From assembly GCF_902150035.1 (NCBI RefSeq), contig NZ_LR597511.1, forward strand, positions 1 to 61,822: 61,822 nt of DNA, in the 5' to 3' direction. Of the stretch, positions 1-61,822 are shown piece after piece (position 1 is the first letter of the stretch; each line of letters starts with the position of its first letter). The notes under the pieces are model-generated. The model was given only the letters and a program-made list of their open reading frames with translations. It was not told the DNA's origin and did not search any database. Both the position numbers and the translations under genes were made by a program. The stretch comes from Enorma burkinafasonensis (GTDB taxonomy: Bacteria; Actinomycetota; Coriobacteriia; Coriobacteriales; Coriobacteriaceae).

Positions 1-127
1 TCCGGACATGCCGTCCTCCGATCTCCCGGGGCCGGCCGATCCGGCCCTCAGGGTATCGGGTTCCCACATTCATCCGCACATGTGCGGATGAATGTGGGAG
101 GTGTTCGGATAAAGTTGATAATCAAGG
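1..127. repeat. Left copy of a 127-bp terminal inverted repeat
   Basis: Bases 1-127 are the exact reverse complement of 61696-61822; base 128 (t) does not match its partner 61695 (c), so the identity stops abruptly. The repeat includes a 38-bp palindrome, a Shine-Dalgarno-like gggagg at 96-101 and the first codons of the response regulator. An exact 127-base match at both ends equals a k-mer length commonly used by short-read assemblers. It may therefore mark an assembly-graph boundary in a longer inverted repeat rather than a biological end. Confidence 0.95.
62..99. repeat. 38-bp perfect palindrome upstream of the response regulator
   Basis: The two 19-base halves meet between positions 80 and 81 and are perfectly complementary (half site tcccacattcatccgcaca). 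It lies 16 bp upstream of the likely TTG start of the response regulator. A second copy lies in the right terminal repeat. It could be an operator for dimeric response-regulator binding, a hairpin in the 5' leader, or part of a larger inverted repeat. There is no T-run, so a terminator is unlikely. Confidence 0.85.
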
Positions 128-873
128 TAGCCGAAGACGACCGTGACATCGTGGAGCTCCTCACGCTCTACCTCTCGGGCAGCGGCTACAATGTCGCCGC
201 CGCCTACGACGGCGAGCAGGCGCTCGCGGTCGCGCGGGAGCGCACGGTCGACATCGCGCTCGTCGACATCATGATGCCGCGCATGAACGGCTACGACTTC
301 ATCAAGGCGTTCCGGCAGCTGAGCGCAGCACCGGTCATCATCGTCTCCGCGCGCACGCAGCCGGCCGACAAGATCGTGGGGCTCGACGCGGGCGCCGACG
401 GCTTCATCGCCAAGCCGTTCGACCCGCTCGAGGTCACGGCCTACATCCGCGCCCTGCTGCGCCGGGTCGAGCGCGACGCCGCATCCCCGGCGGGCCCCGA
501 GGGCGCTACTGGGGCGCCCGCTGGCGCGCCCCCCGCGAACCCCGAGCCGCGCGGCCAGAAGACGCCCGCGCCGAACGTCCTCACCGCGGGCGACCTCGCC
601 TTCGACACCGAGCGCCTCGCCCTCACCCGCTCCGGCCGGCCCGTCGCCCTCACCGCCGCCGAGCTCAAGATCATGGCGACCCTCATCGCGGCCCCGGGCA
701 GGGTCTTCAGCAAGGCGCAACTGTATTCCTGCATCAACGGGGAGCCGTACGCGGGGAGCGAGAACAGCGTGATGGTGCACATCTCCAACATCCGCGGTAA
801 GCTCGAGGACGACCCGCTCCACCCCCGCTACATCAAGACCGTCCGAGGACTGGGCTACCGCCTCGACGGGTAG
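115..873 (+). CDS. OmpR/PhoB-family response regulator
   Basis: An N-terminal receiver domain is followed by a low-complexity Ala/Pro-rich linker (about residues 120-150) and a C-terminal winged-helix DNA-binding domain ending in a typical YIKTVRGLGYRLDG. The acidic EDD pocket is at residues 7-9, the phospho-acceptor Asp is about residue 51 (LVDIMMP), and the conserved Lys lies in the AKPFDPLE motif. The start is uncertain: TTG at 115 follows the gggagg at 96-101 and gives a receiver of normal length, while GTG at 82 or ATG at 88 would add unusual residues encoded by the palindrome. The stop lies 13 bases before the histidine kinase, so the two are co-transcribed. The context suggests control of the adjacent dlt-like operon. 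Confidence 0.9.
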   Translation: MIIKVAEDDRDIVELLTLYLSGSGYNVAAAYDGEQALAVARERTVDIALVDIMMPRMNGYDFIKAFRQLSAAPVIIVSARTQPADKIVGLDAGADGFIAKPFDPLEVTAYIRALLRRVERDAASPAGPEGATGAPAGAPPANPEPRGQKTPAPNVLTAGDLAFDTERLALTRSGRPVALTAAELKIMATLIAAPGRVFSKAQLYSCINGEPYAGSENSVMVHISNIRGKLEDDPLHPRYIKTVRGLGYRLDG

Positions 874-886
874 AAAGGCGGATTTC

Positions 887-2533
887 ATGGACGCATCCGC
901 TCGGCCCGCGGCCGATCCCGTGCCCGAGACCCCGACCAGCCGGCTCCGCCGGCGCATCCATAGCGCGCGGACGAGCATCGCCTTCCGCTGCCTTGTCTGC
1001 ATCGTCGCGTACGCGGCGGCGCTCGCCGGGCTCTTCTGGGCGGTGAACGTCGCCGGCGACCGGCTGCTCACCAACGCGTTCCCCTCCATCGAGACGGTGC
1101 TCGCCCACGGCGACGACCTTGCGGGCGACCGCTTCGACGCGCTGCAGACGAGCGACCTCGAGAACAGCCGGATCGTGATCTTCGACGGCGACGGCAAGCG
1201 CCTGTACGCCTCGACCACCGAGGCGGGCCAGCGCATCCGCGCGACGGATCTGCCCCTCATCAACGAGTACGGCGACCGCAACTACTACGAGGTCTTCGAG
1301 GAGCCCACCGAGGACGGCATGCACTACCGCATCCTCTGGTGCTCCTACAGCACCGACGACGGCTTCAGCAAGCAGGTCGAGGCGTGGTGCGTGCTCGACG
1401 ATGAGCTGCGCATCGTCCAGGGCAACCTCTTCGCCTCGCGCGACGCCCTCACCCAGCGCGAGTTCGACTTCATCAAGGGCGTCTACAGCTCGCGCATGTC
1501 GGTCGAGCGCTACGACTACACCACCGCGGAGGGCGAGCCGCGCACGCTCGTGTTCGTCGCGCCGCTCGTGAACCTGGCCCGCTACGACGAGCTCGTCGAC
1601 GAGGCGGGCGACCTCTCGCTCTACGCCGTGCCCGTGGCGGGCGCCATCACCGCGGTGGCGGCGTGGTACCTGGTGCACCAGGTCAAGCGCGCGATCCGGC
1701 CGCTCGACGAGGCCATCGCCGCGTGCCGTCGCGACGAGGGCGCGCACGTGCGCCCCGCCGAGGTCCCCACCGAGCTCGCGAAGGTCTACGACGACTTCAG
1801 CGGCCTCATGGCCGAGCTCCGCCAGGCGCGCAACGACCAGCGCCGCATCATCGCCGACATCTCGCACGACCTCAAGACGCCGCTCACCGTGATCTACGGC
1901 TACGCCACCGCCTTCAGCGACGGGTGCGTGCCGCCCGAGCGCGAGCAGGCCTACCACCAGGTCATCGCCGAGAAGGCGCTCACGGCGAGCGAGCTCATCG
2001 ACATACTGTTCTCCTACGCCAAGATGGAGCACCCCGAGTACCGCCCCAACCTGGAGCGCGTCGACGTCGCCGACGCGGTCGCGGCGGTCGCCGAGGAGGC
2101 GCGCGCCCAGGTCGAGCAGGCGGGTTGCATGCTCGAGGTCGAGCTCGACGGCGCAAAGGAGGGCGTCCCGGCGCCCGCGGCCATGCTCGACCGCCAGCTC
2201 TTCCGCCGGATGCTGCTCAACCTCATCGGCAACGCCTGCTCGCACAACCCCGCGGGCACGCGCATCCGCGTGGGCGTGCGCCTGGGCGCGCGCGGGCGGC
2301 GCGTGCACGCCTACGTGGCGGACACGGGCGCCGGCATCCCGCCCGAGATCGCCGAGCGCATCTTCGACCCGTTCGTGACGAGCAACACCGCGCGCGTCGC
2401 CCACCAGGGCACGGGTCTGGGGCTCACCATCGCGCGGCGCTGCGCCCTGCTCATGAACGGCGAGCTGCGCTACGACGACCACCCTAACGGCCCCTGGGCG
2501 ACCGTGTTCTCGCTCGTCGTGCCGGTCGCGTAG
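887..2533 (+). CDS. Membrane sensor histidine kinase
   Basis: A 548-residue kinase with a transmembrane segment at about 32-55, an extracytoplasmic sensor region of about 190 residues, a second transmembrane segment at about 244-264 and a HAMP-like linker. The HisKA motif SHDLKTPL carries the phospho-accepting His327. The HATPase_c region has an N box (NLIGNACSHNP), a G1 box (DTGAGIPPE) and a G2 box (GTGLGLTIARR), so it looks catalytically complete. The sensor region is not recognised and resembles no PAS or dCACHE signature by eye. ATG 887 has an upstream aaagg. The kinase follows its response regulator directly and ends about 110 bp before the dltA-like gene, in the same orientation. Confidence 0.92.
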   Translation: MDASARPAADPVPETPTSRLRRRIHSARTSIAFRCLVCIVAYAAALAGLFWAVNVAGDRLLTNAFPSIETVLAHGDDLAGDRFDALQTSDLENSRIVIFDGDGKRLYASTTEAGQRIRATDLPLINEYGDRNYYEVFEEPTEDGMHYRILWCSYSTDDGFSKQVEAWCVLDDELRIVQGNLFASRDALTQREFDFIKGVYSSRMSVERYDYTTAEGEPRTLVFVAPLVNLARYDELVDEAGDLSLYAVPVAGAITAVAAWYLVHQVKRAIRPLDEAIAACRRDEGAHVRPAEVPTELAKVYDDFSGLMAELRQARNDQRRIIADISHDLKTPLTVIYGYATAFSDGCVPPEREQAYHQVIAEKALTASELIDILFSYAKMEHPEYRPNLERVDVADAVAAVAEEARAQVEQAGCMLEVELDGAKEGVPAPAAMLDRQLFRRMLLNLIGNACSHNPAGTRIRVGVRLGARGRRVHAYVADTGAGIPPEIAERIFDPFVTSNTARVAHQGTGLGLTIARRCALLMNGELRYDDHPNGPWATVFSLVVPVA

Positions 2534-2556
2534 GCGCGGCGCGGCGGGAGCCGCCC

Positions 2557-2578
2557 AACCTTAAGGAACCTTGAGGTT
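2557..2578. promoter_or_regulatory. Candidate response-regulator operator upstream of the dlt-like operon
   Basis: Two 10-base half sites, aaccttaagg and ccttgaggtt, are separated by two bases and form a 9/10 inverted repeat in the short gap between the kinase and the ligase gene. Tandem or inverted CTTAAGG-like sites are typical for OmpR-family regulators. No convincing -35/-10 pair is visible around it, so the transcription start is unknown. The assignment to the neighbouring regulator is inference. Confidence 0.4.
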
Positions 2579-2646
2579 CGCTTCAGCGACCGTAAAGCAT
2601 GCCCTCCCATACTGTGACCATCACAGGCCACCGACGGGAGGAAGCC

Positions 2647-4296
2647 ATGTTCGACACCACCGACCGCACCGATAGCGCCCCGCTCGGCGCCCCGGTGCCG
2701 CCCTCCGCCTATCGCGGGCGCGCCACCCCGCTCGCGTTCCTCGAGCGCACGGTGAGGCGCGCGCCCGGCAAGACCGCCATCGTGGACGAGTCCGGCAGCT
2801 GCACCTATGCCGAGCTCGACCGGCGCAGCCGCCGCATCGCGAGCGCGCTCATCGAGCTCGCTGCGCGGGACGCTGCCACCCGGGCGCGCGATACCGGGGG
2901 CAACCCGGGCGCCGCGGGCGGTCCCGCCGCGGACGCGCCCCGCCCGGTCGCGCTCTTCATGGAGAAGAGCTCCTGGATGGCCGCCGCGTTTCTGGGCACG
3001 CTCATGGCGGGCGGCTTCTACGTCCCCATCGACCCGTCGGTGCCCGCCGAGCGCGCGCGGCGCATCCTCGACACGCTCGGTGAGGGCACGCTCGTCGTCA
3101 CCTGCGCGGAGAGCGCCGAGGCCGCCCGGCGCGCCCTGCCCGGCGTGGAGCTTCTGGACGTTCGCGAGCTCGGTGAGCACGCCATCGACGAGCGCGCCCT
3201 CGCCCGGGCGGCCCGGGCGCTCGTGGACACCGACCCCGCCTACGTGCTCTTCACCTCCGGCTCGACCGGCACGCCCAAGGGCGTCGCCGTGAGCCATCGG
3301 GCCATCTGCGGCTTCATCGGCACCTTCGTCGACACCTTCGGCATCCGCGCCGACGACGTCCTGGGCAACCAGGCGCCCTTCGACTTCGACGTCTCGGTCA
3401 AGGACCTCTACGGCGCGCTCGCCGCGGGCGCGACCCTCGTGCTCATCCCCCGCCGGCTCTTCAGCGCGCCGGCCCTGCTCGTCGAGGAGCTCCGCCGCCG
3501 CGACGTCACGGTCATGGTCTGGGCGGTCGCCGCGCTCTGCCTGGTGAGCAGCCTGCATGCGCTCGACGGCGCCGAGCTGCCGAGCGTGCGGCTCGTGATG
3601 TTCTCGGGCGAGGTCATGCCGGCGAAGCACCTCGCGCGCTGGCTGGAGCGCCTGCCCGAGACCCTGTTCGTGAACCTCTACGGCCCCACCGAGATCACCT
3701 GCAACTGCCTCTACCACGTCGTCGACCGCGCGCGCTCCTACGAGGACGGGCTGCCGCTCGGCGAGGCGTTCCGCAACCGCCGCGTGCGCGCCATCGACCC
3801 CGCGACGGGCGCGCCGGCGGAGGCGGGCGGGACCGGCGAGCTCTACGTGGGCGGGCCGGACATCGCGCTCGGCTACTACGCCGACCCCGTGCGCACGCAG
3901 GCGGCCTTCGTGCCCGACCCGCTCGGCGGGAGCCTGCCGCAGACCTTCTACCGCACCGGCGATATGGTGCGCGTGGGCGCGGCGGGCGAGCTCTTCTTCG
4001 CCGGGCGCGTCGACAACCAGATCAAGCACCAGGGCCACCGCATCGAGCTCGAGGAGATCGATGCCGCCTTCGAGCGCCAGGGCGGGGTCGAGCGCTGCCG
4101 CTGCGCCTACGACGCGCGGCGGGGGCGCATCGTCGCCTGCTACGAGGGCACGGCCGACGCGGCCGAGCTCAGGCGGGCCGTCGCCCGGATCCTGCCCGGC
4201 CCCATGGTGCCCCAGGCCATCCTGCGCGTCGAGCGGATGCCGCTCACCAAGAACGGCAAGGTCGACCGCGCGGCGCTGCTCGCCCTGCGCCCGTAA
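2647..4296 (+). CDS. dltA: DltA-like AMP-forming amino-acid:carrier-protein ligase
   Basis: A 549-residue ANL-superfamily enzyme that should adenylate an amino acid and load it on the carrier protein encoded two genes downstream. Visible core motifs are the P-loop FTSGSTGTPKG (about 202-212), FDFDVSVKD (246-253), YGPTEIT (345-351), YRTGDM (435-440), the GRVDNQIKHQGHRIELEEID hinge (453-472) and the catalytic Lys538 in NGKVDR. It is closer to DltA than to other ligases. However, the Cys of the DltA FCGE motif, implicated in D-alanine selection, is Ser320 here (FSGE), and a low-complexity insert sits at about 76-98. ATG 2647 is chosen for its gggagga Shine-Dalgarno; an ATG at 2599 lacks one. The substrate may not be D-alanine (see findings). 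Confidence 0.88.
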   Translation: MFDTTDRTDSAPLGAPVPPSAYRGRATPLAFLERTVRRAPGKTAIVDESGSCTYAELDRRSRRIASALIELAARDAATRARDTGGNPGAAGGPAADAPRPVALFMEKSSWMAAAFLGTLMAGGFYVPIDPSVPAERARRILDTLGEGTLVVTCAESAEAARRALPGVELLDVRELGEHAIDERALARAARALVDTDPAYVLFTSGSTGTPKGVAVSHRAICGFIGTFVDTFGIRADDVLGNQAPFDFDVSVKDLYGALAAGATLVLIPRRLFSAPALLVEELRRRDVTVMVWAVAALCLVSSLHALDGAELPSVRLVMFSGEVMPAKHLARWLERLPETLFVNLYGPTEITCNCLYHVVDRARSYEDGLPLGEAFRNRRVRAIDPATGAPAEAGGTGELYVGGPDIALGYYADPVRTQAAFVPDPLGGSLPQTFYRTGDMVRVGAAGELFFAGRVDNQIKHQGHRIELEEIDAAFERQGGVERCRCAYDARRGRIVACYEGTADAAELRRAVARILPGPMVPQAILRVERMPLTKNGKVDRAALLALRP

Positions 4297-4398
4297 GACG
4301 CCACCACCCGCCCCGGCGCGCCCGCTGAGGCTGCCGTGCGGCATGCCCACCCGGACGCGCCCGCACCGTCCCCGACCATCCTCCCGAAAGGAGCCGTC

Positions 4399-5691
4399 AT
4401 GCAAACCGACCTCCGTCAGCTCGCCGTCGCCTTCGGCACGCCGCTCTACGCCTTCGACGCCCGCGCCCTCGCCGAGCGCGTGCGCGTCCTGCGCGCGGCG
4501 CTCCCCCAAGGCACCGGCATCTGCTTCGCCATCAAGGCGAACCCCTTCGTCCTGCCTGAGCTCGAGCCCCTGATCGACCGGCTCGAGGTCTGCTCGCCCG
4601 GCGAGTACCGCATCTGCGAGGCGCTCGGCCTCGCGCACGGCAAGCTCGTGGTCTCGGGCGTGCACAAGGACGCCGAGACCGTCGAGTCCGCCATCGCCGC
4701 GGACGCCCTCCCCGCCGCCATCACCGTGGAGTCGCTCGAGCAGCTCGACCTGGTCGTGCGCACGGCATCGTGGCGCGGGGTGCGCGTGCCGGTGCTTCTG
4801 CGCCTCACGAGCGGCAACCAGTTCGGCATGGCGCCTAACGACCTTATCGCCGCGGTCCGCCAGCTCAAGCGCGCCGCCTACATCGACCTCAGGGGCATCC
4901 AGTTCTTCTCGGGCACGCAGAAGACCTCGCTCAAGCGCATCGCGCGCGAGCTCGCGCGCCTCGACGCCTTCATGCGGGAGCTCGACGAGACGTGCGGCTG
5001 GATGCCGCCCGAGCTCGAGTACGGCCCCGGCCTGCCTGTCGCCTACTTCGAGGGCGACGCGTTCGACGAGGCGGCCTACCTGACCGAGTTCTCCGAGCTG
5101 CTCGAGGGCATGGAGTTTTCCGGCCGCATCACGCTCGAGCTCGGGCGGAGCCTCGTCGCCGCATCGGGCACCTACCTCACGCGCGTGGTGGACACCAAGG
5201 TGAACGGCGGGCAACGCTATGCCATCGTCGACGGCGGGATCCACCAGCTCGTCTACTACGGGCAGTCGATGGCGATGCACCAGCCGCCCGTCCGCCTGCT
5301 CGATGCCGGCCGAAGCGCGCTCGCGGCACACGGCGAGGACGCGGCTCGCAGCGCCGCCGATGCGGCCCGGACCGCCGCCGATACCGCGGCTCGCGGCGCC
5401 ATCGCCCACGCGGACGCCTCCCCCGCCGGTGCCTGGACCGTCTGCGGGTCGCTCTGCACCGTGAACGACATCCTCGCGAAGCAGCTCCCGCTGGCCGGCC
5501 TCGAGGTGGGCGACATCCTCGCCTTCGAGCGCACCGGCGCCTACAGCATGACCGAGGGCATCTCGCTCTTCCTGAGCCGCGACCTGCCCGCCGTCGTCGT
5601 CATCGGCGAGGACGGCGCGCCCGCGCTCGTCCGCGACGCGCTGCGCACCGACATCATCAACACGCCGCTCGCCCAGCTCGGCTCACGCTAG
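4399..5691 (+). CDS. Fold-III PLP-dependent decarboxylase (LysA/BtrK-like)
   Basis: A 430-residue protein with the alanine-racemase-like TIM barrel and C-terminal beta domain of the ornithine/diaminopimelate decarboxylase group. The PLP lysine is Lys46 (CFAIKANPF). Further landmarks are CSPGEY (65-70), GIQFFSGTQK (166-175, replacing the HVGSQ motif of LysA), ELGRSLVA (248-255), the catalytic-type Cys353 in CGSLCTVND and the ERTGAYSMTEG segment near 377. An Ala-rich insert lies at about 305-345. The length is typical of carrier-protein-dependent decarboxylases such as BtrK. It sits between the ligase and the carrier, which suggests it acts on a carrier-bound amino acid. Automatic annotation may call it alanine racemase. 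ATG 4399 has a gaaaggag Shine-Dalgarno. Confidence 0.82.
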   Translation: MQTDLRQLAVAFGTPLYAFDARALAERVRVLRAALPQGTGICFAIKANPFVLPELEPLIDRLEVCSPGEYRICEALGLAHGKLVVSGVHKDAETVESAIAADALPAAITVESLEQLDLVVRTASWRGVRVPVLLRLTSGNQFGMAPNDLIAAVRQLKRAAYIDLRGIQFFSGTQKTSLKRIARELARLDAFMRELDETCGWMPPELEYGPGLPVAYFEGDAFDEAAYLTEFSELLEGMEFSGRITLELGRSLVAASGTYLTRVVDTKVNGGQRYAIVDGGIHQLVYYGQSMAMHQPPVRLLDAGRSALAAHGEDAARSAADAARTAADTAARGAIAHADASPAGAWTVCGSLCTVNDILAKQLPLAGLEVGDILAFERTGAYSMTEGISLFLSRDLPAVVVIGEDGAPALVRDALRTDIINTPLAQLGSR

Positions 5692-5763
5692 CGGCGAGGT
5701 CGCCCGACCGCTCTCTTTTGCAACGTCTCTCCGACAGCGTCTCCCCAACAGAAAGGACCTACC

Positions 5764-5997
5764 ATGGACGCCATCCTCGATATCCTGAACGAACTCAAGC
5801 CCGGCGTGGACTACGCCGAGCGCCGCGACCTCGTCGACGCGCGCGAGCTCGACTCGCTCACCATCCTGAGCCTCGTGTCCGAGCTCGAGGACACCTTCGA
5901 CATCACCATCCCCGCCGTGGAAATCGTCCCCGCCAACTTCAACTCGCTCGCCGGTATCTGGGCGATGGTGGAGCGCCTGCGCGAGGCCGGGTTCTAG
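5764..5997 (+). CDS. dltC: DltC-like acyl/aminoacyl carrier protein
   Basis: A 77-residue acidic helical protein with the phosphopantetheine attachment motif ELDSLTI, serine 31. Its length is that of DltC and ordinary carrier proteins. It should be converted to holo form by a phosphopantetheinyl transferase, which is not encoded in this window. It would carry the aminoacyl thioester made by the DltA-like ligase and possibly processed by the PLP decarboxylase. The gene has an agaaagga Shine-Dalgarno and lies 9 bases before the MBOAT gene, so translation is probably coupled. Confidence 0.9.
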   Translation: MDAILDILNELKPGVDYAERRDLVDARELDSLTILSLVSELEDTFDITIPAVEIVPANFNSLAGIWAMVERLREAGF

Positions 5998-6006
5998 GGG
6001 GCCGCC

Positions 6007-7701
6007 ATGCACGCGTACCTCTCGCTCACGGTCCTGGGCGTCTTCCTGCCCGCGACCATGCTCTGCTACCAGGTCGCGCCCCGTCGCGCGCGGCCGGGCG
6101 TGCTGCTCGCGGCGAGCTACCTCTTCTTCTGGCTCATGAGCGGCGAGCTCACGGTGTACCTCGCGCTCTCCACCGTGAGCATCTGGGCGCTCGGGCTCGC
6201 GCTCGACGGCCAGATCAGACGGCGCGCCCGGGCGCTTAAGGAGCCCGGGGCCGACCGCCGCGCCGTGAAGCGCGCCTTCGCGCGGCGGATGCGCGCCGTG
6301 CTCGCGGCGGGCGTCGCCCTGAACTTCGGCGTGCTCTTCGCGTTCAAGTACCTCGGGTTCGCCGAGGAGGTGACCCGGGCGCTCCTCGCGGCGCTCCCCG
6401 GCGGGCTCGCGGACGCGCTCCCTATGGTCGAGCCCGCCGTCGCCGCGCCCATCGGCATCTCGTTCTACACGCTGCAGGCCATCTCGTACCTGGTCGACGT
6501 CTATCGGCAGAGCATCACGGCCGACCGCAACCTCGCGCGCGTGGCGCTCTTCCTCTCGTTCTTCCCCGCGATCATGGAGGGGCCCATCTGCCGCTACGGC
6601 GAGACCGCGCAGGCGCTGTGGGCCGGCCACCCGATCACCTGGCCGGCGGTCGCCTGCGGCGCCGAGCGGATCGCCTGGGGCCTCGCCAAGAAGCTCATCG
6701 TGGCCGATAGGGTGAACCTGCTCGTGAAGAACGTCTTCGCGAGCCCTAGCGCCTATGACGGCGGTGTGATCGCGCTCGCCGCGGTGCTCTACACGGTGCA
6801 GCTGTACTGCGATTTCTCGGGAACGATGGATTTCGTGGTCGGCGCCGGGCGGATCTTCGGCGTGCGCATGCCCGAGAACTTCCGTCAGCCGTTCTTCTCG
6901 CGCACCGGGTCCGAGTTCTGGCAGCGCTGGCACATCACCCTCGGCACGTGGTTCCGCGATTACGTGTTCTACCCCGTCTCACTCAGCAAGCCGGTCAAGC
7001 ACCTCACCACCCACGTGCGCCGCGTGGCCGGCAACCGCCTGGGGCCGCTCGTCACGAGCGGGATCGCGCTTCTGTGCGTGTGGCTCGGCAACGGGCTCTG
7101 GCACGGCGCCGGCGGGCAGTACGTGCTCTTCGGCCTGTTCTGGTTCGCGGTCATCTGGGTCGGCGGCCTCATGGAGCCCGTGGCGCAGGCGGTCTGTGAG
7201 CGGATGGGCATCGACCGCGCAGGTGCGCCCTACCGGGCAATGCAGCATGCGCGCACGCTCGCCGTCGTCTTCTGCGGGGAGCTCATCTTCCGCGCGGAGG
7301 GCACTGCGGCGGCGCTCGCCATGCTCGACCGGCTCTTCACGGGCTTCACGCTCGCGTCCTTCCGCGACGGGACGGTGCTCGCGCTCGGCATGGACGCCGG
7401 CGACTTCGCCTGCGTCGCCGTGGCCTGCGCGGTGCTGCTCGCCGTGGGCCTCGTGCGCGAGCGCGGGCTGGGCGGTGCGGGCGCTTCCGCCCCGGACGCG
7501 GGTACAGCCCCGGGCGCGGGCGCCCCTGCCGCGAGCGCTCCCGGAACCGCCGCCGCGACGCCCAGCGGGCGCCTCGCCCGCGCGGTCGACTCGCCCAGCC
7601 TGCGCTGGGCCGCCGCCTGCGCCATCGTCCTCATCGTCGTCGTCTTCGGCGCCTACGGGGCGGGCTATGTGCCGGTCGACCCCATGTACGCCTCGTTCTA
7701 G
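6007..7701 (+). CDS. dltB: MBOAT-family acyltransferase, DltB-like
   Basis: A 564-residue polytopic membrane protein. The conserved MBOAT features are visible: the amphipathic segment EFWQRWHITL with His309 and the active-site-like His366 in NGLWHGAG. In canonical dlt systems DltB passes the aminoacyl group from DltC across the membrane to DltD or an acceptor. A low-complexity Ala/Gly/Pro stretch at about 480-515 precedes the last transmembrane helix and is absent from typical DltB. The start ATG is 9 bases after the carrier gene, with gggggcc upstream. The acceptor polymer cannot be deduced from the sequence. Confidence 0.9.
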   Translation: MHAYLSLTVLGVFLPATMLCYQVAPRRARPGVLLAASYLFFWLMSGELTVYLALSTVSIWALGLALDGQIRRRARALKEPGADRRAVKRAFARRMRAVLAAGVALNFGVLFAFKYLGFAEEVTRALLAALPGGLADALPMVEPAVAAPIGISFYTLQAISYLVDVYRQSITADRNLARVALFLSFFPAIMEGPICRYGETAQALWAGHPITWPAVACGAERIAWGLAKKLIVADRVNLLVKNVFASPSAYDGGVIALAAVLYTVQLYCDFSGTMDFVVGAGRIFGVRMPENFRQPFFSRTGSEFWQRWHITLGTWFRDYVFYPVSLSKPVKHLTTHVRRVAGNRLGPLVTSGIALLCVWLGNGLWHGAGGQYVLFGLFWFAVIWVGGLMEPVAQAVCERMGIDRAGAPYRAMQHARTLAVVFCGELIFRAEGTAAALAMLDRLFTGFTLASFRDGTVLALGMDAGDFACVAVACAVLLAVGLVRERGLGGAGASAPDAGTAPGAGAPAASAPGTAAATPSGRLARAVDSPSLRWAAACAIVLIVVVFGAYGAGYVPVDPMYASF

Positions 7702-7712
7702 GGAGCTCTCCC

Positions 7713-8714
7713 ATGTCTTCCAAGCATCCGCGCCGACGCGCCGTCCTGACGGTCGCCGCGAGCGCGCTCATCCTCTGCGCCCTGCTGGCGCTCGCCTCGC
7801 GCATCGTCGCGCCCAAGAACAACCAGGCCGAGTTCGGCCAGATCGACGCCGAGGCCCACGGGGTGCTCGGCGAGCCCGAGGACTCCATCGACGTCCTCGT
7901 ACTCGGCGATTCCGAGGCGTACTGCGCCTTTTCGCCGCTCCAGCTATGGGGCGAGCAGGGCATCACCTCGTATGTGTGCGCCACGAGCGGCCAGCCCCTG
8001 CCGTACACGCGCTCGCTGCTCACACAGGCGCTCGGGCGGCAGCACCCGCGCGTCGTCGTGCTCGAGACGAACTGCCTCTTCCGCAGCTTCACCCCCGGCT
8101 ACGCGCTGCTCCGCGGCGCGCAGGACCTCTTCCCCGTGCTCGAGTACCACAACCGCTGGAAGTCGCTGCGCGCGGAGGATGTCACGTCGACGCCGCGCGC
8201 CACCTGGTCCGATGAGTACAAGGGCCACAAGGTGAAGACCGACGTCGCGGCCGCCGACGATGCGGGCTACATGGCGCCGACCGAGAACGTCGCCGTGATC
8301 CCCATCCTCAACTACTGGTACGTGCAGGACATCGCGCGCATCTGCCGCGACAACGGCGCCGAGCTCCTGTTGGTGAGCACGCCGAGCACCAAGAACTGGA
8401 ACACGGCGCGTCACGAGCGCACCGCCGAGCTCGCGCACGAGCTCGGGGTCGCATACCTCGACCTGAACTGGCAGGATACCCGGGTCGCGATCGACTGGCG
8501 GCTCGACACCTGCGACGCGGGCGACCACCTCAACGAGCGCGGCGCGCAGAAGACCACCCATGCCCTCGGCGAGGCGCTGCGCGCGGGCTTCGATGTGCCC
8601 GACCACCGCGGCGATGCCGATTTCGCCACATGGAACGATGCGTGCGCGCGCTACCGCCGGCAGGTGGACGCCATCGTGTGGCCGGACGCCGCCGCGCCGG
8701 ATGCGAGCGCGTAG
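7713..8714 (+). CDS. SGNH-hydrolase-fold membrane-anchored protein, DltD-like
   Basis: A 333-residue protein with one N-terminal transmembrane anchor (about 10-30) and an extracytoplasmic SGNH-like domain. The nucleophile block is VLGDSEAY with Ser67, and a D-H pair at 271-272 (GDHLNERG) fits the C-terminal catalytic motif. The position after the MBOAT gene, 11 bases downstream, is that of DltD. It probably completes transfer of the aminoacyl group to a surface polymer. It is only distantly DltD-like by eye and could also be related to AlgX/WssI-type acetyltransfer partners. It is the last gene of the operon. Confidence 0.75.
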   Translation: MSSKHPRRRAVLTVAASALILCALLALASRIVAPKNNQAEFGQIDAEAHGVLGEPEDSIDVLVLGDSEAYCAFSPLQLWGEQGITSYVCATSGQPLPYTRSLLTQALGRQHPRVVVLETNCLFRSFTPGYALLRGAQDLFPVLEYHNRWKSLRAEDVTSTPRATWSDEYKGHKVKTDVAAADDAGYMAPTENVAVIPILNYWYVQDIARICRDNGAELLLVSTPSTKNWNTARHERTAELAHELGVAYLDLNWQDTRVAIDWRLDTCDAGDHLNERGAQKTTHALGEALRAGFDVPDHRGDADFATWNDACARYRRQVDAIVWPDAAAPDASA

Positions 8715-8730
8715 CCAGGAGGCACGGCCC

Positions 8731-8802
8731 GCATGGGGCCGCGCGGCCGGCGCCCCGTCGCGCCCCGCATAGGGCCGTGCGGCCGGCGCCCCGTCGCGCC
8801 CC
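8731..8802. repeat. Two tandem 36-bp GC-rich repeats
   Basis: Positions 8731-8766 and 8767-8802 are head-to-tail copies of a 36-base unit with two differences (g/a and c/t). They lie directly after the DltD-like gene and before a hairpin. The unit is almost entirely G and C and contains smaller self-complementary stretches. It may be a slipped-strand duplication with no function. Confidence 0.85.
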
Positions 8803-8821
8803 ACTTCATTACAACTCGGAT

Positions 8822-8849
8822 ACCGCGCGCGATCGTCGTCGCGCGCGGT
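8822..8849 (+). terminator. GC-rich hairpin downstream of the dlt-like operon
   Basis: An 11-bp perfect stem, accgcgcgcga with tcgcgcgcggt, encloses a 6-base loop. There is no T-tract, so termination would be weak or factor-assisted. It also lies in the leader of the DAHP synthase gene, where it could stabilise the 5' end of the transcript. Confidence 0.45.
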
Positions 8850-8913
8850 GGGCGCAGCAGGCATAATAGACCGCACGAAACATACCGTCGCCCGGCTACG
8901 AAGGGTCACCACC

Positions 8914-9942
8914 ATGTCCATGAAGTTCAAGCGCCTGCTCCCCATCCCCAAGGAGATCCGCGAGGAGATGCCGCTCGCCGCCGAGACCGCGGCCAAGAAG
9001 CACGCCTTCGACGCGCAGGTCGCCGCCATCCTCACCGGCGAGGACGACCGCCGCCTGCTCATCGTGGGCCCCTGCTCCGCCGACCGCGAGGACTCCGTCC
9101 TCGAGTACGCCACGCGCCTCGCCGGGCTCGCCGAGCGCGTGCGCGACCGCCTGCTCATCGTCCCGCGCGTCTACACCAACAAGCCGCGCACCAAGGGCAC
9201 CGGCTACAAGGGCCTGCTGCACAACCCCGATCCCGAGGGCCCCAGCGACCTGCTCGGCGGCATCAAGGCCATCCGCCGCATGCACCTGCGCGTGGCGGAG
9301 GAGACCGGCATGTTCACCGCCGACGAGATGCTCTACCCCACCAACTACCAGTACCTCATCGACGTGCTGGGCTACATCGCCGTGGGCGCACGCTCGGTCG
9401 AGAACCAGGAGCACCGCCTCGTCGCGTCGGGCGTGACCATGCCCGTGGGCATGAAGAACCCCACCGGCGGCTCGACAAGCGTGATGCTCAACTCGATCTT
9501 CGCCGCCCAGCAGCCGCAGACCTTCATCTTCCGCAACTGGGAGGTCGAGACCTCGGGCAACCCGCTCGCGCACGCGGTGCTGCGCGGCTACATCGGCGAG
9601 GACGGGCTCAACTACCCCAACTACCACTACGAGTACCTCGAGCGCCTCGCCGAGAAGTACACGGAGGCCGATTTTGCCAACCCCGCCGTGATCGTCGACT
9701 GCAACCACGACAACTCCGGCAAGCGGCCGCTTGAGCAGATCCGTATCAGCCACGAGGTCGCCGACTCCATGCGCCGGTCCGAGACCATCCGCCACATGGT
9801 GCGCGGCTTCATGGTCGAAAGCTACCTCGAGGACGGCAACCAGCCGCTCGACGGCGGCGTGTACGGCAAGTCCATCACCGATGCCTGCCTGGGCTGGGAG
9901 AAGACCGAGCGCCTGGTGCTCGACCTCGCCGAGCGCATCTAA
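8914..9942 (+). CDS. aroF: Class I 3-deoxy-7-phosphoheptulonate (DAHP) synthase
   Basis: A 342-residue enzyme for the first step of the shikimate pathway, condensing phosphoenolpyruvate with erythrose 4-phosphate. Type I (AroFGH) motifs are visible: LLIVGPCSADRED near 45-57, PRVYTNKPRTKGTGYKG near 79-95, GARSVENQEHR near 153-163, MPVGMKNPTGGS near 171-183 and DCNHDNSGK near 262-270. The length fits the family. ATG 8914 has aaggg 8 bases upstream; ATG 8920 is an alternative. A -10-like cataat lies upstream at about 8863. It is monocistronic, with a strong hairpin after the stop. Confidence 0.93.
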   Translation: MSMKFKRLLPIPKEIREEMPLAAETAAKKHAFDAQVAAILTGEDDRRLLIVGPCSADREDSVLEYATRLAGLAERVRDRLLIVPRVYTNKPRTKGTGYKGLLHNPDPEGPSDLLGGIKAIRRMHLRVAEETGMFTADEMLYPTNYQYLIDVLGYIAVGARSVENQEHRLVASGVTMPVGMKNPTGGSTSVMLNSIFAAQQPQTFIFRNWEVETSGNPLAHAVLRGYIGEDGLNYPNYHYEYLERLAEKYTEADFANPAVIVDCNHDNSGKRPLEQIRISHEVADSMRRSETIRHMVRGFMVESYLEDGNQPLDGGVYGKSITDACLGWEKTERLVLDLAERI

Positions 9943-9961
9943 CACCCACCCGATAGCTCAC

Positions 9962-9994
9962 GCGCGGCGCGCACCTTCGGTCCGCGCGCCGCGC
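9962..9994 (+). terminator. Hairpin after the DAHP synthase gene
   Basis: An 11-bp perfect stem (gcgcggcgcgc and its complement) with an 11-base loop lies 20 bases after the stop codon. It is followed by aaatca rather than a T-run. It probably marks the 3' end of the aroF transcript. Confidence 0.5.
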
Positions 9995-10123
9995 AAATCA
10001 CGGCCCGTATGGCGCCGTCCGCCTTCCTTGGAGTTTTCCGGAAGCGAGTGCCTGCATCTTCATGCGGTGAACGGCCGTGCTGTTCTGCCCGCAAATCCGC
10101 AGGTCGCAGAAAGCCCAGCCTGC

Positions 10124-10161
10124 GTCTGCCCTGCGAGCGCGAGAGCAGACATTCTTTTTTT
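10124..10161 (+). terminator. Possible intrinsic terminator inside the 704-bp gap
   Basis: A 6-bp stem, gtctgc with gcagac, encloses a 15-base loop and is followed by attcttttttt. It lies about 180 bases past the DAHP synthase stop, after another hairpin. It could therefore end an unannotated small transcript from 9995-10160, in which no credible ORF is visible. Confidence 0.45.
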
Positions 10162-10272
10162 AATATCTATTCCGCTTCTTTACGCGGACGTTTTCCCAGC
10201 TCGATTCCAATAGATGCTGGCTTTTGTTCTCGCGGTGACCGGGATGGCTCCACCCGTTGCGCCGAGACTCCA

Positions 10273-10395
10273 CGAAAGTGAGAACTAACCGGCGGCATGT
10301 CGCGTAGCCGAGCCATGCTCCCCGATCGACCCGCTGGTAGCGGAGACGGAGATCTCTCGGCTACGCCTTGACCCCCTGGTTAGCTCTCACTTTCG
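10273..10395. repeat. Large imperfect palindrome A1 (123 bp)
   Basis: An 18-base outer arm (cgaaagtgagaactaacc) pairs with the far end with one mismatch. A second symmetric 10-bp stem, cgtagccgag (10303-10312) with ctcggctacg (10356-10365), lies at the same distance from the centre. An apical hairpin ccgct-ggt-agcgg is near the centre. It lies between convergent genes and is one of seven related elements in the window. It is followed 80 bases later by element A2, as B1 is followed by B2. Confidence 0.8.
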
Positions 10396-10475
10396 GCACG
10401 TTTCCCGACGGCCGCGTCTCCACAACGCACGGCATCTTGATGCCGTGCGCCCTTGGATAACCGCACGCGGCGCCT

Positions 10476-10614
10476 GTTTTTCAAATAGTTGGTGCCTTTA
10501 TCGCGGGGTATCGGGTAGAGCGGGCGCGGACGTCGCTTAATACGCAGGAACAGAGCCCAGCGTTCCCGCATCTACTACGCAGGTCCCCGATAAGGTACCG
10601 ACTACCTGAAAAAG
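10476..10614. repeat. Large imperfect palindrome A2 (139 bp)
   Basis: The ends tttttcaaatagttggtgcc and its partner (aaggtaccgactacctgaaa and following) are complementary apart from a few wobble or mismatch positions. GCAGG lies at the exact centre (10544-10548). A gtag motif (10515-10518) and a ctac motif (10572-10575) are placed nearly symmetrically. It is clearly homologous to B2 at 17180-17316, sharing several internal blocks. Between A1 and A2 is a small hairpin (gcacggcat with atgccgtgc) around 10431-10452. Confidence 0.8.
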
Positions 10615-10646
10615 TGTTCTAGACCGCACTCCGACACGGGCAGCGC

Positions 10647-11303
10647 CTACCCGAGCGCGCCTGAGCCTAGCAGGTCTCGCACCTCGAGCAGGCTCGCGCA
10701 GATGCGGCTCGCGATGCGGCGCATCTCGTCGTCGGGCGCAGCCAGGTCGGGCACCATCACCGTGCAGAACCCGCCCGCGACGCCGGCACGGACGCCGTTG
10801 AAGGAGTCCTCGAGCACGAGCGCACGGGACGGCTCGGCGCCGAGCGCCCGCGCCGCCTTGAGGAATACATCGGGCGCCGGTTTGGCGTGCTCGACCTCAA
10901 GGCTCGAGATCACGGCGCCGAAGTAGCGCCGAACGCCAGCCGTGTCGAGGTGATGCGCGATGTCCTCCGGCGTTGAGGATGAGGCGACGGCCATGGGGAC
11001 GCCCTGCTCATCGAGATATCCGAGCAGCTCGTCGAGGCCGGGCTTCTTCTCGACACCGAGCCGGAAGCGCTCGGCCGCGACCTCGTGCCACACGTCCCAT
11101 AACCGCTGCGCATCGACATCGGCACCGAACCAGGCGTGCACCACCTCGGCGAACTCCGCGCCCGCGGTACCGCGCGCGGCGTCGGCGATACCTTCCTTCA
11201 TCGGGAGCCCCATGCGCGCCAGCGCGGGCTCCCAGCAGGCGCCCCAGACCTTCTCGGTATCGAACATGAGGCCGTCCATGTCAAAAATCACGCCATCGAA
11301 CAC
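10647..11303 (-). CDS. HAD-superfamily phosphatase (beta-phosphoglucomutase/PGP-like)
   Basis: A 218-residue hydrolase with motif I FDMDGLMFD (Asp8, Asp10), motif II AVASSSTP, the conserved Lys in KPAPDVFLKAA and the acidic motif LVLEDSFNGVRAG. The helical cap inserted after motif I places it in the subfamily that contains beta-phosphoglucomutases and small sugar-phosphate phosphatases. The substrate cannot be deduced. It has its own upstream region and converges with the non-coding elements A1/A2. Confidence 0.85.
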   Translation of the reverse strand: MFDGVIFDMDGLMFDTEKVWGACWEPALARMGLPMKEGIADAARGTAGAEFAEVVHAWFGADVDAQRLWDVWHEVAAERFRLGVEKKPGLDELLGYLDEQGVPMAVASSSTPEDIAHHLDTAGVRRYFGAVISSLEVEHAKPAPDVFLKAARALGAEPSRALVLEDSFNGVRAGVAGGFCTVMVPDLAAPDDEMRRIASRICASLLEVRDLLGSGALG

Positions 11304-11357
11304 GGGAAACCCCTTCCATCGTCACAGTGGCCGGTGCCGAAAGCACCGCGCCGGATA

Positions 11358-13106
11358 CTACATACCATCCGCGCCGCCGCGCCAGCGGTCGATGCAGGCG
11401 CAGAGGTCCTGCGGGCGCGGGAGCGCGAGCCCGCAGGCGACCTCGCCGTGCGGGGAGATCTCGCGCCAGCCGCGGCGGCGGACGCGCTCGATGAGGTCGG
11501 CGGCGAGCTCGGCCACGGGGCGCCGACCGTCTGCGAGGCCTCGCTCGACGATGGCGCGCATGAGCTGCGCGAGCGCACGCACCTGCTCCGGGTCGACGAG
11601 CTGCTCCGTGCGCCGCAGGTCGACCGTGCCGCTCCCAACGGAGAAGCCGTCGAGCCCCTGGGTGCGCACCTTGAGCCCCCGGCCAGCGCCGCTTCGGGCA
11701 GCGCCCCGGTCGCGCTCACGGCCGCGGGCACCGGACACGCCAACCCGCACGGCACGGTCGCGATCCCCCACGACGTCGCTGTCACCCTCCGGAGCCTCCA
11801 GCCCGCGGGCCGTGCAGACCACGCGCACCCGCTCGGTCGCGTCCGCGGCGCGATAGCGATCCATCAAGATCACGGTATCGGCGACCGGGAAGAACGCACC
11901 CGAGCTGCCGACCACGATAATCGAGCTCACGCCTTGGCGCTCCCAGAGGCCGCGGACGCGTTCCACGAAGGGTGTGATGGGCTCGCGCTCGGCGGCGACC
12001 ACCGAGGCCATCAGCTCGTCGCGCACCATGAAGTTCGTGGCCGAGGTGTCCTCGTCGATGAGCAGCACGCGGGCACCGGCCTCGATAGCCTCCACGGTCG
12101 CCGCGGCCTGCGAGGTGCTGCCGCTCGCATCGAGCGTGGAGAAGCGCGCCGTGTCGCGCCCGTCGGGGAGATTCGCGATGAATGGCGAGACATCGACCGC
12201 TGTGACCGGCCGTCCGTCCTCGGAGCGAACCTTCATCGCCGTGGCGTCCGTGATGACGAGCTCGCGCCCGTCGCCCAGCACGTGGTCGTAGATACCCTCC
12301 TGCAGGGCCTTGAGCAGCGTCGACTTGCCATGGTAGCCGCCACCCACCACCAAGGTGACGCCGCGGGGGATGCCCATGCCGCGCGTCTGCCCGCGGTGGG
12401 GCAGATCGAGCGTGACGCTCAGGCTCTCCGGCGCCTCGAAGGGCACCGCACCCGCAAGCGGGCGCGCCGAGACGCCGCTCGCCCGCGGCAGGACCGAGCC
12501 GTCCGCCACGAACGCCACCAGCCCACGCCGCTCGAGCTCACGGCGCACGGCGAGCTGGTCGTCGGCGAGCTCGGCAGCGGAGCGCGCGGCGGCGAGCGCG
12601 TTCCGGTCGCACACGAGCGCGCGCTCGGCGCACGCGGGGATGAGGTCGAGAAGCATGCGGCCGAGCGCCCGGGCGTCGACGGTCCTCCCGTGCGCGGGGA
12701 AGCCCGCCTCGAGACGGAGCGTCACCGACCCGTCATCGGCGACCTCGCAGGCCGAGCGCTCGAGCACCTCGGGCCCGGGCGCGCTCGTCGCGATGAGGCC
12801 GCTTTTCCCCGAGCCCCGCACCGTGAAACTCGCCCGCGCGGCCTCGGCGGCGAAGCGGCGCACGAGCAGGTCCTCGAGGGCGACCCTGCGATGAGGGGCG
12901 TCGATGAGGTCGCTGGGAAACTCCGCCGCCTCAGCCGAGACGCACACGCTCACCTGCGACGGCGCCGCGAAGGGGTCGCCCTGCACATGGTCGATCGAGA
13001 GGACGAACGGCCCGAAGTCGTACGCTCCCTTGAGCGATTTGTACGCCGAGTAGCCGCGGCCGTCGATGGCGCGCAGCCGCCGCTCCAGGTCCATATCGGT
13101 CGCCAT
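11358..13106 (-). CDS. ABC-class ATPase (ABC_ATPase family, PF09818-like)
   Basis: A 582-residue cytosolic protein of a family described only as predicted ATPases of the ABC class. A P-loop-like GGGYHGKSTLL sits mid-protein, with a signature-like GSTSQAA region and a Walker-B-like segment VLLIDEDTSATNFM. No transmembrane segments are visible, so it is not a transporter. An internal stretch near residues 455-495 is low complexity. GTG 13112 or ATG 13106 both fit the upstream ggggaggt; ATG is used. The function is unknown. Confidence 0.8.
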   Translation of the reverse strand: MATDMDLERRLRAIDGRGYSAYKSLKGAYDFGPFVLSIDHVQGDPFAAPSQVSVCVSAEAAEFPSDLIDAPHRRVALEDLLVRRFAAEAARASFTVRGSGKSGLIATSAPGPEVLERSACEVADDGSVTLRLEAGFPAHGRTVDARALGRMLLDLIPACAERALVCDRNALAAARSAAELADDQLAVRRELERRGLVAFVADGSVLPRASGVSARPLAGAVPFEAPESLSVTLDLPHRGQTRGMGIPRGVTLVVGGGYHGKSTLLKALQEGIYDHVLGDGRELVITDATAMKVRSEDGRPVTAVDVSPFIANLPDGRDTARFSTLDASGSTSQAAATVEAIEAGARVLLIDEDTSATNFMVRDELMASVVAAEREPITPFVERVRGLWERQGVSSIIVVGSSGAFFPVADTVILMDRYRAADATERVRVVCTARGLEAPEGDSDVVGDRDRAVRVGVSGARGRERDRGAARSGAGRGLKVRTQGLDGFSVGSGTVDLRRTEQLVDPEQVRALAQLMRAIVERGLADGRRPVAELAADLIERVRRRGWREISPHGEVACGLALPRPQDLCACIDRWRGGADGM

Positions 13107-13236
13107 GCCCACAGGGCACCTCCCCTGTCGCGGCGCGCCCGGCTCGCTGCCGGCAGGCGCCGTGCGACGCTACAATGCAGTGCGTACCCATCGTACCCGA
13201 TGGCCGCCCGAAGCGCCGCGATATCGAGGAGGACCC

Positions 13237-13872
13237 GTGCTCAACATCGTGCTCTACGCGCCCGAAATCCCCGCGAACACCGGGAACATCGGCCGGACCT
13301 GCGTGCTCACCGGGACGAGCCTGCACCTGATCGAGCCCATCGGCTTCTCGCTCGACGAGCGGTCGCTGCATCGCGCCGGGCTCGGCTACTGGCAAAACCT
13401 CGACCTTGCCGTCCATCCCAGCTGGGACGCGTTCGTCGAGCGCTGCGGGCTCGCCCCCGCCGGCGACGAGCCGCGCCTGCACCTCCTCACCAAGAAGGCT
13501 CGGCGCATCCACACGCAGGCGACGTACCGCGACGGCGACTACCTCGTGCTCGGCAGCGAGAGCTCCGGCATCCCCGAGGAGCTGCTCGCCCGCTACGCCG
13601 CGCGCTGCGAGCGCATCCCCATGCTGCCCGACGCCGCATCGCTCGAGAACCGCGACGCCTGGGCGCAGGCGGAGGCCGCGCGCACGGCCGCGCGCGATGG
13701 GGTGGCGTCCGGCTATGCCGAGGGGCACGGGCCCCTGCGCGCCCAGGACATCTGCGGTAACTTCATCGACCCCGAGGACTACCGCATCAGCGCGCTCAAC
13801 CTCTCGAACGCCGCGGCCGTCGTGCTCTACGAGGCGCTGCGTCAGACCGGGTTTCCCGGCATGGAGCGCTAG
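13237..13872 (+). CDS. trmL: tRNA (cytidine/uridine-2'-O-)-methyltransferase TrmL
   Basis: A 211-residue SpoU-class (SPOUT) methyltransferase that methylates the wobble ribose at position 34 of certain leucine tRNAs using SAM. Motif 1 is PEIPANTGNIGRTC near the N-terminus, motif 2 is LVLGSESSGIPEE and motif 3 is RISALNLSNAAAVVLYEA at the C-terminus. The start is GTG 13237, preceded by gaggagga; longer in-frame starts run into the divergent ATPase gene. It has a small insert of about 20 residues after IPMLPDAASLENRDAW that TrmL from E. coli lacks. It converges with the patatin gene. Confidence 0.9.
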   Translation: MLNIVLYAPEIPANTGNIGRTCVLTGTSLHLIEPIGFSLDERSLHRAGLGYWQNLDLAVHPSWDAFVERCGLAPAGDEPRLHLLTKKARRIHTQATYRDGDYLVLGSESSGIPEELLARYAARCERIPMLPDAASLENRDAWAQAEAARTAARDGVASGYAEGHGPLRAQDICGNFIDPEDYRISALNLSNAAAVVLYEALRQTGFPGMER

Positions 13873-13917
13873 GGGCGACCGCGCACGGCAGCCGCTCACC
13901 GCGCGCACCCAGCGCCC

Positions 13918-14844
13918 TTACGCCAGGTACTCCTTGAGCGCCGCGAGCGTCGATGCGCCGTCGCGTCGGCCGACCTCGTACACGCGGTCCAGCTCCGACG
14001 GGTCCTTCACCGAGATGGGCACCTTCACCGACTCGCTCGGCCTGATCACGAAGACGCGCCCCGCGCGCTCGAGCTCGGCGAGCTCGTCGAGTTGGGCGTT
14101 GTAGCGCTCGTGCCGGTCCGCCAGGAGCTCGACGAGCCGGGGGTAGTGCCTGAGCAGCACGCGCAGCGCCGGCATGAGGCCGTTCGGCTCCTTGCGGTAG
14201 CCCGCGGGCTGCGTGCAGACCACGACGCAGCGCTCGTAGCCCTGGTCGAGCATCCAGCGGAACGGGATGGAATCGGCCGTACCGCCGTCGAGGAGCCGGC
14301 GCCCCTCGAGCTCGACCGGTCGCGAGAGGCCGGGAATCGCCGAGGACGCGCGCATCCACTCGACATCGCCGGCATCGCCTCGGTTCACGTCGTGGTAGAC
14401 GGCCTCACCGGTCTCGATGTCGGTGGCGACCGCCGTGAAGCGCATGGGGTTCGCCGCGTACGTCGGCGTGTCGAACACGTCGAACTCCCACGGCAGGCGG
14501 CCGAAGGCGAAATCCTCGCTGAAGAGGTTCCCTGTCGTGACGAGGTTGCGCAGGCCCGCGTAGCGCGGGTCGCGGCAGTAGCGCTTGTTGTACCTGAGCG
14601 CGCGGCCCACCTGGCACGACTTGTAGTTGCAGCCGAAGGTCACGCCCGCGGAGACGCCGATGGCGTGCGTCGCCTGGATGCCCTGCTCGAGCCAGGTGTC
14701 GAACACGCCCTCCGTGTACAGGCCGCGGAAGCCTCCGCCCTCGAAGACCACGCCCGTCGTGTGCGCCGGCAGCTCGAATGCGGGCCGTTCCTCAGGCGCG
14801 CGCAGGTCTGCAACCCGGTAGTCTCGCGCTTGTCTTCCGCTCAT
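13918..14844 (-). CDS. Patatin-like phospholipase (RssA/YjjU type)
   Basis: A 308-residue serine lipid hydrolase of the patatin family. The oxyanion motif GGGFRG (about 36-41), the nucleophile elbow GVSAG with Ser65 and the catalytic Asp in LLDGGTADS form the expected Ser-Asp dyad. No signal peptide is visible, so it is probably cytoplasmic. The start could be ATG 14844 or GTG 14853. The physiological lipid is unknown. Confidence 0.87.
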   Translation of the reverse strand: MSGRQARDYRVADLRAPEERPAFELPAHTTGVVFEGGGFRGLYTEGVFDTWLEQGIQATHAIGVSAGVTFGCNYKSCQVGRALRYNKRYCRDPRYAGLRNLVTTGNLFSEDFAFGRLPWEFDVFDTPTYAANPMRFTAVATDIETGEAVYHDVNRGDAGDVEWMRASSAIPGLSRPVELEGRRLLDGGTADSIPFRWMLDQGYERCVVVCTQPAGYRKEPNGLMPALRVLLRHYPRLVELLADRHERYNAQLDELAELERAGRVFVIRPSESVKVPISVKDPSELDRVYEVGRRDGASTLAALKEYLA

Positions 14845-15014
14845 GTACTCCACGACCTATCTCTGCGCCACGCGGGCGCCCATCACGCTTATCGACGAAA
14901 CAGGCACTATTGTCCTACAACGGCACCGAAGCGCAACCGGGCCGAGGCACCGCGCCCGTCAGTGACCCGTCGCGAGGCCGCCCCATACCTGGTCGGGGAT
15001 CGGCCGCGGAAGCG

Positions 15015-16244
15015 TCAGCGCGCCACGCGCACCCGCCGCCGCTCGAGTAGGTACGTGAGCGCCGCAAGGCCCCAGGCCACCAGCGAGAACGCGGCGCCCA
15101 CGGCGCCCACGTGCGCGAGCCCCGGACCCGAGACCACCGCGCCGCCCATCGCCGTGCCGAAGGCGATCCCCATGTTGAAGGATGTGGGCTCGAGGGAGCT
15201 GGCGAGCGTGAGCGCCTTGGGGTGCCAGCGCAGCGCCGCGTTCATGAAGACCGACACGCACGGCACCGAGACGAGGTACATCGAGAGCCCCACGCAAAGG
15301 ATCGCGGCGACGCCGCCCAGGGCGTTCCCGCCCAGGACCCACACCCCGAACAGCAGCAGCGCCTGCACGGGAAACGTCACGGAGAGCGCCTTGATGCCGA
15401 AGCGGCTGTCGAGCCACCCCGAGAGCAGGTTCGAGAAGAAGCAGGCCACGCCGTAGGCCATGAGCACCGCGCTCGCCGCGACGGCGTCGAGCCCGAGCAC
15501 CTGCTCGAGGTAGGGCGTCACGTACCCGTAGAGCACGTACACCGACCCCACGCCGAACAGGAAGATGAACACGCCGCACGCGACCTGTGGCTCGCGGAAG
15601 AGCTCGACCTGCTCGCGCATGGTCGCCGGCGCATCGGTCGAGCCCGTGCGCGGCAGCACCGCGAGCAGCGCGACCGATGACGCCACGGCGAGCACGAGCG
15701 CCGCCACCATGATGAGGTGCCAGTCGAGCGCGTGCGCCACGATCTTGCCCACCGAGGTGATGAACACCATCGCGACCGCGAACGACGCGTAGACCACCGA
15801 GATCGTCATCGACGAGCGCTCGGCGCCCACGAGCTCGGGGATGTAGGTGATGCCGAGTGCGAGCAGCCCGCCCGACACCGCACCCAGCAGCACGCGCGAG
15901 GCGAGCAGCAGCTCGAACGTGGGTGCGAACACCATGACCACGTTCGCCAGGCAGAAGAGCGCCGCGTACACCGCGAGCAGCGGGTAGCGGCGGAAGCGCC
16001 CCGTCACGATCGCGAGCGTGGGCGTGAGCACCGCGTACGCGACAGAGAAGAAGCTGATGAGTTCCCCCACGCGGGCGAGCGGTACCTGGAACGCCGCGGC
16101 GAGCTCGGCCTCGATGCCGATCACCACGAACTCCGAGCACCCGAGCGCGAAGCCGATCAGCACGAGCAGCGCGACGCACGCGAGCGCCCGCCCGCGCGAG
16201 ACGGACGTCGGCGCGGGCGCCGCGGTACCTGAACCACCTGACAC
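15015..16244 (-). CDS. MFS transporter, drug:H+ antiporter-1 type
   Basis: About 409 residues with 12 predicted transmembrane segments. The first helix is ALLVLIGFALGCSEFVVIG, typical of the YdhP/AraJ-like DHA12 group, and the cytoplasmic loop between helices 2 and 3 contains the reduced motif TGRFRRYPLL. It probably exports a small molecule; the substrate is unknown. GTG 16244 is chosen because it follows a gggggga Shine-Dalgarno, while TTG 16286 lacks one. Confidence 0.87.
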   Translation of the reverse strand: MSGGSGTAAPAPTSVSRGRALACVALLVLIGFALGCSEFVVIGIEAELAAAFQVPLARVGELISFFSVAYAVLTPTLAIVTGRFRRYPLLAVYAALFCLANVVMVFAPTFELLLASRVLLGAVSGGLLALGITYIPELVGAERSSMTISVVYASFAVAMVFITSVGKIVAHALDWHLIMVAALVLAVASSVALLAVLPRTGSTDAPATMREQVELFREPQVACGVFIFLFGVGSVYVLYGYVTPYLEQVLGLDAVAASAVLMAYGVACFFSNLLSGWLDSRFGIKALSVTFPVQALLLFGVWVLGGNALGGVAAILCVGLSMYLVSVPCVSVFMNAALRWHPKALTLASSLEPTSFNMGIAFGTAMGGAVVSGPGLAHVGAVGAAFSLVAWGLAALTYLLERRRVRVAR

Positions 16245-16360
16245 AGAAATCCCCCCGATCGAATCTTGACCGAGGGGATTGTACAACGGACGGGCCCTAA
16301 AGGGCGACCGGTTCGCGCGGGCGCCCCGCCGGGCGCCGGGACCGCTTCCGCCAGACCGCG

Positions 16361-16840
16361 CTACTTCACGGTGAGCACCGGCACGTCCACCGAGCGCAGC
16401 ACGCCGAAGCTCACGCTGCCGAGCATGCCGCGCAGGGCGCCCAGGCCGCGGCGCCCCATGACCACGAGGTCGATCCCGTGCGACTCCACGTACTCGGCGA
16501 TGCCCTCGACCGGTGAGGACGCGACGCCCGCCGTGATCACGACCTTACAGGTCGCTCCGTCGAGCGCGTCATCGACCGTACCCTGCATGTCGGTGCGCGC
16601 GCGGTGCACGAGCGCGCCCATGATGTCGTCGTTCTCGGTACGGTCGGGATCGGACAGGTACGAGAGGTCGTCGAACGCGTTGCCGGTGAGCGTGGGCGAG
16701 GTGAACGCACCCGTCGCGACAATCGCCAGCACGTGGACCGTCGCCGTGGGGTCATCCCCCGCTATGCCGAGCGCGATATGCAGGGCGCTCTTCGCGTGCT
16801 CGGACTCATCGTAGGGAACCAGGACGTTCTTGAACAACAT
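16361..16840 (-). CDS. Universal stress protein (UspA family)
   Basis: A 159-residue single USP domain. The N-terminus FKNVLVPYDESEHA and the nucleotide-binding motif MGRRGLGALRGMLGSVS match ATP-binding USPs (G-2x-G-9x-G-S). The start ATG 16840 is preceded by gaaaggagc. It stands alone on the minus strand, and the 526-bp gap between its start and ispD contains palindromes B1 and B2. Confidence 0.92.
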   Translation of the reverse strand: MLFKNVLVPYDESEHAKSALHIALGIAGDDPTATVHVLAIVATGAFTSPTLTGNAFDDLSYLSDPDRTENDDIMGALVHRARTDMQGTVDDALDGATCKVVITAGVASSPVEGIAEYVESHGIDLVVMGRRGLGALRGMLGSVSFGVLRSVDVPVLTVK

Positions 16841-16979
16841 GGCCGCTCCTTTCCCTCGCGGCGACTCTTGACCTGGTTATACCCTCCTGAGACCATGCCG
16901 TGCGAGGCGGCCCGTCGGCGGTCGCATGCCCCCGGCGAGCAGCACGCCCCGCCGTTGGCAGTGCCGATCGCAAACATGA

Positions 16980-17103
16980 CGAAAGTGAGGACTAACTGGG
17001 AGGCATCTCGATAGATCGCAAGACCAACGGCATACTTACCTGCCGTCTTTGTCTTTCGGTACCGTTTTGTACCCGGCGTGCTTTCTGTTTGCCCTCACTT
17101 TCG
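16980..17103. repeat. Large imperfect palindrome B1 (124 bp)
   Basis: The outer arm cgaaagtgagg pairs with the far end and is the same sequence as in A1, but the interior differs. CCTGC lies at the exact centre (17039-17043) within an apical hairpin acggca...tgccgt (17027-17046). B2 follows after 76 bases, repeating the A1-A2 arrangement. It lies between the universal stress protein start and ispD. Confidence 0.78.
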
Positions 17104-17179
17104 GCATGTTTGCGCTTACCCCACTGTCACCTCGGATGACAAGGGTCTTTTCTTTCTCTATTCGCCCCCTCTGAAGCAG

Positions 17180-17316
17180 CTTTTCAACTAGTAGATACCT
17201 TTTGCCTGAATCGCCCGGTAGCCAACGCCACCCTGCTTCGATAACCTGCATGTTTAGCCCGGCGAGGCACCCGTCTACCCACGGGACCCGCAAAAAGGTA
17301 CCGACTACTTGAAAAA
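17180..17316. repeat. Large imperfect palindrome B2 (137 bp)
   Basis: The ends cttttcaactag... and ...cgactacttgaaaaag are complementary with few mismatches and match those of A2. CCTGC is at the centre (17245-17249). ggtag (17217-17221) and ctacc (17275-17279) are exactly symmetric about it. A 107-codon open frame on the minus strand runs through B1 and B2, but it has no Shine-Dalgarno and no recognisable protein features. Confidence 0.8.
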
Positions 17317-17366
17317 GATAAGACAAAAGATGAGACCAGCCGGGAGGCACGAGCGCCAAGCCCGGC

Positions 17367-18125
17367 CTACCGCGCGCCCCTGCGCGCCTCGAGCATAGCC
17401 GTCACGGGGAGCAGGTCCTCGGGCACGGTGACCTTCAGGTTGTCGCGCGCGGTCTCCACGCAGCGCATACGGCCGCCGAAGCGCTCCACGAGCGACGAGT
17501 CATCGGTCCCCACGAAACCCGCCGCCCCCGCCGCCTCGTGCGCGCGGCGCATGGCGTCGAGCCTGATGATCTGCGGCGTCTGCACGGTCCAGAACCGGCT
17601 GCGCGGCGGCGTGTCCTCGATGATGCCATCCTCGCCGACCACCTTGAGCGTGTCGATAGCCGGCTGGCCGCACACCACCCCGTCGAGAGCGGGATCGGCG
17701 AGCAGCACCTCGATGGCATGATCGATCGCCTCGGGCGTGATAAGCGGACGCGCACCGTCGTGGACAGCCACGATATCGAAGCCCGCGGGCACCGCCTCGA
17801 CGCCGGCATCGGTCGAATCCTGCCGCGTCGCGCCGGCGTCGGCGAAGGTCACGGGCGTCGCGAAGCCGAACGGCTCGACGGCGCGCCGACGCATCTCATC
17901 GCGACGCCCTGCCGGACACACCACCACGATGTGGCCCACATGCGCCGCGCGGTCGAACGCCTCGAGACACCACGACATGAGCGGACGGCCCGCCACGTCG
18001 ATGAGCTGCTTGCCGCCGGGGTTGCCGAAGCGCTGGCCCGAGCCGCCCGCCACGACCACGGCGCACACGCGTGCCCCCGCAGCTCCGGCGCCGCAGCCCA
18101 GCGCACCCCTCGCAGCCGGTGCCAT
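17367..18125 (-). CDS. ispD: 2-C-methyl-D-erythritol 4-phosphate cytidylyltransferase
   Basis: A 252-residue IspD of the non-mevalonate isoprenoid pathway. The CTP-binding N-terminus VVVAGGSGQRFG...GGKQLIDVAGRP and the signature VHDGARPLITPEAID near the middle are intact, and TDDSSLVERFGG and LKVTVPEDL lie toward the C-terminus. A low-complexity N-terminal extension of about 19 residues precedes the domain. The ATG at 18125 lies one base after the disA stop codon, so the two genes are translationally coupled. The order clpC-disA-ispD is common in Gram-positive and actinobacterial genomes. Confidence 0.93.
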   Translation of the reverse strand: MAPAARGALGCGAGAAGARVCAVVVAGGSGQRFGNPGGKQLIDVAGRPLMSWCLEAFDRAAHVGHIVVVCPAGRRDEMRRRAVEPFGFATPVTFADAGATRQDSTDAGVEAVPAGFDIVAVHDGARPLITPEAIDHAIEVLLADPALDGVVCGQPAIDTLKVVGEDGIIEDTPPRSRFWTVQTPQIIRLDAMRRAHEAAGAAGFVGTDDSSLVERFGGRMRCVETARDNLKVTVPEDLLPVTAMLEARRGAR

Positions 18126-18126
18126 C

Positions 18127-19188
18127 TTATGCCCCCTGCTTGCCCTGCATGCGGTAGAGCGAGTCAGCGAGGATCGTGGGGTTGTTGACGCCGAAGTCGC
18201 CCAGGCGCTCCGGGTTCTCCTTGATGTTGTCGAGCAGCTCCTGGAGCGACCCGTACTCGTCGACGATGCGCTCGGCCACGCCGTCGCGCACGACGGACAC
18301 CTGCGAGAGCGTGCGCAGGCCCAGGGGCGTCATGACGGAATCCTCGTCGAGGTCGTCGTAGCCCAGCACCTCGGCGACGCGATGCGGATTGGTGAGGTCC
18401 TGCGCCTTCATCTTGGCGAACTGGTCGCGGATGCGCGCCGCGTTCTCCTCGGACGAATCCGACGCGTAGTCGCGGATCATGAGGTTGTAGTCGTTCTCGA
18501 TGGTGCTGCCCGCGAGCTGCTCGAGCTGCATGCGCACGAGCTTGCCCTGGCTGCCGAGCTTGACGATGCAGAACTGCAGCTCCTCCTTAGCTTGCTGCAG
18601 GATCTCGAAACTCGAGAAGATGCTCGTGATGTCGGCCAGCGTGACGTAGTTGTCGAGCTCGAGGGCGGTGAGGCGCAGAAGCGAGCGGTCGAGCGCGGCG
18701 CGCGTGGTCTGCAGCGTCGAGACGAGCTGGTTGACCTGGCCCATGATCTCGGTGACCGTCTGGATCTGGTAGGACTTGCCGTGCACGTAGACGTTCACCA
18801 CGGATCGGCGCTCAGAGACCGAGATCACGATCGCGTCGGTGAGCACGCTCATGCGCGCGGCGGTGCGGTGGCGCATACCGGTCTCGCTCGTCGCGAGCGA
18901 GGGGTCGGGGTTCAGGTGGAAGTTCGCGCGGAGGATCTGCGAGAGGCTCTCGTCGATGACGATGGCGCCGTCCATCTTGGAGAGCTCGAACAGGCGGTTG
19001 CTGGTGAACGAGATGTTGAGCGGGAAGCCGTCGTTGCCGGCGGCGAGCACGTTCTCCGAGTCGCCCACGCAGATGAGGGCACCCAGGTGCCCGGCGATGA
19101 TCATGTCGAGCGCGGTGCGGATCGGTTGCCCGGGGGCCGTGAGGCGGATGGCCTCGTTCATACGCTTCTGAATCTCGTTCTTCTCCAA
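18127..19188 (-). CDS. disA: DNA integrity scanning diadenylate cyclase DisA
   Basis: A 353-residue protein that makes cyclic di-AMP from ATP. The DAC domain contains the catalytic motifs DGAIVID and GMRHRTAARMS, followed by the helical linker and a C-terminal helix-hairpin-helix DNA-binding region (about 285-345). The start is TTG 19188, with a gggggt Shine-Dalgarno; longer frames would add an implausible leader. It is probably expressed from the promoter at 19249-19278 and coupled to ispD. Cyclic di-AMP links it functionally to the cell-wall and potassium balance of the host. Confidence 0.93.
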   Translation of the reverse strand: MEKNEIQKRMNEAIRLTAPGQPIRTALDMIIAGHLGALICVGDSENVLAAGNDGFPLNISFTSNRLFELSKMDGAIVIDESLSQILRANFHLNPDPSLATSETGMRHRTAARMSVLTDAIVISVSERRSVVNVYVHGKSYQIQTVTEIMGQVNQLVSTLQTTRAALDRSLLRLTALELDNYVTLADITSIFSSFEILQQAKEELQFCIVKLGSQGKLVRMQLEQLAGSTIENDYNLMIRDYASDSSEENAARIRDQFAKMKAQDLTNPHRVAEVLGYDDLDEDSVMTPLGLRTLSQVSVVRDGVAERIVDEYGSLQELLDNIKENPERLGDFGVNNPTILADSLYRMQGKQGA

Positions 19189-19248
19189 TGCGCTACCCCC
19201 AAACCCATATGCATGCACACAGTCACTGGTATTTTCCCACGAGCGCAC

Positions 19249-19278
19249 CGTATAACGCGACTTCAACCGCATATTCAA
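19249..19278 (-). promoter_or_regulatory. Candidate sigma-A promoter for disA-ispD
   Basis: On the minus strand TTGAAT (19278-19273) and TATACG (19254-19249) are spaced by 18 bases. This gives a start near 19242 and a leader of about 55 bases before the disA start. It lies between the putative clpC terminator and disA. Confidence 0.45.
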
Positions 19279-19298
19279 GAGAAAGCAAGAACTGAGGC

Positions 19299-19348
19299 GC
19301 CGCATGCGGGCGCGGATGCCGGGCCGCGCCGGAGGTGCCGCATGCGGC
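19299..19348 (-). terminator. Palindromic repeat after clpC, possible terminator
   Basis: Two copies of the self-complementary core gccgcatgcgg (19299-19309 and 19337-19347) can pair with each other. On the minus strand they are followed by a pyrimidine-rich cagttcttgctttctc. They lie about 20 bases after the clpC stop, on the transcript side. Confidence 0.4.
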
Positions 19349-19365
19349 GGCGGGGTCGGGCCCGC

Positions 19366-22119
19366 CTACCGGCGCGAGCCCGTCCCGACCTGCATGGCGC
19401 CGCCGGGACCGCCGCCGACGGCCACCGGGGCCGAGGCGCCGGAGCGCGGAGCCGCCTCGAAGCTCGCCCCCAGCGCGCCGGTCGCACGCGGCGCGGGAAT
19501 CTCGCCCGTGCCGTGGCTGAACACGAACGCGTCGTCGACCACGTCGCAGAGCACCGTGTCGCCCGCGCTCCACTCGCCGGCGAGCAGCTCCTCCGAGAGC
19601 GGGTCCTCGATGAGGCGCTGGATGGCGCGGCGCAGCGGCCGCGCGCCGTTGGTGAGGTCGGTCCCCTCGGACACGATCTTGGCGACCGCGCCGTCCGTGA
19701 GGCGGATGTTCATGCCGTTCGCGATGAGGCGCTGGCGCAGGTCGTCCACCAAGAGCTCGGCGATGGCGGTGAGGCTCTCGCCCGTGAGCTTCTGGAAGAC
19801 CACGATGTCGTCCACGCGGTTCAGGAACTCGGGCCGGAACAGGCGCTTCAGCTCGGACATCGCGCGGCTGTGAATCTCCTTGCCGGAGAGCCCCGCCTCG
19901 CCCGTGGTGCCGAAGCCCACGCTCGACTCCTGCGAGATCTCGCGCGCGCCGACGTTCGAGGTCATGATGACCACGGTGTTGCGGAAGTCCACCGTCTTGC
20001 CCTGGCCGTCGGTGAGGCGGCCCTCGTCGAGCACCTGCAGAAGGATGTTGAAGATGTCGGGGTGCGCCTTCTCGATCTCATCGAAGAGCACGACCGAGTA
20101 GGGATGCCGGCGCACAGCCTTGGTGAGCTGGCCGCCCTCCTCGTGGCCCACGTAGCCCGGGGGGCTGCCGATGAGCTTCGAGACCTCGTACTCGCTCGCG
20201 AACTCGCTCATGTCGAAGCTGATGAGCGCGTCCTTGCTGCCGAACAGGTACTCGGCGAGCGTCTTGGCGAGCTCGGTCTTGCCCGTGCCCGTGGGGCCCA
20301 GGAAGATGAACGAGCCACCGGGACGGCGCGGGTCCTTGAGCGGCGAGCGGCTGCGGCGGATGGCCTTCGCCACGGCGGAGACCGCCTCGTCCTGGCCGAT
20401 GATGCGCGTCTTGAGCACCTGCTCGCAGTTGAGCAGGCGACGGCTCTCGTCCTCGGTGAGCGAGGAGACCGGCACGCCGGAGGTCACGGAGACGATGTCG
20501 GCGATCTCGCCGATGCCGATCGTGACCGGCGCGGCGTCGAGCTCGGCCGTCCAGGCGGCGCGTGCCTCGGAGAGCGCGATCTCGGAGCGCTGCTCCTGCT
20601 CCTTGAGCTCGGCGGCGCGGTTCATGTCGTCGCCCTCGGTCGCCTCCTCGACCGCGGCCTTGAGGCGCGCGACCTCGGCCTCGGCGGCGCGCACCGGCTC
20701 GGGCGCGCGGTTGCGCGCGATGCGGGCGCGGGCGTCGGCCTCGTCGATGAGGTCGATGGCCTTGTCGGGCAGGAAGCGGTCCTGGATGTAGCGGGCGGAA
20801 AGCGACGCGGCCGCCTCGACGGCCTCGGGCGCATAGTGCACGTGGTGGTGCTCCTCGTAGCGCGGCAGCAGCGCGTTCAAGATCTTGATCGTATCCTCGA
20901 CGCTCGGCTCCTCGATGTCGATGGACTGGAAGCGCCGCTCGAACGCGGGGTCCTTGGAGAGGTACTTGCGGAACTCCTCGGCCGTGGTGGCGCCGATGAT
21001 CTGGAACGCGCCGCGCGCGAGCACGGGCTTGAGCATGGAGCTCGCGTCGATGGAGCCCTCGGCCGAGCCGGCGCCGATGAGGGTGTGCATCTCGTCGATG
21101 AAGAGGATCGCGTCGTCCGCCTCGGTGCACTCCTGGATGACGCCCTTCAGGCGCTCCTCGAACTCGCCGCGGTACTTCGCGCCGGCCACGAGGCCGGGCA
21201 GGTCGAGCGACCAGATTTTCTTGTCCATGAGGTTCTCGGGCACGTTGCCGGCCGCGATCTCCTGGGCCAAGCCCTCGACGATCGCCGTCTTGCCCACGCC
21301 CGGGTCGCCCAGGATGAGCGGGTTGTTCTTGGTGCGCCGCGAGAGGATCTCCATCATGCGGGCGATCTCGTGGTCGCGGCCGATCACCGGGTCGAGCTTG
21401 CCGTCGCGCGCCTCCTGGGTGAGGTTCGTGCTGAACTGCTTGAGCATCGAGGTTTCCTCGCCCTTGCCGTGCGCGGCCTCGCCCGAGAAGAACGGCAGGC
21501 CCGCGCCGGGGCGCGACGTGGCGGAGCCGGCGAGCGGCCGCTTGCCCTGGTCCTTGGAGGTGAGCTTCTCGACGGCCTGGCGCACCGACGCCGCGGTGAC
21601 GCCCAGGCGCATGAGGATGTCCATCGCCATGCAGGATGACTCGTCCACGATGCCGAGCAGCAGGTGCTCGGTCGAGACGTAGGTCTGGTTGTTCTCGCGC
21701 GCGTGGCGGAAGCTCTTCTCCATGACGGTGATGACCTGCGGCGTGAACGCGAGCTTGCCGCCCTCGGCCTTGCCGTCCGCCGGCGCGGCGCCGGAAGCGG
21801 AGGCGTCGGCGGGAGCTCCCGCCTGCCCGTCGGAAGCTGCCGCGTCGGGTGTGGAGGTGCCCTCGGCATCCGCCTGCGCATCGGGTGCGGCGGTGCCGGC
21901 GGCGGCGCCCTTCTTGGAGACGACCTCCTTGAGCTCGTCCATGATGTCGTCATAGGAGATATCGAGGGTGCGCAGCGCCTCCGCGGCGATGCCCTCGTCC
22001 TCCTTGGCGAGCGCGAGCAGCAGGTGCTCGGTGCCCACCTTGTTCGTGGAGAGCGCGATCGCCTCTTCCTTCGCCAGGGACATGACGTGACGCGCGCGAT
22101 CGGTGAATCTGTCCAACAT
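19366..22119 (-). CDS. clpC: ATP-dependent protease ATPase subunit ClpC
   Basis: A 917-residue AAA+ unfoldase that feeds ClpP. The first Clp-N repeat is at about 1-70 and the second at about 122-195. AAA-1 carries Walker [10 protein letters not shown] and Walker [15 protein letters not shown]; a coiled-coil middle region follows; AAA-2 carries [13 protein letters not shown] and [12 protein letters not shown]. Unusually, an Ala/Gly/Asp-rich insert of about 50 residues separates the two N-domain repeats, and the last 35 residues form a low-complexity tail. The ATG has an agaagg Shine-Dalgarno. No ClpC-type CtsR operator is obvious upstream. Confidence 0.95.
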
Positions 22120-22261
22120 GCTCGTACCTTCTGTCGTGCTGAACCGTGCGGGGCGGCTCGACCGCGCGCTTCGGCGCGTCGAACCGCATCAGACCCGTGT
22201 ACCCATTGCCTATCGATACTAACAGGTCGCGCCGGAACGATACATGCCTCGAATACAGGGG

Positions 22262-22338
22262 AGCCCCCGGCGGATCCTCCTGAGCGATTCCGCAGCCGCG
22301 AAGCGGCGAGGACCTGCGAAGGAGAACCGCCGGGGGCT
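22262..22338 (-). terminator. Long hairpin after groEL
   Basis: A 12-bp perfect stem (agcccccggcgg with ccgccgggggct) is extended by partial pairing of atcctcc with ggaga. It encloses a second hairpin, gccgcgaagcggc. It lies 28 bases beyond the groEL stop on the minus strand. There is no T-tract, but the size and position suggest the 3' end of the groESL message. Confidence 0.6.
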
Positions 22339-22365
22339 TCCCGGTGAGAGCTTACGGCTCAGGGC

Positions 22366-24021
<1,656 letters not shown>

Positions 24022-24054
24022 CTAGAAGTTGGTACCGAATGATCCGGCTGCGAG

Positions 24055-24342
24055 CTACTCGACGACCGCGTAGATGTCGTCGGCGCGCATGAGCAGGTAG
24101 TCCTCGCCGTCGATCTTGACCTCGTTGCCGCCGAACTTGCCGTAGATGACGGTGTCGCCGGGCTTGACGTCCATCGGCATGCGCTCACCCTTGTCGTTGA
24201 GCTTGCCGGCGCCCACGGCGATGACCTCGCCGCGCTGCGGCTTCTCCTGGGCGTTGCTGGCGATGTAGAGACCGGACGCGGTCTTCTGCTCGGCAGCCTC
24301 GGGCTTGATCAGAACGCGATCACCAAGCGGCTTGAGACTCAT
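24055..24342 (-). CDS. groES: 10-kDa co-chaperonin GroES
   Basis: A 95-residue heptameric lid protein of the chaperonin. The N-terminus LKPLGDRVLIKP, the mobile loop region EQKTASGLYI and the C-terminal DDIYAVVE are diagnostic. The start is ATG 24342, preceded by gaaggagg; a longer open frame upstream is not coding. It is the first gene of the groES-groEL operon. Confidence 0.97.
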   Translation of the reverse strand: MSLKPLGDRVLIKPEAAEQKTASGLYIASNAQEKPQRGEVIAVGAGKLNDKGERMPMDVKPGDTVIYGKFGGNEVKIDGEDYLLMRADDIYAVVE

Positions 24343-24692
24343 AGAAGGTTCCTCCTTCACCGGTTGCGCGGGCTGGCCGCGCACCTCTGACTTACGTACG
24401 CCCAGAATGGTACCCATCTGTCGGAACTTATACAACGGACGGGCAAAAAATCTTATTATTCGACACTTAGATTTTGTGAGTCTCTCGGTTTCCCCGGGCG
24501 CGCCGGATACCATGTCGCCTGCCAGCGCAGCAGCCGTTGTCCACTCATCACTCCGTTTAGTCCAAAGACCGAGATTGTTTATTCTGCAAGAAGTCTATCC
24601 CCCGGCCGGCGCTGTCGTGCTACCGTACTCACACAGGGCCGCCATGCCGGCGGCGATTCGCACTCCCCGCATTCCGTTGAAAGATCCAGGCG
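24343..24692. promoter_or_regulatory. Divergent intergenic region between groES and a dehydrogenase gene
   Basis: The groES side contains an AT-rich block (about 24420-24480) with a -10-like tataag on the minus strand, probably the groESL promoter. I find no canonical CIRCE element (TTAGCACTC-N9-GAGTGCTAA) and no HAIR element. A loosely symmetric gacacttagattttgtgagtc is present at about 24461-24481. On the plus side no clear promoter for the dehydrogenase was identified. Confidence 0.4.
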
Positions 24693-25673
24693 ATGGAAAC
24701 CGATTCGTTCAATGTAGTCTCGTTCGCCGCGACGTTCGGCGTGTTCACGCATGAGCCGCTCGAGCGCCTCGAGGCAGCCGGGTGCAACGTCACCATCGTC
24801 GAGCACGACCACCCCCTCTCACCCACCGAGATGATCTACCATGCGCACGAGGCCGATGCGGTCATCTTGGGCGGCGGGGGCATGAAGCGCTCCGTGATGG
24901 AGCGCCTCCCGCGCCTCAAGCTCATCGTGCAGCATGGCCGCGGCATCGACGGCATCGACTACACCACCGCCATGAAGTGCGGCATCACCATCGCCAACAC
25001 ACCCGGCGTCAACACCGAGGAGACGGCCGACCTCACCTTCGGCCTCATCATCGACCTCGAGCGCCATATCACCCAGATGAACAACGAGTTCAAAAGCGGC
25101 GTCTGGAAGAAGCGCGCCGGCCACAGCCTCTACGGCAAGACGATCGGCATCGTCGGCGTGGGCGAGATCGGCAAGGCGGTCGCGCGGCGCGCGATGGGCT
25201 TCGGCATGGACATCCTCGGCAACGACATCTGCCCGCAGGAGGACGCCGCCGCGACCGGGCTCATCTTCACGAGCCTGAACGACCTACTCAAGCGGAGCGA
25301 CATCGTCACCCTGCACGTGCCGCTGACCTCCTCGACCGTCAACCTGATCGGTGCCAAGGAGCTCAAGATGATGCGGGAGAGCGCCATCCTCGTGAACACG
25401 TCGCGCGCCGGCATCATCCGCGAGACCGCGCTCGAGAAGGCGCTGCGCAGCGGCAGTCTCTACGGCTACGCAACCGACGTCTACAAGAACGAGCCCGGCC
25501 CCGCGCCGAGCATCGCCGAGCTCCCCAACGTGATCGTCACGCCGCACGTGGGTTCGGCGACCTATGAGACGAACCTGCGCATGGGCATGGCGGTCGCGGA
25601 CAACATCATCGCGGTCAAAAACGGCATGACCCCGCCGAACGTCGTGACGCCTTTGAGCCTGCTGTACGGCTAG
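24693..25673 (+). CDS. D-isomer-specific 2-hydroxyacid dehydrogenase (SerA-like)
   Basis: A 326-residue NAD-dependent oxidoreductase. The Rossmann motif GVGEIG lies mid-protein, and the catalytic triad is visible as Arg in NTSRAG, Glu in VYKNEPG and His in TPHVGSAT. It lacks the C-terminal ACT regulatory domain of long SerA proteins. It is separated by about 450 bases from the downstream sugar-acid operon. It may act on a sugar-acid intermediate (2-keto acid to 2-hydroxy acid) rather than in serine biosynthesis. The Shine-Dalgarno is weak. Confidence 0.85.
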   Translation: METDSFNVVSFAATFGVFTHEPLERLEAAGCNVTIVEHDHPLSPTEMIYHAHEADAVILGGGGMKRSVMERLPRLKLIVQHGRGIDGIDYTTAMKCGITIANTPGVNTEETADLTFGLIIDLERHITQMNNEFKSGVWKKRAGHSLYGKTIGIVGVGEIGKAVARRAMGFGMDILGNDICPQEDAAATGLIFTSLNDLLKRSDIVTLHVPLTSSTVNLIGAKELKMMRESAILVNTSRAGIIRETALEKALRSGSLYGYATDVYKNEPGPAPSIAELPNVIVTPHVGSATYETNLRMGMAVADNIIAVKNGMTPPNVVTPLSLLYG

Positions 25674-26126
25674 CGCACCCGCAGACCCCATACCAATATA
25701 TAGAGCCGCCGCCCCAGCGCGGACGCGCCGGCCCATCCCGTCGAGCGGGCCGCGATGATCTCTCGTCCCGATGCGCGAGGCGGTAAGCGAGCTGCCATCT
25801 TTCTAACTACTTAATTGTGTGCATTATGTGTGCGTATTCTTATTCTGTTCTAGTTTTATGCGTTTCTAAGTTTTTTTTATGCACTTTTGATTTAGCGTTT
25901 TTTGTCCCTTGTTTTCAATCTTCACGATAAACGGTCAAATCTAATCGGTGAACGGTATCTTGCTTTTTTATAAACTCGGCTACTAGCTGCGGTCTCCATA
26001 TTCATTAAGGCAGATACCTACCGTTCGCGGATACCCAGTTGCGCTTACTCCCATAAGTGTTGAAAATATGTGGCCATCTTCAGACAGTGGATTGAATTAT
26101 GCATCCACTTAGAGAGAGGAGATGGC
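25674..26126. promoter_or_regulatory. AT-rich regulatory region upstream of the sugar-acid/PTS operon
   Basis: This 450-bp gap is strikingly AT-rich compared with its surroundings. It contains a direct repeat tgtgtgcatt/tgtgtgcgta near 25815-25840 and two aacggt sites spaced 21 bases apart (25930 and 25951). Further on is cctaccgttc (26017-26026), the same 10-mer that occurs inverted at 55393-55402 upstream of the other PTS operon. No coding potential or terminator is evident. It probably carries the operon promoter and repressor sites. Confidence 0.5.
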
Positions 26127-26753
26127 ATGCTCGAAGAAGCGAGCAACTTCCCGAAGGTGACCGTCATCTTGCGCGGCTACACCTACGACCAGTGCCGTTG
26201 CGTGGTGCGCCAGCTCGTCGGCAGCAAGCTCAACGCCGTCGAGGTGGCCATGAACACGCCGGGCGCGGCCGAGACGATCGCCAAGCTCGTGCAGGAGTTC
26301 GGCGACGAGGTCCACATCGGCGCCGGCACCGTCACCACGGTCGAGCGCGCCAAGGCGGCCGCCGCGGCGGGGGCGAAGTTCATGCTCTCCCCCATCAACT
26401 TCACCGAGGAGATCTTCGAGATCGCCCGCAAGGCGGGCGCCATCACGGTCCCGGCTGCCTACACCCCCACCGAGGTCATCAAGATGTTCGACATGGGCGC
26501 CGACATCGTGAAGATCTTCCCGGCGGCGTGCGCCAGCCCGCGGTTCTTCTCCGACATCCAGGCCCCGCTCGACCGCATGCCGCTCATGGCGGTCGGCGGC
26601 GTCAACGGCAACAACGTCCAGGACTACTTCGACGCGGGCGCCGAGTTCGCCGGCATCGGCTCGGGCATCTTCGAGAAGGATGACATCCGCGCCATGAACG
26701 AGGACGCGCTCGCCGAGCAGATCAAGGCATTCGAGAACCGGGTTAGGTGGTAG
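26127..26753 (+). CDS. eda: KDPG/KHG-type aldolase (2-dehydro-3-deoxy-phosphosugar-acid aldolase)
   Basis: A 208-residue class I aldolase that cleaves 2-keto-3-deoxy-6-phosphogluconate-type substrates to pyruvate and glyceraldehyde 3-phosphate. The Schiff-base Lys129 is in IVKIFPA, the general-acid Glu39 is in AVEVAMN, and the phosphate-binding GGVNGNN and IGSGIF loops are present. It is the first gene of the operon, with an agaggaga Shine-Dalgarno, and ends 2 bases before the PTS IIA start. The exact stereochemistry of the substrate (KDPG, KDPGal or similar) is not decided by sequence. Confidence 0.9.
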   Translation: MLEEASNFPKVTVILRGYTYDQCRCVVRQLVGSKLNAVEVAMNTPGAAETIAKLVQEFGDEVHIGAGTVTTVERAKAAAAAGAKFMLSPINFTEEIFEIARKAGAITVPAAYTPTEVIKMFDMGADIVKIFPAACASPRFFSDIQAPLDRMPLMAVGGVNGNNVQDYFDAGAEFAGIGSGIFEKDDIRAMNEDALAEQIKAFENRVRW

Positions 26754-26755
26754 AC

Positions 26756-27214
26756 ATGGCAGGACTGTTTTTCTCCGAGGACCTCGTGACGATCCTCGAC
26801 GAGCCGGGTGACTTCGCCGCCGTCGAGAAGAGCATGGCCGACCGCATGTTCGAGGTCGGCGTGGTCAAGGACACCTATGCCGGCGCGATCGCCGAGCGCG
26901 AGAAGGGCTTCCCCACCGCGCTGGCCGTCGGCGAGGTGAACGTCGCCATCCCGCACTGCGACACCGAGCACGTCAACAAGGACGCCGTGTGCGTGGGCAT
27001 CCTCAAGAAGCCCGTCGCCTGGCACCGCATGGACGACGCCGCGGCCACCACGGACGTGAGCCTCGTCTTCATGCTCGCCCTGAGCGAGCCCCACGCCCAC
27101 CTGCAGATGATCCAGAAGGTCATCGGCATCATCCAGGACCAGGAGCTCGCCAAGCAGCTCGTCGCGTGCGATCAGCATGGGGCCTTCGAGCTGCTCAAGG
27201 ACCGCCTGGCCTAA
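26756..27214 (+). CDS. PTS EIIA component, fructose/galactitol type
   Basis: A 152-residue PTS_EIIA_2 domain. The phospho-accepting His67 is in VAIPHCD, the motif of galactitol/mannitol/fructose IIA proteins. It receives phosphate from HPr and hands it to the IIB encoded next. It has its own ATG 26756, immediately after the aldolase stop, with aggtgg upstream. Together with the following IIB and IIC genes it forms a complete three-gene permease. Confidence 0.9.
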   Translation: MAGLFFSEDLVTILDEPGDFAAVEKSMADRMFEVGVVKDTYAGAIAEREKGFPTALAVGEVNVAIPHCDTEHVNKDAVCVGILKKPVAWHRMDDAAATTDVSLVFMLALSEPHAHLQMIQKVIGIIQDQELAKQLVACDQHGAFELLKDRLA

Positions 27215-27300
27215 GCGCCGCGCCCCGCGGCACCCGATCGGCATATCCGGCTGGACACCCAGCCGATACGCAAGGCAGACGCGAAAAGAAAGGAAATGGC

Positions 27301-27582
27301 ATGAAACGCGTACTGTTTGCCTGTGGAAACGGCATCGTGACCTCGACCATGGTCGCCCACAAGGTCGCCGACTACCTCGAGGAGAACGGCGTCGAGATCA
27401 AGTACGACCAGTGCAAGGTGCAGGAGGTAGCCGCCATCGCCGGAGACTACGACCTCGTCGTCACCTCGGGCCAGTTCAACGAGAACGAGATCAAGACCCC
27501 CGTCATCATGGCGATCAACCTGCTGACCGGCATCGGCGAGGACGAGACCCTCGAGGAGATCCTCGAGGCCTGCAAGGAGTAG
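27301..27582 (+). CDS. PTS EIIB component, galactitol type
   Basis: A 93-residue protein with the active-site Cys8 in FACGNGIVTSTM, the phosphocysteine loop of GatB/SgcB-like proteins. It accepts phosphate from IIA and phosphorylates the sugar bound to IIC. The start ATG 27301 has an aaaggaaa Shine-Dalgarno. It stands between IIA and IIC. Confidence 0.9.
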   Translation: MKRVLFACGNGIVTSTMVAHKVADYLEENGVEIKYDQCKVQEVAAIAGDYDLVVTSGQFNENEIKTPVIMAINLLTGIGEDETLEEILEACKE

Positions 27583-27635
27583 CCCTTAGGGCTCAGCGGC
27601 CACCCCATTCGTACCGTATCTAGAGGAGGAAATGC

Positions 27636-29051
27636 ATGGACGCATTCGTCAACGGCTTTTTCGCTGCGTTCCAAGCGATCATCGATGCCGGCGCCTACGT
27701 TATGCTGCCGATCATCATCACCGTGCTCGGCCTGATCTTCGGCCTTAAGTTCAGCAAGGCGTTCAAGGCGGGCATCACCATCGACATCGGCTTCGCCGGC
27801 ATCAACCTGGTCACCCAGCTCATGAAGGACCAGCTCGGCCCCGCCGCGCAGGCCATGGTCGAGAACTTCGGCGTGCAGCTCGACGTCCTCGACGTGGGCT
27901 GGAGCGCGCTTGCCTCCGTCGCCTGGGCGTCGCCGATCGTCCCGCTCATCGTGCTCGAGGTCATCGCCATCAACATCATCATGCTCGCGGTGCGCATGAC
28001 CAACACGCTCGACGTCGACATCTGGAACTACCACTCGATGCTCACCTGCGGCGGCCTCGTGTTCTTCGTGACCGGCAACATCGTGTGGGCGCTCGTGGCC
28101 TCCGGCCTCATGGCGGTCATCACCTTCAAGTTCGCCGACTGGTCGCAGCCGCTCGTGTCCAAGTTCTTCGGTATCCCCAACGTCTCGCTGCCGCACGTCC
28201 CCGCCGCGAGCTCGCTGATCATCGCCGCGCCGATGAACTGGCTGCTCGACCGCATCCCGGGCGTCAAGGACATCGACCTCAACCTCTCCGGCGTCAAGAA
28301 GTACCTCGGCTTCTTCGGCGAGCCTTGGATGCTCGGCCTGATCCTGGGCTGCATCATCGGCGCCCTCGCCAAGTACGACATCGCCGGCATCTTCACCCTC
28401 GGCGTCTACATGTCCGCCGTCATGGTGCTCCTGCCCCGCATGACCGTTCTCTTCGTCGAGGGCCTCATGCCGGTCTCCAGCGCCGCCAGCAAGTTCTGCA
28501 AGAAGCGCTTCAAGGGTCGTGAGTTCAGCATCGGCCTCGACGCCGCTGTGGTCGTGGGTAACGACTCCGTCATCACCCTCGCCCTGCTCATGGTGCCGAT
28601 CACCCTGCTGCTCGCCGTAATCCTGCCCGGCAACCACATGCTGCCGTTCGCCGACCTCGCGGTCATCACCTTCCGCGTCTGCCTGGTCGTTGCCCTCTGC
28701 CGCGGCAACATGTTCCGCTCGCTGATCATCGCCTGCGTCGTCATGACCGCGATCCTGTACGCCGGCACCGCTGCCGCCCCCTACATGACCGCCTTCGCCT
28801 CCAGCGCCGGCCTTGACTTCGACAGCCTGATCGCCTCCACCTGCGGCCCGTCGCTCACCATGAGCGCCATGCTCTTCTGGAGCTGCATCACCAACCCGGT
28901 CGTCTTCATCCCTGCCATCGTGGTCGTCTTCGCCGCCGTGTACTTCTTCATCGAGAAGAAGGTCGGCATGAACCGCATCCAGGCCTACGCCGAGGGCAAG
29001 ACCCTCGAGGAGTACGAGGCCGAGCAGGCCGAGGCCGCTACCGAAGAGTAG
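27636..29051 (+). CDS. PTS EIIC component, galactitol (GatC) family
   Basis: A 471-residue integral membrane permease with about 11-12 hydrophobic segments and the GatC-family profile. Members transport galactitol, arabitol and related polyols or acids, so the family does not fix the substrate. The last 25 residues are an acidic cytoplasmic tail. It has gaggagg upstream. A strong intrinsic terminator follows 60 bases after the stop. Confidence 0.9.
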   Translation: MDAFVNGFFAAFQAIIDAGAYVMLPIIITVLGLIFGLKFSKAFKAGITIDIGFAGINLVTQLMKDQLGPAAQAMVENFGVQLDVLDVGWSALASVAWASPIVPLIVLEVIAINIIMLAVRMTNTLDVDIWNYHSMLTCGGLVFFVTGNIVWALVASGLMAVITFKFADWSQPLVSKFFGIPNVSLPHVPAASSLIIAAPMNWLLDRIPGVKDIDLNLSGVKKYLGFFGEPWMLGLILGCIIGALAKYDIAGIFTLGVYMSAVMVLLPRMTVLFVEGLMPVSSAASKFCKKRFKGREFSIGLDAAVVVGNDSVITLALLMVPITLLLAVILPGNHMLPFADLAVITFRVCLVVALCRGNMFRSLIIACVVMTAILYAGTAAAPYMTAFASSAGLDFDSLIASTCGPSLTMSAMLFWSCITNPVVFIPAIVVVFAAVYFFIEKKVGMNRIQAYAEGKTLEEYEAEQAEAATEE

Positions 29052-29109
29052 TCCCTCCTTCGAACGCATGGCCTAGCGGCACACTCTCCCCAGTCAGCCC
29101 GCCATGCAT

Positions 29110-29150
29110 CGGGCGGGCATCTGGATCCCAGGATGCCCGCCCGTTTTTTA
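29110..29150 (+). terminator. Intrinsic terminator between PTS EIIC and the dehydrogenase genes
   Basis: A perfect 12-bp stem, cgggcgggcatc with gatgcccgcccg, encloses a 10-base loop and is followed by six T residues. It is the best rho-independent terminator in the window. It lies inside an otherwise unidirectional gene series, 26 bases before the next start codon, and should reduce read-through to the downstream catabolic genes. Confidence 0.85.
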
Positions 29151-29175
29151 TCCGCAGACTGCAAGAAAGGTTCCC

Positions 29176-30171
29176 ATGGACCAGCAAGCAAAGCACATCA
29201 GCATCGCCATCACCAACTCCTCGTCGTTCGGCTACGCGGTGCCCGAGCACATCGAGCGCCTCGAGAAGCTCGGCCCGGTGAAGCGCGTCGACGTCCCCGG
29301 CGACTGCCACGGGGCGGAGCTCGCGGAGGCCGTCGGCGACGCGAACATCATCATCTCCTCGGGCACCCCGCAGTTCGACAAGGAGTTCTTCGAGTGCAAG
29401 CCGGACATGCTCCTCGTCGCCCGTGACGGCCTGGGCTTCAACAACGTCGACGTCGACGCCGCCCGCGCCTGCGGCTGCTACGTGACCAAGGTTCAGAAGG
29501 TCGTCGAGCGCGAGGCCGTCGCCGAGTGCGCGGTCGGCGAGATGCTCGACCTGATCCGCCAGTTCAGCGCCGCCTCCCGCGCCGCCAACGAGAACCGCTG
29601 GCTTGACCGCGGGCAGTTCGTGGGCATGGAGCTGCGCGGCCGTACCGTCGGCATCATCGGCTGCGGCAACATCGGCTCGCGCGTCGCCGAGATCCTCCAC
29701 CATGGCTTCGGCATGCGCGTGCTCGCCAACGACCCGGTGCATGACGACGAGTGGGCCCAGAAGAACGACGTGACCTACGTCGACCTCGACACCCTGCTCG
29801 CCGAGTCCGACGTGGTCACCTTCCACGCGACCCTGAACCCGACGTCGTTCCACCTCGCCGATGAGGACTTCTACAAGAAGATCAAGCGCGGCGCCTACGT
29901 GATCAACACCGCCCGCGGCGACATGCTCGACCAGGCCGCGACGGTCGCCGCCCTTGAGGACGGCACGATCTCCGGCCTCGCCATCGACGCCATGAGCGTC
30001 GAGCCGCCCGCGCCGGACGACCCGTTCCTCAACAACCCGCGCGTGCTCGTCACGCCGCACACCGGCGCCTACACCGTCGAGGCCCTCGGCGGCATGGGCG
30101 ACATCTGCGTGAAGAACGCCGAGCTCGTCGCCCGCGGCGAGAAGCCGGTGAACATCGTCTGGGAGCAGTAG
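29176..30171 (+). CDS. D-isomer-specific 2-hydroxyacid dehydrogenase
   Basis: A 331-residue NAD(P)-dependent enzyme. The dinucleotide fold GIIGCGNIGSRVAE lies near the middle, with catalytic Arg in NTARGDM, Glu in SVEPPAPD and His in TPHTGAYT. It is only moderately similar to the paralogue at 24693. It starts at ATG 29176, 26 bases after the terminator, with gaaagg upstream. It probably interconverts a 2-keto and a 2-hydroxy sugar acid in this pathway. Confidence 0.87.
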   Translation: MDQQAKHISIAITNSSSFGYAVPEHIERLEKLGPVKRVDVPGDCHGAELAEAVGDANIIISSGTPQFDKEFFECKPDMLLVARDGLGFNNVDVDAARACGCYVTKVQKVVEREAVAECAVGEMLDLIRQFSAASRAANENRWLDRGQFVGMELRGRTVGIIGCGNIGSRVAEILHHGFGMRVLANDPVHDDEWAQKNDVTYVDLDTLLAESDVVTFHATLNPTSFHLADEDFYKKIKRGAYVINTARGDMLDQAATVAALEDGTISGLAIDAMSVEPPAPDDPFLNNPRVLVTPHTGAYTVEALGGMGDICVKNAELVARGEKPVNIVWEQ

Positions 30172-30230
30172 GGGCTTTTTGTGGCAGAAGGCCGCGACGC
30201 GGCCGTACCGACCTTTGGAGGTAATCCGAC

Positions 30231-31325
30231 ATGGCAGATCTATCAGCACGGGATTCCGCGATCAAGTTCGGCGCGGGCAGGTACCGCCAGGAGCGCAACC
30301 TCCTGCCCGAGCTCGGCGAGGAGATCGCCCGCTTCGGCAAGCGCGTCCTCATCATCGCCGGCACCCGCTCGTGGGCCGCGGTCGAGCCCAAGCTCGCGCC
30401 CAGCATGAAGGAGGCGGGCATCGACTGGGATCTCGTGATCTGGAAGGGAGCCTGCTCCGCCCAGGCGGCGGGTGAGCTCGCCGAGCGCGCGAACGAGTTC
30501 AACGCCGACGAGGTCATCGGCATCGGCGGCGGCAAGAACATGGACCTCGCCAAGGCGACCGGCGAGCTCGCCGGCATGGGCGTCATCAACATCCCGACGT
30601 CCATCTCGCAGTGCGCCCCGTTCGCCTGCACGAGCGTCATGTACACCCCGGAGGGCGCGAAAGACGTCACCTGGCGCTACGCCCACGAGATCGACGCCTG
30701 CTACCTGGATCTCGACATCGTGGCCAAGTGCCCCGTGCGCTATGCCGCCGCGGGCATCCTGGACGCCATGGCCAAGAAGATCGAGATCCTGAACGGCCGT
30801 CCCTCGCTCGATGTCACCGACACCGACATCGACCTGTTCACCGCCTACAAGTTCGCCGAGTACACCGCCGACGTCCTCGACCGGCGCGCGCAGGAGGCCA
30901 TCGAGGCCATCCGCGCCGGCGAGGCCAACAAGGCGCTCGCCGACGTCGCGTTCATCAACGTGCCGGTGACCGGCATCATCTCCAACACCACGCGCGGCTA
31001 CAACCAGACGCAGCTCGCGCACGTGTTCTACGACTGCACGCGCACGCTGTTCACGCGCGAGGTGGCAGACGTCGTCCACGGCGAGATCGTCGCCGTGGGC
31101 CTGTTCCTGCAGCTGCACTTCAACGGCCTCGAGCACCAGGAGGACGAGCTGAGGAAGCTCCTCGCCGACTGGGAGATGCCGCGCAACCTCTCTGACCTGG
31201 GCATCGAGCCCACCGAGGAGAACCTCGACGCCATCGAGGAGTACATCGTGAACTCGCGTCACTACAACAGCACGGACCCCGCCGACCGCGCACGGCTCCA
31301 TGAGTCGATCCGCCAGATGATCTAG
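30231..31325 (+). CDS. Iron-containing/glycerol dehydrogenase-family oxidoreductase
   Basis: A 364-residue NAD-dependent polyol dehydrogenase of the GldA/dehydroquinate-synthase-like superfamily. NAD-binding GGGK is at 99-102 and metal ligands appear as Asp178, His264 and His283, the expected D-H-H set. It ends with an ordinary C-terminal helical domain. The gene starts after a tttggagg Shine-Dalgarno. A polyol or sugar-acid alcohol oxidation fits the operon; the actual substrate is unknown. Confidence 0.88.
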   Translation: MADLSARDSAIKFGAGRYRQERNLLPELGEEIARFGKRVLIIAGTRSWAAVEPKLAPSMKEAGIDWDLVIWKGACSAQAAGELAERANEFNADEVIGIGGGKNMDLAKATGELAGMGVINIPTSISQCAPFACTSVMYTPEGAKDVTWRYAHEIDACYLDLDIVAKCPVRYAAAGILDAMAKKIEILNGRPSLDVTDTDIDLFTAYKFAEYTADVLDRRAQEAIEAIRAGEANKALADVAFINVPVTGIISNTTRGYNQTQLAHVFYDCTRTLFTREVADVVHGEIVAVGLFLQLHFNGLEHQEDELRKLLADWEMPRNLSDLGIEPTEENLDAIEEYIVNSRHYNSTDPADRARLHESIRQMI

Positions 31326-31467
31326 CCACATGGCTGCAGGGTGGCCGCGCGTCGCCCTGCAGCCCGCTGCCGGAGGGGCACGCGCACGCGCGCCCCTCCG
31401 GCAGCGCCGCCATCCGCACGGGTCGGGTGGCGGCGGACTCTGGAACACCATTCGCACGGAGGTACAC

Positions 31468-33108
31468 ATGAAGCGAGCCATAGACAAGCTCGATCCGTTC
31501 CAGCGGGCGATATCGAAGGCGCACCTGGCGTCAGCGGGCATCTCGATCGATTCGCTGCTCGACAGCGACCGCCCGCTCATCGCGGTGGCGAACAGCTGGA
31601 ACGAACTCTGCCCCGGGCACGAGCCCTTGCGCCAGCTTGCCCAGGAGGTCAAGAAGGGCATCCTCGAGGCGGGCGGCGAGCCCGTCGAGTTCAACACGAT
31701 CGCGATGTGCGACGGCGTCGCGCAGGGGCACGCCGGCATGCGCTACTGCCTCCCCCACCGCGAGATCGTGACCGATTCATGCGAGGCCATGATCGTGGGC
31801 GAGGGCATCTTCGACGGCGCGGTGTTCCTCGGCAGCTGCGACAAGATCATCCCCGGCATGCTCAACGCCGCGGCGCGCATCGACCTCCCCGCGGCGATCG
31901 TCACCGCGGGTCCCTGCTATGACGAGATCAAGCCCTCGGAGTCCAAGGCGCTGCGCGCCCGCTTCCTCGCCGGTGAGGCGACCGAGCGCGAGGTCATCGA
32001 GGGGACCCTTCGCTACTACACCGGCCCGGGCGTGTGCCCGTTCCTCGGCACCGCGAACACCATGGCCTGCCTCTCCGAGGCGCTCGGCATGATGCTGCCC
32101 GGCGGGGCGCTGCTCCCCTCCTCCACGAGCCAGCGCCGCTTCTGCGCGCGCCGCACCGGCGCCGCCGTCGTCGATATGGTCCGGCGGGGCATCAGGCCCT
32201 CGGACATCATGACCGAGCAGGCCATCCACAACGCGGTCGTGCTCCTTTCCTGCATGGGCGGCTCACTCAATGCGATGCTGCATCTCCCCGCCCTCGCACG
32301 GGAGCTGGGCCTCGAGCTCACCTGGGACGACATCGCCCAGGTGAGCTCATCGGTGCCCGTGATCACCAACATCGTGCCCAACGGCGACATGAGCTGCATC
32401 AACCTGTACAAGGCGGGCGGCGTCCCGGCGCTGCTCAAGACCGTCGAGGGGCTCCTCGACGGGGGCTGCATGACCGTCACGGGGAAGACGCTCGCCGAAA
32501 ACCTCGACCGCGACATCGCGATCGACCGCACGGTGATCCGCACCATGGACGACGACGCCTCGGTCGCAAGCGGCATCCAGGTGCTCTACGGCAACCTCGC
32601 GCCCGAGGGCGCCCTCGTCAAGACGAGCGCCGTGCCCGAGGACCTGCATGTCTTCACCGGCACCGCACGGGTCTTCGACTCCGAGGACGCCTGCTACGAG
32701 GCGTTCGGCCAGGGCGCCATCGAGCCGGGGTGCGCCGTGGTGATCCGCTACGAGGGCCCGGTCGGCGGCCCCGGCATGAAGGAGCTCCACCGCGTGACCG
32801 AGATCATGCGTGGCATCCCCAACTCGGGCGTCATCACCGACGGCCGCTTCTCCGGCGCGTCGGGCGGGCTCTCCATCGGCTATCTCTGCCCCGAGGCGGC
32901 TGCGGGCGGCCCCATCGCCCTCGTCCAGGACGGCGACCGCATCCACGTCGATCTCACGCGCAACCTCATCGAGCTCGAGGTCCCCGCAGACGAGCTCGAG
33001 CGGCGCCGCGCGAACCTCGAGGCCTTTGGGCACACCGTGGACCGCGGCCTACTCCCACGCTACGCACGCATGGTCGGCAGCGCACGCACGGGCGCGGCCG
33101 TGCGGTAG
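31468..33108 (+). CDS. IlvD/Edd-family dehydratase (probable sugar-acid dehydratase)
   Basis: A 546-residue Fe-S dehydratase. Cluster cysteines appear as Cys48 (NELCPGHEP), the Cys of GSCDKIIPGM and the Cys of GPGVCPFLGTANTM; the C-terminal swivel has the DGRFSGASGG motif. These are shared by dihydroxy-acid dehydratase, 6-phosphogluconate dehydratase and aldonate dehydratases. The context (KDPG-type aldolase, PTS, no ilvBNC) favours an aldonate or phospho-aldonate substrate over branched-chain synthesis. ATG 31468 follows cacggaggt. The open frame extends further upstream but lacks a ribosome site. Confidence 0.88.
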   Translation: MKRAIDKLDPFQRAISKAHLASAGISIDSLLDSDRPLIAVANSWNELCPGHEPLRQLAQEVKKGILEAGGEPVEFNTIAMCDGVAQGHAGMRYCLPHREIVTDSCEAMIVGEGIFDGAVFLGSCDKIIPGMLNAAARIDLPAAIVTAGPCYDEIKPSESKALRARFLAGEATEREVIEGTLRYYTGPGVCPFLGTANTMACLSEALGMMLPGGALLPSSTSQRRFCARRTGAAVVDMVRRGIRPSDIMTEQAIHNAVVLLSCMGGSLNAMLHLPALARELGLELTWDDIAQVSSSVPVITNIVPNGDMSCINLYKAGGVPALLKTVEGLLDGGCMTVTGKTLAENLDRDIAIDRTVIRTMDDDASVASGIQVLYGNLAPEGALVKTSAVPEDLHVFTGTARVFDSEDACYEAFGQGAIEPGCAVVIRYEGPVGGPGMKELHRVTEIMRGIPNSGVITDGRFSGASGGLSIGYLCPEAAAGGPIALVQDGDRIHVDLTRNLIELEVPADELERRRANLEAFGHTVDRGLLPRYARMVGSARTGAAVR

Positions 33109-33117
33109 GGGGCGGCC

Positions 33118-33948
33118 ATGAGACTGATCTTCTCCGATATGGACGGGACGTTTCTCGCCGACGACAAGACCATCTCCGAGGACAACCTGCGCGCCCTCGA
33201 CCTCATCGCCCGGGCCGGCGACCGGTTCGTCCCCTGCACGGGGCGGCTGTTCGACGGCATCCCCGCGTGCGTGCTCGAGCGCCCGGACGTCGAGTACGCG
33301 ATCAGCGCGAACGGCGCTTGCGTGTCAAGTAAGACCGCGCAGGGCTGGCAGCTCGTCCATGCGCACGAGATGGCACCCGAGACCATGCTCGCGGTCGCGC
33401 ATGCCGTGGAGTCGATGGACCTGCTCGTCGAGTTCTTCACCGAGCACGCCATCTTCATCACGAGCGACCGCTTCGCCGCGTTCGACCGCTACTTCAAGGA
33501 CACGCCGTTCTACGAGTACGCGCAGCGCACCCGCCGGCCGTACCCCGGCACCGTCGAGGAGCTGGTGGCCGCCTGCGCGCCCATCTTCCGCATGAACCTG
33601 CGCACCTACACGCCCCAGGTGAGCCGCGAGGCCATCTGCGCCCTTGCGGGCATCGGGGGCCTGCACGTCACGTCCTCGATCCCGCGCGCGGTCGACATCA
33701 CCGTCGCCGGGGCGACCAAGGGGACGGCGGCGGCATGGCTCGCCGACCACCTGGGTGTCTCGCTCGCCGATGCCATCGCGTTCGGCGACGCCAACAACGA
33801 CAGCACGCTCCTCGCCGCCGTGGGCGACGGGGTGGCTGTGAGCAACGCCGATGACGACGCCGTCCGCGCGGCGCGCCATAGGACCTGTTCGAACAACGAG
33901 GCAGGAGTCGGGCGCTATATCGCCCGCCACTACGAGAAGGAGGACTGA
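33118..33948 (+). CDS. Cof-type HAD hydrolase
   Basis: A 276-residue HAD-IIB phosphatase. Motif I is FSDMDGTFL, the cap domain lies at about 85-190, the conserved Lys is in GATKGTA, and motif IV is AFGDANNDSTLL. Such enzymes dephosphorylate sugar phosphates or detoxify dead-end phosphates. It starts 9 bases after the dehydratase stop and ends 2 bases before the UxaA-N gene, so it is firmly in the operon. A role in removing an accumulated phosphorylated sugar acid is plausible. Confidence 0.85.
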   Translation: MRLIFSDMDGTFLADDKTISEDNLRALDLIARAGDRFVPCTGRLFDGIPACVLERPDVEYAISANGACVSSKTAQGWQLVHAHEMAPETMLAVAHAVESMDLLVEFFTEHAIFITSDRFAAFDRYFKDTPFYEYAQRTRRPYPGTVEELVAACAPIFRMNLRTYTPQVSREAICALAGIGGLHVTSSIPRAVDITVAGATKGTAAAWLADHLGVSLADAIAFGDANNDSTLLAAVGDGVAVSNADDDAVRAARHRTCSNNEAGVGRYIARHYEKED

Positions 33949-33950
33949 AC

Positions 33951-34247
33951 ATGAGCAAACGAGGCCTGCGCATGGCCGAGGCCGACGACGTCGTGACCCT
34001 GCTCGGCGAGACCTGCGCCGGCGACACCGTCGACGTCATGGACAAGAAGACCGGTGCGTGCGTCGCGCACGTGGTCGCCAAAGACGACGCCCCGGTCTAC
34101 CACAAGCTCGCCCTGCACGACATCGCCCGCGGCGACGAGGTGCGCAAGTACGGCGAGATCATCGGCGTCGCGACCGCCGACATCCCGCAGGGCGCCTACG
34201 TCCATGTCCACAACATCGAAAGCGCGAAAACGAGGAACCATGACTGA
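33951..34247 (+). CDS. UxaA-type dehydratase small subunit (SAF domain)
   Basis: A 98-residue SAF-domain protein corresponding to the N-terminal part of altronate and galactarate dehydratases (UxaA/GarD family). The ending IPQGAYVHVHNIE is characteristic. The large part is encoded by the next gene, whose start codon overlaps the last codons of this one (34240-34247), so the two subunits are translationally coupled. Split forms of this enzyme are common in anaerobes. Confidence 0.88.
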   Translation: MSKRGLRMAEADDVVTLLGETCAGDTVDVMDKKTGACVAHVVAKDDAPVYHKLALHDIARGDEVRKYGEIIGVATADIPQGAYVHVHNIESAKTRNHD

Positions 34248-35418
34248 ATTTCTTGGATACCCACGCCCGGACGGCACGTACGGCGTGCGCAACTATGTAC
34301 TCGTGCTCTCCACGGTCGGGTGCGCCAACGGCACGGTGCGGCAGATCGCCGCGCAGGTGCCGGGCGCGGTCGGCGTCGAGAACGTCAAGGGCTGCGGGCA
34401 GATCGGCAAGGGCATCGAGATCATGAAGCGCTGCCTTGAGAACCTGCCCCGAAACCCCAACGTCTACGGCACGCTCATCGTGGGCCTCGGCTGCGAGAGC
34501 ACCAAGCCCTACGAGCTGGCTGACAAGGTCCGCTCCGTGAGCCCCAAGCCGCTCGAGGTCCTCACCATCCAGGACGAGGGCGGCACCGACGCCTGCGTGG
34601 AGAAGGGCGTCGAGATCGCGCGCCGCATGGTAGAGGAGGCTCAGAAGGTCGAGCGCGTCGCCGTGCCGATCTCCGAGCTCATGCTCGCCACGAACTGCGG
34701 CGGCTCCGACGCCACCTCGGGCCTTGCGGCCAACCCGTCGCTCGGCTCGTGCAGCGACCGCATCGCGCGCGAGGGCGGCACCGTGCTTCTGGGCGAGACG
34801 ACCGAGCTCATCGGCACCGAGCACATCCTCGCCGCGCGCGCCAAGGACGAGAAGGTCGCGCACGACGTCCTCATGATCATCAACGACCTCGAGCAGCAGT
34901 TCATCGATAACGACATCGATGTGCGCGGCGCGAACCCCACGCCCGGCAACATGAAGGGCGGCCTGTCCACGCTCGAGGAGAAGGCGCTCGGCAGCATGCA
35001 GAAGGGCGGTACCTCGGCGGTCAACGAGGTCATCCCCTATGGCTGCGTGCCCACCGAGCACGGCCTCGTCATCATGGACACGCCCGGCTACGACATCGAG
35101 TCGGTCTCGGGCATGACCTGTGCGGGAGCCCAGGTGTGCATCTTCACGAGCGGCCGCGGCACGCCGGTGGGCAGCGCGCTCGTGCCGATGATCAAGCTCA
35201 CGGGCAACCACCAGACGTTCGAGAAGATGGAATCCAACATCGATATCGACACGTCGCCCGTCATCGACGGCACCTGCTCGGTCGACGAGATGGGCGACCG
35301 CATCTTCGACGAGCTTATCGAGGTTTGCAACGGCAAGCGGACCAAGGCCGAGGAGCACGGCTTCGAGGACTTCGCGATCTACCACAACCAAGAGATCTGG
35401 TGCTACTGCGAGCCGTAA
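34240..35418 (+). CDS. UxaA/GarD-family dehydratase large subunit
   Basis: A 392-residue partner of the preceding SAF subunit. The N-terminus YPRPDGTYGVRNYVLVLSTV and the cysteine-containing segments NVKGCGQIGKG, GLGCES and TNCGGSDATSG match altronate/galactarate dehydratases, which use a metal centre to dehydrate aldonates or aldarates to 2-keto-3-deoxy acids. The start ATG 34240 overlaps the previous gene by 8 bases. Two unrelated dehydratases in one operon suggest more than one substrate or two successive steps. Confidence 0.88.
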   Translation: MTEFLGYPRPDGTYGVRNYVLVLSTVGCANGTVRQIAAQVPGAVGVENVKGCGQIGKGIEIMKRCLENLPRNPNVYGTLIVGLGCESTKPYELADKVRSVSPKPLEVLTIQDEGGTDACVEKGVEIARRMVEEAQKVERVAVPISELMLATNCGGSDATSGLAANPSLGSCSDRIAREGGTVLLGETTELIGTEHILAARAKDEKVAHDVLMIINDLEQQFIDNDIDVRGANPTPGNMKGGLSTLEEKALGSMQKGGTSAVNEVIPYGCVPTEHGLVIMDTPGYDIESVSGMTCAGAQVCIFTSGRGTPVGSALVPMIKLTGNHQTFEKMESNIDIDTSPVIDGTCSVDEMGDRIFDELIEVCNGKRTKAEEHGFEDFAIYHNQEIWCYCEP

Positions 35419-35488
35419 ACGAGCGTTCCGGCGCATGGCCGACCCCGCGGTCGCCATGCGCCGCTTACTTTCCTTGGGGGGTACACAC

Positions 35489-36151
35489 ATGCTCGAGTCC
35501 GTTAAGATCAAACCCTCGCTCACCTCTGCCGACCCGCTTGAGCTCGGGTCGGCGATCGCGCGCATCTCGCGCGCCGACGGCATCCACCTCAACATCACCG
35601 ACGGGCACTTCTGCCCCAACCTCACGTTCGGTCCCGACCTCATCCGCGCCATCAAGCGGCGCTCGCCCCTTCCCGTCGAGGTCCACGTGATGGCGACCAA
35701 TCCCGAGTCCGTGGTGCAATGGGTCCTCGACGCCGGAGCCGATACCGTCGTCTTCCCCATCGAGTCGTGCATGAGCCCGCTCAGGCTCGCGAGCTATATC
35801 AAGCGCGCGGGGGCGCGGGCGGGCATCGCGCTGTCGCCCGGCACCTCGCCGTCGGCGATCGAGTACTGCATCAGCCAGTTCGACATGGTGCTCATCATGG
35901 GGGTCGAGCCGGGCTTCGGCGGGCAGATCCTCATGGACACCACCTACGGCAAGGTGTCGCACATCTACGAGATGGCGCGCAACGCCAACCCGCGCCTCGA
36001 CATCGCCGTCGACGGCGGCATAAACAAGGGCAACATCGCCCGCCTCGCCGCCTGCGGGGCCCGCTCGTTCTGCGCCGGCTCCTCGGTCTTCGGGGCCGAG
36101 AGCCCCAACGGGGCGATCGACCGCCTGCGCGCCCTCGCGATGGGGCGCTAG
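35489..36151 (+). CDS. Ribulose-phosphate 3-epimerase family protein
   Basis: A 220-residue TIM-barrel enzyme of the Rpe/AlsE/SgcE group. Metal- and phosphate-site motifs are visible: HLNITDGHFCPNLTFG, EVHVMATNP, GVEPGFGGQ and AVDGGINKGN. The changes from the D-ribulose enzyme (LNITDGH for LDIMDG, MGVEPGF for MSVNPGF) suggest a specialised ketose-phosphate epimerase such as an allulose-6-phosphate type. It is the last gene of the sugar-acid operon, with a ggggggt Shine-Dalgarno before ATG 35489. Confidence 0.85.
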   Translation: MLESVKIKPSLTSADPLELGSAIARISRADGIHLNITDGHFCPNLTFGPDLIRAIKRRSPLPVEVHVMATNPESVVQWVLDAGADTVVFPIESCMSPLRLASYIKRAGARAGIALSPGTSPSAIEYCISQFDMVLIMGVEPGFGGQILMDTTYGKVSHIYEMARNANPRLDIAVDGGINKGNIARLAACGARSFCAGSSVFGAESPNGAIDRLRALAMGR

Positions 36152-36172
36152 GCCGGCGGGCCCGACGGCGGG

Positions 36173-37021
36173 CTACAGCCGCGCGAGCAGCTCGTCGCGC
36201 TCGGTGCGGGAACGGGGGCACAAGGGCTCGAGCGCCGGGTCCTCGAGCAGGCGGCGCGCCTCCTCGGCCCCGCGGTGCAGAAGCTCGTACTCGGCGAGGC
36301 GCAGCTGCGCGGTAACGCGATTGAGGTGGCAGTCGGCGTTCACGAGGCGCTGGTACATGCGCTGGGCGTCCTTCTTCGTCCACTGCTCGTGCGGGCGGAG
36401 CATCTCCTTGCCGCTCTGGTAGACCGCCTCGAGCGGCCCCGCCCACTCGGAGCCGCGCGGGAGCTCCTGCCTAAGCTCCTTGAGCTCGGCGAGCACGCGG
36501 CGGGCGCCCTCCGCATCACCTATGGCGCAGCGGCACAGAAGCTCGACGTTCGCGGCGCGGACGCCCAGCTTGTCCCGCTTGCCGCGCACCTCGATGCCCT
36601 CCAGGCGCTTAAGCGCGGCCGCGGGGTCGTCGCAGAAGTAGTCGCAAAGCGCCAGGTCGTCCTGGGTGAGCATCTTCCCGCGCCTGCCGACCGCCTTGTC
36701 GCGCACGCGCTCCAGCACGAGGCGCAGCTTCTCGGGGTCGCAGTCATGCATGAGGATGTCCAGCAGCCCCTCGTAGCGGCGTGCGGCCCACCGGCGGAAG
36801 AGCACCACCACGACCCCGATGCCGAAGATGCCGATGGCGTAGCAGAGCCAGTTGGAGTACGACACGGCGCTGACGGAGGCCACGGCGATCGCGACCACCA
36901 GGGCGAGGGCGGCGACCTGCGCGAGACGATAGCCCGTCGCGTACGAGCGATAGGCCTCTTCGGCGGTCATGTCGAAAAACCGCGTCTTCCTGTCGGTGCC
37001 GCGGAGCTGGTACTTGGCCAT
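36173..37021 (-). CDS. Uncharacterised membrane protein with a cytoplasmic helical domain
   Basis: A 282-residue protein with two adjacent transmembrane segments at about 33-52 and 56-75. A long alpha-helical, TPR-like cytoplasmic region follows (about 80-282), rich in Arg, Glu and Leu, with repeated LxxLL-type helices. No enzymatic motif is visible. It is convergent with the epimerase gene and divergent from the M20 peptidase. It resembles the small membrane-anchored helical-repeat proteins often scattered in these genomes. The function is unknown. Confidence 0.8.
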   Translation of the reverse strand: MAKYQLRGTDRKTRFFDMTAEEAYRSYATGYRLAQVAALALVVAIAVASVSAVSYSNWLCYAIGIFGIGVVVVLFRRWAARRYEGLLDILMHDCDPEKLRLVLERVRDKAVGRRGKMLTQDDLALCDYFCDDPAAALKRLEGIEVRGKRDKLGVRAANVELLCRCAIGDAEGARRVLAELKELRQELPRGSEWAGPLEAVYQSGKEMLRPHEQWTKKDAQRMYQRLVNADCHLNRVTAQLRLAEYELLHRGAEEARRLLEDPALEPLCPRSRTERDELLARL

Positions 37022-37167
37022 GGATTACCCCCGGATCTTAGCGCCGGCCGCCCGGCGCCCCCTGCGATACGGCACCATTCTACGATACCGGCGGCAGCCC
37101 CTCCCTGCCGGATGAAGCGTACAATGACGTTTAAGGCATTTCGCGAACGAGATCGGGAGCAGAGCGC

Positions 37168-38388
37168 ATGGCAGGCGACGTAAGCGGCACCATCCGGGAA
37201 CTCGGCCGGGCGACCGAGCCCTACATCATCGAGCAGCGCCGGCATTTCCACCGGCACCCGGAGCTCAGCCTGCGCGAGTTCGAGACGACCGCCTCCATAG
37301 CCCGCGAGCTCGACGCGATGGGCATCCCCTACGAGCGACCGCTCGAGACGGGACTGGTCGCCACGCTCGCCGGGACGGCCGCAGACGCCTACCTGCCCGA
37401 CGGCGCGCCCCGCCGGCGCCTGCTCATCCGCGCCGACATCGATGCGCTCCCCGTGACGGAGCGCACCGGCGAGCCGTTCGCCAGCGCGAACGAGGGCGTC
37501 ATGCACGCCTGCGGGCACGACTGCCATATCGCCATGCAGCTCGGCGCCCTCAAGATCTTGAGCCGCATGCGCGATGAGCTGCACGGCGAGGTGCGCGCCG
37601 TGTTCCAGCCCTCGGAGGAGAACGGCGGCGGATCCAAGCTCATGATCGACGCGGGCGTCTGCGACGGCGTGGACGGCGCGTATGCGGCGCACGTCTGGAG
37701 CGAGGTCCAGGCGGGCACCATCTCGTGCGAGCCGGGACCGCGCATGGCGAACACCGACTGGTTCCGCATCGACATCCGCGGGACCTCGTGCCACGGCGCC
37801 ATGCCCCAGCGCGGCGCGGACGCCATCATCGCCGCGGCCGAGATCGTGAACAACCTCCAGACCATCGTGAGCCGCGATCTCAACCCCTACGAGCCCGCCG
37901 TGGTGACCGTGGGCGAGCTGCACGGCGGCACCGCGCGCAACGTCATCGCGGGCACGGCCTACCTCACGGGCACCGTGCGCACGTACAGCGCGCCCGCCCA
38001 CGAGGCGATGCCCAAGCTCATCGAACGCATCGCGGTGCATACCGCCGCCGCGCTCGGCGCCGAGGCCGAGCTCACCGACTACACGGTCGCCCATGGCGCC
38101 GTCGTGAACGACGAGCGGGCGGCGAGGCGCTGCCGGCAGGCGGTCGTCGAGGTGCTCGGAGAGGACGCCGTCGGGCGCTACCGGGGCACGCTCTCGGGCG
38201 AGGACTTCTCGGAGTACCTGCGCCTCGTGCCCGGCGTGCTCGCGTTCGTGGGCACGCGCAACCCCGCCATCGGCGCCACGTTCGCCCAGCATTCCTGCTA
38301 TTACAAGGTTGACGAGAGCGTGCTCGCGAAGGGCGCGATGCTCGCCGCGCAGTACGCCGTCGACTTCCTCGCGGAGGCGGACGGCTAG
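37168..38388 (+). CDS. M20-family metallopeptidase/amidohydrolase
   Basis: A 406-residue M20D peptidase of the aminoacylase/hippurate hydrolase type. Metal-site and catalytic motifs are visible: RADIDALPVTE, MHACGHDCH, QPSEENGGG, GTSCHGAMPQRG in the dimerisation domain and LSGEDFSEYL near the end. No signal peptide is visible, so it probably deacylates N-acyl amino acids or cleaves small peptides in the cytosol. A -10-like tacaat lies upstream at about 37120. It is followed by a GC hairpin at about 38391-38413. Confidence 0.9.
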   Translation: MAGDVSGTIRELGRATEPYIIEQRRHFHRHPELSLREFETTASIARELDAMGIPYERPLETGLVATLAGTAADAYLPDGAPRRRLLIRADIDALPVTERTGEPFASANEGVMHACGHDCHIAMQLGALKILSRMRDELHGEVRAVFQPSEENGGGSKLMIDAGVCDGVDGAYAAHVWSEVQAGTISCEPGPRMANTDWFRIDIRGTSCHGAMPQRGADAIIAAAEIVNNLQTIVSRDLNPYEPAVVTVGELHGGTARNVIAGTAYLTGTVRTYSAPAHEAMPKLIERIAVHTAAALGAEAELTDYTVAHGAVVNDERAARRCRQAVVEVLGEDAVGRYRGTLSGEDFSEYLRLVPGVLAFVGTRNPAIGATFAQHSCYYKVDESVLAKGAMLAAQYAVDFLAEADG

Positions 38389-38390
38389 GC

Positions 38391-38413
38391 GGGCGCGGGG
38401 CACGCCCCGCCCG
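38391..38413 (+). terminator. Short GC hairpin after the M20 peptidase gene
   Basis: A 6-bp stem, gcgggg with ccccgc, with a 4-base loop and partial extension lies directly after the stop codon. There is no T-run. Confidence 0.35.
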
Positions 38414-38487
38414 ACCCCGCCTCTCCGGACCCGGGCACTCCCGGGCCGCATCCTGTGACCGCTCATCCACCTCGGATTGGAGACCCC

Positions 38488-39142
38488 ATGTTCTGCACCG
38501 CCTGCGGCGCGCCCCTCGCCCCGAACGCCCGCTTCTGCACGGCCTGCGGCTCGCCGGACGCCCCGGCCGCACCCCAGCCGAGCCCCCGCGCCCGCCACGA
38601 CGGCACCCGCGCAGCCGGTCCCCTCGGCACCCGCCGCGCAACCGACGCCCGCCGCTGGCGGGAGCGTCGATGCGCTCCCCTCCTACCTGCAGGCGGTCGC
38701 GGCGCGACTCGGCACGCAGCCCCGCTTCATCCCCGAAACCGGGGCCTACCTCCTTGTCGCCGAGCGCTTCGGCGCCTTCGCCGTGAAGATGCACAGCTAC
38801 TTCTTCTTCGCCGCCAACGACGCCCTGGGCTTTAGCGGGATGCAGGCGTACGCGCAGGCGTGCACGACCTGGGCGCTCAACAACTACGAGGGGCTTCCCC
38901 GCGGCATGCAGAAGGGGCTCGCCATCTACCCGGTCATGCTCCAGCACCCGCTCGTCCCCGATGCGGTCGCCTACGTGAAGCAGGTCCCCGAAAAGCACTG
39001 GGCCGCATTCGAGCTGCCCGTGCTCCTCGACCCCCAGACCGGCCAGCTCGAGACCCTCGACAAGACGCCCGTCTGGGGCTTCGCCATGTGGAGCGGCATC
39101 AAGAAGGCCGCGCGGTTCGCCCTCACCGGCGTCCAGGCGTAA
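38488..39142 (+). pseudogene. Zinc-ribbon protein gene interrupted by a +1 frameshift in a C5 run
   Basis: From ATG 38488 the frame encodes a double-CxxC zinc ribbon (MFCTACGAPLAP, then FCTACGSP) and then degenerates. The rest of the protein, an Ala/Pro linker and a compact domain of about 150 residues, lies one frame ahead and runs to 39142. Removing one C from the five-base run at 38583-38587 would join both parts into one protein of about 217 residues. This could be a sequencing or assembly error, a true null allele, a phase-variable tract or programmed frameshifting. The C-terminal domain is not recognised. ATG 38488 has ttggaga upstream. Confidence 0.75.
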
Positions 39143-39151
39143 GGGGGCGCG

Positions 39152-39451
39152 ATGGCGAGCAGGAAGCCCGCGGCGCGGGCCCGCAAGATCGCGGCGTTCA
39201 AGGAGGAGCGCGCGGCGAGCATGGACGATATCTTCGGTCGCGAGGAGGAGCGCAGGCGCGAGCGCGCCGCACGGCACGAGGCGGCGCTCCGCGAGAAGGC
39301 GTGCCTCTCCAAGAACCGCTACCCCACCCGGGCGGAGGCCGAGGCGGCCATCGCCGCCTGCGCGGATCACGGCAGGCGCGGGCTCCATTGCTACCGCTGC
39401 GACTACTGCGGCGGCTGGCACCTCACCTCGAAGGCGCCGCGCACTAGCTAG
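39152..39451 (+). CDS. Small basic protein with C-terminal zinc-ribbon motif
   Basis: A 99-residue protein. The first 55 residues are a highly charged helix rich in Arg, Glu and Ala. The C-terminus contains HCYRCDYCGGWHLTS, a CxxC-plus-WHLT knuckle seen in small actinobacterial and phage-related hypothetical proteins. It starts 9 bases after the frameshifted gene with agggggcg upstream, so the two are co-transcribed. It may bind nucleic acid; no specific function is assigned. Confidence 0.7.
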   Translation: MASRKPAARARKIAAFKEERAASMDDIFGREEERRRERAARHEAALREKACLSKNRYPTRAEAEAAIAACADHGRRGLHCYRCDYCGGWHLTSKAPRTS

Positions 39452-39519
39452 GCTGTTGCCGCGCACGGGCGGCGCCGCTGCTATACTGGGGCAAAGCCAC
39501 CCCGGGGATAGGAGCCGCC

Positions 39520-40326
39520 ATGGCGTTCACCGTCTACAACTTCACCAACAACGACGACGTGAAGATCCTCCACCAGATGGGCCAGTTCCAGGTCATCCAA
39601 TGGGACCGCGACCTCTCCGTCGCCCCCTGGACCGCGCAGACCGCCTGGTTCGCCTCGCAGATGGACGTGCGGCGCCGCCAGCTCATCGCCAACCTCGACG
39701 GCCGCACCGGCGTGACCCTGCAGGCGGGCGCCATGCAGTGGACGGCCGGCCAGATCCAGGCGACGACCGGGGTCAAGGGCGCGGGCGACCTGCTCGGCAA
39801 GATGGTCCGCGGCGCGGTAAGCCAGGACTCCATGATCAAGCCCGAGTACACGGGCGTGGGCCTGCTCGTCTGCGAGCCCACCTGGCAGCACCTGCTCCTC
39901 GTCGACGTCGCGCAATGGGGCGGCTCGATCGTGCTCAACGACGGCCTCTTCCTCGCCTGCGACAGCACCCTGCAGCACACGCTCGAGCGCCGGGCGAACC
40001 TCTCGTCGGCCGTCGCCGGCAACGAGGGACTTTTCAACCTGCGCCTCAACGGCCAGGGCACGCTCGTGCTCGAATCGCCCTGCCCGCAGACCGAAGTCGT
40101 CTACATCGACCTGCAAAACGACGAGGTCAAGATCGACGGCAACTACGCGCTCGCCTGGACGGCGGGCCTGCAGTTCACGGTCGAGCGCTCCGGCAAGTCG
40201 CTCATCGGCTCCGCCATGGGCGGCGAGGGCCTGGTGAACGTCTACCGCGGAACCGGCCGCATCATGATGGCGCCCATGCAGGCCGCGACGAGCTTCAACA
40301 CGCTTGCGAGCAAGCCCACGAGCTAA
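39520..40326 (+). CDS. AIM24-family protein
   Basis: A 268-residue beta-rich protein of the AIM24 (formerly DUF124) family, related to the yeast mitochondrial biogenesis protein. Repeated Gly-rich beta strands (GAMQWTAGQI, GNEGLFNLRLNGQGTLVLES and others) fit the tubby-like beta-helix of the family. No catalytic site is known. It sits after the zinc-ribbon genes and converges with the lipase gene, 15 bases apart. Confidence 0.82.
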   Translation: MAFTVYNFTNNDDVKILHQMGQFQVIQWDRDLSVAPWTAQTAWFASQMDVRRRQLIANLDGRTGVTLQAGAMQWTAGQIQATTGVKGAGDLLGKMVRGAVSQDSMIKPEYTGVGLLVCEPTWQHLLLVDVAQWGGSIVLNDGLFLACDSTLQHTLERRANLSSAVAGNEGLFNLRLNGQGTLVLESPCPQTEVVYIDLQNDEVKIDGNYALAWTAGLQFTVERSGKSLIGSAMGGEGLVNVYRGTGRIMMAPMQAATSFNTLASKPTS

Positions 40327-40341
40327 CCGGCCGCGTCCGCG

Positions 40342-41709
40342 CTACTGCGTCTGCCGCAGGTCATCGGCGTCGATAGCCTGCATCCAGGCGATGTAGACAC
40401 CCGGGTAGTGCCCGTAGAGGATCCGCATGAGGTCCACGCCCGACGTGAGGTCGCCCACGAGCGTGGTGAACGTTCCCACCGAGAGCAGGTCATCGACCGT
40501 GGGCACCTCGCGGCTCAGGTCGTCGATCAGGCGGTCGACGTTCTCGCGGTCCTCGGGCACGTACGGGCACGGCGCGCCCACGTTCTCCTCGAAGATGGCG
40601 CTCATGGTCTCGTGCTGCGCGTCGAAGCCCTCGTCGCCGTAGCCCGGCAGCCACAGGTCGTGGCCGTAGCGGGAGTAGCCCCACGAGGCCAGCGGCATCC
40701 GCGGGACCATGTCGCTCGGGTTCATGATGTTGAAGATGTTGTCGTAGATCGGGTCGGTCACGTTGGTGAGCTCGGTCACCTCGGGCGTGGCGAAGGTGTA
40801 GCAGTAGATGCTCCCCAGCGGCGCGAGTGGGCGCAGGCTCTCGGTCATGTCGTCCGCGTACGATGCGGCGATGTTGGCCGTCGCGGCGCCGCGCGAGTGG
40901 CCGCAGAAGAGCAGCGCCACGTCGCCGGTGCCCTGGTCCTGGGCATCCTCGGTGATGCGCGCCGCGAGCTCCTCGACGATCTCGTTCGCCGCGTCCATGA
41001 AGCCCTCGTGGTCGATGGCGTCCATCTCGTAGTCGGCCGCGTCACCCATGTTGAAGTCGCTCAGCCACTCCGCGCCGTAGCTGCCGCGGACCGACACCAC
41101 GTAGAGCGTCTTCTCGCTGCCGTCCGCGCCCACGATGCGCTTGCTCGCGATCGAGTAGGCCACGACGTCGTCGGTGCCGGTGATGAAGTCGACCACCTCG
41201 TCGAACACCTCGCTGCGGTATTGGTACGACGCGGTCGAGATGTCGTCGAAGCCCAGCTGCGCGAGAGCGTTCTCCATGTAGGCGGGCGAGTTCGACCCGG
41301 CCTGGTAGTAGGCGGACTCGGCGTTCGCCACGGCCGAGAGCACCGAGCAGGTGGTCGCGAGGTCATGGTTGTAGACCGTGGGGTCCTGGAAGAACCAGTT
41401 GTCGTCCCACGCGATCTCGGTCGAGACATGCTGGCCCTCGGTTGCCGCCATGCTCGTGAAGTCGACGCGCGCCGTGAAGGCGCCGGTGCGGCCGGTCGAG
41501 TCCTCGAGCTCGCGCGGGATGCTCGGAGCGCCCACGGCGGCGGTGCCCGCGCGCTCCTGCTCGAGCCTGCGGTGCACGGCGAACGCTAGCGTGCCGCCGC
41601 CGATGATGGCGAGCGCCAGCACGACCAACAGCGCGATCTTGAGCTTGCGGTGGCGTTTGCGCGGTTTGGGCGCATCGGCTCCGGCCTGCCGCTTCTCGTT
41701 TTCAGCCAT
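40342..41709 (-). CDS. Membrane-anchored class 3 lipase-like alpha/beta hydrolase
   Basis: A 455-residue protein with a cytoplasmic basic N-terminus, one transmembrane anchor (about 22-45) and an extracellular alpha/beta-hydrolase domain. The nucleophile elbow is FCGHSRGAATA. The likely acid is the Asp in NPSDMVPRMP, and a His occurs in the later GHDLWLPG or AQHET segments. The arrangement matches lipase class 3/DUF2974-like proteins. ATG 41709 is used; ATG 41721 is an alternative start. It stands alone; the acyl substrate is unknown. Confidence 0.82.
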   Translation of the reverse strand: MAENEKRQAGADAPKPRKRHRKLKIALLVVLALAIIGGGTLAFAVHRRLEQERAGTAAVGAPSIPRELEDSTGRTGAFTARVDFTSMAATEGQHVSTEIAWDDNWFFQDPTVYNHDLATTCSVLSAVANAESAYYQAGSNSPAYMENALAQLGFDDISTASYQYRSEVFDEVVDFITGTDDVVAYSIASKRIVGADGSEKTLYVVSVRGSYGAEWLSDFNMGDAADYEMDAIDHEGFMDAANEIVEELAARITEDAQDQGTGDVALLFCGHSRGAATANIAASYADDMTESLRPLAPLGSIYCYTFATPEVTELTNVTDPIYDNIFNIMNPSDMVPRMPLASWGYSRYGHDLWLPGYGDEGFDAQHETMSAIFEENVGAPCPYVPEDRENVDRLIDDLSREVPTVDDLLSVGTFTTLVGDLTSGVDLMRILYGHYPGVYIAWMQAIDADDLRQTQ

Positions 41710-41839
41710 GGTAATGTCCATCCCCCGTGTAGCGCCGGGCGCGCGGTCGCGCCCGATCGTCACGCACCAGCATACCGGATGACGCCGATCGCCGTGCGGC
41801 TCGCACGCTCTACGGCCCCGGTCGGCCCTGTTCTGCACA

Positions 41840-41977
41840 CTCGTTGCGGAATTCGGTGTGAAGAATCGGGAAGCGCCCCGTCACCGAAATTCGCCACTTC
41901 TGTGACCTGCGATTTTGTTGGTAGAAAACGCGCGTATCGCCCTCGCGCCGAAATCTCACACCGAATACCGCAACGAG
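41840..41977. repeat. Large imperfect palindrome D (138 bp)
   Basis: Arms of about 30 bases (starting ctcgttgcgg) are complementary with three or four mismatches. CCTGC lies at the exact centre (41906-41910), as in five other elements. The symmetric gtag/ctac pair of A1, A2, B2 and C is not visible here. It lies in the 400-bp gap between two minus-strand genes. Confidence 0.85.
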
Positions 41978-42021
41978 CGTTTGCGCACCATGCGCGCGGG
42001 CGCATCGAGATCCATGAATAT

Positions 42022-42056
42022 GGCCGGAATGCCTCGACCAAGGTGGCATTCCGGCC
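42022..42056. terminator. Perfect 12-bp hairpin after the VWA gene
   Basis: ggccggaatgcc pairs with ggcattccggcc across an 11-base loop. On the minus strand it lies 54 bases after the VWA stop codon. The following bases are only mildly T-rich in either direction, so it is a plausible but not strong terminator. Confidence 0.6.
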
Positions 42057-42109
42057 GTTTCGCGCGCTTCGGCACGTGGCGCGGCGGGCGCTCTATCGGA
42101 ATATGCAGC

Positions 42110-42805
42110 CTACCGCTTGCCGCGGCGGCGGACATCCTCGTCGAGGTCATCGCGCCATGCGGCGGCATCCAGACTCGTCCCCGAGCGGCACGCGCCCACC
42201 GCGATGCTCGCGGCCCGGTACACGCGCTCGGTCCCGAACGCATCGGGCACGTAGCCCACCGCGCGCTCGCGGCTGATGCCGAGCCGGTCGGCCTCGGCCG
42301 CCACGTCGATGTTCGCGCCGATGAAGATGAACTCCCAGCCCTGCTCGCGGTGCGTCTCGATCAAGCGCTTGACCTTGCGGTACGTGTAGCGCTTGCTCGC
42401 GTTCTCCATGCCGTCGGTCGTGATGGCGAAAAGGACCTTGTCCGCCTGGTAGCCCTCCGGCTGGACCCGCTGCACGAGGTCGATGTGCTCGATGGCGCCG
42501 CCCACCGCGTCGAGCAGGGCGGTGCACCCGAAGCAGCGGTACTGCTTGCGCGTGAGACGGGGCACCTCGTCGATCGCGACGCGGTCGAGCAGCACGTTCG
42601 AGCGGTCGTTGAACGTGACGACCGAGACGGTGGCCTCGCCGGGCTCCGCGCGGTTCTCCGCGATCATCGCGTTGAACCCGCCCACGGTATCCTCCTCGAG
42701 CCCCGACATCGAGCCGCTCGCATCGAGGATGAACACGAGCTCCGTGCGCCCCGCCCCATCGCGATCCTTCTTGCCCCACGCCGCCTTGCCGTTTGCCGTT
42801 CCCAT
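42110..42805 (-). CDS. VWA-domain protein (TerY-like)
   Basis: A 231-residue von Willebrand factor A domain. The MIDAS is complete: DASGSMS (Asp28, Ser30, Ser32), the Thr in GCTALLDA and the Asp in TTDGMEN. There are no transmembrane segments, so it is cytosolic. The compact form resembles TerY and related metal-dependent adhesion modules of Ter-type stress systems. It lies next to a macro-domain protein, a combination seen in such loci. ATG 42805 has aaggagg upstream. Confidence 0.85.
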   Translation of the reverse strand: MGTANGKAAWGKKDRDGAGRTELVFILDASGSMSGLEEDTVGGFNAMIAENRAEPGEATVSVVTFNDRSNVLLDRVAIDEVPRLTRKQYRCFGCTALLDAVGGAIEHIDLVQRVQPEGYQADKVLFAITTDGMENASKRYTYRKVKRLIETHREQGWEFIFIGANIDVAAEADRLGISRERAVGYVPDAFGTERVYRAASIAVGACRSGTSLDAAAWRDDLDEDVRRRGKR

Positions 42806-42881
42806 ACCTGCCTCCTTATCCCAAGGTGTACCTGACATCTTGGAGGTTACGCGTCGGGAGGGCCGGGAAGGTAAACCGGCA

Positions 42882-42978
42882 GGCGACATCTCGGGTGGGC
42901 GCGCGACGGGAGCGTCGCAGGTCTTCCACGCCCGCGCGGCTGCGACGCGGCGACATCTCGGGCGGGCGCGACGGGAGC
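42882..42978. repeat. Pair of about 30-bp direct repeats with an intervening hairpin
   Basis: ggcgacatctcggg followed by a ygggcgcg...cgacgggagc tail occurs at 42882-42913 and 42949-42978, with a degenerate third copy near 42835. Between the two copies is a hairpin, gcgtcgcag with ctgcgacgc (42912-42948). This lies just past the macro-domain gene stop and upstream of the VWA gene. It could be a terminator plus operator region or a simple duplication. Confidence 0.7.
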
Positions 42979-42985
42979 CGGGAAC

Positions 42986-44110
42986 CTAGAAGGAGCCTAC
43001 GAGCGGTTGGTCGTAGGCGAAGAGCGCCTCGTTCAGGCGGTAGATGTCGTAGATGCCGCACTCGATGAAGAAGCGCACGATAACGTCGAACTTGCTCGTG
43101 TTGGAGAGCGTGAGCCCCGCGCGGGCGAGCAGGTCCTGCGTCGCGGGAAGGTCGAGCTCGAGCGCCATGGCGAGCGCGACCGCCGTGGGCTTGGTGGGCC
43201 GGTAGTCGGCCTTGCCGCGGATCTTCGAGAAGAGCTGGCGGCTCAGGTTGGCGCGGTGGTATACCTCCGCATCGGTCATGCCGCGCCGGTCGATGAGGGC
43301 GAGCAGGGTCTCCGAGAACGAGGCATCGAGGTGCTCAAGCAGGTCGTCCAGCTCGGTTTCCGGGCTGGGCGCGGCGCTGGAATCGAAGGCGAGCCCAGAA
43401 GGCGCCCCGAGCGCCTTCCCCGCACCGACCCGGCGCGCCCGCGGGCGGTGGGTGCCAGGCGCCCCGAACACCGGTGCGCCCGCACCGCCGTCGGGGGCCT
43501 CATGCTTCAGGGGAGCGACCTCGATGCTGCCCGCCGTATAGAAGCGCGGCGGCTCGCCGCGCCTGAACGGGCTCCGCTCGACGTACTCGTCGTCTATGTA
43601 CGCGCGGATCGCGTGGCCGAGCTCGGCGCCCAGGCGCAGGGCCGCGCGGTCGAACACCACGAGCGTGACCTCGATGTCATCGTGTCCCTCGAGAAATGCG
43701 CGCGTCTCCTCGCGGGCGACGGCGAGCGCGCGGTCGGCCGGGTACCCGTAGATCCCGGCCGAGATGAGCGGATAGGCGACCGAGCGGGCGCCCAGCTCGA
43801 CGACGCGCGCGAAGATGCTCCGGTAGCAGCTGCGCAGCGCCTCCTCCTCGCCGTGGGCGCCGCCCTGCCACACGGGGCCGACGGCATGGATGCACCACCG
43901 CGCGGGCAGGTCGAAGGCGGGCGTGACCACGGCACCGCCCGTGGGGCAGCGGCCGATCGCGTCGCAGGCGGCGCGCATCCGCTCACGGCCCGCGGCGGCG
44001 AAGAGCGCGCCGCACACGCCGCCGCCCTCCTCGAGCCCGGTGTTCGCCGCGTTCACGAGCGCGTCGGCGCGCACGCGCGCAATGTCATCCCTCACGATAG
44101 CGAAGGGCAT
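42986..44110 (-). CDS. Macro-domain protein fused to a C-terminal helical domain
   Basis: A 374-residue two-domain protein. The N-terminal macro domain (about 1-175) has the ADP-ribose-binding NAANTGLEEGGGVCGALF and YPLISAGIYGYP loops, so it probably binds or hydrolyses ADP-ribose or O-acetyl-ADP-ribose adducts. After a disordered linker (about 185-260), the C-terminal domain contains SRQLFSKIRG and SKFDVIVRFFIECGIYDIY. That helical, HTH-like module recurs next to macro domains in gut bacteria, and its role is not established. The ATG follows ggaggt. It is upstream of the VWA gene on the same strand. Confidence 0.85.
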   Translation of the reverse strand: MPFAIVRDDIARVRADALVNAANTGLEEGGGVCGALFAAAGRERMRAACDAIGRCPTGGAVVTPAFDLPARWCIHAVGPVWQGGAHGEEEALRSCYRSIFARVVELGARSVAYPLISAGIYGYPADRALAVAREETRAFLEGHDDIEVTLVVFDRAALRLGAELGHAIRAYIDDEYVERSPFRRGEPPRFYTAGSIEVAPLKHEAPDGGAGAPVFGAPGTHRPRARRVGAGKALGAPSGLAFDSSAAPSPETELDDLLEHLDASFSETLLALIDRRGMTDAEVYHRANLSRQLFSKIRGKADYRPTKPTAVALAMALELDLPATQDLLARAGLTLSNTSKFDVIVRFFIECGIYDIYRLNEALFAYDQPLVGSF

Positions 44111-44454
44111 AGCCCACCTCCCGTACTCTCAAGGGATCGATGAAGCCGCCGCAACGGGGGGCGGGCTCCGAAAGCAACCGATTCGGATAAGCCCGATCCC
44201 ATCGGTTCCAAGTGGCCGCATGAAACCGAACTTCTGCGGCCGCCCTGCGCCCACAGGGGCGCAAGGGAAGTTTTCGATGCAGCGCCAGGGGATATGCGAT
44301 CCACAAGCATGCCCGTAACGCATGATCCGCAACTCATAACAAACAACGGACAACGGACATCTTTACCTCGGGAACCGTAACCTTGGATGCTCAGAAGCAT
44401 CTACTTGGGAAGCGCTGCATCCGGAACGAACCTTGATGAGCGAGCGCGGTGCGC
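44111..44454. other. 344-bp gap between the macro-domain and DIP1984-like genes
   Basis: No convincing ORF or RNA gene is visible. It contains a 10-bp inverted repeat, gatgcagcgc (44276-44285) with gcgctgcatc (44412-44421), and a short tandem acaacggacaacggac near 44345. The span of 146 bp resembles the large palindromes elsewhere, but it lacks their central GCAGG/CCTGC. The promoter of the macro-domain gene should lie here. Confidence 0.4.
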
Positions 44455-44967
44455 CTACAGGTCCACCGAGAACCGTTCGGTCTGGTTCACCAGGTCAAGG
44501 CGCAGCTGGAGCTCGGCTATGCGATCGTAGAGCACGCGGTAGTCCTCCGCCGCGCGCTTGACGTCGTAGTTCGCGTACTCGTATTCGATAACCGCATTCC
44601 CGCGGAACATCCCGCTCTCGCGGCGCCGCTTAGGCTCGTGCGAGCGCAGCGCATCCAGGCGGCGTAGCTTGTTGTTGAGCTGCGCCATCAAGACGAGCGC
44701 CTCGTCGATGGTCATGCCCTCTTCGGGAATGAGCGTGACGGCGTTGAACGCATGGAGCGCGTGGCGGACGAGGCGGACCTTGCGATCGATCTCGTCGACC
44801 TCTGCGAAGGTCCGCTCGTAATCGTACTCAGGCGGCATCTCCTCCTCGCCTTGAGCCAGAACGTAGGTCGCGTTCTCTCGCTCACGCGACAGCAGGCGTG
44901 CCTTCTCGTCTTCCAGGCTCTTGATGTACTTCGCGGCACTGGCAGAGGTAAACGTCATCTCGCTCAT
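44455..44967 (-). CDS. DIP1984/septicolysin-like coiled-coil protein
   Basis: A 170-residue protein made of long charged helices. It follows the pattern of the DIP1984 family: an N-terminal coiled coil, a LVRHALHAFNAVT segment (the family has RINRTNAATR), an ALVLMAQLNNKLRRLDALR helix and a C-terminus ending in VNQTERFSVDL. The biochemical role is unknown; the name septicolysin comes from a distant homologue. ATG 44967 is preceded by ggagg. Confidence 0.65.
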   Translation of the reverse strand: MSEMTFTSASAAKYIKSLEDEKARLLSRERENATYVLAQGEEEMPPEYDYERTFAEVDEIDRKVRLVRHALHAFNAVTLIPEEGMTIDEALVLMAQLNNKLRRLDALRSHEPKRRRESGMFRGNAVIEYEYANYDVKRAAEDYRVLYDRIAELQLRLDLVNQTERFSVDL

Positions 44968-45163
44968 GGTTCCTCCAAACGCTACGAGCCCTCTTGATAG
45001 CGACGCGGTCGCCAAACCCCAGGGGCGCCGGCCATCTCACCAGACGCCCGCCATGTCCGCTCCCGTCGATCCGACAACCGTCTTTCCGGTCTTAAGCCAT
45101 ACTACCCACTGGGCCGGACAAAACACGGCGGGTGGCCATCCGGACAAGCGGGCGCCGCGCCCG

Positions 45164-47320
45164 TTACTTGCCCTGCACCATGGTGAGCGAGATCTTGCCG
45201 CGGTCGCGGTCGATCTTCTCGACCCACACCTTGACGGTGTCGCCCACCGCCACGACGTCGGTCGGGTGCTTGACGAAGCGCCGCGCGAGCTTCGAGATGT
45301 GCACGAGCCCGTCCTGCTTCACGCCCACGTCCACGAACGCGCCGAAGTCGACCACGTTGCGCACGGTACCGCTGAGCTCCATGCCCACCTCGAGGTCGTC
45401 GATGCTGCGCGCCGAGCGGCTGAACACGACCTCGGGCGCGTCATCGCGCGGGTCGCGCCCCGGCTTCTCGAGCTCGGCGATGATGTCGATGAGGGTGAGC
45501 ACGCCGCAGCCCAGATCGCCCGCGAGGGCGGCGACGCTGCCCACGCGCTTGTCGATGTCCGGCACGCCGCCGCGGGCGAGGTCCTCGGCGCCCACGCCCG
45601 CGCGCTCGAGCACGGCACGGGCGACCTCGTAGCTCTCCGGATGCACCGCCGTGGCGTCGAGCGGGTTGTCGCCGCCCGCGATGCGCAAAAAGCCCGCGCA
45701 CTGCTCGAAGGCCTTGGGCCCCAGCTTGGGCACCTTCTTGAGCTGCCGGCGGTCCGTGAAGGCGCCGTGCTCCTCGCGGTAGGCGACGATGTTCGCGGCG
45801 ACCGCCGGCGTGATGCCCGAGACGTAAGCAAGCAGGCTCGCGCTCGCGGTGTTCACGTCGACGCCCACGCGGTTCACGACGTCCTCGACCACGTGCCCGA
45901 GCGTGCGGGCGAGCTCGGCCTGGTCGAGGTCGTGCTGGTACTGCCCGACGCCGATGGACTGGGGCGGGATCTTCACGAGCTCGGCGAGCGGGTCCTGGAG
46001 GCGCCGTCCCAGGCTCATGGCGCCACGCGTGGTCACGTCGAGGTCCGGGTACTCGCGGCTCGCGAGCTCGGAGGCCGAGTAGACCGAGGCGCCGGCCTCG
46101 TTGACGATCGTGTAGCGCAGCTCGGGTGTCTCCTCGGCGATGAAGTCGGAGACGACCTCCTCGGTCTCGCGGCTCGCCGTGCCGTTGCCGATCACGACGG
46201 TGTTCACGGCGTAGCGCTTCACGAGCCGCGCGAGCTCGCGCCTGGTGCCGGCGATGTCGCGGCGCGGCGGCGTGGGGTACACGACGCCGTGGTCGAGGAG
46301 CTTGCCCGTCTCGTCGAGCACCGCGACCTTGCAGCCGGTGCGGTACCCCGGGTCGAGCGCGATCACGCGCGCGCCGCGCACGGGGCGCTGCGACAGCAGG
46401 CTCTCGAGGTTCTTGGCGAAGACCTTGATCGCGTCCATCTGCGCGCGGACCGTTAGCTTGGCGCGCGCCTCGCGCTCGAGCGAGGGGGCCATGAGGCGCT
46501 TGTAGCCGTCGGCGATGGCGGCGTCGAGCACCGGCGCGAAGGCACCCTGGCGGCGCGGCCAGCGGCTGCCCAGACGCGCGACGGCGGCCGCCGTGTCCAC
46601 CTGCACGTGCACGCGGAGCTTGCCCTCGCGCTCGCCACGGTCGATGGCGAGGATGCGGTGGTTGGGGATCTTGCGCACGGGCTCGTCGTAGGCGTAGTAC
46701 GGCTCGTAGGGGGTCTTCTCGTCCGCGTCGACCGCGACCGAGACCACCTCGCCCGTGCCCTCGGTGAAGGAGCGCAGGTCGGCCACGTTCTCGGCGTCCT
46801 CGGCAACGACCTCGGCGACGATGTCCGAGACGCCGGCGAGCGCCTTCTCGGGCGTGTCGTAGCCGGCCTCGACGGCCTCGGGCGTGACGAACCCGGCCGC
46901 CGCCTCGAGCGGCGCGCCCTTGGTCGTGACCTGCATGATGATCATGTTGGCGAGGGGCTCGAGCCCCGCCTCGCGGGCCTTCTGCGCGCGCGTCTGGCGC
47001 TTCTTGCGGTACGGCTTGTAGAGGTCCTCGACGCGCTGCAGCTGCGTGGCGGCGCGGATCTCGGCCTCGAGCTCGGGCGTGAGCTTGCCCTGGGCGCCGA
47101 TGAGGGTGATGACGTCGTCTTTGCGCTGCTCGAGGTTGCGCAGGTAGGTGAGGCGGTCGTCGAGCGCGCGCAGCGCGACGTCGTCCATGCCGCCCGTCGC
47201 CTCCTTGCGGTAGCGCGCGATGAACGGGATGGTGTTCCCCTCGTCGATGAGGGCGACCGCCGCCTCGACGGCGGAGCGCTTGAGGCCGAGCTCCTCGGCG
47301 AGCGTTGCGATGATATCCAT
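45164..47320 (-). CDS. tex: Transcription accessory protein Tex
   Basis: A 718-residue nucleic-acid-binding protein. The N-terminal helical region begins MDIIATLAEELGLKRSAVEAAV and includes IPFIARYRKEATGGMDD. A YqgF-like domain (RVIALDPGYRTGCKVAVLD), helix-hairpin-helix repeats and a C-terminal S1 domain (about 635-718, GTVRNVVDFGAFVDVGVKQDGLVHIS) follow. Tex binds RNA and affects transcription or RNA decay. ATG 47320 follows ggggag; the frame extends upstream without a ribosome site. Confidence 0.95.
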   Translation of the reverse strand: MDIIATLAEELGLKRSAVEAAVALIDEGNTIPFIARYRKEATGGMDDVALRALDDRLTYLRNLEQRKDDVITLIGAQGKLTPELEAEIRAATQLQRVEDLYKPYRKKRQTRAQKAREAGLEPLANMIIMQVTTKGAPLEAAAGFVTPEAVEAGYDTPEKALAGVSDIVAEVVAEDAENVADLRSFTEGTGEVVSVAVDADEKTPYEPYYAYDEPVRKIPNHRILAIDRGEREGKLRVHVQVDTAAAVARLGSRWPRRQGAFAPVLDAAIADGYKRLMAPSLEREARAKLTVRAQMDAIKVFAKNLESLLSQRPVRGARVIALDPGYRTGCKVAVLDETGKLLDHGVVYPTPPRRDIAGTRRELARLVKRYAVNTVVIGNGTASRETEEVVSDFIAEETPELRYTIVNEAGASVYSASELASREYPDLDVTTRGAMSLGRRLQDPLAELVKIPPQSIGVGQYQHDLDQAELARTLGHVVEDVVNRVGVDVNTASASLLAYVSGITPAVAANIVAYREEHGAFTDRRQLKKVPKLGPKAFEQCAGFLRIAGGDNPLDATAVHPESYEVARAVLERAGVGAEDLARGGVPDIDKRVGSVAALAGDLGCGVLTLIDIIAELEKPGRDPRDDAPEVVFSRSARSIDDLEVGMELSGTVRNVVDFGAFVDVGVKQDGLVHISKLARRFVKHPTDVVAVGDTVKVWVEKIDRDRGKISLTMVQGK

Positions 47321-47506
47321 ACGGCTCCCCACATAGGTCCGGTTCCGGATTGCTGAAGCCGAACTAGGATACCCGCGCGGGCGGACAAGGGCAAGGCGCG
47401 CTGGCAGCCGCGCCGGGCGCCTCGCTTGGGCCGCACCGCCCCGGACGCGCCCTCGGCCCCGCATCGGCCGCGCCCGCCCCGGACGCGCCTCTCGGCCCCC
47501 GAAGTC

Positions 47507-48130
47507 TCAGTCCCCGAAGTACCGGATGCCCTGCTCGAGGTAGCGCCGCTTCTCGACCGTGGGGTACGCGTCGTTGATCGCGCGGTAGCGCGGGCACTCC
47601 TCGCTATGGTCGTTGATGATGCCGCACGCCTGCAGATGCGAGTAGATCACCGTGGGGCCCAGGTACTTGAAGCCCCGGCGCTTGAGGTCGCGGGCGATGC
47701 GCGCGGACAGGCCGTTGCTCACCGGGACGTAGCCCTGCGCGTGCTTGTTGTAGAGGATGGTCTTGCCGCCCGAATAGCCCCACAGGTACGCGTCGAACGT
47801 GCCGAACTCCTCGCGGATGCGCTGGAAGCAGCGCGCGTTGCCGATGATCGCCTCGATCTTGCGGCGGCTGCGGATCATCCCCGGCGTCGCGAGGATGCGC
47901 TCGATGTCGCGCTCGCCATAGGCCGCGACGCGGTCGAAATCGAAGCTGTCGAAGCACGCGCGGAAGATCTCGCGCTTCTGCATCATCATGTTCCAGTTGA
48001 GCCCGCACTGCATGACCTCGAGCGAGAGGAACTCGAACTGCCCGCGATCGTCGTGAAGGGGCGTGCCCCACTCCTCGTCGTGGTAGCGGATGTTGAGCTC
48101 GCTCGTCGCGTCCCAATCGCAGTAGGCCAT
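47507..48130 (-). CDS. tag: DNA-3-methyladenine glycosylase I
   Basis: A 207-residue base-excision-repair enzyme that removes 3-methyladenine. The N-terminal zinc ligands MAYCDW and YHDEEWG, and C-terminal HSEECPRY, form the Tag zinc site (Cys, His, His, Cys). The 3-methyladenine pocket segment LEVMQCGLNW is present. ATG 48130 is preceded by gggaggtgag. It diverges from the Sel1-repeat gene. Confidence 0.93.
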   Translation of the reverse strand: MAYCDWDATSELNIRYHDEEWGTPLHDDRGQFEFLSLEVMQCGLNWNMMMQKREIFRACFDSFDFDRVAAYGERDIERILATPGMIRSRRKIEAIIGNARCFQRIREEFGTFDAYLWGYSGGKTILYNKHAQGYVPVSNGLSARIARDLKRRGFKYLGPTVIYSHLQACGIINDHSEECPRYRAINDAYPTVEKRRYLEQGIRYFGD

Positions 48131-48243
48131 CGCTCTCACCTCCCGTGCACGGCTTCCGCTTCAAGTATATCGGCGAACGGCGCGTTCCTGTCCGCGCGAA
48201 AGGGTATCGCGGTCTCAAGGATCGATGCGCTCGGAGGTGCGCC

Positions 48244-49113
48244 ATGGATGAGAATGCCTACGCCGTCAGCCGCGAGGATCTCGAACAGCTCGCTGCGTTT
48301 GCGAGCGTCCCGCTCTTCTTCCACGAGTCGGCAGACGACTACCACGACACGGCGGAGGCCGACAACGCCCAAGAGCTGCTCCAGGAGCTCGCCCGCATGG
48401 CGCTTTCCCATACAGGAGATGGCTTCGCGCGGTTCGCGCAGGAGCATGCCGCGCGCATCCGCGAGGCGGCGCGCTATAACGACGGCATCGCCGAGGCGCT
48501 GGTCCTCGGCTACCGCCTCGGTATCTCCGCCGGCAGCGCCACCTGCATGAACGATCTCGGTGCCCTGTATTATCTGGGCGATCTTGTCGAGCAGGATTAC
48601 GCCAAAGCCGCTGGGCTGTACGAGATGGCGATGCGCCACGGGTGCTTCCAGTCCATCATCAACCTCGGTTACATCTACGAATACGGCCGCATCGGCGAGC
48701 GCGACCTCGACAGGGCATTCCGCTACTATGCCCTCGCCGCGGCGCTCGCGCCCTCCTGCGAGGCCACCTACAAGCTCGGCGACATGTTCAGCCGCGGCCA
48801 GGCGACCGAAGCGAACCCGAGCTTTGCTAAGGCGCTCTGGGAGCGCAGCCTTGAGCTTGCCGAAAGCGCCGAGCTCGCCGCGCAACCGGCGATCCGCATC
48901 GCGCGCCTGCTCATCGACCCCAGCTCGGTCGAATGGGGTATCGAACTCGATCCGCTGCGGGCGCTGTCGCTCTTCCAGCAAGCCGAGGTGGGCTTGAGGA
49001 TCGACATCGCGAACGGGATGCACTACTACCGCAAGCGCCTTGCCGAGGCAATCGAGGGCCAGGCCCGCGCCCGCGCCATGCTCGATGAGGACCCGGTCGT
49101 GATAGCACGGTAG
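48244..49113 (+). CDS. Sel1-repeat (TPR-like) protein
   Basis: A 289-residue cytosolic protein with Sel1-like helical repeats in the middle. DLGALYYLGDLVEQDYAKAAGLYEMAM, LGYIYEYGRIGERDLDRAFRYYALAA and LGDMFSRGQATE are successive repeats. No signal peptide or enzymatic motif is present. It probably acts as a protein-interaction scaffold. ATG 48244 has cggaggtg upstream. It is followed after 43 bases by the CpXC gene, suggesting a two-gene unit. Confidence 0.78.
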   Translation: MDENAYAVSREDLEQLAAFASVPLFFHESADDYHDTAEADNAQELLQELARMALSHTGDGFARFAQEHAARIREAARYNDGIAEALVLGYRLGISAGSATCMNDLGALYYLGDLVEQDYAKAAGLYEMAMRHGCFQSIINLGYIYEYGRIGERDLDRAFRYYALAAALAPSCEATYKLGDMFSRGQATEANPSFAKALWERSLELAESAELAAQPAIRIARLLIDPSSVEWGIELDPLRALSLFQQAEVGLRIDIANGMHYYRKRLAEAIEGQARARAMLDEDPVVIAR

Positions 49114-49156
49114 CAGCAGGCGCAAGACCCGTTTGACGATGCGAAGGAGCTTCCCG

Positions 49157-49855
49157 ATGTCCCGCCCCCGCCGACACGAAATCACCTGCCCCGTCTGCGG
49201 CACCACGGGGGAATTTATCCTGTGGGAGAGTTTGAACAACGTGCTCAACCCGGATGAAGCGCAACAGCTTATCGACGGATCGCTTTTCACGTACCGCTGC
49301 CCGCATTGCGGCGCCAAAACCGATGTGGTCTACCCCTGTCTCTACCACGACATGAAAGAGCACGCGATGGTGCAGCTCGTGGACAAGGGTAGCCTCGATG
49401 AAGCCATACGAATGCTCGACAAGCTGCAGGCGGACGGCATGCTCGCCAGGATGACTGCAGAAGCGAACTATCGGCATCGCCTCGTCACATCTCAAAACGA
49501 CCTGCGTGAAAAGGCCATGCTGTTCCGCGATGGCCTCGACGATCGCGCGATGGAAGTCCTCAAATTGCTGGTACTCAAGCAACTGGCAGAGACCGAGACG
49601 GATTTCGAGGAGTTCATGAGCAACGGAATCCTGCTCTACGTTGGCCAAACCACCGCAGAGGAGATCGAGTTCGAATGGTTCATCGAGCAACCGGACGGGT
49701 CGTGGTCAAAGCCGCTTGCATTCAGCGTACCGCGCGAGCACTACATGCAGGCCGAGCAGATTGTCGAGATGCTCGGGCAACGCATTGCACCCACCTACAT
49801 CATCGATCGCGATTGGACGTCCCAGATTCTACTTGAGAAGGAAAACGACAATTAG
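49157..49855 (+). CDS. CpXC-domain protein
   Basis: A 232-residue protein. The first 75 residues contain two CPxC knuckles (ITCPVCGTTGEF and YRCPHCGAKTDV), the signature of the CpXC family, preceding a helical and alpha/beta C-terminal part. Codon use is less GC-rich than that of its neighbours. The biochemical role of the family is unknown. ATG 49157 has gaaggag upstream. It is the likely partner of the Sel1-repeat gene. Confidence 0.75.
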   Translation: MSRPRRHEITCPVCGTTGEFILWESLNNVLNPDEAQQLIDGSLFTYRCPHCGAKTDVVYPCLYHDMKEHAMVQLVDKGSLDEAIRMLDKLQADGMLARMTAEANYRHRLVTSQNDLREKAMLFRDGLDDRAMEVLKLLVLKQLAETETDFEEFMSNGILLYVGQTTAEEIEFEWFIEQPDGSWSKPLAFSVPREHYMQAEQIVEMLGQRIAPTYIIDRDWTSQILLEKENDN

Positions 49856-49940
49856 CTATTGAACCGAGGTTCCATGGACGCAAGAGGCAAGGCAACGCTC
49901 TCTTTTGCTGATATGCCGCAAGCTGCCGTATCGTTCGATT

Positions 49941-50065
49941 AAGAATACTGTGGGTAATTCGCAGAGCTGCATGTAGACACGATTGCCACCACCACAAAAC
50001 TGCAGGAAAGCCGTGTCTGCTCGAGAGGTCTACTCGGTCTTTTGAGTTTAACCCACAGTATTCTT
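49941..50065. repeat. Large imperfect palindrome C (125 bp)
   Basis: The 15-base arm aagaatactgtgggt pairs perfectly with the other end. gtagac (49973-49978) and gtctac (50028-50033) are exactly symmetric. The palindrome ctgcag/gcagg sits at the centre (50000-50006). The arm sequence is unrelated to A, B, D and E although the architecture is the same. It lies 88 bases after the CpXC gene and upstream of gluQ. Confidence 0.85.
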
Positions 50066-50247
50066 GCTTGAACTGTCTCGAGCAGAGGCTGACACGGTCC
50101 CTAACCGAGGAACAATCGAGAAAACCACAGCTTGCGCCGCTCTGGGACGAGGCGCCGCATGCAAGACGTCCTAGGACCCCAGGCATCACTTGGCCTGCCG
50201 TCCGGTCGCCATGGCGACGCCCTGGCCCATGGCACGTGCCGCTCGGC

Positions 50248-50253
50248 TATACT
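50248..50253 (+). promoter_or_regulatory. Candidate -10 box directly upstream of gluQ
   Basis: TATACT ends 7 bases before the gluQ ATG (50261), and no Shine-Dalgarno is visible between them. If used, the transcript would be leaderless or nearly so. No strong -35 box is seen 17 bases further upstream. Confidence 0.35.
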
Positions 50254-50260
50254 TGCGGAC

Positions 50261-51247
50261 ATGAATACCGCAACGGACAAACAGGGCAACGGGGTCGTCG
50301 GCAGGTTCGCGCCGTCGCCCTCCGGCCGCATGCACCTGGGTAACATCTACGCCTCGCTCGTCGCGTGGCTCTCCGCCCGCTCGGCGGGCGGCCGCATGGT
50401 GCTGCGCATCGAGGACCTGGACCCGCGCACGCAGAGCGGCCCCTGGACGGAGCTGCTCATCCGCGACCTCGACTGGCTCGGCCTGACCTGGGATGTGGGC
50501 CCGCTCTACCAGCACGACCGCGTCGAGCGCTACGAGGCGGCAGCCCGCTCGATCGCCGAGCGCGGGCTCACCTACCCCTGCTTCTGCACGCGCGCCGAGC
50601 TGCACGCGGCGAGCGCGCCGCACGCGAGCGACGGCACGCCCATATACAGCGGCACCTGCCGCGGGCTCTCCCCCGCCGAGGTCGAGCGGCGCGTGCTCGA
50701 GCGCCCTCCCGCCACGCGCCTCATGGTCCCCCCTGCAGGCGACCCCGCCGGCGTCATCGCCTTCACAGACCGCGTATTCGGGCCGCAGCGCCAGGTGCTC
50801 GCCCGCGATTGCGGCGACTTCCTCATCCGCCGCTCCGACGGCGTGTTCGCCTACCAGCTCGCCGTCGTCGTCGACGATGCCGAGATGGGCGTCACCGAGG
50901 TCGTACGCGGCTGCGATTTGCTCTCGTCCACGCCGCGCCAGATCTACCTGCAGCGACTGCTCGGCCTGCCCGAGCCCGCCTACGCCCACGTCCCGCTCCT
51001 CATGGCGCCCGACGGCCGCCGACTCTCCAAGCGCGACCGTGACCTGGACATGGAGGGGCTGCGCGAGCGCTTCGGGACGGCGGAGCGCCTGCTCGGCTGG
51101 CTCGCGGGCACGACGGGTATCGCGCCCGATACCGAGCCGCGCACGGCAGATGAGCTCGCGTGCCTCTTCAGCTGGGACGCCATCCGCGCGCATCGCGAGA
51201 ACATGGCCATCGACCCCGGCGACGAGCGGCGCGGCCCCGCCGCCTAA
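50261..51247 (+). CDS. gluQ: Glutamyl-Q tRNA(Asp) synthetase-like protein
   Basis: A 328-residue truncated glutamyl-tRNA synthetase lacking the C-terminal anticodon-binding domain. It contains the class I signatures APSPSGRMHLGN (HIGH-like) and RRLSKRD (KMSKS-like) and a putative zinc site (CFCTRAE and YSGTC). GluQ-RS glutamylates queuosine at position 34 of tRNA-Asp. The start ATG 50261 lacks a ribosome site (see promoter entry); longer starts are less likely. A strong hairpin follows the gene. Confidence 0.88.
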   Translation: MNTATDKQGNGVVGRFAPSPSGRMHLGNIYASLVAWLSARSAGGRMVLRIEDLDPRTQSGPWTELLIRDLDWLGLTWDVGPLYQHDRVERYEAAARSIAERGLTYPCFCTRAELHAASAPHASDGTPIYSGTCRGLSPAEVERRVLERPPATRLMVPPAGDPAGVIAFTDRVFGPQRQVLARDCGDFLIRRSDGVFAYQLAVVVDDAEMGVTEVVRGCDLLSSTPRQIYLQRLLGLPEPAYAHVPLLMAPDGRRLSKRDRDLDMEGLRERFGTAERLLGWLAGTTGIAPDTEPRTADELACLFSWDAIRAHRENMAIDPGDERRGPAA

Positions 51248-51291
51248 TCTGCCCGTCCCGCCGCACGAGCCCATGGCCCGCCGCCTAAACG

Positions 51292-51322
51292 CGAAAGCCC
51301 CCTCGTGCAGAGGGGGCTTTCG
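51292..51322 (+). terminator. 13-bp hairpin after gluQ
   Basis: cgaaagccccctc pairs perfectly with gagggggctttcg around a gtgca loop, 44 bases after the gluQ stop. The stem ends in an AAA/TTT block typical of intrinsic terminators, though the following tail is not T-rich. Confidence 0.75.
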
Positions 51323-51431
51323 GACATGCATCGGATGCCTCTCTAGAACGGGGAGCCGATCTGATCGAGGCGCGTCCGGGGCAAACACCGCTCTGACGCG
51401 CCAACCGGCGCCCGCTTCGAGGATTCGAGCG

Positions 51432-51554
51432 TCTTGGCGGTGGGCGCATCGAGAATCGTCGGGAAGGGAGGGCTTCCACGATCATGAACCAGCAGGTATC
51501 TGACTTGCGCACCTACGGCTCACCCGATTGGAGGATAATCACCCACCGCCAAGA
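51432..51554. repeat. Large imperfect palindrome E (123 bp)
   Basis: The 13-base arm tcttggcggtggg pairs perfectly with the other end. GCAGG is at the centre (51492-51496). The arm sequence is unlike those of the other elements. The symmetric gtag/ctac pair is weak or absent. It lies between convergent genes, right next to the terminator of the PTS operon. Confidence 0.78.
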
Positions 51555-51555
51555 T

Positions 51556-51583
51556 GTCCGAGGGCCCGCGTGGGCCCCCGGAC
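51556..51583 (-). terminator. Hairpin after the mannose-family PTS operon
   Basis: gtccg-a-gggccc pairs with gggccc-c-cggac around a 4-base loop. It lies 28 bases past the stop of the IID gene on the minus strand. Confidence 0.6.
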
Positions 51584-51611
51584 GGCCCGGCTCCGCTGCC
51601 GCGCGGCGCGC

Positions 51612-52499
51612 CTAGCAGATGCCGAGCAAACCGAGCGCCAGACCGATCACCATGGTGCCCACGATGACGATGTTGACGTTCACGTTCTTGCGCAGCAGCA
51701 AGAAGCAGCCGAGCGTGTAGAGCAGCGGGATGATGCCGATGAAAATCGAGTCGAGCGTGCTCTGCAGCAGGATGGGGTCGCCCTCGCCCGCCGGGATCGA
51801 GAGGATCGTCGAGAACTTGACGTTCGATGCGGTCATGGCACCGATCATGAGCAGGCCGAGCGTGCTGGCGAGCTTGGTCAGAACCCCCATGAGGCCGCTC
51901 TCGTAGATCGTGTTGATGAAGCTCGAGCCCACGCGGTAGCCGAGGACCGTCAGGCACCAGCGGCAGATGTAGCTCGGGATGTTGTAGATCAGCAGGAAGA
52001 CGATCGGGCCCAGGATGGAGCCGTTGTCAGCGCACAGCGCCATGCCCACGGAGGCGGCGATCACGCGCAGGCAGCCCCAGAAGATGGCGTCGCCGATACC
52101 GGACATGGGGCCCATGAGGGACGCCTTGACCGAGTCGATGGACTGCGTGTCGAAGTCGGCCTTCTCGGAGTTCTCCTTCTCCATGGACGCGACGAGGCCC
52201 ATGCAGAACGTGCCGACGTTCGAGGTGATGTTGTACCAGGTGGAGTGGCGCGTATAGGCGTCGACCATCTCGTCCTTGGTGTGGTAGAAGCGCTTGAAGG
52301 CCGGCGAGAGCGCCCACATGAAGCCCGAGGCACCGGCACGGGCGCCGCCGCAGTACATGGCGAAGATGTTCAGCGAGCGCCAGAAGATACCGTGCAGCAT
52401 CTTCTTGTCGTCGTGGGAGAGGCCCTTGGTGGAGACGGTGATCTTGACGTCATCCGAGGTGGATTCCAGGCCCTGAGTTGCGTTCAGTTCGTTGCTCAT
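51612..52499 (-). CDS. PTS mannose/fructose/sorbose family EIID component
   Basis: A 295-residue IID membrane subunit. The N-terminal cytosolic part, WRSLNIFAMYCGGARAGASGFMWALSP, the GPMSGIGDAIFWG loop and the C-terminal hydrophobic segment LLYTLGCFLLLRKNVN are characteristic. Its ATG overlaps the stop codon of the IIC gene (ATGA), so translation is coupled. It is the last gene of the operon. Confidence 0.92.
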   Translation of the reverse strand: MSNELNATQGLESTSDDVKITVSTKGLSHDDKKMLHGIFWRSLNIFAMYCGGARAGASGFMWALSPAFKRFYHTKDEMVDAYTRHSTWYNITSNVGTFCMGLVASMEKENSEKADFDTQSIDSVKASLMGPMSGIGDAIFWGCLRVIAASVGMALCADNGSILGPIVFLLIYNIPSYICRWCLTVLGYRVGSSFINTIYESGLMGVLTKLASTLGLLMIGAMTASNVKFSTILSIPAGEGDPILLQSTLDSIFIGIIPLLYTLGCFLLLRKNVNVNIVIVGTMVIGLALGLLGIC

Positions 52500-53323
52500 G
52501 CGAAAAAGTCCTCCTCTTCAAGCTCGGCCTGCGAGGCGCCGACGCCGGAGACGCCGCCCTCACGCAGCTGCTGGATCTGCTTCTTGATGTCGAGGTTCTC
52601 GAAGTCGCGGATGCCCGTCACCACGATGATCACGACGCCCACGGCCGCCACGGCGATCATCGGCATGCCGAGGTAGGCGAACAGCACGAAGCCCAGCAGG
52701 AAGTACACGCAGATCTTGCTGTCCCAGAGCATGCGGAGCAGCAGGGCCATGCCGACGGCGGGCAGCAGGCCGGAGACGGTGTTGAAGCCGTTGAGCACGG
52801 CCTGGGGCACCAGGTCCATGAGCTGCGAGGCAGGCTCAGCGCCGATCAGCACGGCGGCGAAGGTCGGGATGGCCATGGCCGCGTTCATGACGACGGCGCC
52901 GCCGAAGTGGCACAGGAACACGTTGCGCTCCTCGCCCGAGCGGGCGGCCCAGTCGATGATGGGCGCCCAGAAGGACATGAGCACGTTGAAGATGAGCGAG
53001 TAGATCACGTTGGCGAAGATGGCCGCGGCGACGGCGAGCGGGATCGCGACGCCCTGGTCCATGCCGTTCACCACGACGAAGCACACGGCCAGCACCGTGC
53101 CGCAGGTGGTGTCGGCCGAGGTGGCGCCGCCGACGTTCACGCTGCCGATGAAGATGGCCTGCAGCGCAGCACCGATCATGATGCCCGTCGTGATGTCGCC
53201 GAAGACGATGCCGGCGACGAGACCGGCGCCGAGCGGCTGCTCGATCATGGGCTGACCGAACGTCCACTGCACGAAGTAGCAGAAGAACGCCGCGAAGAAC
53301 GCCAATAGTGCGGTGGTTACCAT
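52496..53323 (-). CDS. PTS mannose/fructose/sorbose family EIIC component
   Basis: A 275-residue polytopic membrane protein of the EII-Sor family. GLVAGIVFGDITTGIMIGAALQ near the N-terminus is typical, as is the run of about 8 hydrophobic segments. With IID it forms the sugar channel of a mannose-family permease. It has gaaaggag before ATG 53323 and ends in an ATGA overlap with IID. Confidence 0.92.
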   Translation of the reverse strand: MVTTALLAFFAAFFCYFVQWTFGQPMIEQPLGAGLVAGIVFGDITTGIMIGAALQAIFIGSVNVGGATSADTTCGTVLAVCFVVVNGMDQGVAIPLAVAAAIFANVIYSLIFNVLMSFWAPIIDWAARSGEERNVFLCHFGGAVVMNAAMAIPTFAAVLIGAEPASQLMDLVPQAVLNGFNTVSGLLPAVGMALLLRMLWDSKICVYFLLGFVLFAYLGMPMIAVAAVGVVIIVVTGIRDFENLDIKKQIQQLREGGVSGVGASQAELEEEDFFA

Positions 53324-53388
53324 ACAAACTCCTTTCGAAGCACTATCTTGTGCCCCGCGCCTGACCTTGCGGTCGCGGGGCGCCGTTC

Positions 53389-53886
53389 CTAGAGCTTGGC
53401 GAGCAGGTCGGACACCGGCGTCTTGGCGTCCGTCACACCCACCTGGTGGATGACGGGAATGCCCTGCTCGCAGAGCTCGCGCGCGGCGGCAACCTCATCC
53501 GGGTTCAAGGTGACGCCCGTGGTGAGCAGCACCTTCTTGGAATCGTCGGAACGATCGAAACGGCCCACGTTGGCCACGTTCACGCTGCCGATCTTGCCGG
53601 GCGCGCCCTTGACGAGCGCGAGTGCGTCGGCGACGTTATCGGTGAGCGCAAAGATGCGCATATCGGCGCCGCGCGGGTCGTTCGCGACCTTGATGGCGTC
53701 CTCGATGGTGCGGATGAGCAGCTTCTGGCCGCCCGGGCACGCCATCTTGAGCGTCGCCGCCTGGGTCTTGTCCTCGGCGGCATGGTCGTTCGCGACCAGG
53801 ATGCCCTTGGTGTTGAGCTCCTTGCCCCACATGAGCGTGACCTGCCCGTGGACCAGGCGATCATCGACTCGCAACTGTACGATCAT
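53389..53886 (-). CDS. PTS mannose/fructose/sorbose family EIIB component
   Basis: A 165-residue IIB protein. Phosphorylated His13 lies in RVDDRLVHGQV, the signature of ManX/SorB-type IIB subunits. It carries phosphate from IIA to the sugar. It lies between IIA and IIC on the same strand and has a gggaggaga-like Shine-Dalgarno. Confidence 0.92.
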   Translation of the reverse strand: MIVQLRVDDRLVHGQVTLMWGKELNTKGILVANDHAAEDKTQAATLKMACPGGQKLLIRTIEDAIKVANDPRGADMRIFALTDNVADALALVKGAPGKIGSVNVANVGRFDRSDDSKKVLLTTGVTLNPDEVAAARELCEQGIPVIHQVGVTDAKTPVSDLLAKL

Positions 53887-53955
53887 GTCTCTCCCCTCTC
53901 TTTGGTGACCGTAATATGCAGACGCGCACGGGATCCCGCCCGCGCACGGAAACGC

Positions 53956-54381
53956 CTAGGCGAAGAAATCGTCGTCGCTCTCGTCCTCGGCGGCCTCCTC
54001 CTCGAGCACCACGCGCTCCATGAGCGCGGTCGCGCCCTGGATGCCCGCGTCGATGAACTCGGGCGTGATGGGGTCGGCCGTGATGAGGCACTCGAGCACG
54101 AGGGCGAGGTTGAACCCCGTGACGTGCACGATGCCGCGCTTCTCGGGATGCATGCCGGCAATCTTGTTGCAGACGCTGCCGCCCTTGAGGTCCGTGAAGA
54201 TCACGGCGTCGTCCTCGGGCTCGACGCCGTCGATCCACTCCTGGACCTTCGACGTGAAGTCGGACTCGTCCACATAGCAGTCGACGGCGGTGATGGCGCT
54301 GTCGTCGCGCAGCAGGATCTTGGCGACGCTCTTCACGCCCGAGGCCATGTGCCCATGGGTCGCGATCAGGATCTTCTTCAT
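53956..54381 (-). CDS. PTS mannose/fructose family EIIA component
   Basis: A 141-residue IIA protein. Active-site His9 lies in ATHGHMASG, and TDLKGGSVCN and the C-terminal helix follow the family pattern. The acidic tail EEEAAEDESDDDFFA resembles the tail of the IIC gene product (EEEDFFA). It starts 11 bases after the aldolase stop. Confidence 0.9.
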   Translation of the reverse strand: MKKILIATHGHMASGVKSVAKILLRDDSAITAVDCYVDESDFTSKVQEWIDGVEPEDDAVIFTDLKGGSVCNKIAGMHPEKRGIVHVTGFNLALVLECLITADPITPEFIDAGIQGATALMERVVLEEEAAEDESDDDFFA

Positions 54382-54392
54382 CGCGCCCCCCC

Positions 54393-55280
54393 TTAGGCGA
54401 GCGGAGCGGCGCCGTTGGCGAACACCTTGACGATGTGCTCGAACGTGTCGCGCAGGCTCTCGTAGGCAACCGTGGTCATGTCGTGCCAATACACGACGTT
54501 CTCCGGGTCCGCCGCGATGCGGTCGTCGATCATCTTGCGCACGGCCTCGCCGGCGTACTTCACGCCGTAGGTGTAGTAGTTCACCTTGCGGATGCCCGCG
54601 TCGATGGCGCGCTTGTAGTCCTCGTCCGAGACGCCAGAGCCGCCATGCATGACGAGCGGCACGTTGACGCGCTCGCGGATCTTCGTGAGCACGTCGAACG
54701 ACAGGTGCGGCTCGCCCTTGTAGAGGCCGTGCACCGTGCCGAAGGAGCAGGCGAGGATGTCGAGGCCGGTACGGGCCACGAAGTCGGCGGCCTGGTCGGG
54801 GTCGGTGTAGATGGCGCCCGCCTCCTCGGCGGTGCCGCCCTCGTTGGAGTCGCCGCCCTCGCGCGAGCCCATGGAGCCGAGCTCGCACTCGAGACCGGCG
54901 CCGTAGGCGGCGCACATGTCGGCAGCGGCCTGCGAGAACTCGATGTTCTTCTCGTACGGTAGCGTGGAGCCGTCGAACATCACGCCCGTGAAGCCCAGGT
55001 CGAGCGCGCGCTGGGCGTAGCTCAGGTGCTCGCAGTGGTCGAGATGCAGGCAGATGAGCGCGCTCGAGCACTCGGCGAGGGCCGTGACCATGGGGCCGGC
55101 GACCGAGAGCGGAACGAGCCCCTCGTGCGCCTCGGCGTGCTGGATGATGATGGGGTAGCCCGTCTCCTCGGCGACGTCGATCGCGGCACGGACCGCCTCC
55201 AGGCTCGCCGCGTTCACCGCCGCGAGCGCCATGTTGTTCTGCTCCGCGATCTTGCAGATGTCGCGCAGGTTGACTAACAT
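54393..55280 (-). CDS. Class II fructose/tagatose-bisphosphate aldolase family protein
   Basis: A 295-residue zinc-dependent aldolase. Zinc and catalytic residues appear as Asp81 and His82 (HLDHCEH), His184 (GTVHG) and His212 (MHGGSG). The GatY/KbaY/FbaA-like layout suggests cleavage of a ketose 1,6-bisphosphate or 1-phosphate made by the adjacent PTS after further phosphorylation. No 6-phosphate kinase is in the window. It is the first gene of the aldolase-IIA-IIB-IIC-IID operon, with gaaaggag upstream. Confidence 0.9.
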   Translation of the reverse strand: MLVNLRDICKIAEQNNMALAAVNAASLEAVRAAIDVAEETGYPIIIQHAEAHEGLVPLSVAGPMVTALAECSSALICLHLDHCEHLSYAQRALDLGFTGVMFDGSTLPYEKNIEFSQAAADMCAAYGAGLECELGSMGSREGGDSNEGGTAEEAGAIYTDPDQAADFVARTGLDILACSFGTVHGLYKGEPHLSFDVLTKIRERVNVPLVMHGGSGVSDEDYKRAIDAGIRKVNYYTYGVKYAGEAVRKMIDDRIAADPENVVYWHDMTTVAYESLRDTFEHIVKVFANGAAPLA

Positions 55281-55477
55281 GTCTCTCCTTTCGATGCTGC
55301 CAATATGAACTCAAATGAGCTCATATGAACCTAATACAACATAGAATAGAACGTTTTTAAGTTTCGTCTAGTTCTTTTTTTGCCAATCTGCTGAACGGTA
55401 GGAAACAAAACGTAAGCGAACAGAAGTATTCGAATGCTTTTACCGTACATAGCCTCGACGCGAGGCGGGCGGTCGCG
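55281..55477. promoter_or_regulatory. Promoter/operator region of the mannose-family PTS operon
   Basis: An AT-rich 197-bp gap. It holds a direct repeat atatgaac (55301 region) spaced by about 20 bases, with a palindromic atgagctcat between the copies. Purine- or pyrimidine-rich tracts include aaacaaaacg. The gaacggtagg at 55393-55402 is the inverse of cctaccgttc at 26017-26026. A second taccgt occurs near 55440. These are candidate sites for one of the DeoR-type regulators encoded nearby. Confidence 0.5.
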
Positions 55478-56536
55478 CTACACCTCGCCGTCACCCGGGA
55501 AGACGATCCCCGCCTGGCGGCGCGCCTCGTCCATAATCTCAAGTGATGCGAGCGAGACCTCCTGGTAGGGTGCAACGTCGCGCTCGCCCTTCACGCAGGC
55601 TACGAAATGCTCGAGCTCGTAGACCATGTTGTTGTCGCACGGCTCGAAGGCGATGGGCTCCTCGCGGTCCCCGATGCTTTGCGCCGTCGCCTTGGCGGCG
55701 TTGCGCACCGCGCGGCCGCGCAGATGGAGCGTGCCCGCATCCGGTGCGGACATGTTCTCGACCGTGATGGTCCCCCGCTCGCCCTCGATCTGGTTCGTGG
55801 CGAGGTCCTGCGAGATCTTCGAGTAGGCGAGCTCCACCACCTTGTCGTCGTAGCGCGCGACGATGGTGCCCAAGCCGTCGATGGCGCCATGCGTGAGCTC
55901 GCATTCCTGCCCGGCCACCATGACCGGCGAGCACGATATCGACTTCGGTGCACCGAAGAGGTAGACCATGGTCTCCACGCAGTAGATCCCCAGGTCCATG
56001 AGGGCGCCCGTCGCCATATGCGTGTCGAAGATGTTCGTGTGCCTGCCGGCGAGCAGGTCGTCGTAGCGCGAGGAGTACTTGCCGTATCTCAGCGTCGCGC
56101 GGCGGATAGGGGCGATGCGTTCCATGAGCTTCTTGATCCGCGCGATACCCGGATCGTGCACGGGGCGCATCGCCTCCATGGCGACCACGCCCTTCGCGCG
56201 GGCCGCATCGATGAGGTTTCGCGCCTTGGCGGCGTCGCTCGAGAACGGCTTCTCGACCATGACGTGCTTGCCGGCCTCGACCAGCGGCAGCGCTTGGCCG
56301 TAGTGGATGGCGTTGGGCGTGGCGATGTAGACCGCGTCCACCGCGTCGCTCGCGGCGAGCTCCTCGAGGCTCGCGAACGGGACCGTCCCGCCGTTGCGCT
56401 CGGTCGCGGCGACGGACTCCTCGGAGGTCATGCCCATGCTGCCCACGTACTGCGCATCCGGGCAACCCCGAAGCGTCTCGATGAAGTTCTCCGAGATCAT
56501 GCTCGTGCCGATCACGGCGAACCGGACCCTCTCCAT
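55478..56536 (-). CDS. Gfo/Idh/MocA-family oxidoreductase
   Basis: A 352-residue NAD(P)-dependent oxidoreductase. The N-terminal Rossmann motif VIGTSMIS lacks the usual second Gly of GxGxxG. The EKPFSSDAA motif with its catalytic Lys is present, as is the C-terminal beta-sheet substrate domain (MDLGIYCVETMVYLFG). Members oxidise or reduce sugars, inositols or pseudo-sugars. It lies upstream of the aldolase/PTS operon on the same strand but is separated by a 197-bp promoter region. Confidence 0.87.
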   Translation of the reverse strand: MERVRFAVIGTSMISENFIETLRGCPDAQYVGSMGMTSEESVAATERNGGTVPFASLEELAASDAVDAVYIATPNAIHYGQALPLVEAGKHVMVEKPFSSDAAKARNLIDAARAKGVVAMEAMRPVHDPGIARIKKLMERIAPIRRATLRYGKYSSRYDDLLAGRHTNIFDTHMATGALMDLGIYCVETMVYLFGAPKSISCSPVMVAGQECELTHGAIDGLGTIVARYDDKVVELAYSKISQDLATNQIEGERGTITVENMSAPDAGTLHLRGRAVRNAAKATAQSIGDREEPIAFEPCDNNMVYELEHFVACVKGERDVAPYQEVSLASLEIMDEARRQAGIVFPGDGEV

Positions 56537-56797
56537 ATGCGTCCCCTCTCGCATCGCGCCATCGGTATGGTCCGCATGCTTCGAAACCATACTGTTCGAA
56601 ACCTATATGTTTCGTTACTACGCTATTCTTACGCAAAATACTTTCGTTTTCAAGCACTATATCTTTCGTTCGAAGCGTTTTCGGTGAGTTTCTGCTTTGA
56701 GCTGAGTTTCTATCGAAATCTTGAGCCGTCTTTCCCGTGCCGGGTTTCGTTTTACAATCGAGGGGAGCCGCAGACGACGCGTCCGGATGAGGGAGCC
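56537..56797. promoter_or_regulatory. Divergent promoter region with repeated tttcgtt sites
   Basis: Four tttcgtt sites on the plus strand (56610, 56642, 56664 and 56745, first bases) and related ttcgaa(a) sites lie between the divergent oxidoreductase and deoR genes. Spacings of 32 and 22 bases between the first three place them on one face of the helix. DeoR-family repressors often bind such tandem direct repeats. A tacaat at 56753-56758 may be the -10 box of the plus-strand regulator gene, overlapped by the last site. Confidence 0.5.
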
Positions 56798-57598
56798 ATG
56801 AAGCAGAGCGACACGCGGAAGAACGACATACTCGATATCCTCAAGCGCGAGAACAAGGTCCACGTCCCCGACCTGAGCGACCGCTTCGGCGTCTCCGAGG
56901 TCACCATCAGGAAGGACCTGAAGGAGCTCGAGGACCGCGGCCTGCTGCGCCGCGTGCACGGCGGCGCCGAATGCATCCGGCAGGATCGGGTGGCCGTGGA
57001 GTCGACGCTGAGCGAGCTCGTCACGCTCCATCCCGCGGAGAAGCGCGCCATCGCGCGAAGGGCCTTCGGGTTCATCGAGGACGGCGACGCGATCCTGCTC
57101 GACGCCTCGACCACGACGCGCGAGCTCGCGCATCTCCTGCGCGATAGCGACCTTGCCGACCTGACCGTCATCACGCCCTCCGCCGAGATCGCCATCGAGC
57201 TCGTCGCCTGCCCGCGCATCCAGGTCATCCTCATCGGCGGCATCATGCGCCCGTCGCTCAACACGACCATGGGCCCCATCGCCACCGACACGCTCAAGCA
57301 GCTGCACGCCGACAAGGCGTTCATCGGCGTCAACGGCGTCGACGCTCAGGTGGGCCTCACCACGCAGAACATTCTCGAATGCGAGATGAAGCGCTGCATC
57401 ATCGAGGCGAGCACGCGCTCGTTCGTGCTCGCGGACGCCAGCAAGCTCAACGCCATCGCGCTCGGCGTCATCGGGCCGGTGAGCGCCGTCGACTATATCG
57501 TCACCGAGGCGACCATATCCTCGCGGCTCAAGGCGAAACTCGAGGAGCAGGGCGTCGAGGTCGTCACCGTCGAGGTCGCGGATCCCACCGACGCGTGA
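56798..57598 (+). CDS. DeoR/GlpR-family transcriptional regulator (1)
   Basis: A 266-residue repressor. The N-terminal HTH (LDILKRENKVHVPDLSDRFGVSEVTIRKDLKELEDRG) is followed by the DeoR C-terminal sensor domain with DASTTTRELAH and the phosphate-binding-type segment of that fold. It probably senses a sugar phosphate made by the neighbouring PTS. It is divergent from the Gfo-PTS genes and reads toward the second regulator. ATG 56798 has gagggag upstream; the frame extends further without a ribosome site. Confidence 0.92.
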   Translation: MKQSDTRKNDILDILKRENKVHVPDLSDRFGVSEVTIRKDLKELEDRGLLRRVHGGAECIRQDRVAVESTLSELVTLHPAEKRAIARRAFGFIEDGDAILLDASTTTRELAHLLRDSDLADLTVITPSAEIAIELVACPRIQVILIGGIMRPSLNTTMGPIATDTLKQLHADKAFIGVNGVDAQVGLTTQNILECEMKRCIIEASTRSFVLADASKLNAIALGVIGPVSAVDYIVTEATISSRLKAKLEEQGVEVVTVEVADPTDA

Positions 57599-57720
57599 TA
57601 TTGCGTTTATCGCGAATTCGACACCATTCAAAACAAAATGAAATGCCGTCTGCGCTCTTCATGGTACATTGTCGCTAGGCAAACGGATGCCGAGCAACCT
57701 ACCGGACGGATACCAGAACC

Positions 57721-58515
57721 ATGAGCGGACAAGAGAATCAAAGCCTGTACCTCGAAGAACGCCACGATGCCATCCTCAAGCTCCTTGAGGACGAGGCGTC
57801 GGTGAGCGTCAACGACCTCAGCGTGCGCTTCGGGGTTTCATCTGCCACCATCCGCAAGGACATCAAGGCCCTCGAGCGGCTCGGCAAGCTCCGCCGCACC
57901 CACGGCGGCGCGATCCGCACCTCCGCCGACGGCACCGAGGTCCTCTTCGATGCGGCGCGCGCTGTCGCCCACCGCGAGAAGACGCGGATCGGACGGGCGG
58001 CCGCTCGATTCGTCTCGGACGGCGACACCATCCTCGTCCAATCCGGCACCACCTGCCTGGAGCTCGTGCGCGCCCTCGACGGCAAGCGCGACATCACGCT
58101 CATCACCTGTGACATGGCGGTCGCCATGGAGGCCGAGGCCAAGCTCGTCGACAGCAGCATCATCCTCATCGGCGGCATCCTGCGCGTGGGGTACCACTAC
58201 GCCCAGGGTTCCGAGGCCGTCGCTCAGCTCGAGCAGTACCACGTCCCCACGGCGTTCCTTTGCGGCAACGCCTTCTCGCTCGCCCACGGCCTCACCGCGC
58301 ACCGCATGGAGCAGGCCAACTGGGTCCAGACGCAGATGAAGGTCTCCGACCGGCATATCCTGCTCATGGACTCCAGCAAGATGGGCCAAAGCGCGCTCGC
58401 CCACGCCGCGGACCTCACCGACATCGACGTGCTCGTGACCGATGAGGGGGTCGACGATCAGATGCGCGTGGGCCTCGCGCAGGCCGCCCCGCATCTCGAG
58501 GTCCTCTACGCCTGA
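57721..58515 (+). CDS. DeoR/GlpR-family transcriptional regulator (2)
   Basis: A 264-residue paralogue of the preceding protein. The HTH is VNDLSVRFGVSSATIRKDIKAL and the sensor domain contains VQSGTTCLELV and GGILRVGYHYAQGSEA. It is transcribed in the same direction after a 122-bp gap with a possible tacatt -10 box. The two proteins differ strongly in the sensor domain, so they probably respond to different ligands. One may control this locus and the other a distant one. Confidence 0.92.
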   Translation: MSGQENQSLYLEERHDAILKLLEDEASVSVNDLSVRFGVSSATIRKDIKALERLGKLRRTHGGAIRTSADGTEVLFDAARAVAHREKTRIGRAAARFVSDGDTILVQSGTTCLELVRALDGKRDITLITCDMAVAMEAEAKLVDSSIILIGGILRVGYHYAQGSEAVAQLEQYHVPTAFLCGNAFSLAHGLTAHRMEQANWVQTQMKVSDRHILLMDSSKMGQSALAHAADLTDIDVLVTDEGVDDQMRVGLAQAAPHLEVLYA

Positions 58516-58708
58516 TGGTCGCGACCGCATGCCGCGGTCCGGCCGCCCGCCGTGCCCCGGTCACCTGCAATCGCCGGAAACCCGATGTCCGGCACAGGAC
58601 GTGCCCGGTCCTAAGGCGCTCCCAACTACCCAGATACGCAGTTCGCGTAAGTTCCAACTTCCATCTTGTGCAGATACGGGCGGATACGGTAATATGAGTG
58701 ACTGCTAC

Positions 58709-58799
58709 GGAGAGCTGACCGAGAGGCCGAAGGTGCTCGCCTGCTAAGCGAGTATTCCCCACAAGGGAATCTGGGGTTCGAATCCCCAGCTCTCCGCCA
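58709..58799 (+). tRNA. tRNA-Ser (GCT)
   Basis: A 91-base class II tRNA including an encoded CCA. The acceptor GGAGAGC pairs with GCTCTCC. The anticodon arm ctcgc-ctGCTaa-gcgag carries GCT, reading AGC/AGU serine codons. A long variable arm (attccccacaagggaat) is present and the T arm contains ggttcgaatcc. A hairpin terminator follows. Confidence 0.95.
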
Positions 58800-58811
58800 G
58801 CTGCGTTTTCA

Positions 58812-58844
58812 CGGACCCCGTTTGGACCATCCAAGCGGGGTCCG
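58812..58844 (+). terminator. Terminator hairpin after tRNA-Ser
   Basis: A 15-bp stem with one mismatch (cggaccccgtttgga pairing with tccaagcggggtccg) closes on a 3-base loop, 12 bases after the tRNA. It may act in both directions, since the minus-strand gene ends at 58860. Confidence 0.75.
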
Positions 58845-58859
58845 CGCGTTTCGCGACCC

Positions 58860-61286
58860 TCAGGCCCTGAGCGAGCGACCCACCGCGCCGAGCTCGTCGC
58901 TGCCGAGCAGCAGCCAGAGCGTGTAGACGCAGTCGTACGCGAGCGTGAAGAACCCCTCATCGACAAGGAGCATCGCCGCCGCCTCGAGCTGATGGAGCGC
59001 CTCCGCGCTCGGCGGGACGGGCATGCCGGCGCCCTCCATGAGCGCGGCGGCCTCTTCGACCGAAGGCTCCTCGGCACGTCCCATCTCCCCCATGAGCTGC
59101 GCGAGCTCGGAGCGCGCCATCTCGCTCATCTGCTCGCCCCGGGGCACCATGCGGTAGCACGCCATGCCCACCTCCGGCTCGCCCATACGCCAGTAGGCGA
59201 AGGCCACGCGGTAGAGTAGATACGCGATCGAGTCGCGGTCGGTCGCGATGCGCAGACCGTGCTTGACGACCTCGATCACCTCGTCATAGCGCTCCAGCCG
59301 CGCGAGCACGTTCACGAGCGCGGCGTGCGCGAGCGTCGAGGTGCCGGCCATGTCGAGCAGGCGGCGCGCCTCGTCGAGCGCCCGGTCGAAGGCGCCCGCG
59401 TTGAAGTAGAGCTGCTCGAGCTCATGGTGGGCGAAGAAGAGCGCGTCGGGTGCCCGGCGGATGCGCATCGCGGGGTCGTCCTCCCACAGCGGCAAAAGCA
59501 CGCGCCCCACGCGGTTCTGACAGAACCTGCTGATGAGCGGTACGTCGCTCATGAACTCCGCCGCGGCGCAGCCCGCCTCGAGCTCCTCGATGAGCGCGAC
59601 GAGGCCGGCCTCCGCGCGGGCGGGGTCGTCACGCGCGATGTCGCGCAACTCGGCGACGCGCTCGGCGCGCTCATCGGGACCGCTCTCCATCACCTCGAGC
59701 TCGCAGGCGGTATCGGCCAGCAGCAGGTCGCGGAGCACCGGTGAAAGCGGCCTGTCGTCCTGTGCGGGGGAGACCCGGCGCGCCGCGCTGGCGGCGATCC
59801 CGAACGGCTCGTCCACCGCGAGGCCGGAGATGCGCTCGAGGGCCGCCTGCCGCTCGAGCGGCGCCCCGTCGAGCTTCTTCGCGAAGGGCACGAGCGCCGC
59901 CATGAAGCCCGCGCGCTCGAAGAGGTAGCTCGACTCCGATTGAGCCCGCAGGTCGCGGGCCACCACCGTGCAGCGCCGGAGGGCGATCTTCGAGGCGAAC
60001 GCCGCGGCGGCGAAGGCGAGCACCATGCGCGCGCCGTATTCGGCGGCCATGCGCTCGCGGCGCACACGCTCGAGCTCGACCCACGCGCCCGCATCGGCAT
60101 CGTAGAGCTCGCGGGACATGGCGTAGGCATCGGGCAGGCTGAAGCGCACGTGGAGCACGCCCGCCGCCGCGTCGCAATCGTATTCGTACTCGAGCCTCAC
60201 GACCGCGGCCATGTCCTCGCACAGCGTGGCGAACCGCGTGCGGAGGTCCCACTCCCCTCCCGGCTTGCACGACGTCCCATCTATCTCGGCCCAGCCGTTG
60301 GGTGCGACGCTCCGTGCCAGCGAGCGCTCGACCCAGGCGGTCATGCCGCGAAGCACCTGCTGGTCGATGAGCGAGCACGCCTCCTCGGCCGGCGAGGCGG
60401 AGAGGCCCTCGATCACCGAGCCGAAGCGGCTGCCCACCGCGCAGATTCGGTTCAGCGCGGCCTCCACCCCGAAGAGGAAGAGGATATCATCGGCTTCAAG
60501 GCCGTCGCGCGCGAAGTTGAGGTAGAGGCTGTCGATGCCGCGGATGTAGGCGAGCGATACATGGGCGCGCTCCGTGAGCTCGCGCAGCCGGTCGACGTCG
60601 ATGTGCGCGCAGAGGCGCAGGGCGAACCGCTCGATACCCGAGGGCGCATCGCTCGAGCGCCAGCGGAAGAGCGCCGCCTCGAGCGCATCGGGGAGCGCGA
60701 GGTCCCTGAAGCCCTCGAGGAGGTGGACCTCGCGGGGCAGCGGCTCGGCGGCAAGCGAGACCGCGGGACGCCGGGCGCCGCCATGCGCCTGCCCGGTCTC
60801 GCCGGCGGAAGCACCGCGCAGCCGCGTGGCCTCGATCACGCAGTAGCGCAGGTACAGCGAGGACGCGAACGCCCTGAAGCCCATCGTGCGCGACGAGTTC
60901 CAGGTCTCGGTCTCGCTCACCTCGCGCATGACGCCCCTGAACGAACCGCGGTACCGGCTGTACGGCTCGAGCGCGGCAGCGCCGCATCTCAGGTAGACCG
61001 TGCCCGATACGCCCCGCTCGTCGGGGACGAGCGCGAGCTCGGGACGGGAACTCGGCGCGAGCGTGAGCGGCTCCTCTGCCGCGAAGACCTCGCCCTCGTC
61101 GCTCACGTACCCGAGGATGTGCACCTGCGCGTCGCTCTCGAAGCGCACGACGTAGCAGGAGCCGTTCGCGGGCAGGGGGCAGGCGCCCCAGATCATGCCG
61201 TAGCTCACGCCCTCCTGCTGCCCGGGCAGCACCGGCAGGCGCTTCCGCTGGGCGAGCAGGGGTATCTTGTAGGGTTCGCCACCCAC
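58860..61286 (-). CDS. Large uncharacterised protein with C-terminal TPR-like repeats
   Basis: An 808-residue protein. No signal peptide or transmembrane helix is obvious. The N-terminal 180 residues contain beta-rich segments (CYVVRFESDAQVHILGYVSDEGEV). The middle is mixed alpha/beta with several EYEYDCDAAAGVLHVRFSLPDAYAM-like strands. The last 250 residues form TPR-like helices (FFAHHELEQLYFNAGAFDRALDEARRLL, LLYRVAFAYWRMGEPEVGMACYRM). GTG 61286 is chosen for its ggaggt Shine-Dalgarno. It stands alone between two tRNA genes. I do not recognise the family. Confidence 0.8.
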   Translation of the reverse strand: MGGEPYKIPLLAQRKRLPVLPGQQEGVSYGMIWGACPLPANGSCYVVRFESDAQVHILGYVSDEGEVFAAEEPLTLAPSSRPELALVPDERGVSGTVYLRCGAAALEPYSRYRGSFRGVMREVSETETWNSSRTMGFRAFASSLYLRYCVIEATRLRGASAGETGQAHGGARRPAVSLAAEPLPREVHLLEGFRDLALPDALEAALFRWRSSDAPSGIERFALRLCAHIDVDRLRELTERAHVSLAYIRGIDSLYLNFARDGLEADDILFLFGVEAALNRICAVGSRFGSVIEGLSASPAEEACSLIDQQVLRGMTAWVERSLARSVAPNGWAEIDGTSCKPGGEWDLRTRFATLCEDMAAVVRLEYEYDCDAAAGVLHVRFSLPDAYAMSRELYDADAGAWVELERVRRERMAAEYGARMVLAFAAAAFASKIALRRCTVVARDLRAQSESSYLFERAGFMAALVPFAKKLDGAPLERQAALERISGLAVDEPFGIAASAARRVSPAQDDRPLSPVLRDLLLADTACELEVMESGPDERAERVAELRDIARDDPARAEAGLVALIEELEAGCAAAEFMSDVPLISRFCQNRVGRVLLPLWEDDPAMRIRRAPDALFFAHHELEQLYFNAGAFDRALDEARRLLDMAGTSTLAHAALVNVLARLERYDEVIEVVKHGLRIATDRDSIAYLLYRVAFAYWRMGEPEVGMACYRMVPRGEQMSEMARSELAQLMGEMGRAEEPSVEEAAALMEGAGMPVPPSAEALHQLEAAAMLLVDEGFFTLAYDCVYTLWLLLGSDELGAVGRSLRA

Positions 61287-61502
61287 CGCGGACGCACCTC
61301 CTTGCCAAGGTCCCGGATACGCGGCGGACTGCCGCCGCATGCACTCGCTTGCTCCATTGTGGACCCCGCACGCGGGCGCGGCGGCGACTTTTTCGCATCA
61401 GGTAGCAATCCGCCGCCGAACGAGGGCGCTCCCCGCGGGCGCGGCGGCCAGCGCCCTGCCCGGGCCTGGGCGCATCGGACCGCTGTCCCGCGCTCAAAAC
61501 GA

Positions 61503-61532
61503 CCAAACCCGCAGGCGGGCCCGCGGGTTTGG
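61503..61532 (-). terminator. Terminator hairpin after tRNA-Glu
   Basis: ccaaacccgc pairs perfectly with gcgggtttgg around a 10-base loop. On the minus strand it lies 12 bases after the tRNA and is followed by tcgtttt. Confidence 0.7.
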
Positions 61533-61544
61533 AATGAGGGTATG

Positions 61545-61621
61545 TGGTGCCCCCAGCGGGATTCGAACCCGCGATATCCACCTTGAAAGGGTGGCGTCCT
61601 AGGCCGCTAGACGATGGGGAC
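61545..61621 (-). tRNA. tRNA-Glu (TTC)
   Basis: A 77-base tRNA including an encoded CCA. The acceptor gtcccca pairs with tgggggc. The anticodon arm ccacc-ctTTCaa-ggtgg carries TTC, reading glutamate codons. The T arm contains cgggttcgaatcccg. It lies 74 bases inside the right terminal repeat. Confidence 0.95.
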
Positions 61622-61695
61622 AGCGGTCACGAGTATACCAGACTCGCGCCTGACCGGCACCGGCGATGAGAGCGCCGGCGTCGGCAGCACAAATC

Positions 61696-61822
61696 CCTTG
61701 ATTATCAACTTTATCCGAACACCTCCCACATTCATCCGCACATGTGCGGATGAATGTGGGAACCCGATACCCTGAGGGCCGGATCGGCCGGCCCCGGGAG
61801 ATCGGAGGACGGCATGTCCGGA
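61696..61822. repeat. Right copy of the 127-bp terminal inverted repeat
   Basis: This is the exact reverse complement of 1-127. Read on the minus strand it repeats the palindrome (61724-61761), the Shine-Dalgarno and the first codons of the response regulator. After 61696 the match ends and the frame closes within about 20 codons, so no response regulator is encoded here. See findings for assembly and biological explanations. Confidence 0.95.

Follow-up and report, generated by a model that had tools for sequence, protein, structure and literature searches.

A five-gene operon on the plus strand of the analysed stretch of Enorma burkinafasonensis DNA (61,822 nucleotides, hereafter the window) probably directs an unusual form of MBOAT-SGNH polymer acylation, for which the substrate, the decarboxylation on the carrier, the transfer and the acceptor are predictions. 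With a probability of roughly 0.6, it specifies a hybrid pathway of envelope aminoacylation: an acidic amino acid would be decarboxylated while bound to its carrier protein and the resulting omega-amino acyl group placed as an ester on a surface polymer.

Organization and recurrence of the operon

The window, contig C37, belongs to a genome assembly of 48 contigs totalling 2.23 Mb. Five open reading frames lie head to tail on its plus strand between positions 2647 and 8714 and encode a stand-alone amino-acid adenylating ligase (2647–4296), a fold-III PLP decarboxylase (4399–5691), a carrier protein of 77 residues (5764–5997), an MBOAT acyltransferase (6007–7701) and a putative membrane-anchored SGNH acyltransferase (7713–8714). 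The genes are separated by 102, 72, 9 and 11 bp, with no terminator-like site on the plus strand between them, and the ligase, decarboxylase and MBOAT each have one match in the genome of the window. The order ligase, PLP decarboxylase, carrier, MBOAT and DltD-like protein given by the original prediction is confirmed by these collinear frames, by the family matches of the first four proteins and by the fold of the last.

The operon is preceded on the same strand by an OmpR/PhoB-type response regulator (82–873; Pfam Response_reg and Trans_reg_C) and a sensor histidine kinase (887–2533; Pfam HisKA and HATPase_c). The start codon of the regulator is uncertain, since a perfect 18+18 bp palindrome at 63–98 (CCCACATTCATCCGCACA/TGTGCGGATGAATGTGGG), just 5' of the gene, overlaps the listed GTG start and the true start may be downstream. 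Three copies of CYTNAG spaced by 10–11 bp (CTTAAG at 2560, CTTGAG at 2570 and CTTCAG at 2581) form a candidate response-regulator site on the plus strand at 2560–2586. Pairs of CYTNAG at this spacing number 22 in 18 of 53 upstream regions (the window and 17 of the 52 others), whereas dinucleotide shuffling yields 0.075 on average; this contrast is somewhat inflated because the motif was picked after these sequences had been viewed. The copies lie one helical turn apart, as would suit a regulator of the OmpR type, and the adjacent two-component system likely controls the operon through these repeats. The envelope-stress role originally suggested is conjectural, the neighbouring regulatory pair and the repeats speaking for regulation in general. 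An Rfam scan of positions 1–12000 gave no match. Elsewhere in the window, inspection by eye suggests a protein with an N-terminal macro domain of the ADP-ribose binding type (42986–44110) and a sugar-acid or polyol cluster (27636–35418) containing genes for a PTS-like transporter, a hydroxyacid dehydrogenase, a glycerol-dehydrogenase-like protein and a dehydratase.

The decarboxylase, used as query, retrieves 75 loci, among them a group of 55 closely related ones (L002–L056) in Coriobacteriia and Bacillota. A genome survey for the five-gene order, proposed along with the original prediction, recovers it in 50 of these 55 homologous loci (Actinomycetota and Bacillota), a recurrence that exceeds chance; of the remaining five, four are truncated where their contigs end and L036 has a permuted order. 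Since the loci were fetched via the decarboxylase, the enzyme is tied to the set, but this is not proof that every such set has it. Homologues of the response regulator and histidine kinase occur in the fetched flanks of 32 of the 55 loci. Beyond this pair, clustering of the flanking genes reveals no relevant recurrent genes and no conserved polymer genes, in a comparison built on mechanically called reading frames that may miss small genes. The distribution of the operon is patchy, because a decarboxylase match at E 1e-60 is present in just 40 of 298 sampled Coriobacteriia genomes.

A second operon type (L123–L128, L130 and L131) combines a ligase carrying the same FDVSVKD, FSGEVMP and TCNC motifs with a sister decarboxylase and a carrier. 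Where its C-terminus is visible, the MBOAT of this type is a different protein ending in GGF[MI]YAN[FY], with the tail motif FMYAN[FY] or FIYANF. As the same unit is paired with a different MBOAT, the ligase, decarboxylase and carrier seem to travel together as a cassette. One locus of this type (L123) encodes two MBOATs and three SGNH-like proteins. A separate locus in the genome of the window, L135 (G000:C29:21780-22838), encodes a fold-I decarboxylase akin to diaminobutyrate and PanP aspartate decarboxylases, with scores below the cut-offs.

The ligase pocket and the decarboxylase

The ligase has an AMP-binding match and exceeds the cut-off of the amino-acid adenylation model TIGR01733 (AA-adenyl-dom) with 336.8 bits, while its 247.9 bits against the DltA model TIGR01734 fall under the cut-off of 559.85. 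None of the 48 operon-bearing genomes contains a DltA over the TIGR01734 cut-off. The pocket of the window ligase reads D-V-K-A-M-S-L-C-N-K and conforms to the code D-V-K-[SA]-[LMF]-S-[LV]-C-N-K common to all 53 ligases, formed by D235, V236, K239, S/A278, L/M/F299, S301, L/V322, C330, N331 and K517 in textbook GrsA numbering, set by eye on the motifs. D235, V236, K239, S301, C330, N331 and K517 are invariant. Two canonical DltA-like controls, from Thermophilibacter provencensis and an uncultured Atopobiaceae bacterium (458–469 bits against the DltA model and also below its cut-off), read D-L-Y at positions 235, 236 and 239 and T, V and A at 322, 330 and 331; the operon pocket differs from these two at positions 236, 239, 301, 322, 330 and 331.

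This divergence argues against ordinary D-alanyl esters as the product of the operon, with the PLP protein acting as a D-alanine-supplying racemase or a metabolic hitch-hiker, a reading suggested by the kinship of the ligase to DltA, by the match of Pfam Ala_racemase_N to the PLP protein and by the lack of a canonical DltA over the cut-off elsewhere in the genome. The PLP protein retains the decarboxylase C-terminal domain and the G[SA]LC cysteine, and in every untruncated locus except one its gene is flanked by those of the ligase and the carrier, in a set fetched via this very enzyme. Taken with these features, D-alanylation is very unlikely.

The invariant Lys239 is the likely partner of a substrate carboxylate. 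A lysine at the same position is present in DAKDLGVV, the code of the first surfactin A domain, to which Glu/Asp is assigned (PMC10548584); as the surfactin residue concerns activation of Glu at the alpha-carboxyl, the role of Lys239 with a side-chain-activated substrate is a guess. Asp235 and Lys517 constitute the alpha-amino-acid signature of A domains (PMC12283262). The original prediction that the ligase loads an amino acid with a second carboxylate is thus favoured by a pocket unlike that of canonical DltA and by an invariant lysine fit for carboxylate binding, the particular amino acid being surmised. Judging from the pocket, the substrate of the ligase would be a dicarboxylic amino acid, most probably glutamate or aspartate, that is activated at its side-chain carboxyl and then attached to the carrier. 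A PLP decarboxylase requires an amino group adjacent to the carboxyl that is lost, so the side-chain carboxyl must be the loaded one. Glutamate with GABA and aspartate with beta-alanine cannot be distinguished as substrate and product by sequence.

The decarboxylase is matched by Pfam Orn_DAP_Arg_deC and Orn_Arg_deC_N. Lys47 and Cys354 are invariant in 50 sequences, and the KAN PLP lysine and the G[SA]LC cysteine, which in the window lies in the C-terminal domain within GSLCTVNDIL, are retained in motifs that align with BtrK. A profile of the 50 members retrieves BtrK first from the PDB (5.8e-51), followed by SbnH and then by diaminopimelate decarboxylase (DAPDC), the lead of BtrK over DAPDC being small (176.7 vs 161.7 bits). 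Similarly, the AF2 model (pLDDT 88) finds BtrK (7ru7) as the top Foldseek match, with DAPDC close behind by E-value. In a maximum-likelihood tree the operon enzymes and those of the second type form one clade (support 100/100) apart from the sampled LysA sequences, and BtrK is unplaced near the base, not joined to the operon clade. The BtrK-like character originally proposed holds to the extent that the enzyme falls in the BtrK/DAPDC group, with BtrK as its best PDB match by both profile and fold. Its best NCBIfam match is TIGR03099, of the exosortase-A-associated ligase/decarboxylase pair TIGR03098/TIGR03099, at 167.2 bits; the operon proteins are far below the cut-offs of the two models (478.45 for TIGR03099 and 592.35).

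Identity with LysA was rejected, since the enzyme scores 157.7 bits against TIGR01048 (cut-off 297.9), lacks the RP..Y motif and resides in a genome without dapB. The DAPDC motif NDLxRPxxY is replaced by HQLVYYGQSMAM in the operon decarboxylases, and the long DAPDC stretch before QFG is shortened to TSGNQFG. Neither dapB nor a further lysA was found in the genome of the window, which is 99.96% complete and in which no diaminopimelate route to lysine is visible. In most of the other 47 genomes at least one additional LysA-family match is present, so the operon enzyme is not a LysA substitute there. Together these observations indicate that the enzyme is not the LysA of the genome, and both a LysA role and a diaminopimelate substrate fit poorly. 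Loading of diaminopimelate at one alpha-carboxyl and decarboxylation at the other centre, leaving a lysyl group on the polymer, would accord with the close relationship to DAPDC and with the alpha-amino-acid signature Asp235 and Lys517 retained in the ligase (signature: PMC12283262); however, a genome without dapB and lysA should not make diaminopimelate and the distal RP..Y motif of DAPDC is missing, which renders this substrate very unlikely.

Decarboxylation of a carrier-bound glutamate or aspartate has its models in two biosynthetic systems. In the BtrJ/BtrI/BtrK system of butirosin, a fold-III PLP decarboxylase also stands beside a carrier, and BtrK converts the glutamyl-carrier to the GABA-carrier; the product there goes to an antibiotic and BtrJ, unlike the operon ligase, is not known as an adenylation enzyme of the NRPS type. 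Decarboxylation on the carrier has been shown for BtrK (PMC7857480) and for VinO, whose partner VinN loads 3-methylaspartate (PMC11284099). In the beta-amino acid macrolactam systems represented by VinN/VinL/VinO and by FlvN, 3-methylaspartate or aspartate is attached to a free-standing carrier by an adenylation enzyme that is itself free-standing, much as proposed here, whereas the product primes a polyketide synthase and not a membrane acyltransferase; the likeness drawn here concerns the logic of the steps. Judged by this analogy, VinN/VinL/VinO is a closer precedent than BtrK for loading followed by decarboxylation. Kinship to BtrK and the VinN/VinO and FlvN precedents suggest that the decarboxylase strips the alpha-carboxyl on the carrier to leave a GABA or beta-alanyl thioester.

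The steps can also occur in reverse order, as IdnL3 decarboxylates free beta-glutamate ahead of loading (PMC11284099). A free amino acid such as aspartate, glutamate or beta-glutamate would then be decarboxylated first and the omega-amino acid loaded afterwards, with the same surface product. Such a sequence is improbable here: the invariant Lys239 suggests that the substrate carboxylate is present at activation, BtrK, the top match in the PDB, depends on a carrier, and VinN accepts 3-methylaspartate but not the decarboxylated 3-aminoisobutyrate (PMC11284099).

The putative acyl shuttle and the possible surface acceptor

With loading followed by decarboxylation as the preferred order, the omega-amino acyl thioester would be delivered to a membrane apparatus that resembles the Dlt pathway (DltA-DltC-DltB-DltX-DltD). 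Both comprise an adenylating ligase, a small carrier, an MBOAT and an SGNH protein in one operon and use a carrier-borne donor. Unlike Dlt, the present operon adds a decarboxylase and has a different ligase pocket, its parts score below the DltA, DltB and DltC cut-offs, a separate DltX was not found and its last protein is not DltD by sequence. The carrier (Pfam PP-binding) displays a DSL phosphopantetheine site whose serine is kept in the family alignment and reaches 28.3 bits against DltC PRK05087 (cut-off 68). The MBOAT (Pfam MBOAT) has a WHG histidine, the presumed catalytic residue, conserved in the family alignment and reaches 145.2 bits against DltB TIGR04091 (cut-off 375).

The MBOAT ends in the putative acyl-shuttle motif DPMYASF-COOH, and the codons of the terminal hexapeptide PMYASF (7681–7698, plus strand) specify a candidate DltX/PatA-like shuttle whose tyrosine is predicted to bear the acyl group. 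The tail PxYAxF, in fuller form [DEPN]P[MIL]YAxF, is found in 53 of 54 copies; the remaining one, at L024, is truncated where the contig ends. Compared with the FXYXXF shuttle, the tyrosine and terminal phenylalanine are kept in the same 53 copies and the first phenylalanine is proline. The FXYXXF shuttle, acylated at its tyrosine, is carried by the DltX microprotein in Dlt and is fused to the MBOAT in PatA, according to a paper in which fused shuttles are described with acyl-CoA donors only (PMC12148441). In the operon the putative shuttle is fused to the MBOAT, yet a carrier protein has to act as donor. No separate DltX lies within the operon, where the largest gap is 102 bp. The earlier reading of the operon had missed both the fused motif and the absence of a separate DltX. 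Two Atopobiaceae genomes (L121 and L122) have the operon plus a canonical dlt-like set; in Thermophilibacter (L122) this set includes a DltB-like protein without the motif and a separate reading frame ending in FIYDSF, as expected of DltX, and serves as an internal control. The arrangement resembles PatA/PatB peptidoglycan O-acetylation, in which a tyrosine shuttle motif is fused to the MBOAT C-terminus, as the putative one is here, and an SGNH partner is present; in contrast, PatA uses acetyl-CoA, the present operon has a carrier protein, and the first phenylalanine of the motif is proline in the window type. The conserved motif suggests that the acyl group crosses the membrane by way of the MBOAT and ends up on the tyrosine of the enzyme's own PxYAxF tail, an acylation step shown elsewhere for DltX and PatA (PMC12148441).

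The last protein of the operon displays an N-terminal helix and the motifs GDSE and DxGDHLN. It has no Pfam or NCBIfam match, DltD being absent from its Pfam results even at E 5, and its sequence profile finds no credible match in the PDB. The AF2 model (mean pLDDT 95) adopts an SGNH fold that matches TesA, PatB and OatA at Z of about 13–14, with DltD among the weaker Foldseek matches. The label "DltD-like" is therefore apt for fold class and position but not for sequence family. This protein would hand the acyl group to a polymer of the cell surface, which would then bear a cationic ester instead of D-alanine.

The pathway may operate as proposed and the acceptor be a glycolipid, an exopolysaccharide or a secreted small molecule instead of teichoic acid. 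The lack of conserved polymer genes around the operon, the sequence divergence of the last protein from DltD and a search for the glycerophosphotransferase PF04464 that found none in the genome of the window all point in this direction. Against this, the studied MBOAT and SGNH pairs act on envelope polymers (PMC12148441), and the genome encodes two proteins resembling LtaS, although both score far under the cut-off of that family. A non-teichoic acceptor is accordingly plausible, if on the unlikely side.

A possible surface chemistry in gut Coriobacteriia and Bacillota

The recurrent gene set may define a conserved class of envelope-polymer modification, patchy in gut Coriobacteriia and Bacillota. 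An acidic amino acid would be loaded and then lose a carboxyl group on the carrier, and its export via the fused acyl-tyrosine shuttle would leave the polymer with a GABA or beta-alanyl ester; we regard the chances of this wider reading as about even. In the open-licence papers searched, the gene set is without description and nothing relevant to teichoic acids esterified with GABA or beta-alanine was found. Mild-base-labile GABA or beta-alanine is predicted on the envelope, for which the cultured species Enorma massiliensis and Coprococcus catus are suitable.

In many Gram-positive bacteria, surface charge and resistance to cationic peptides are under the control of teichoic acid D-alanylation. 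Should the operon attach another amino acid, one that has been decarboxylated, common gut bacteria would possess a new kind of surface chemistry and an MBOAT system that combines dependence on a carrier with a fused shuttle.
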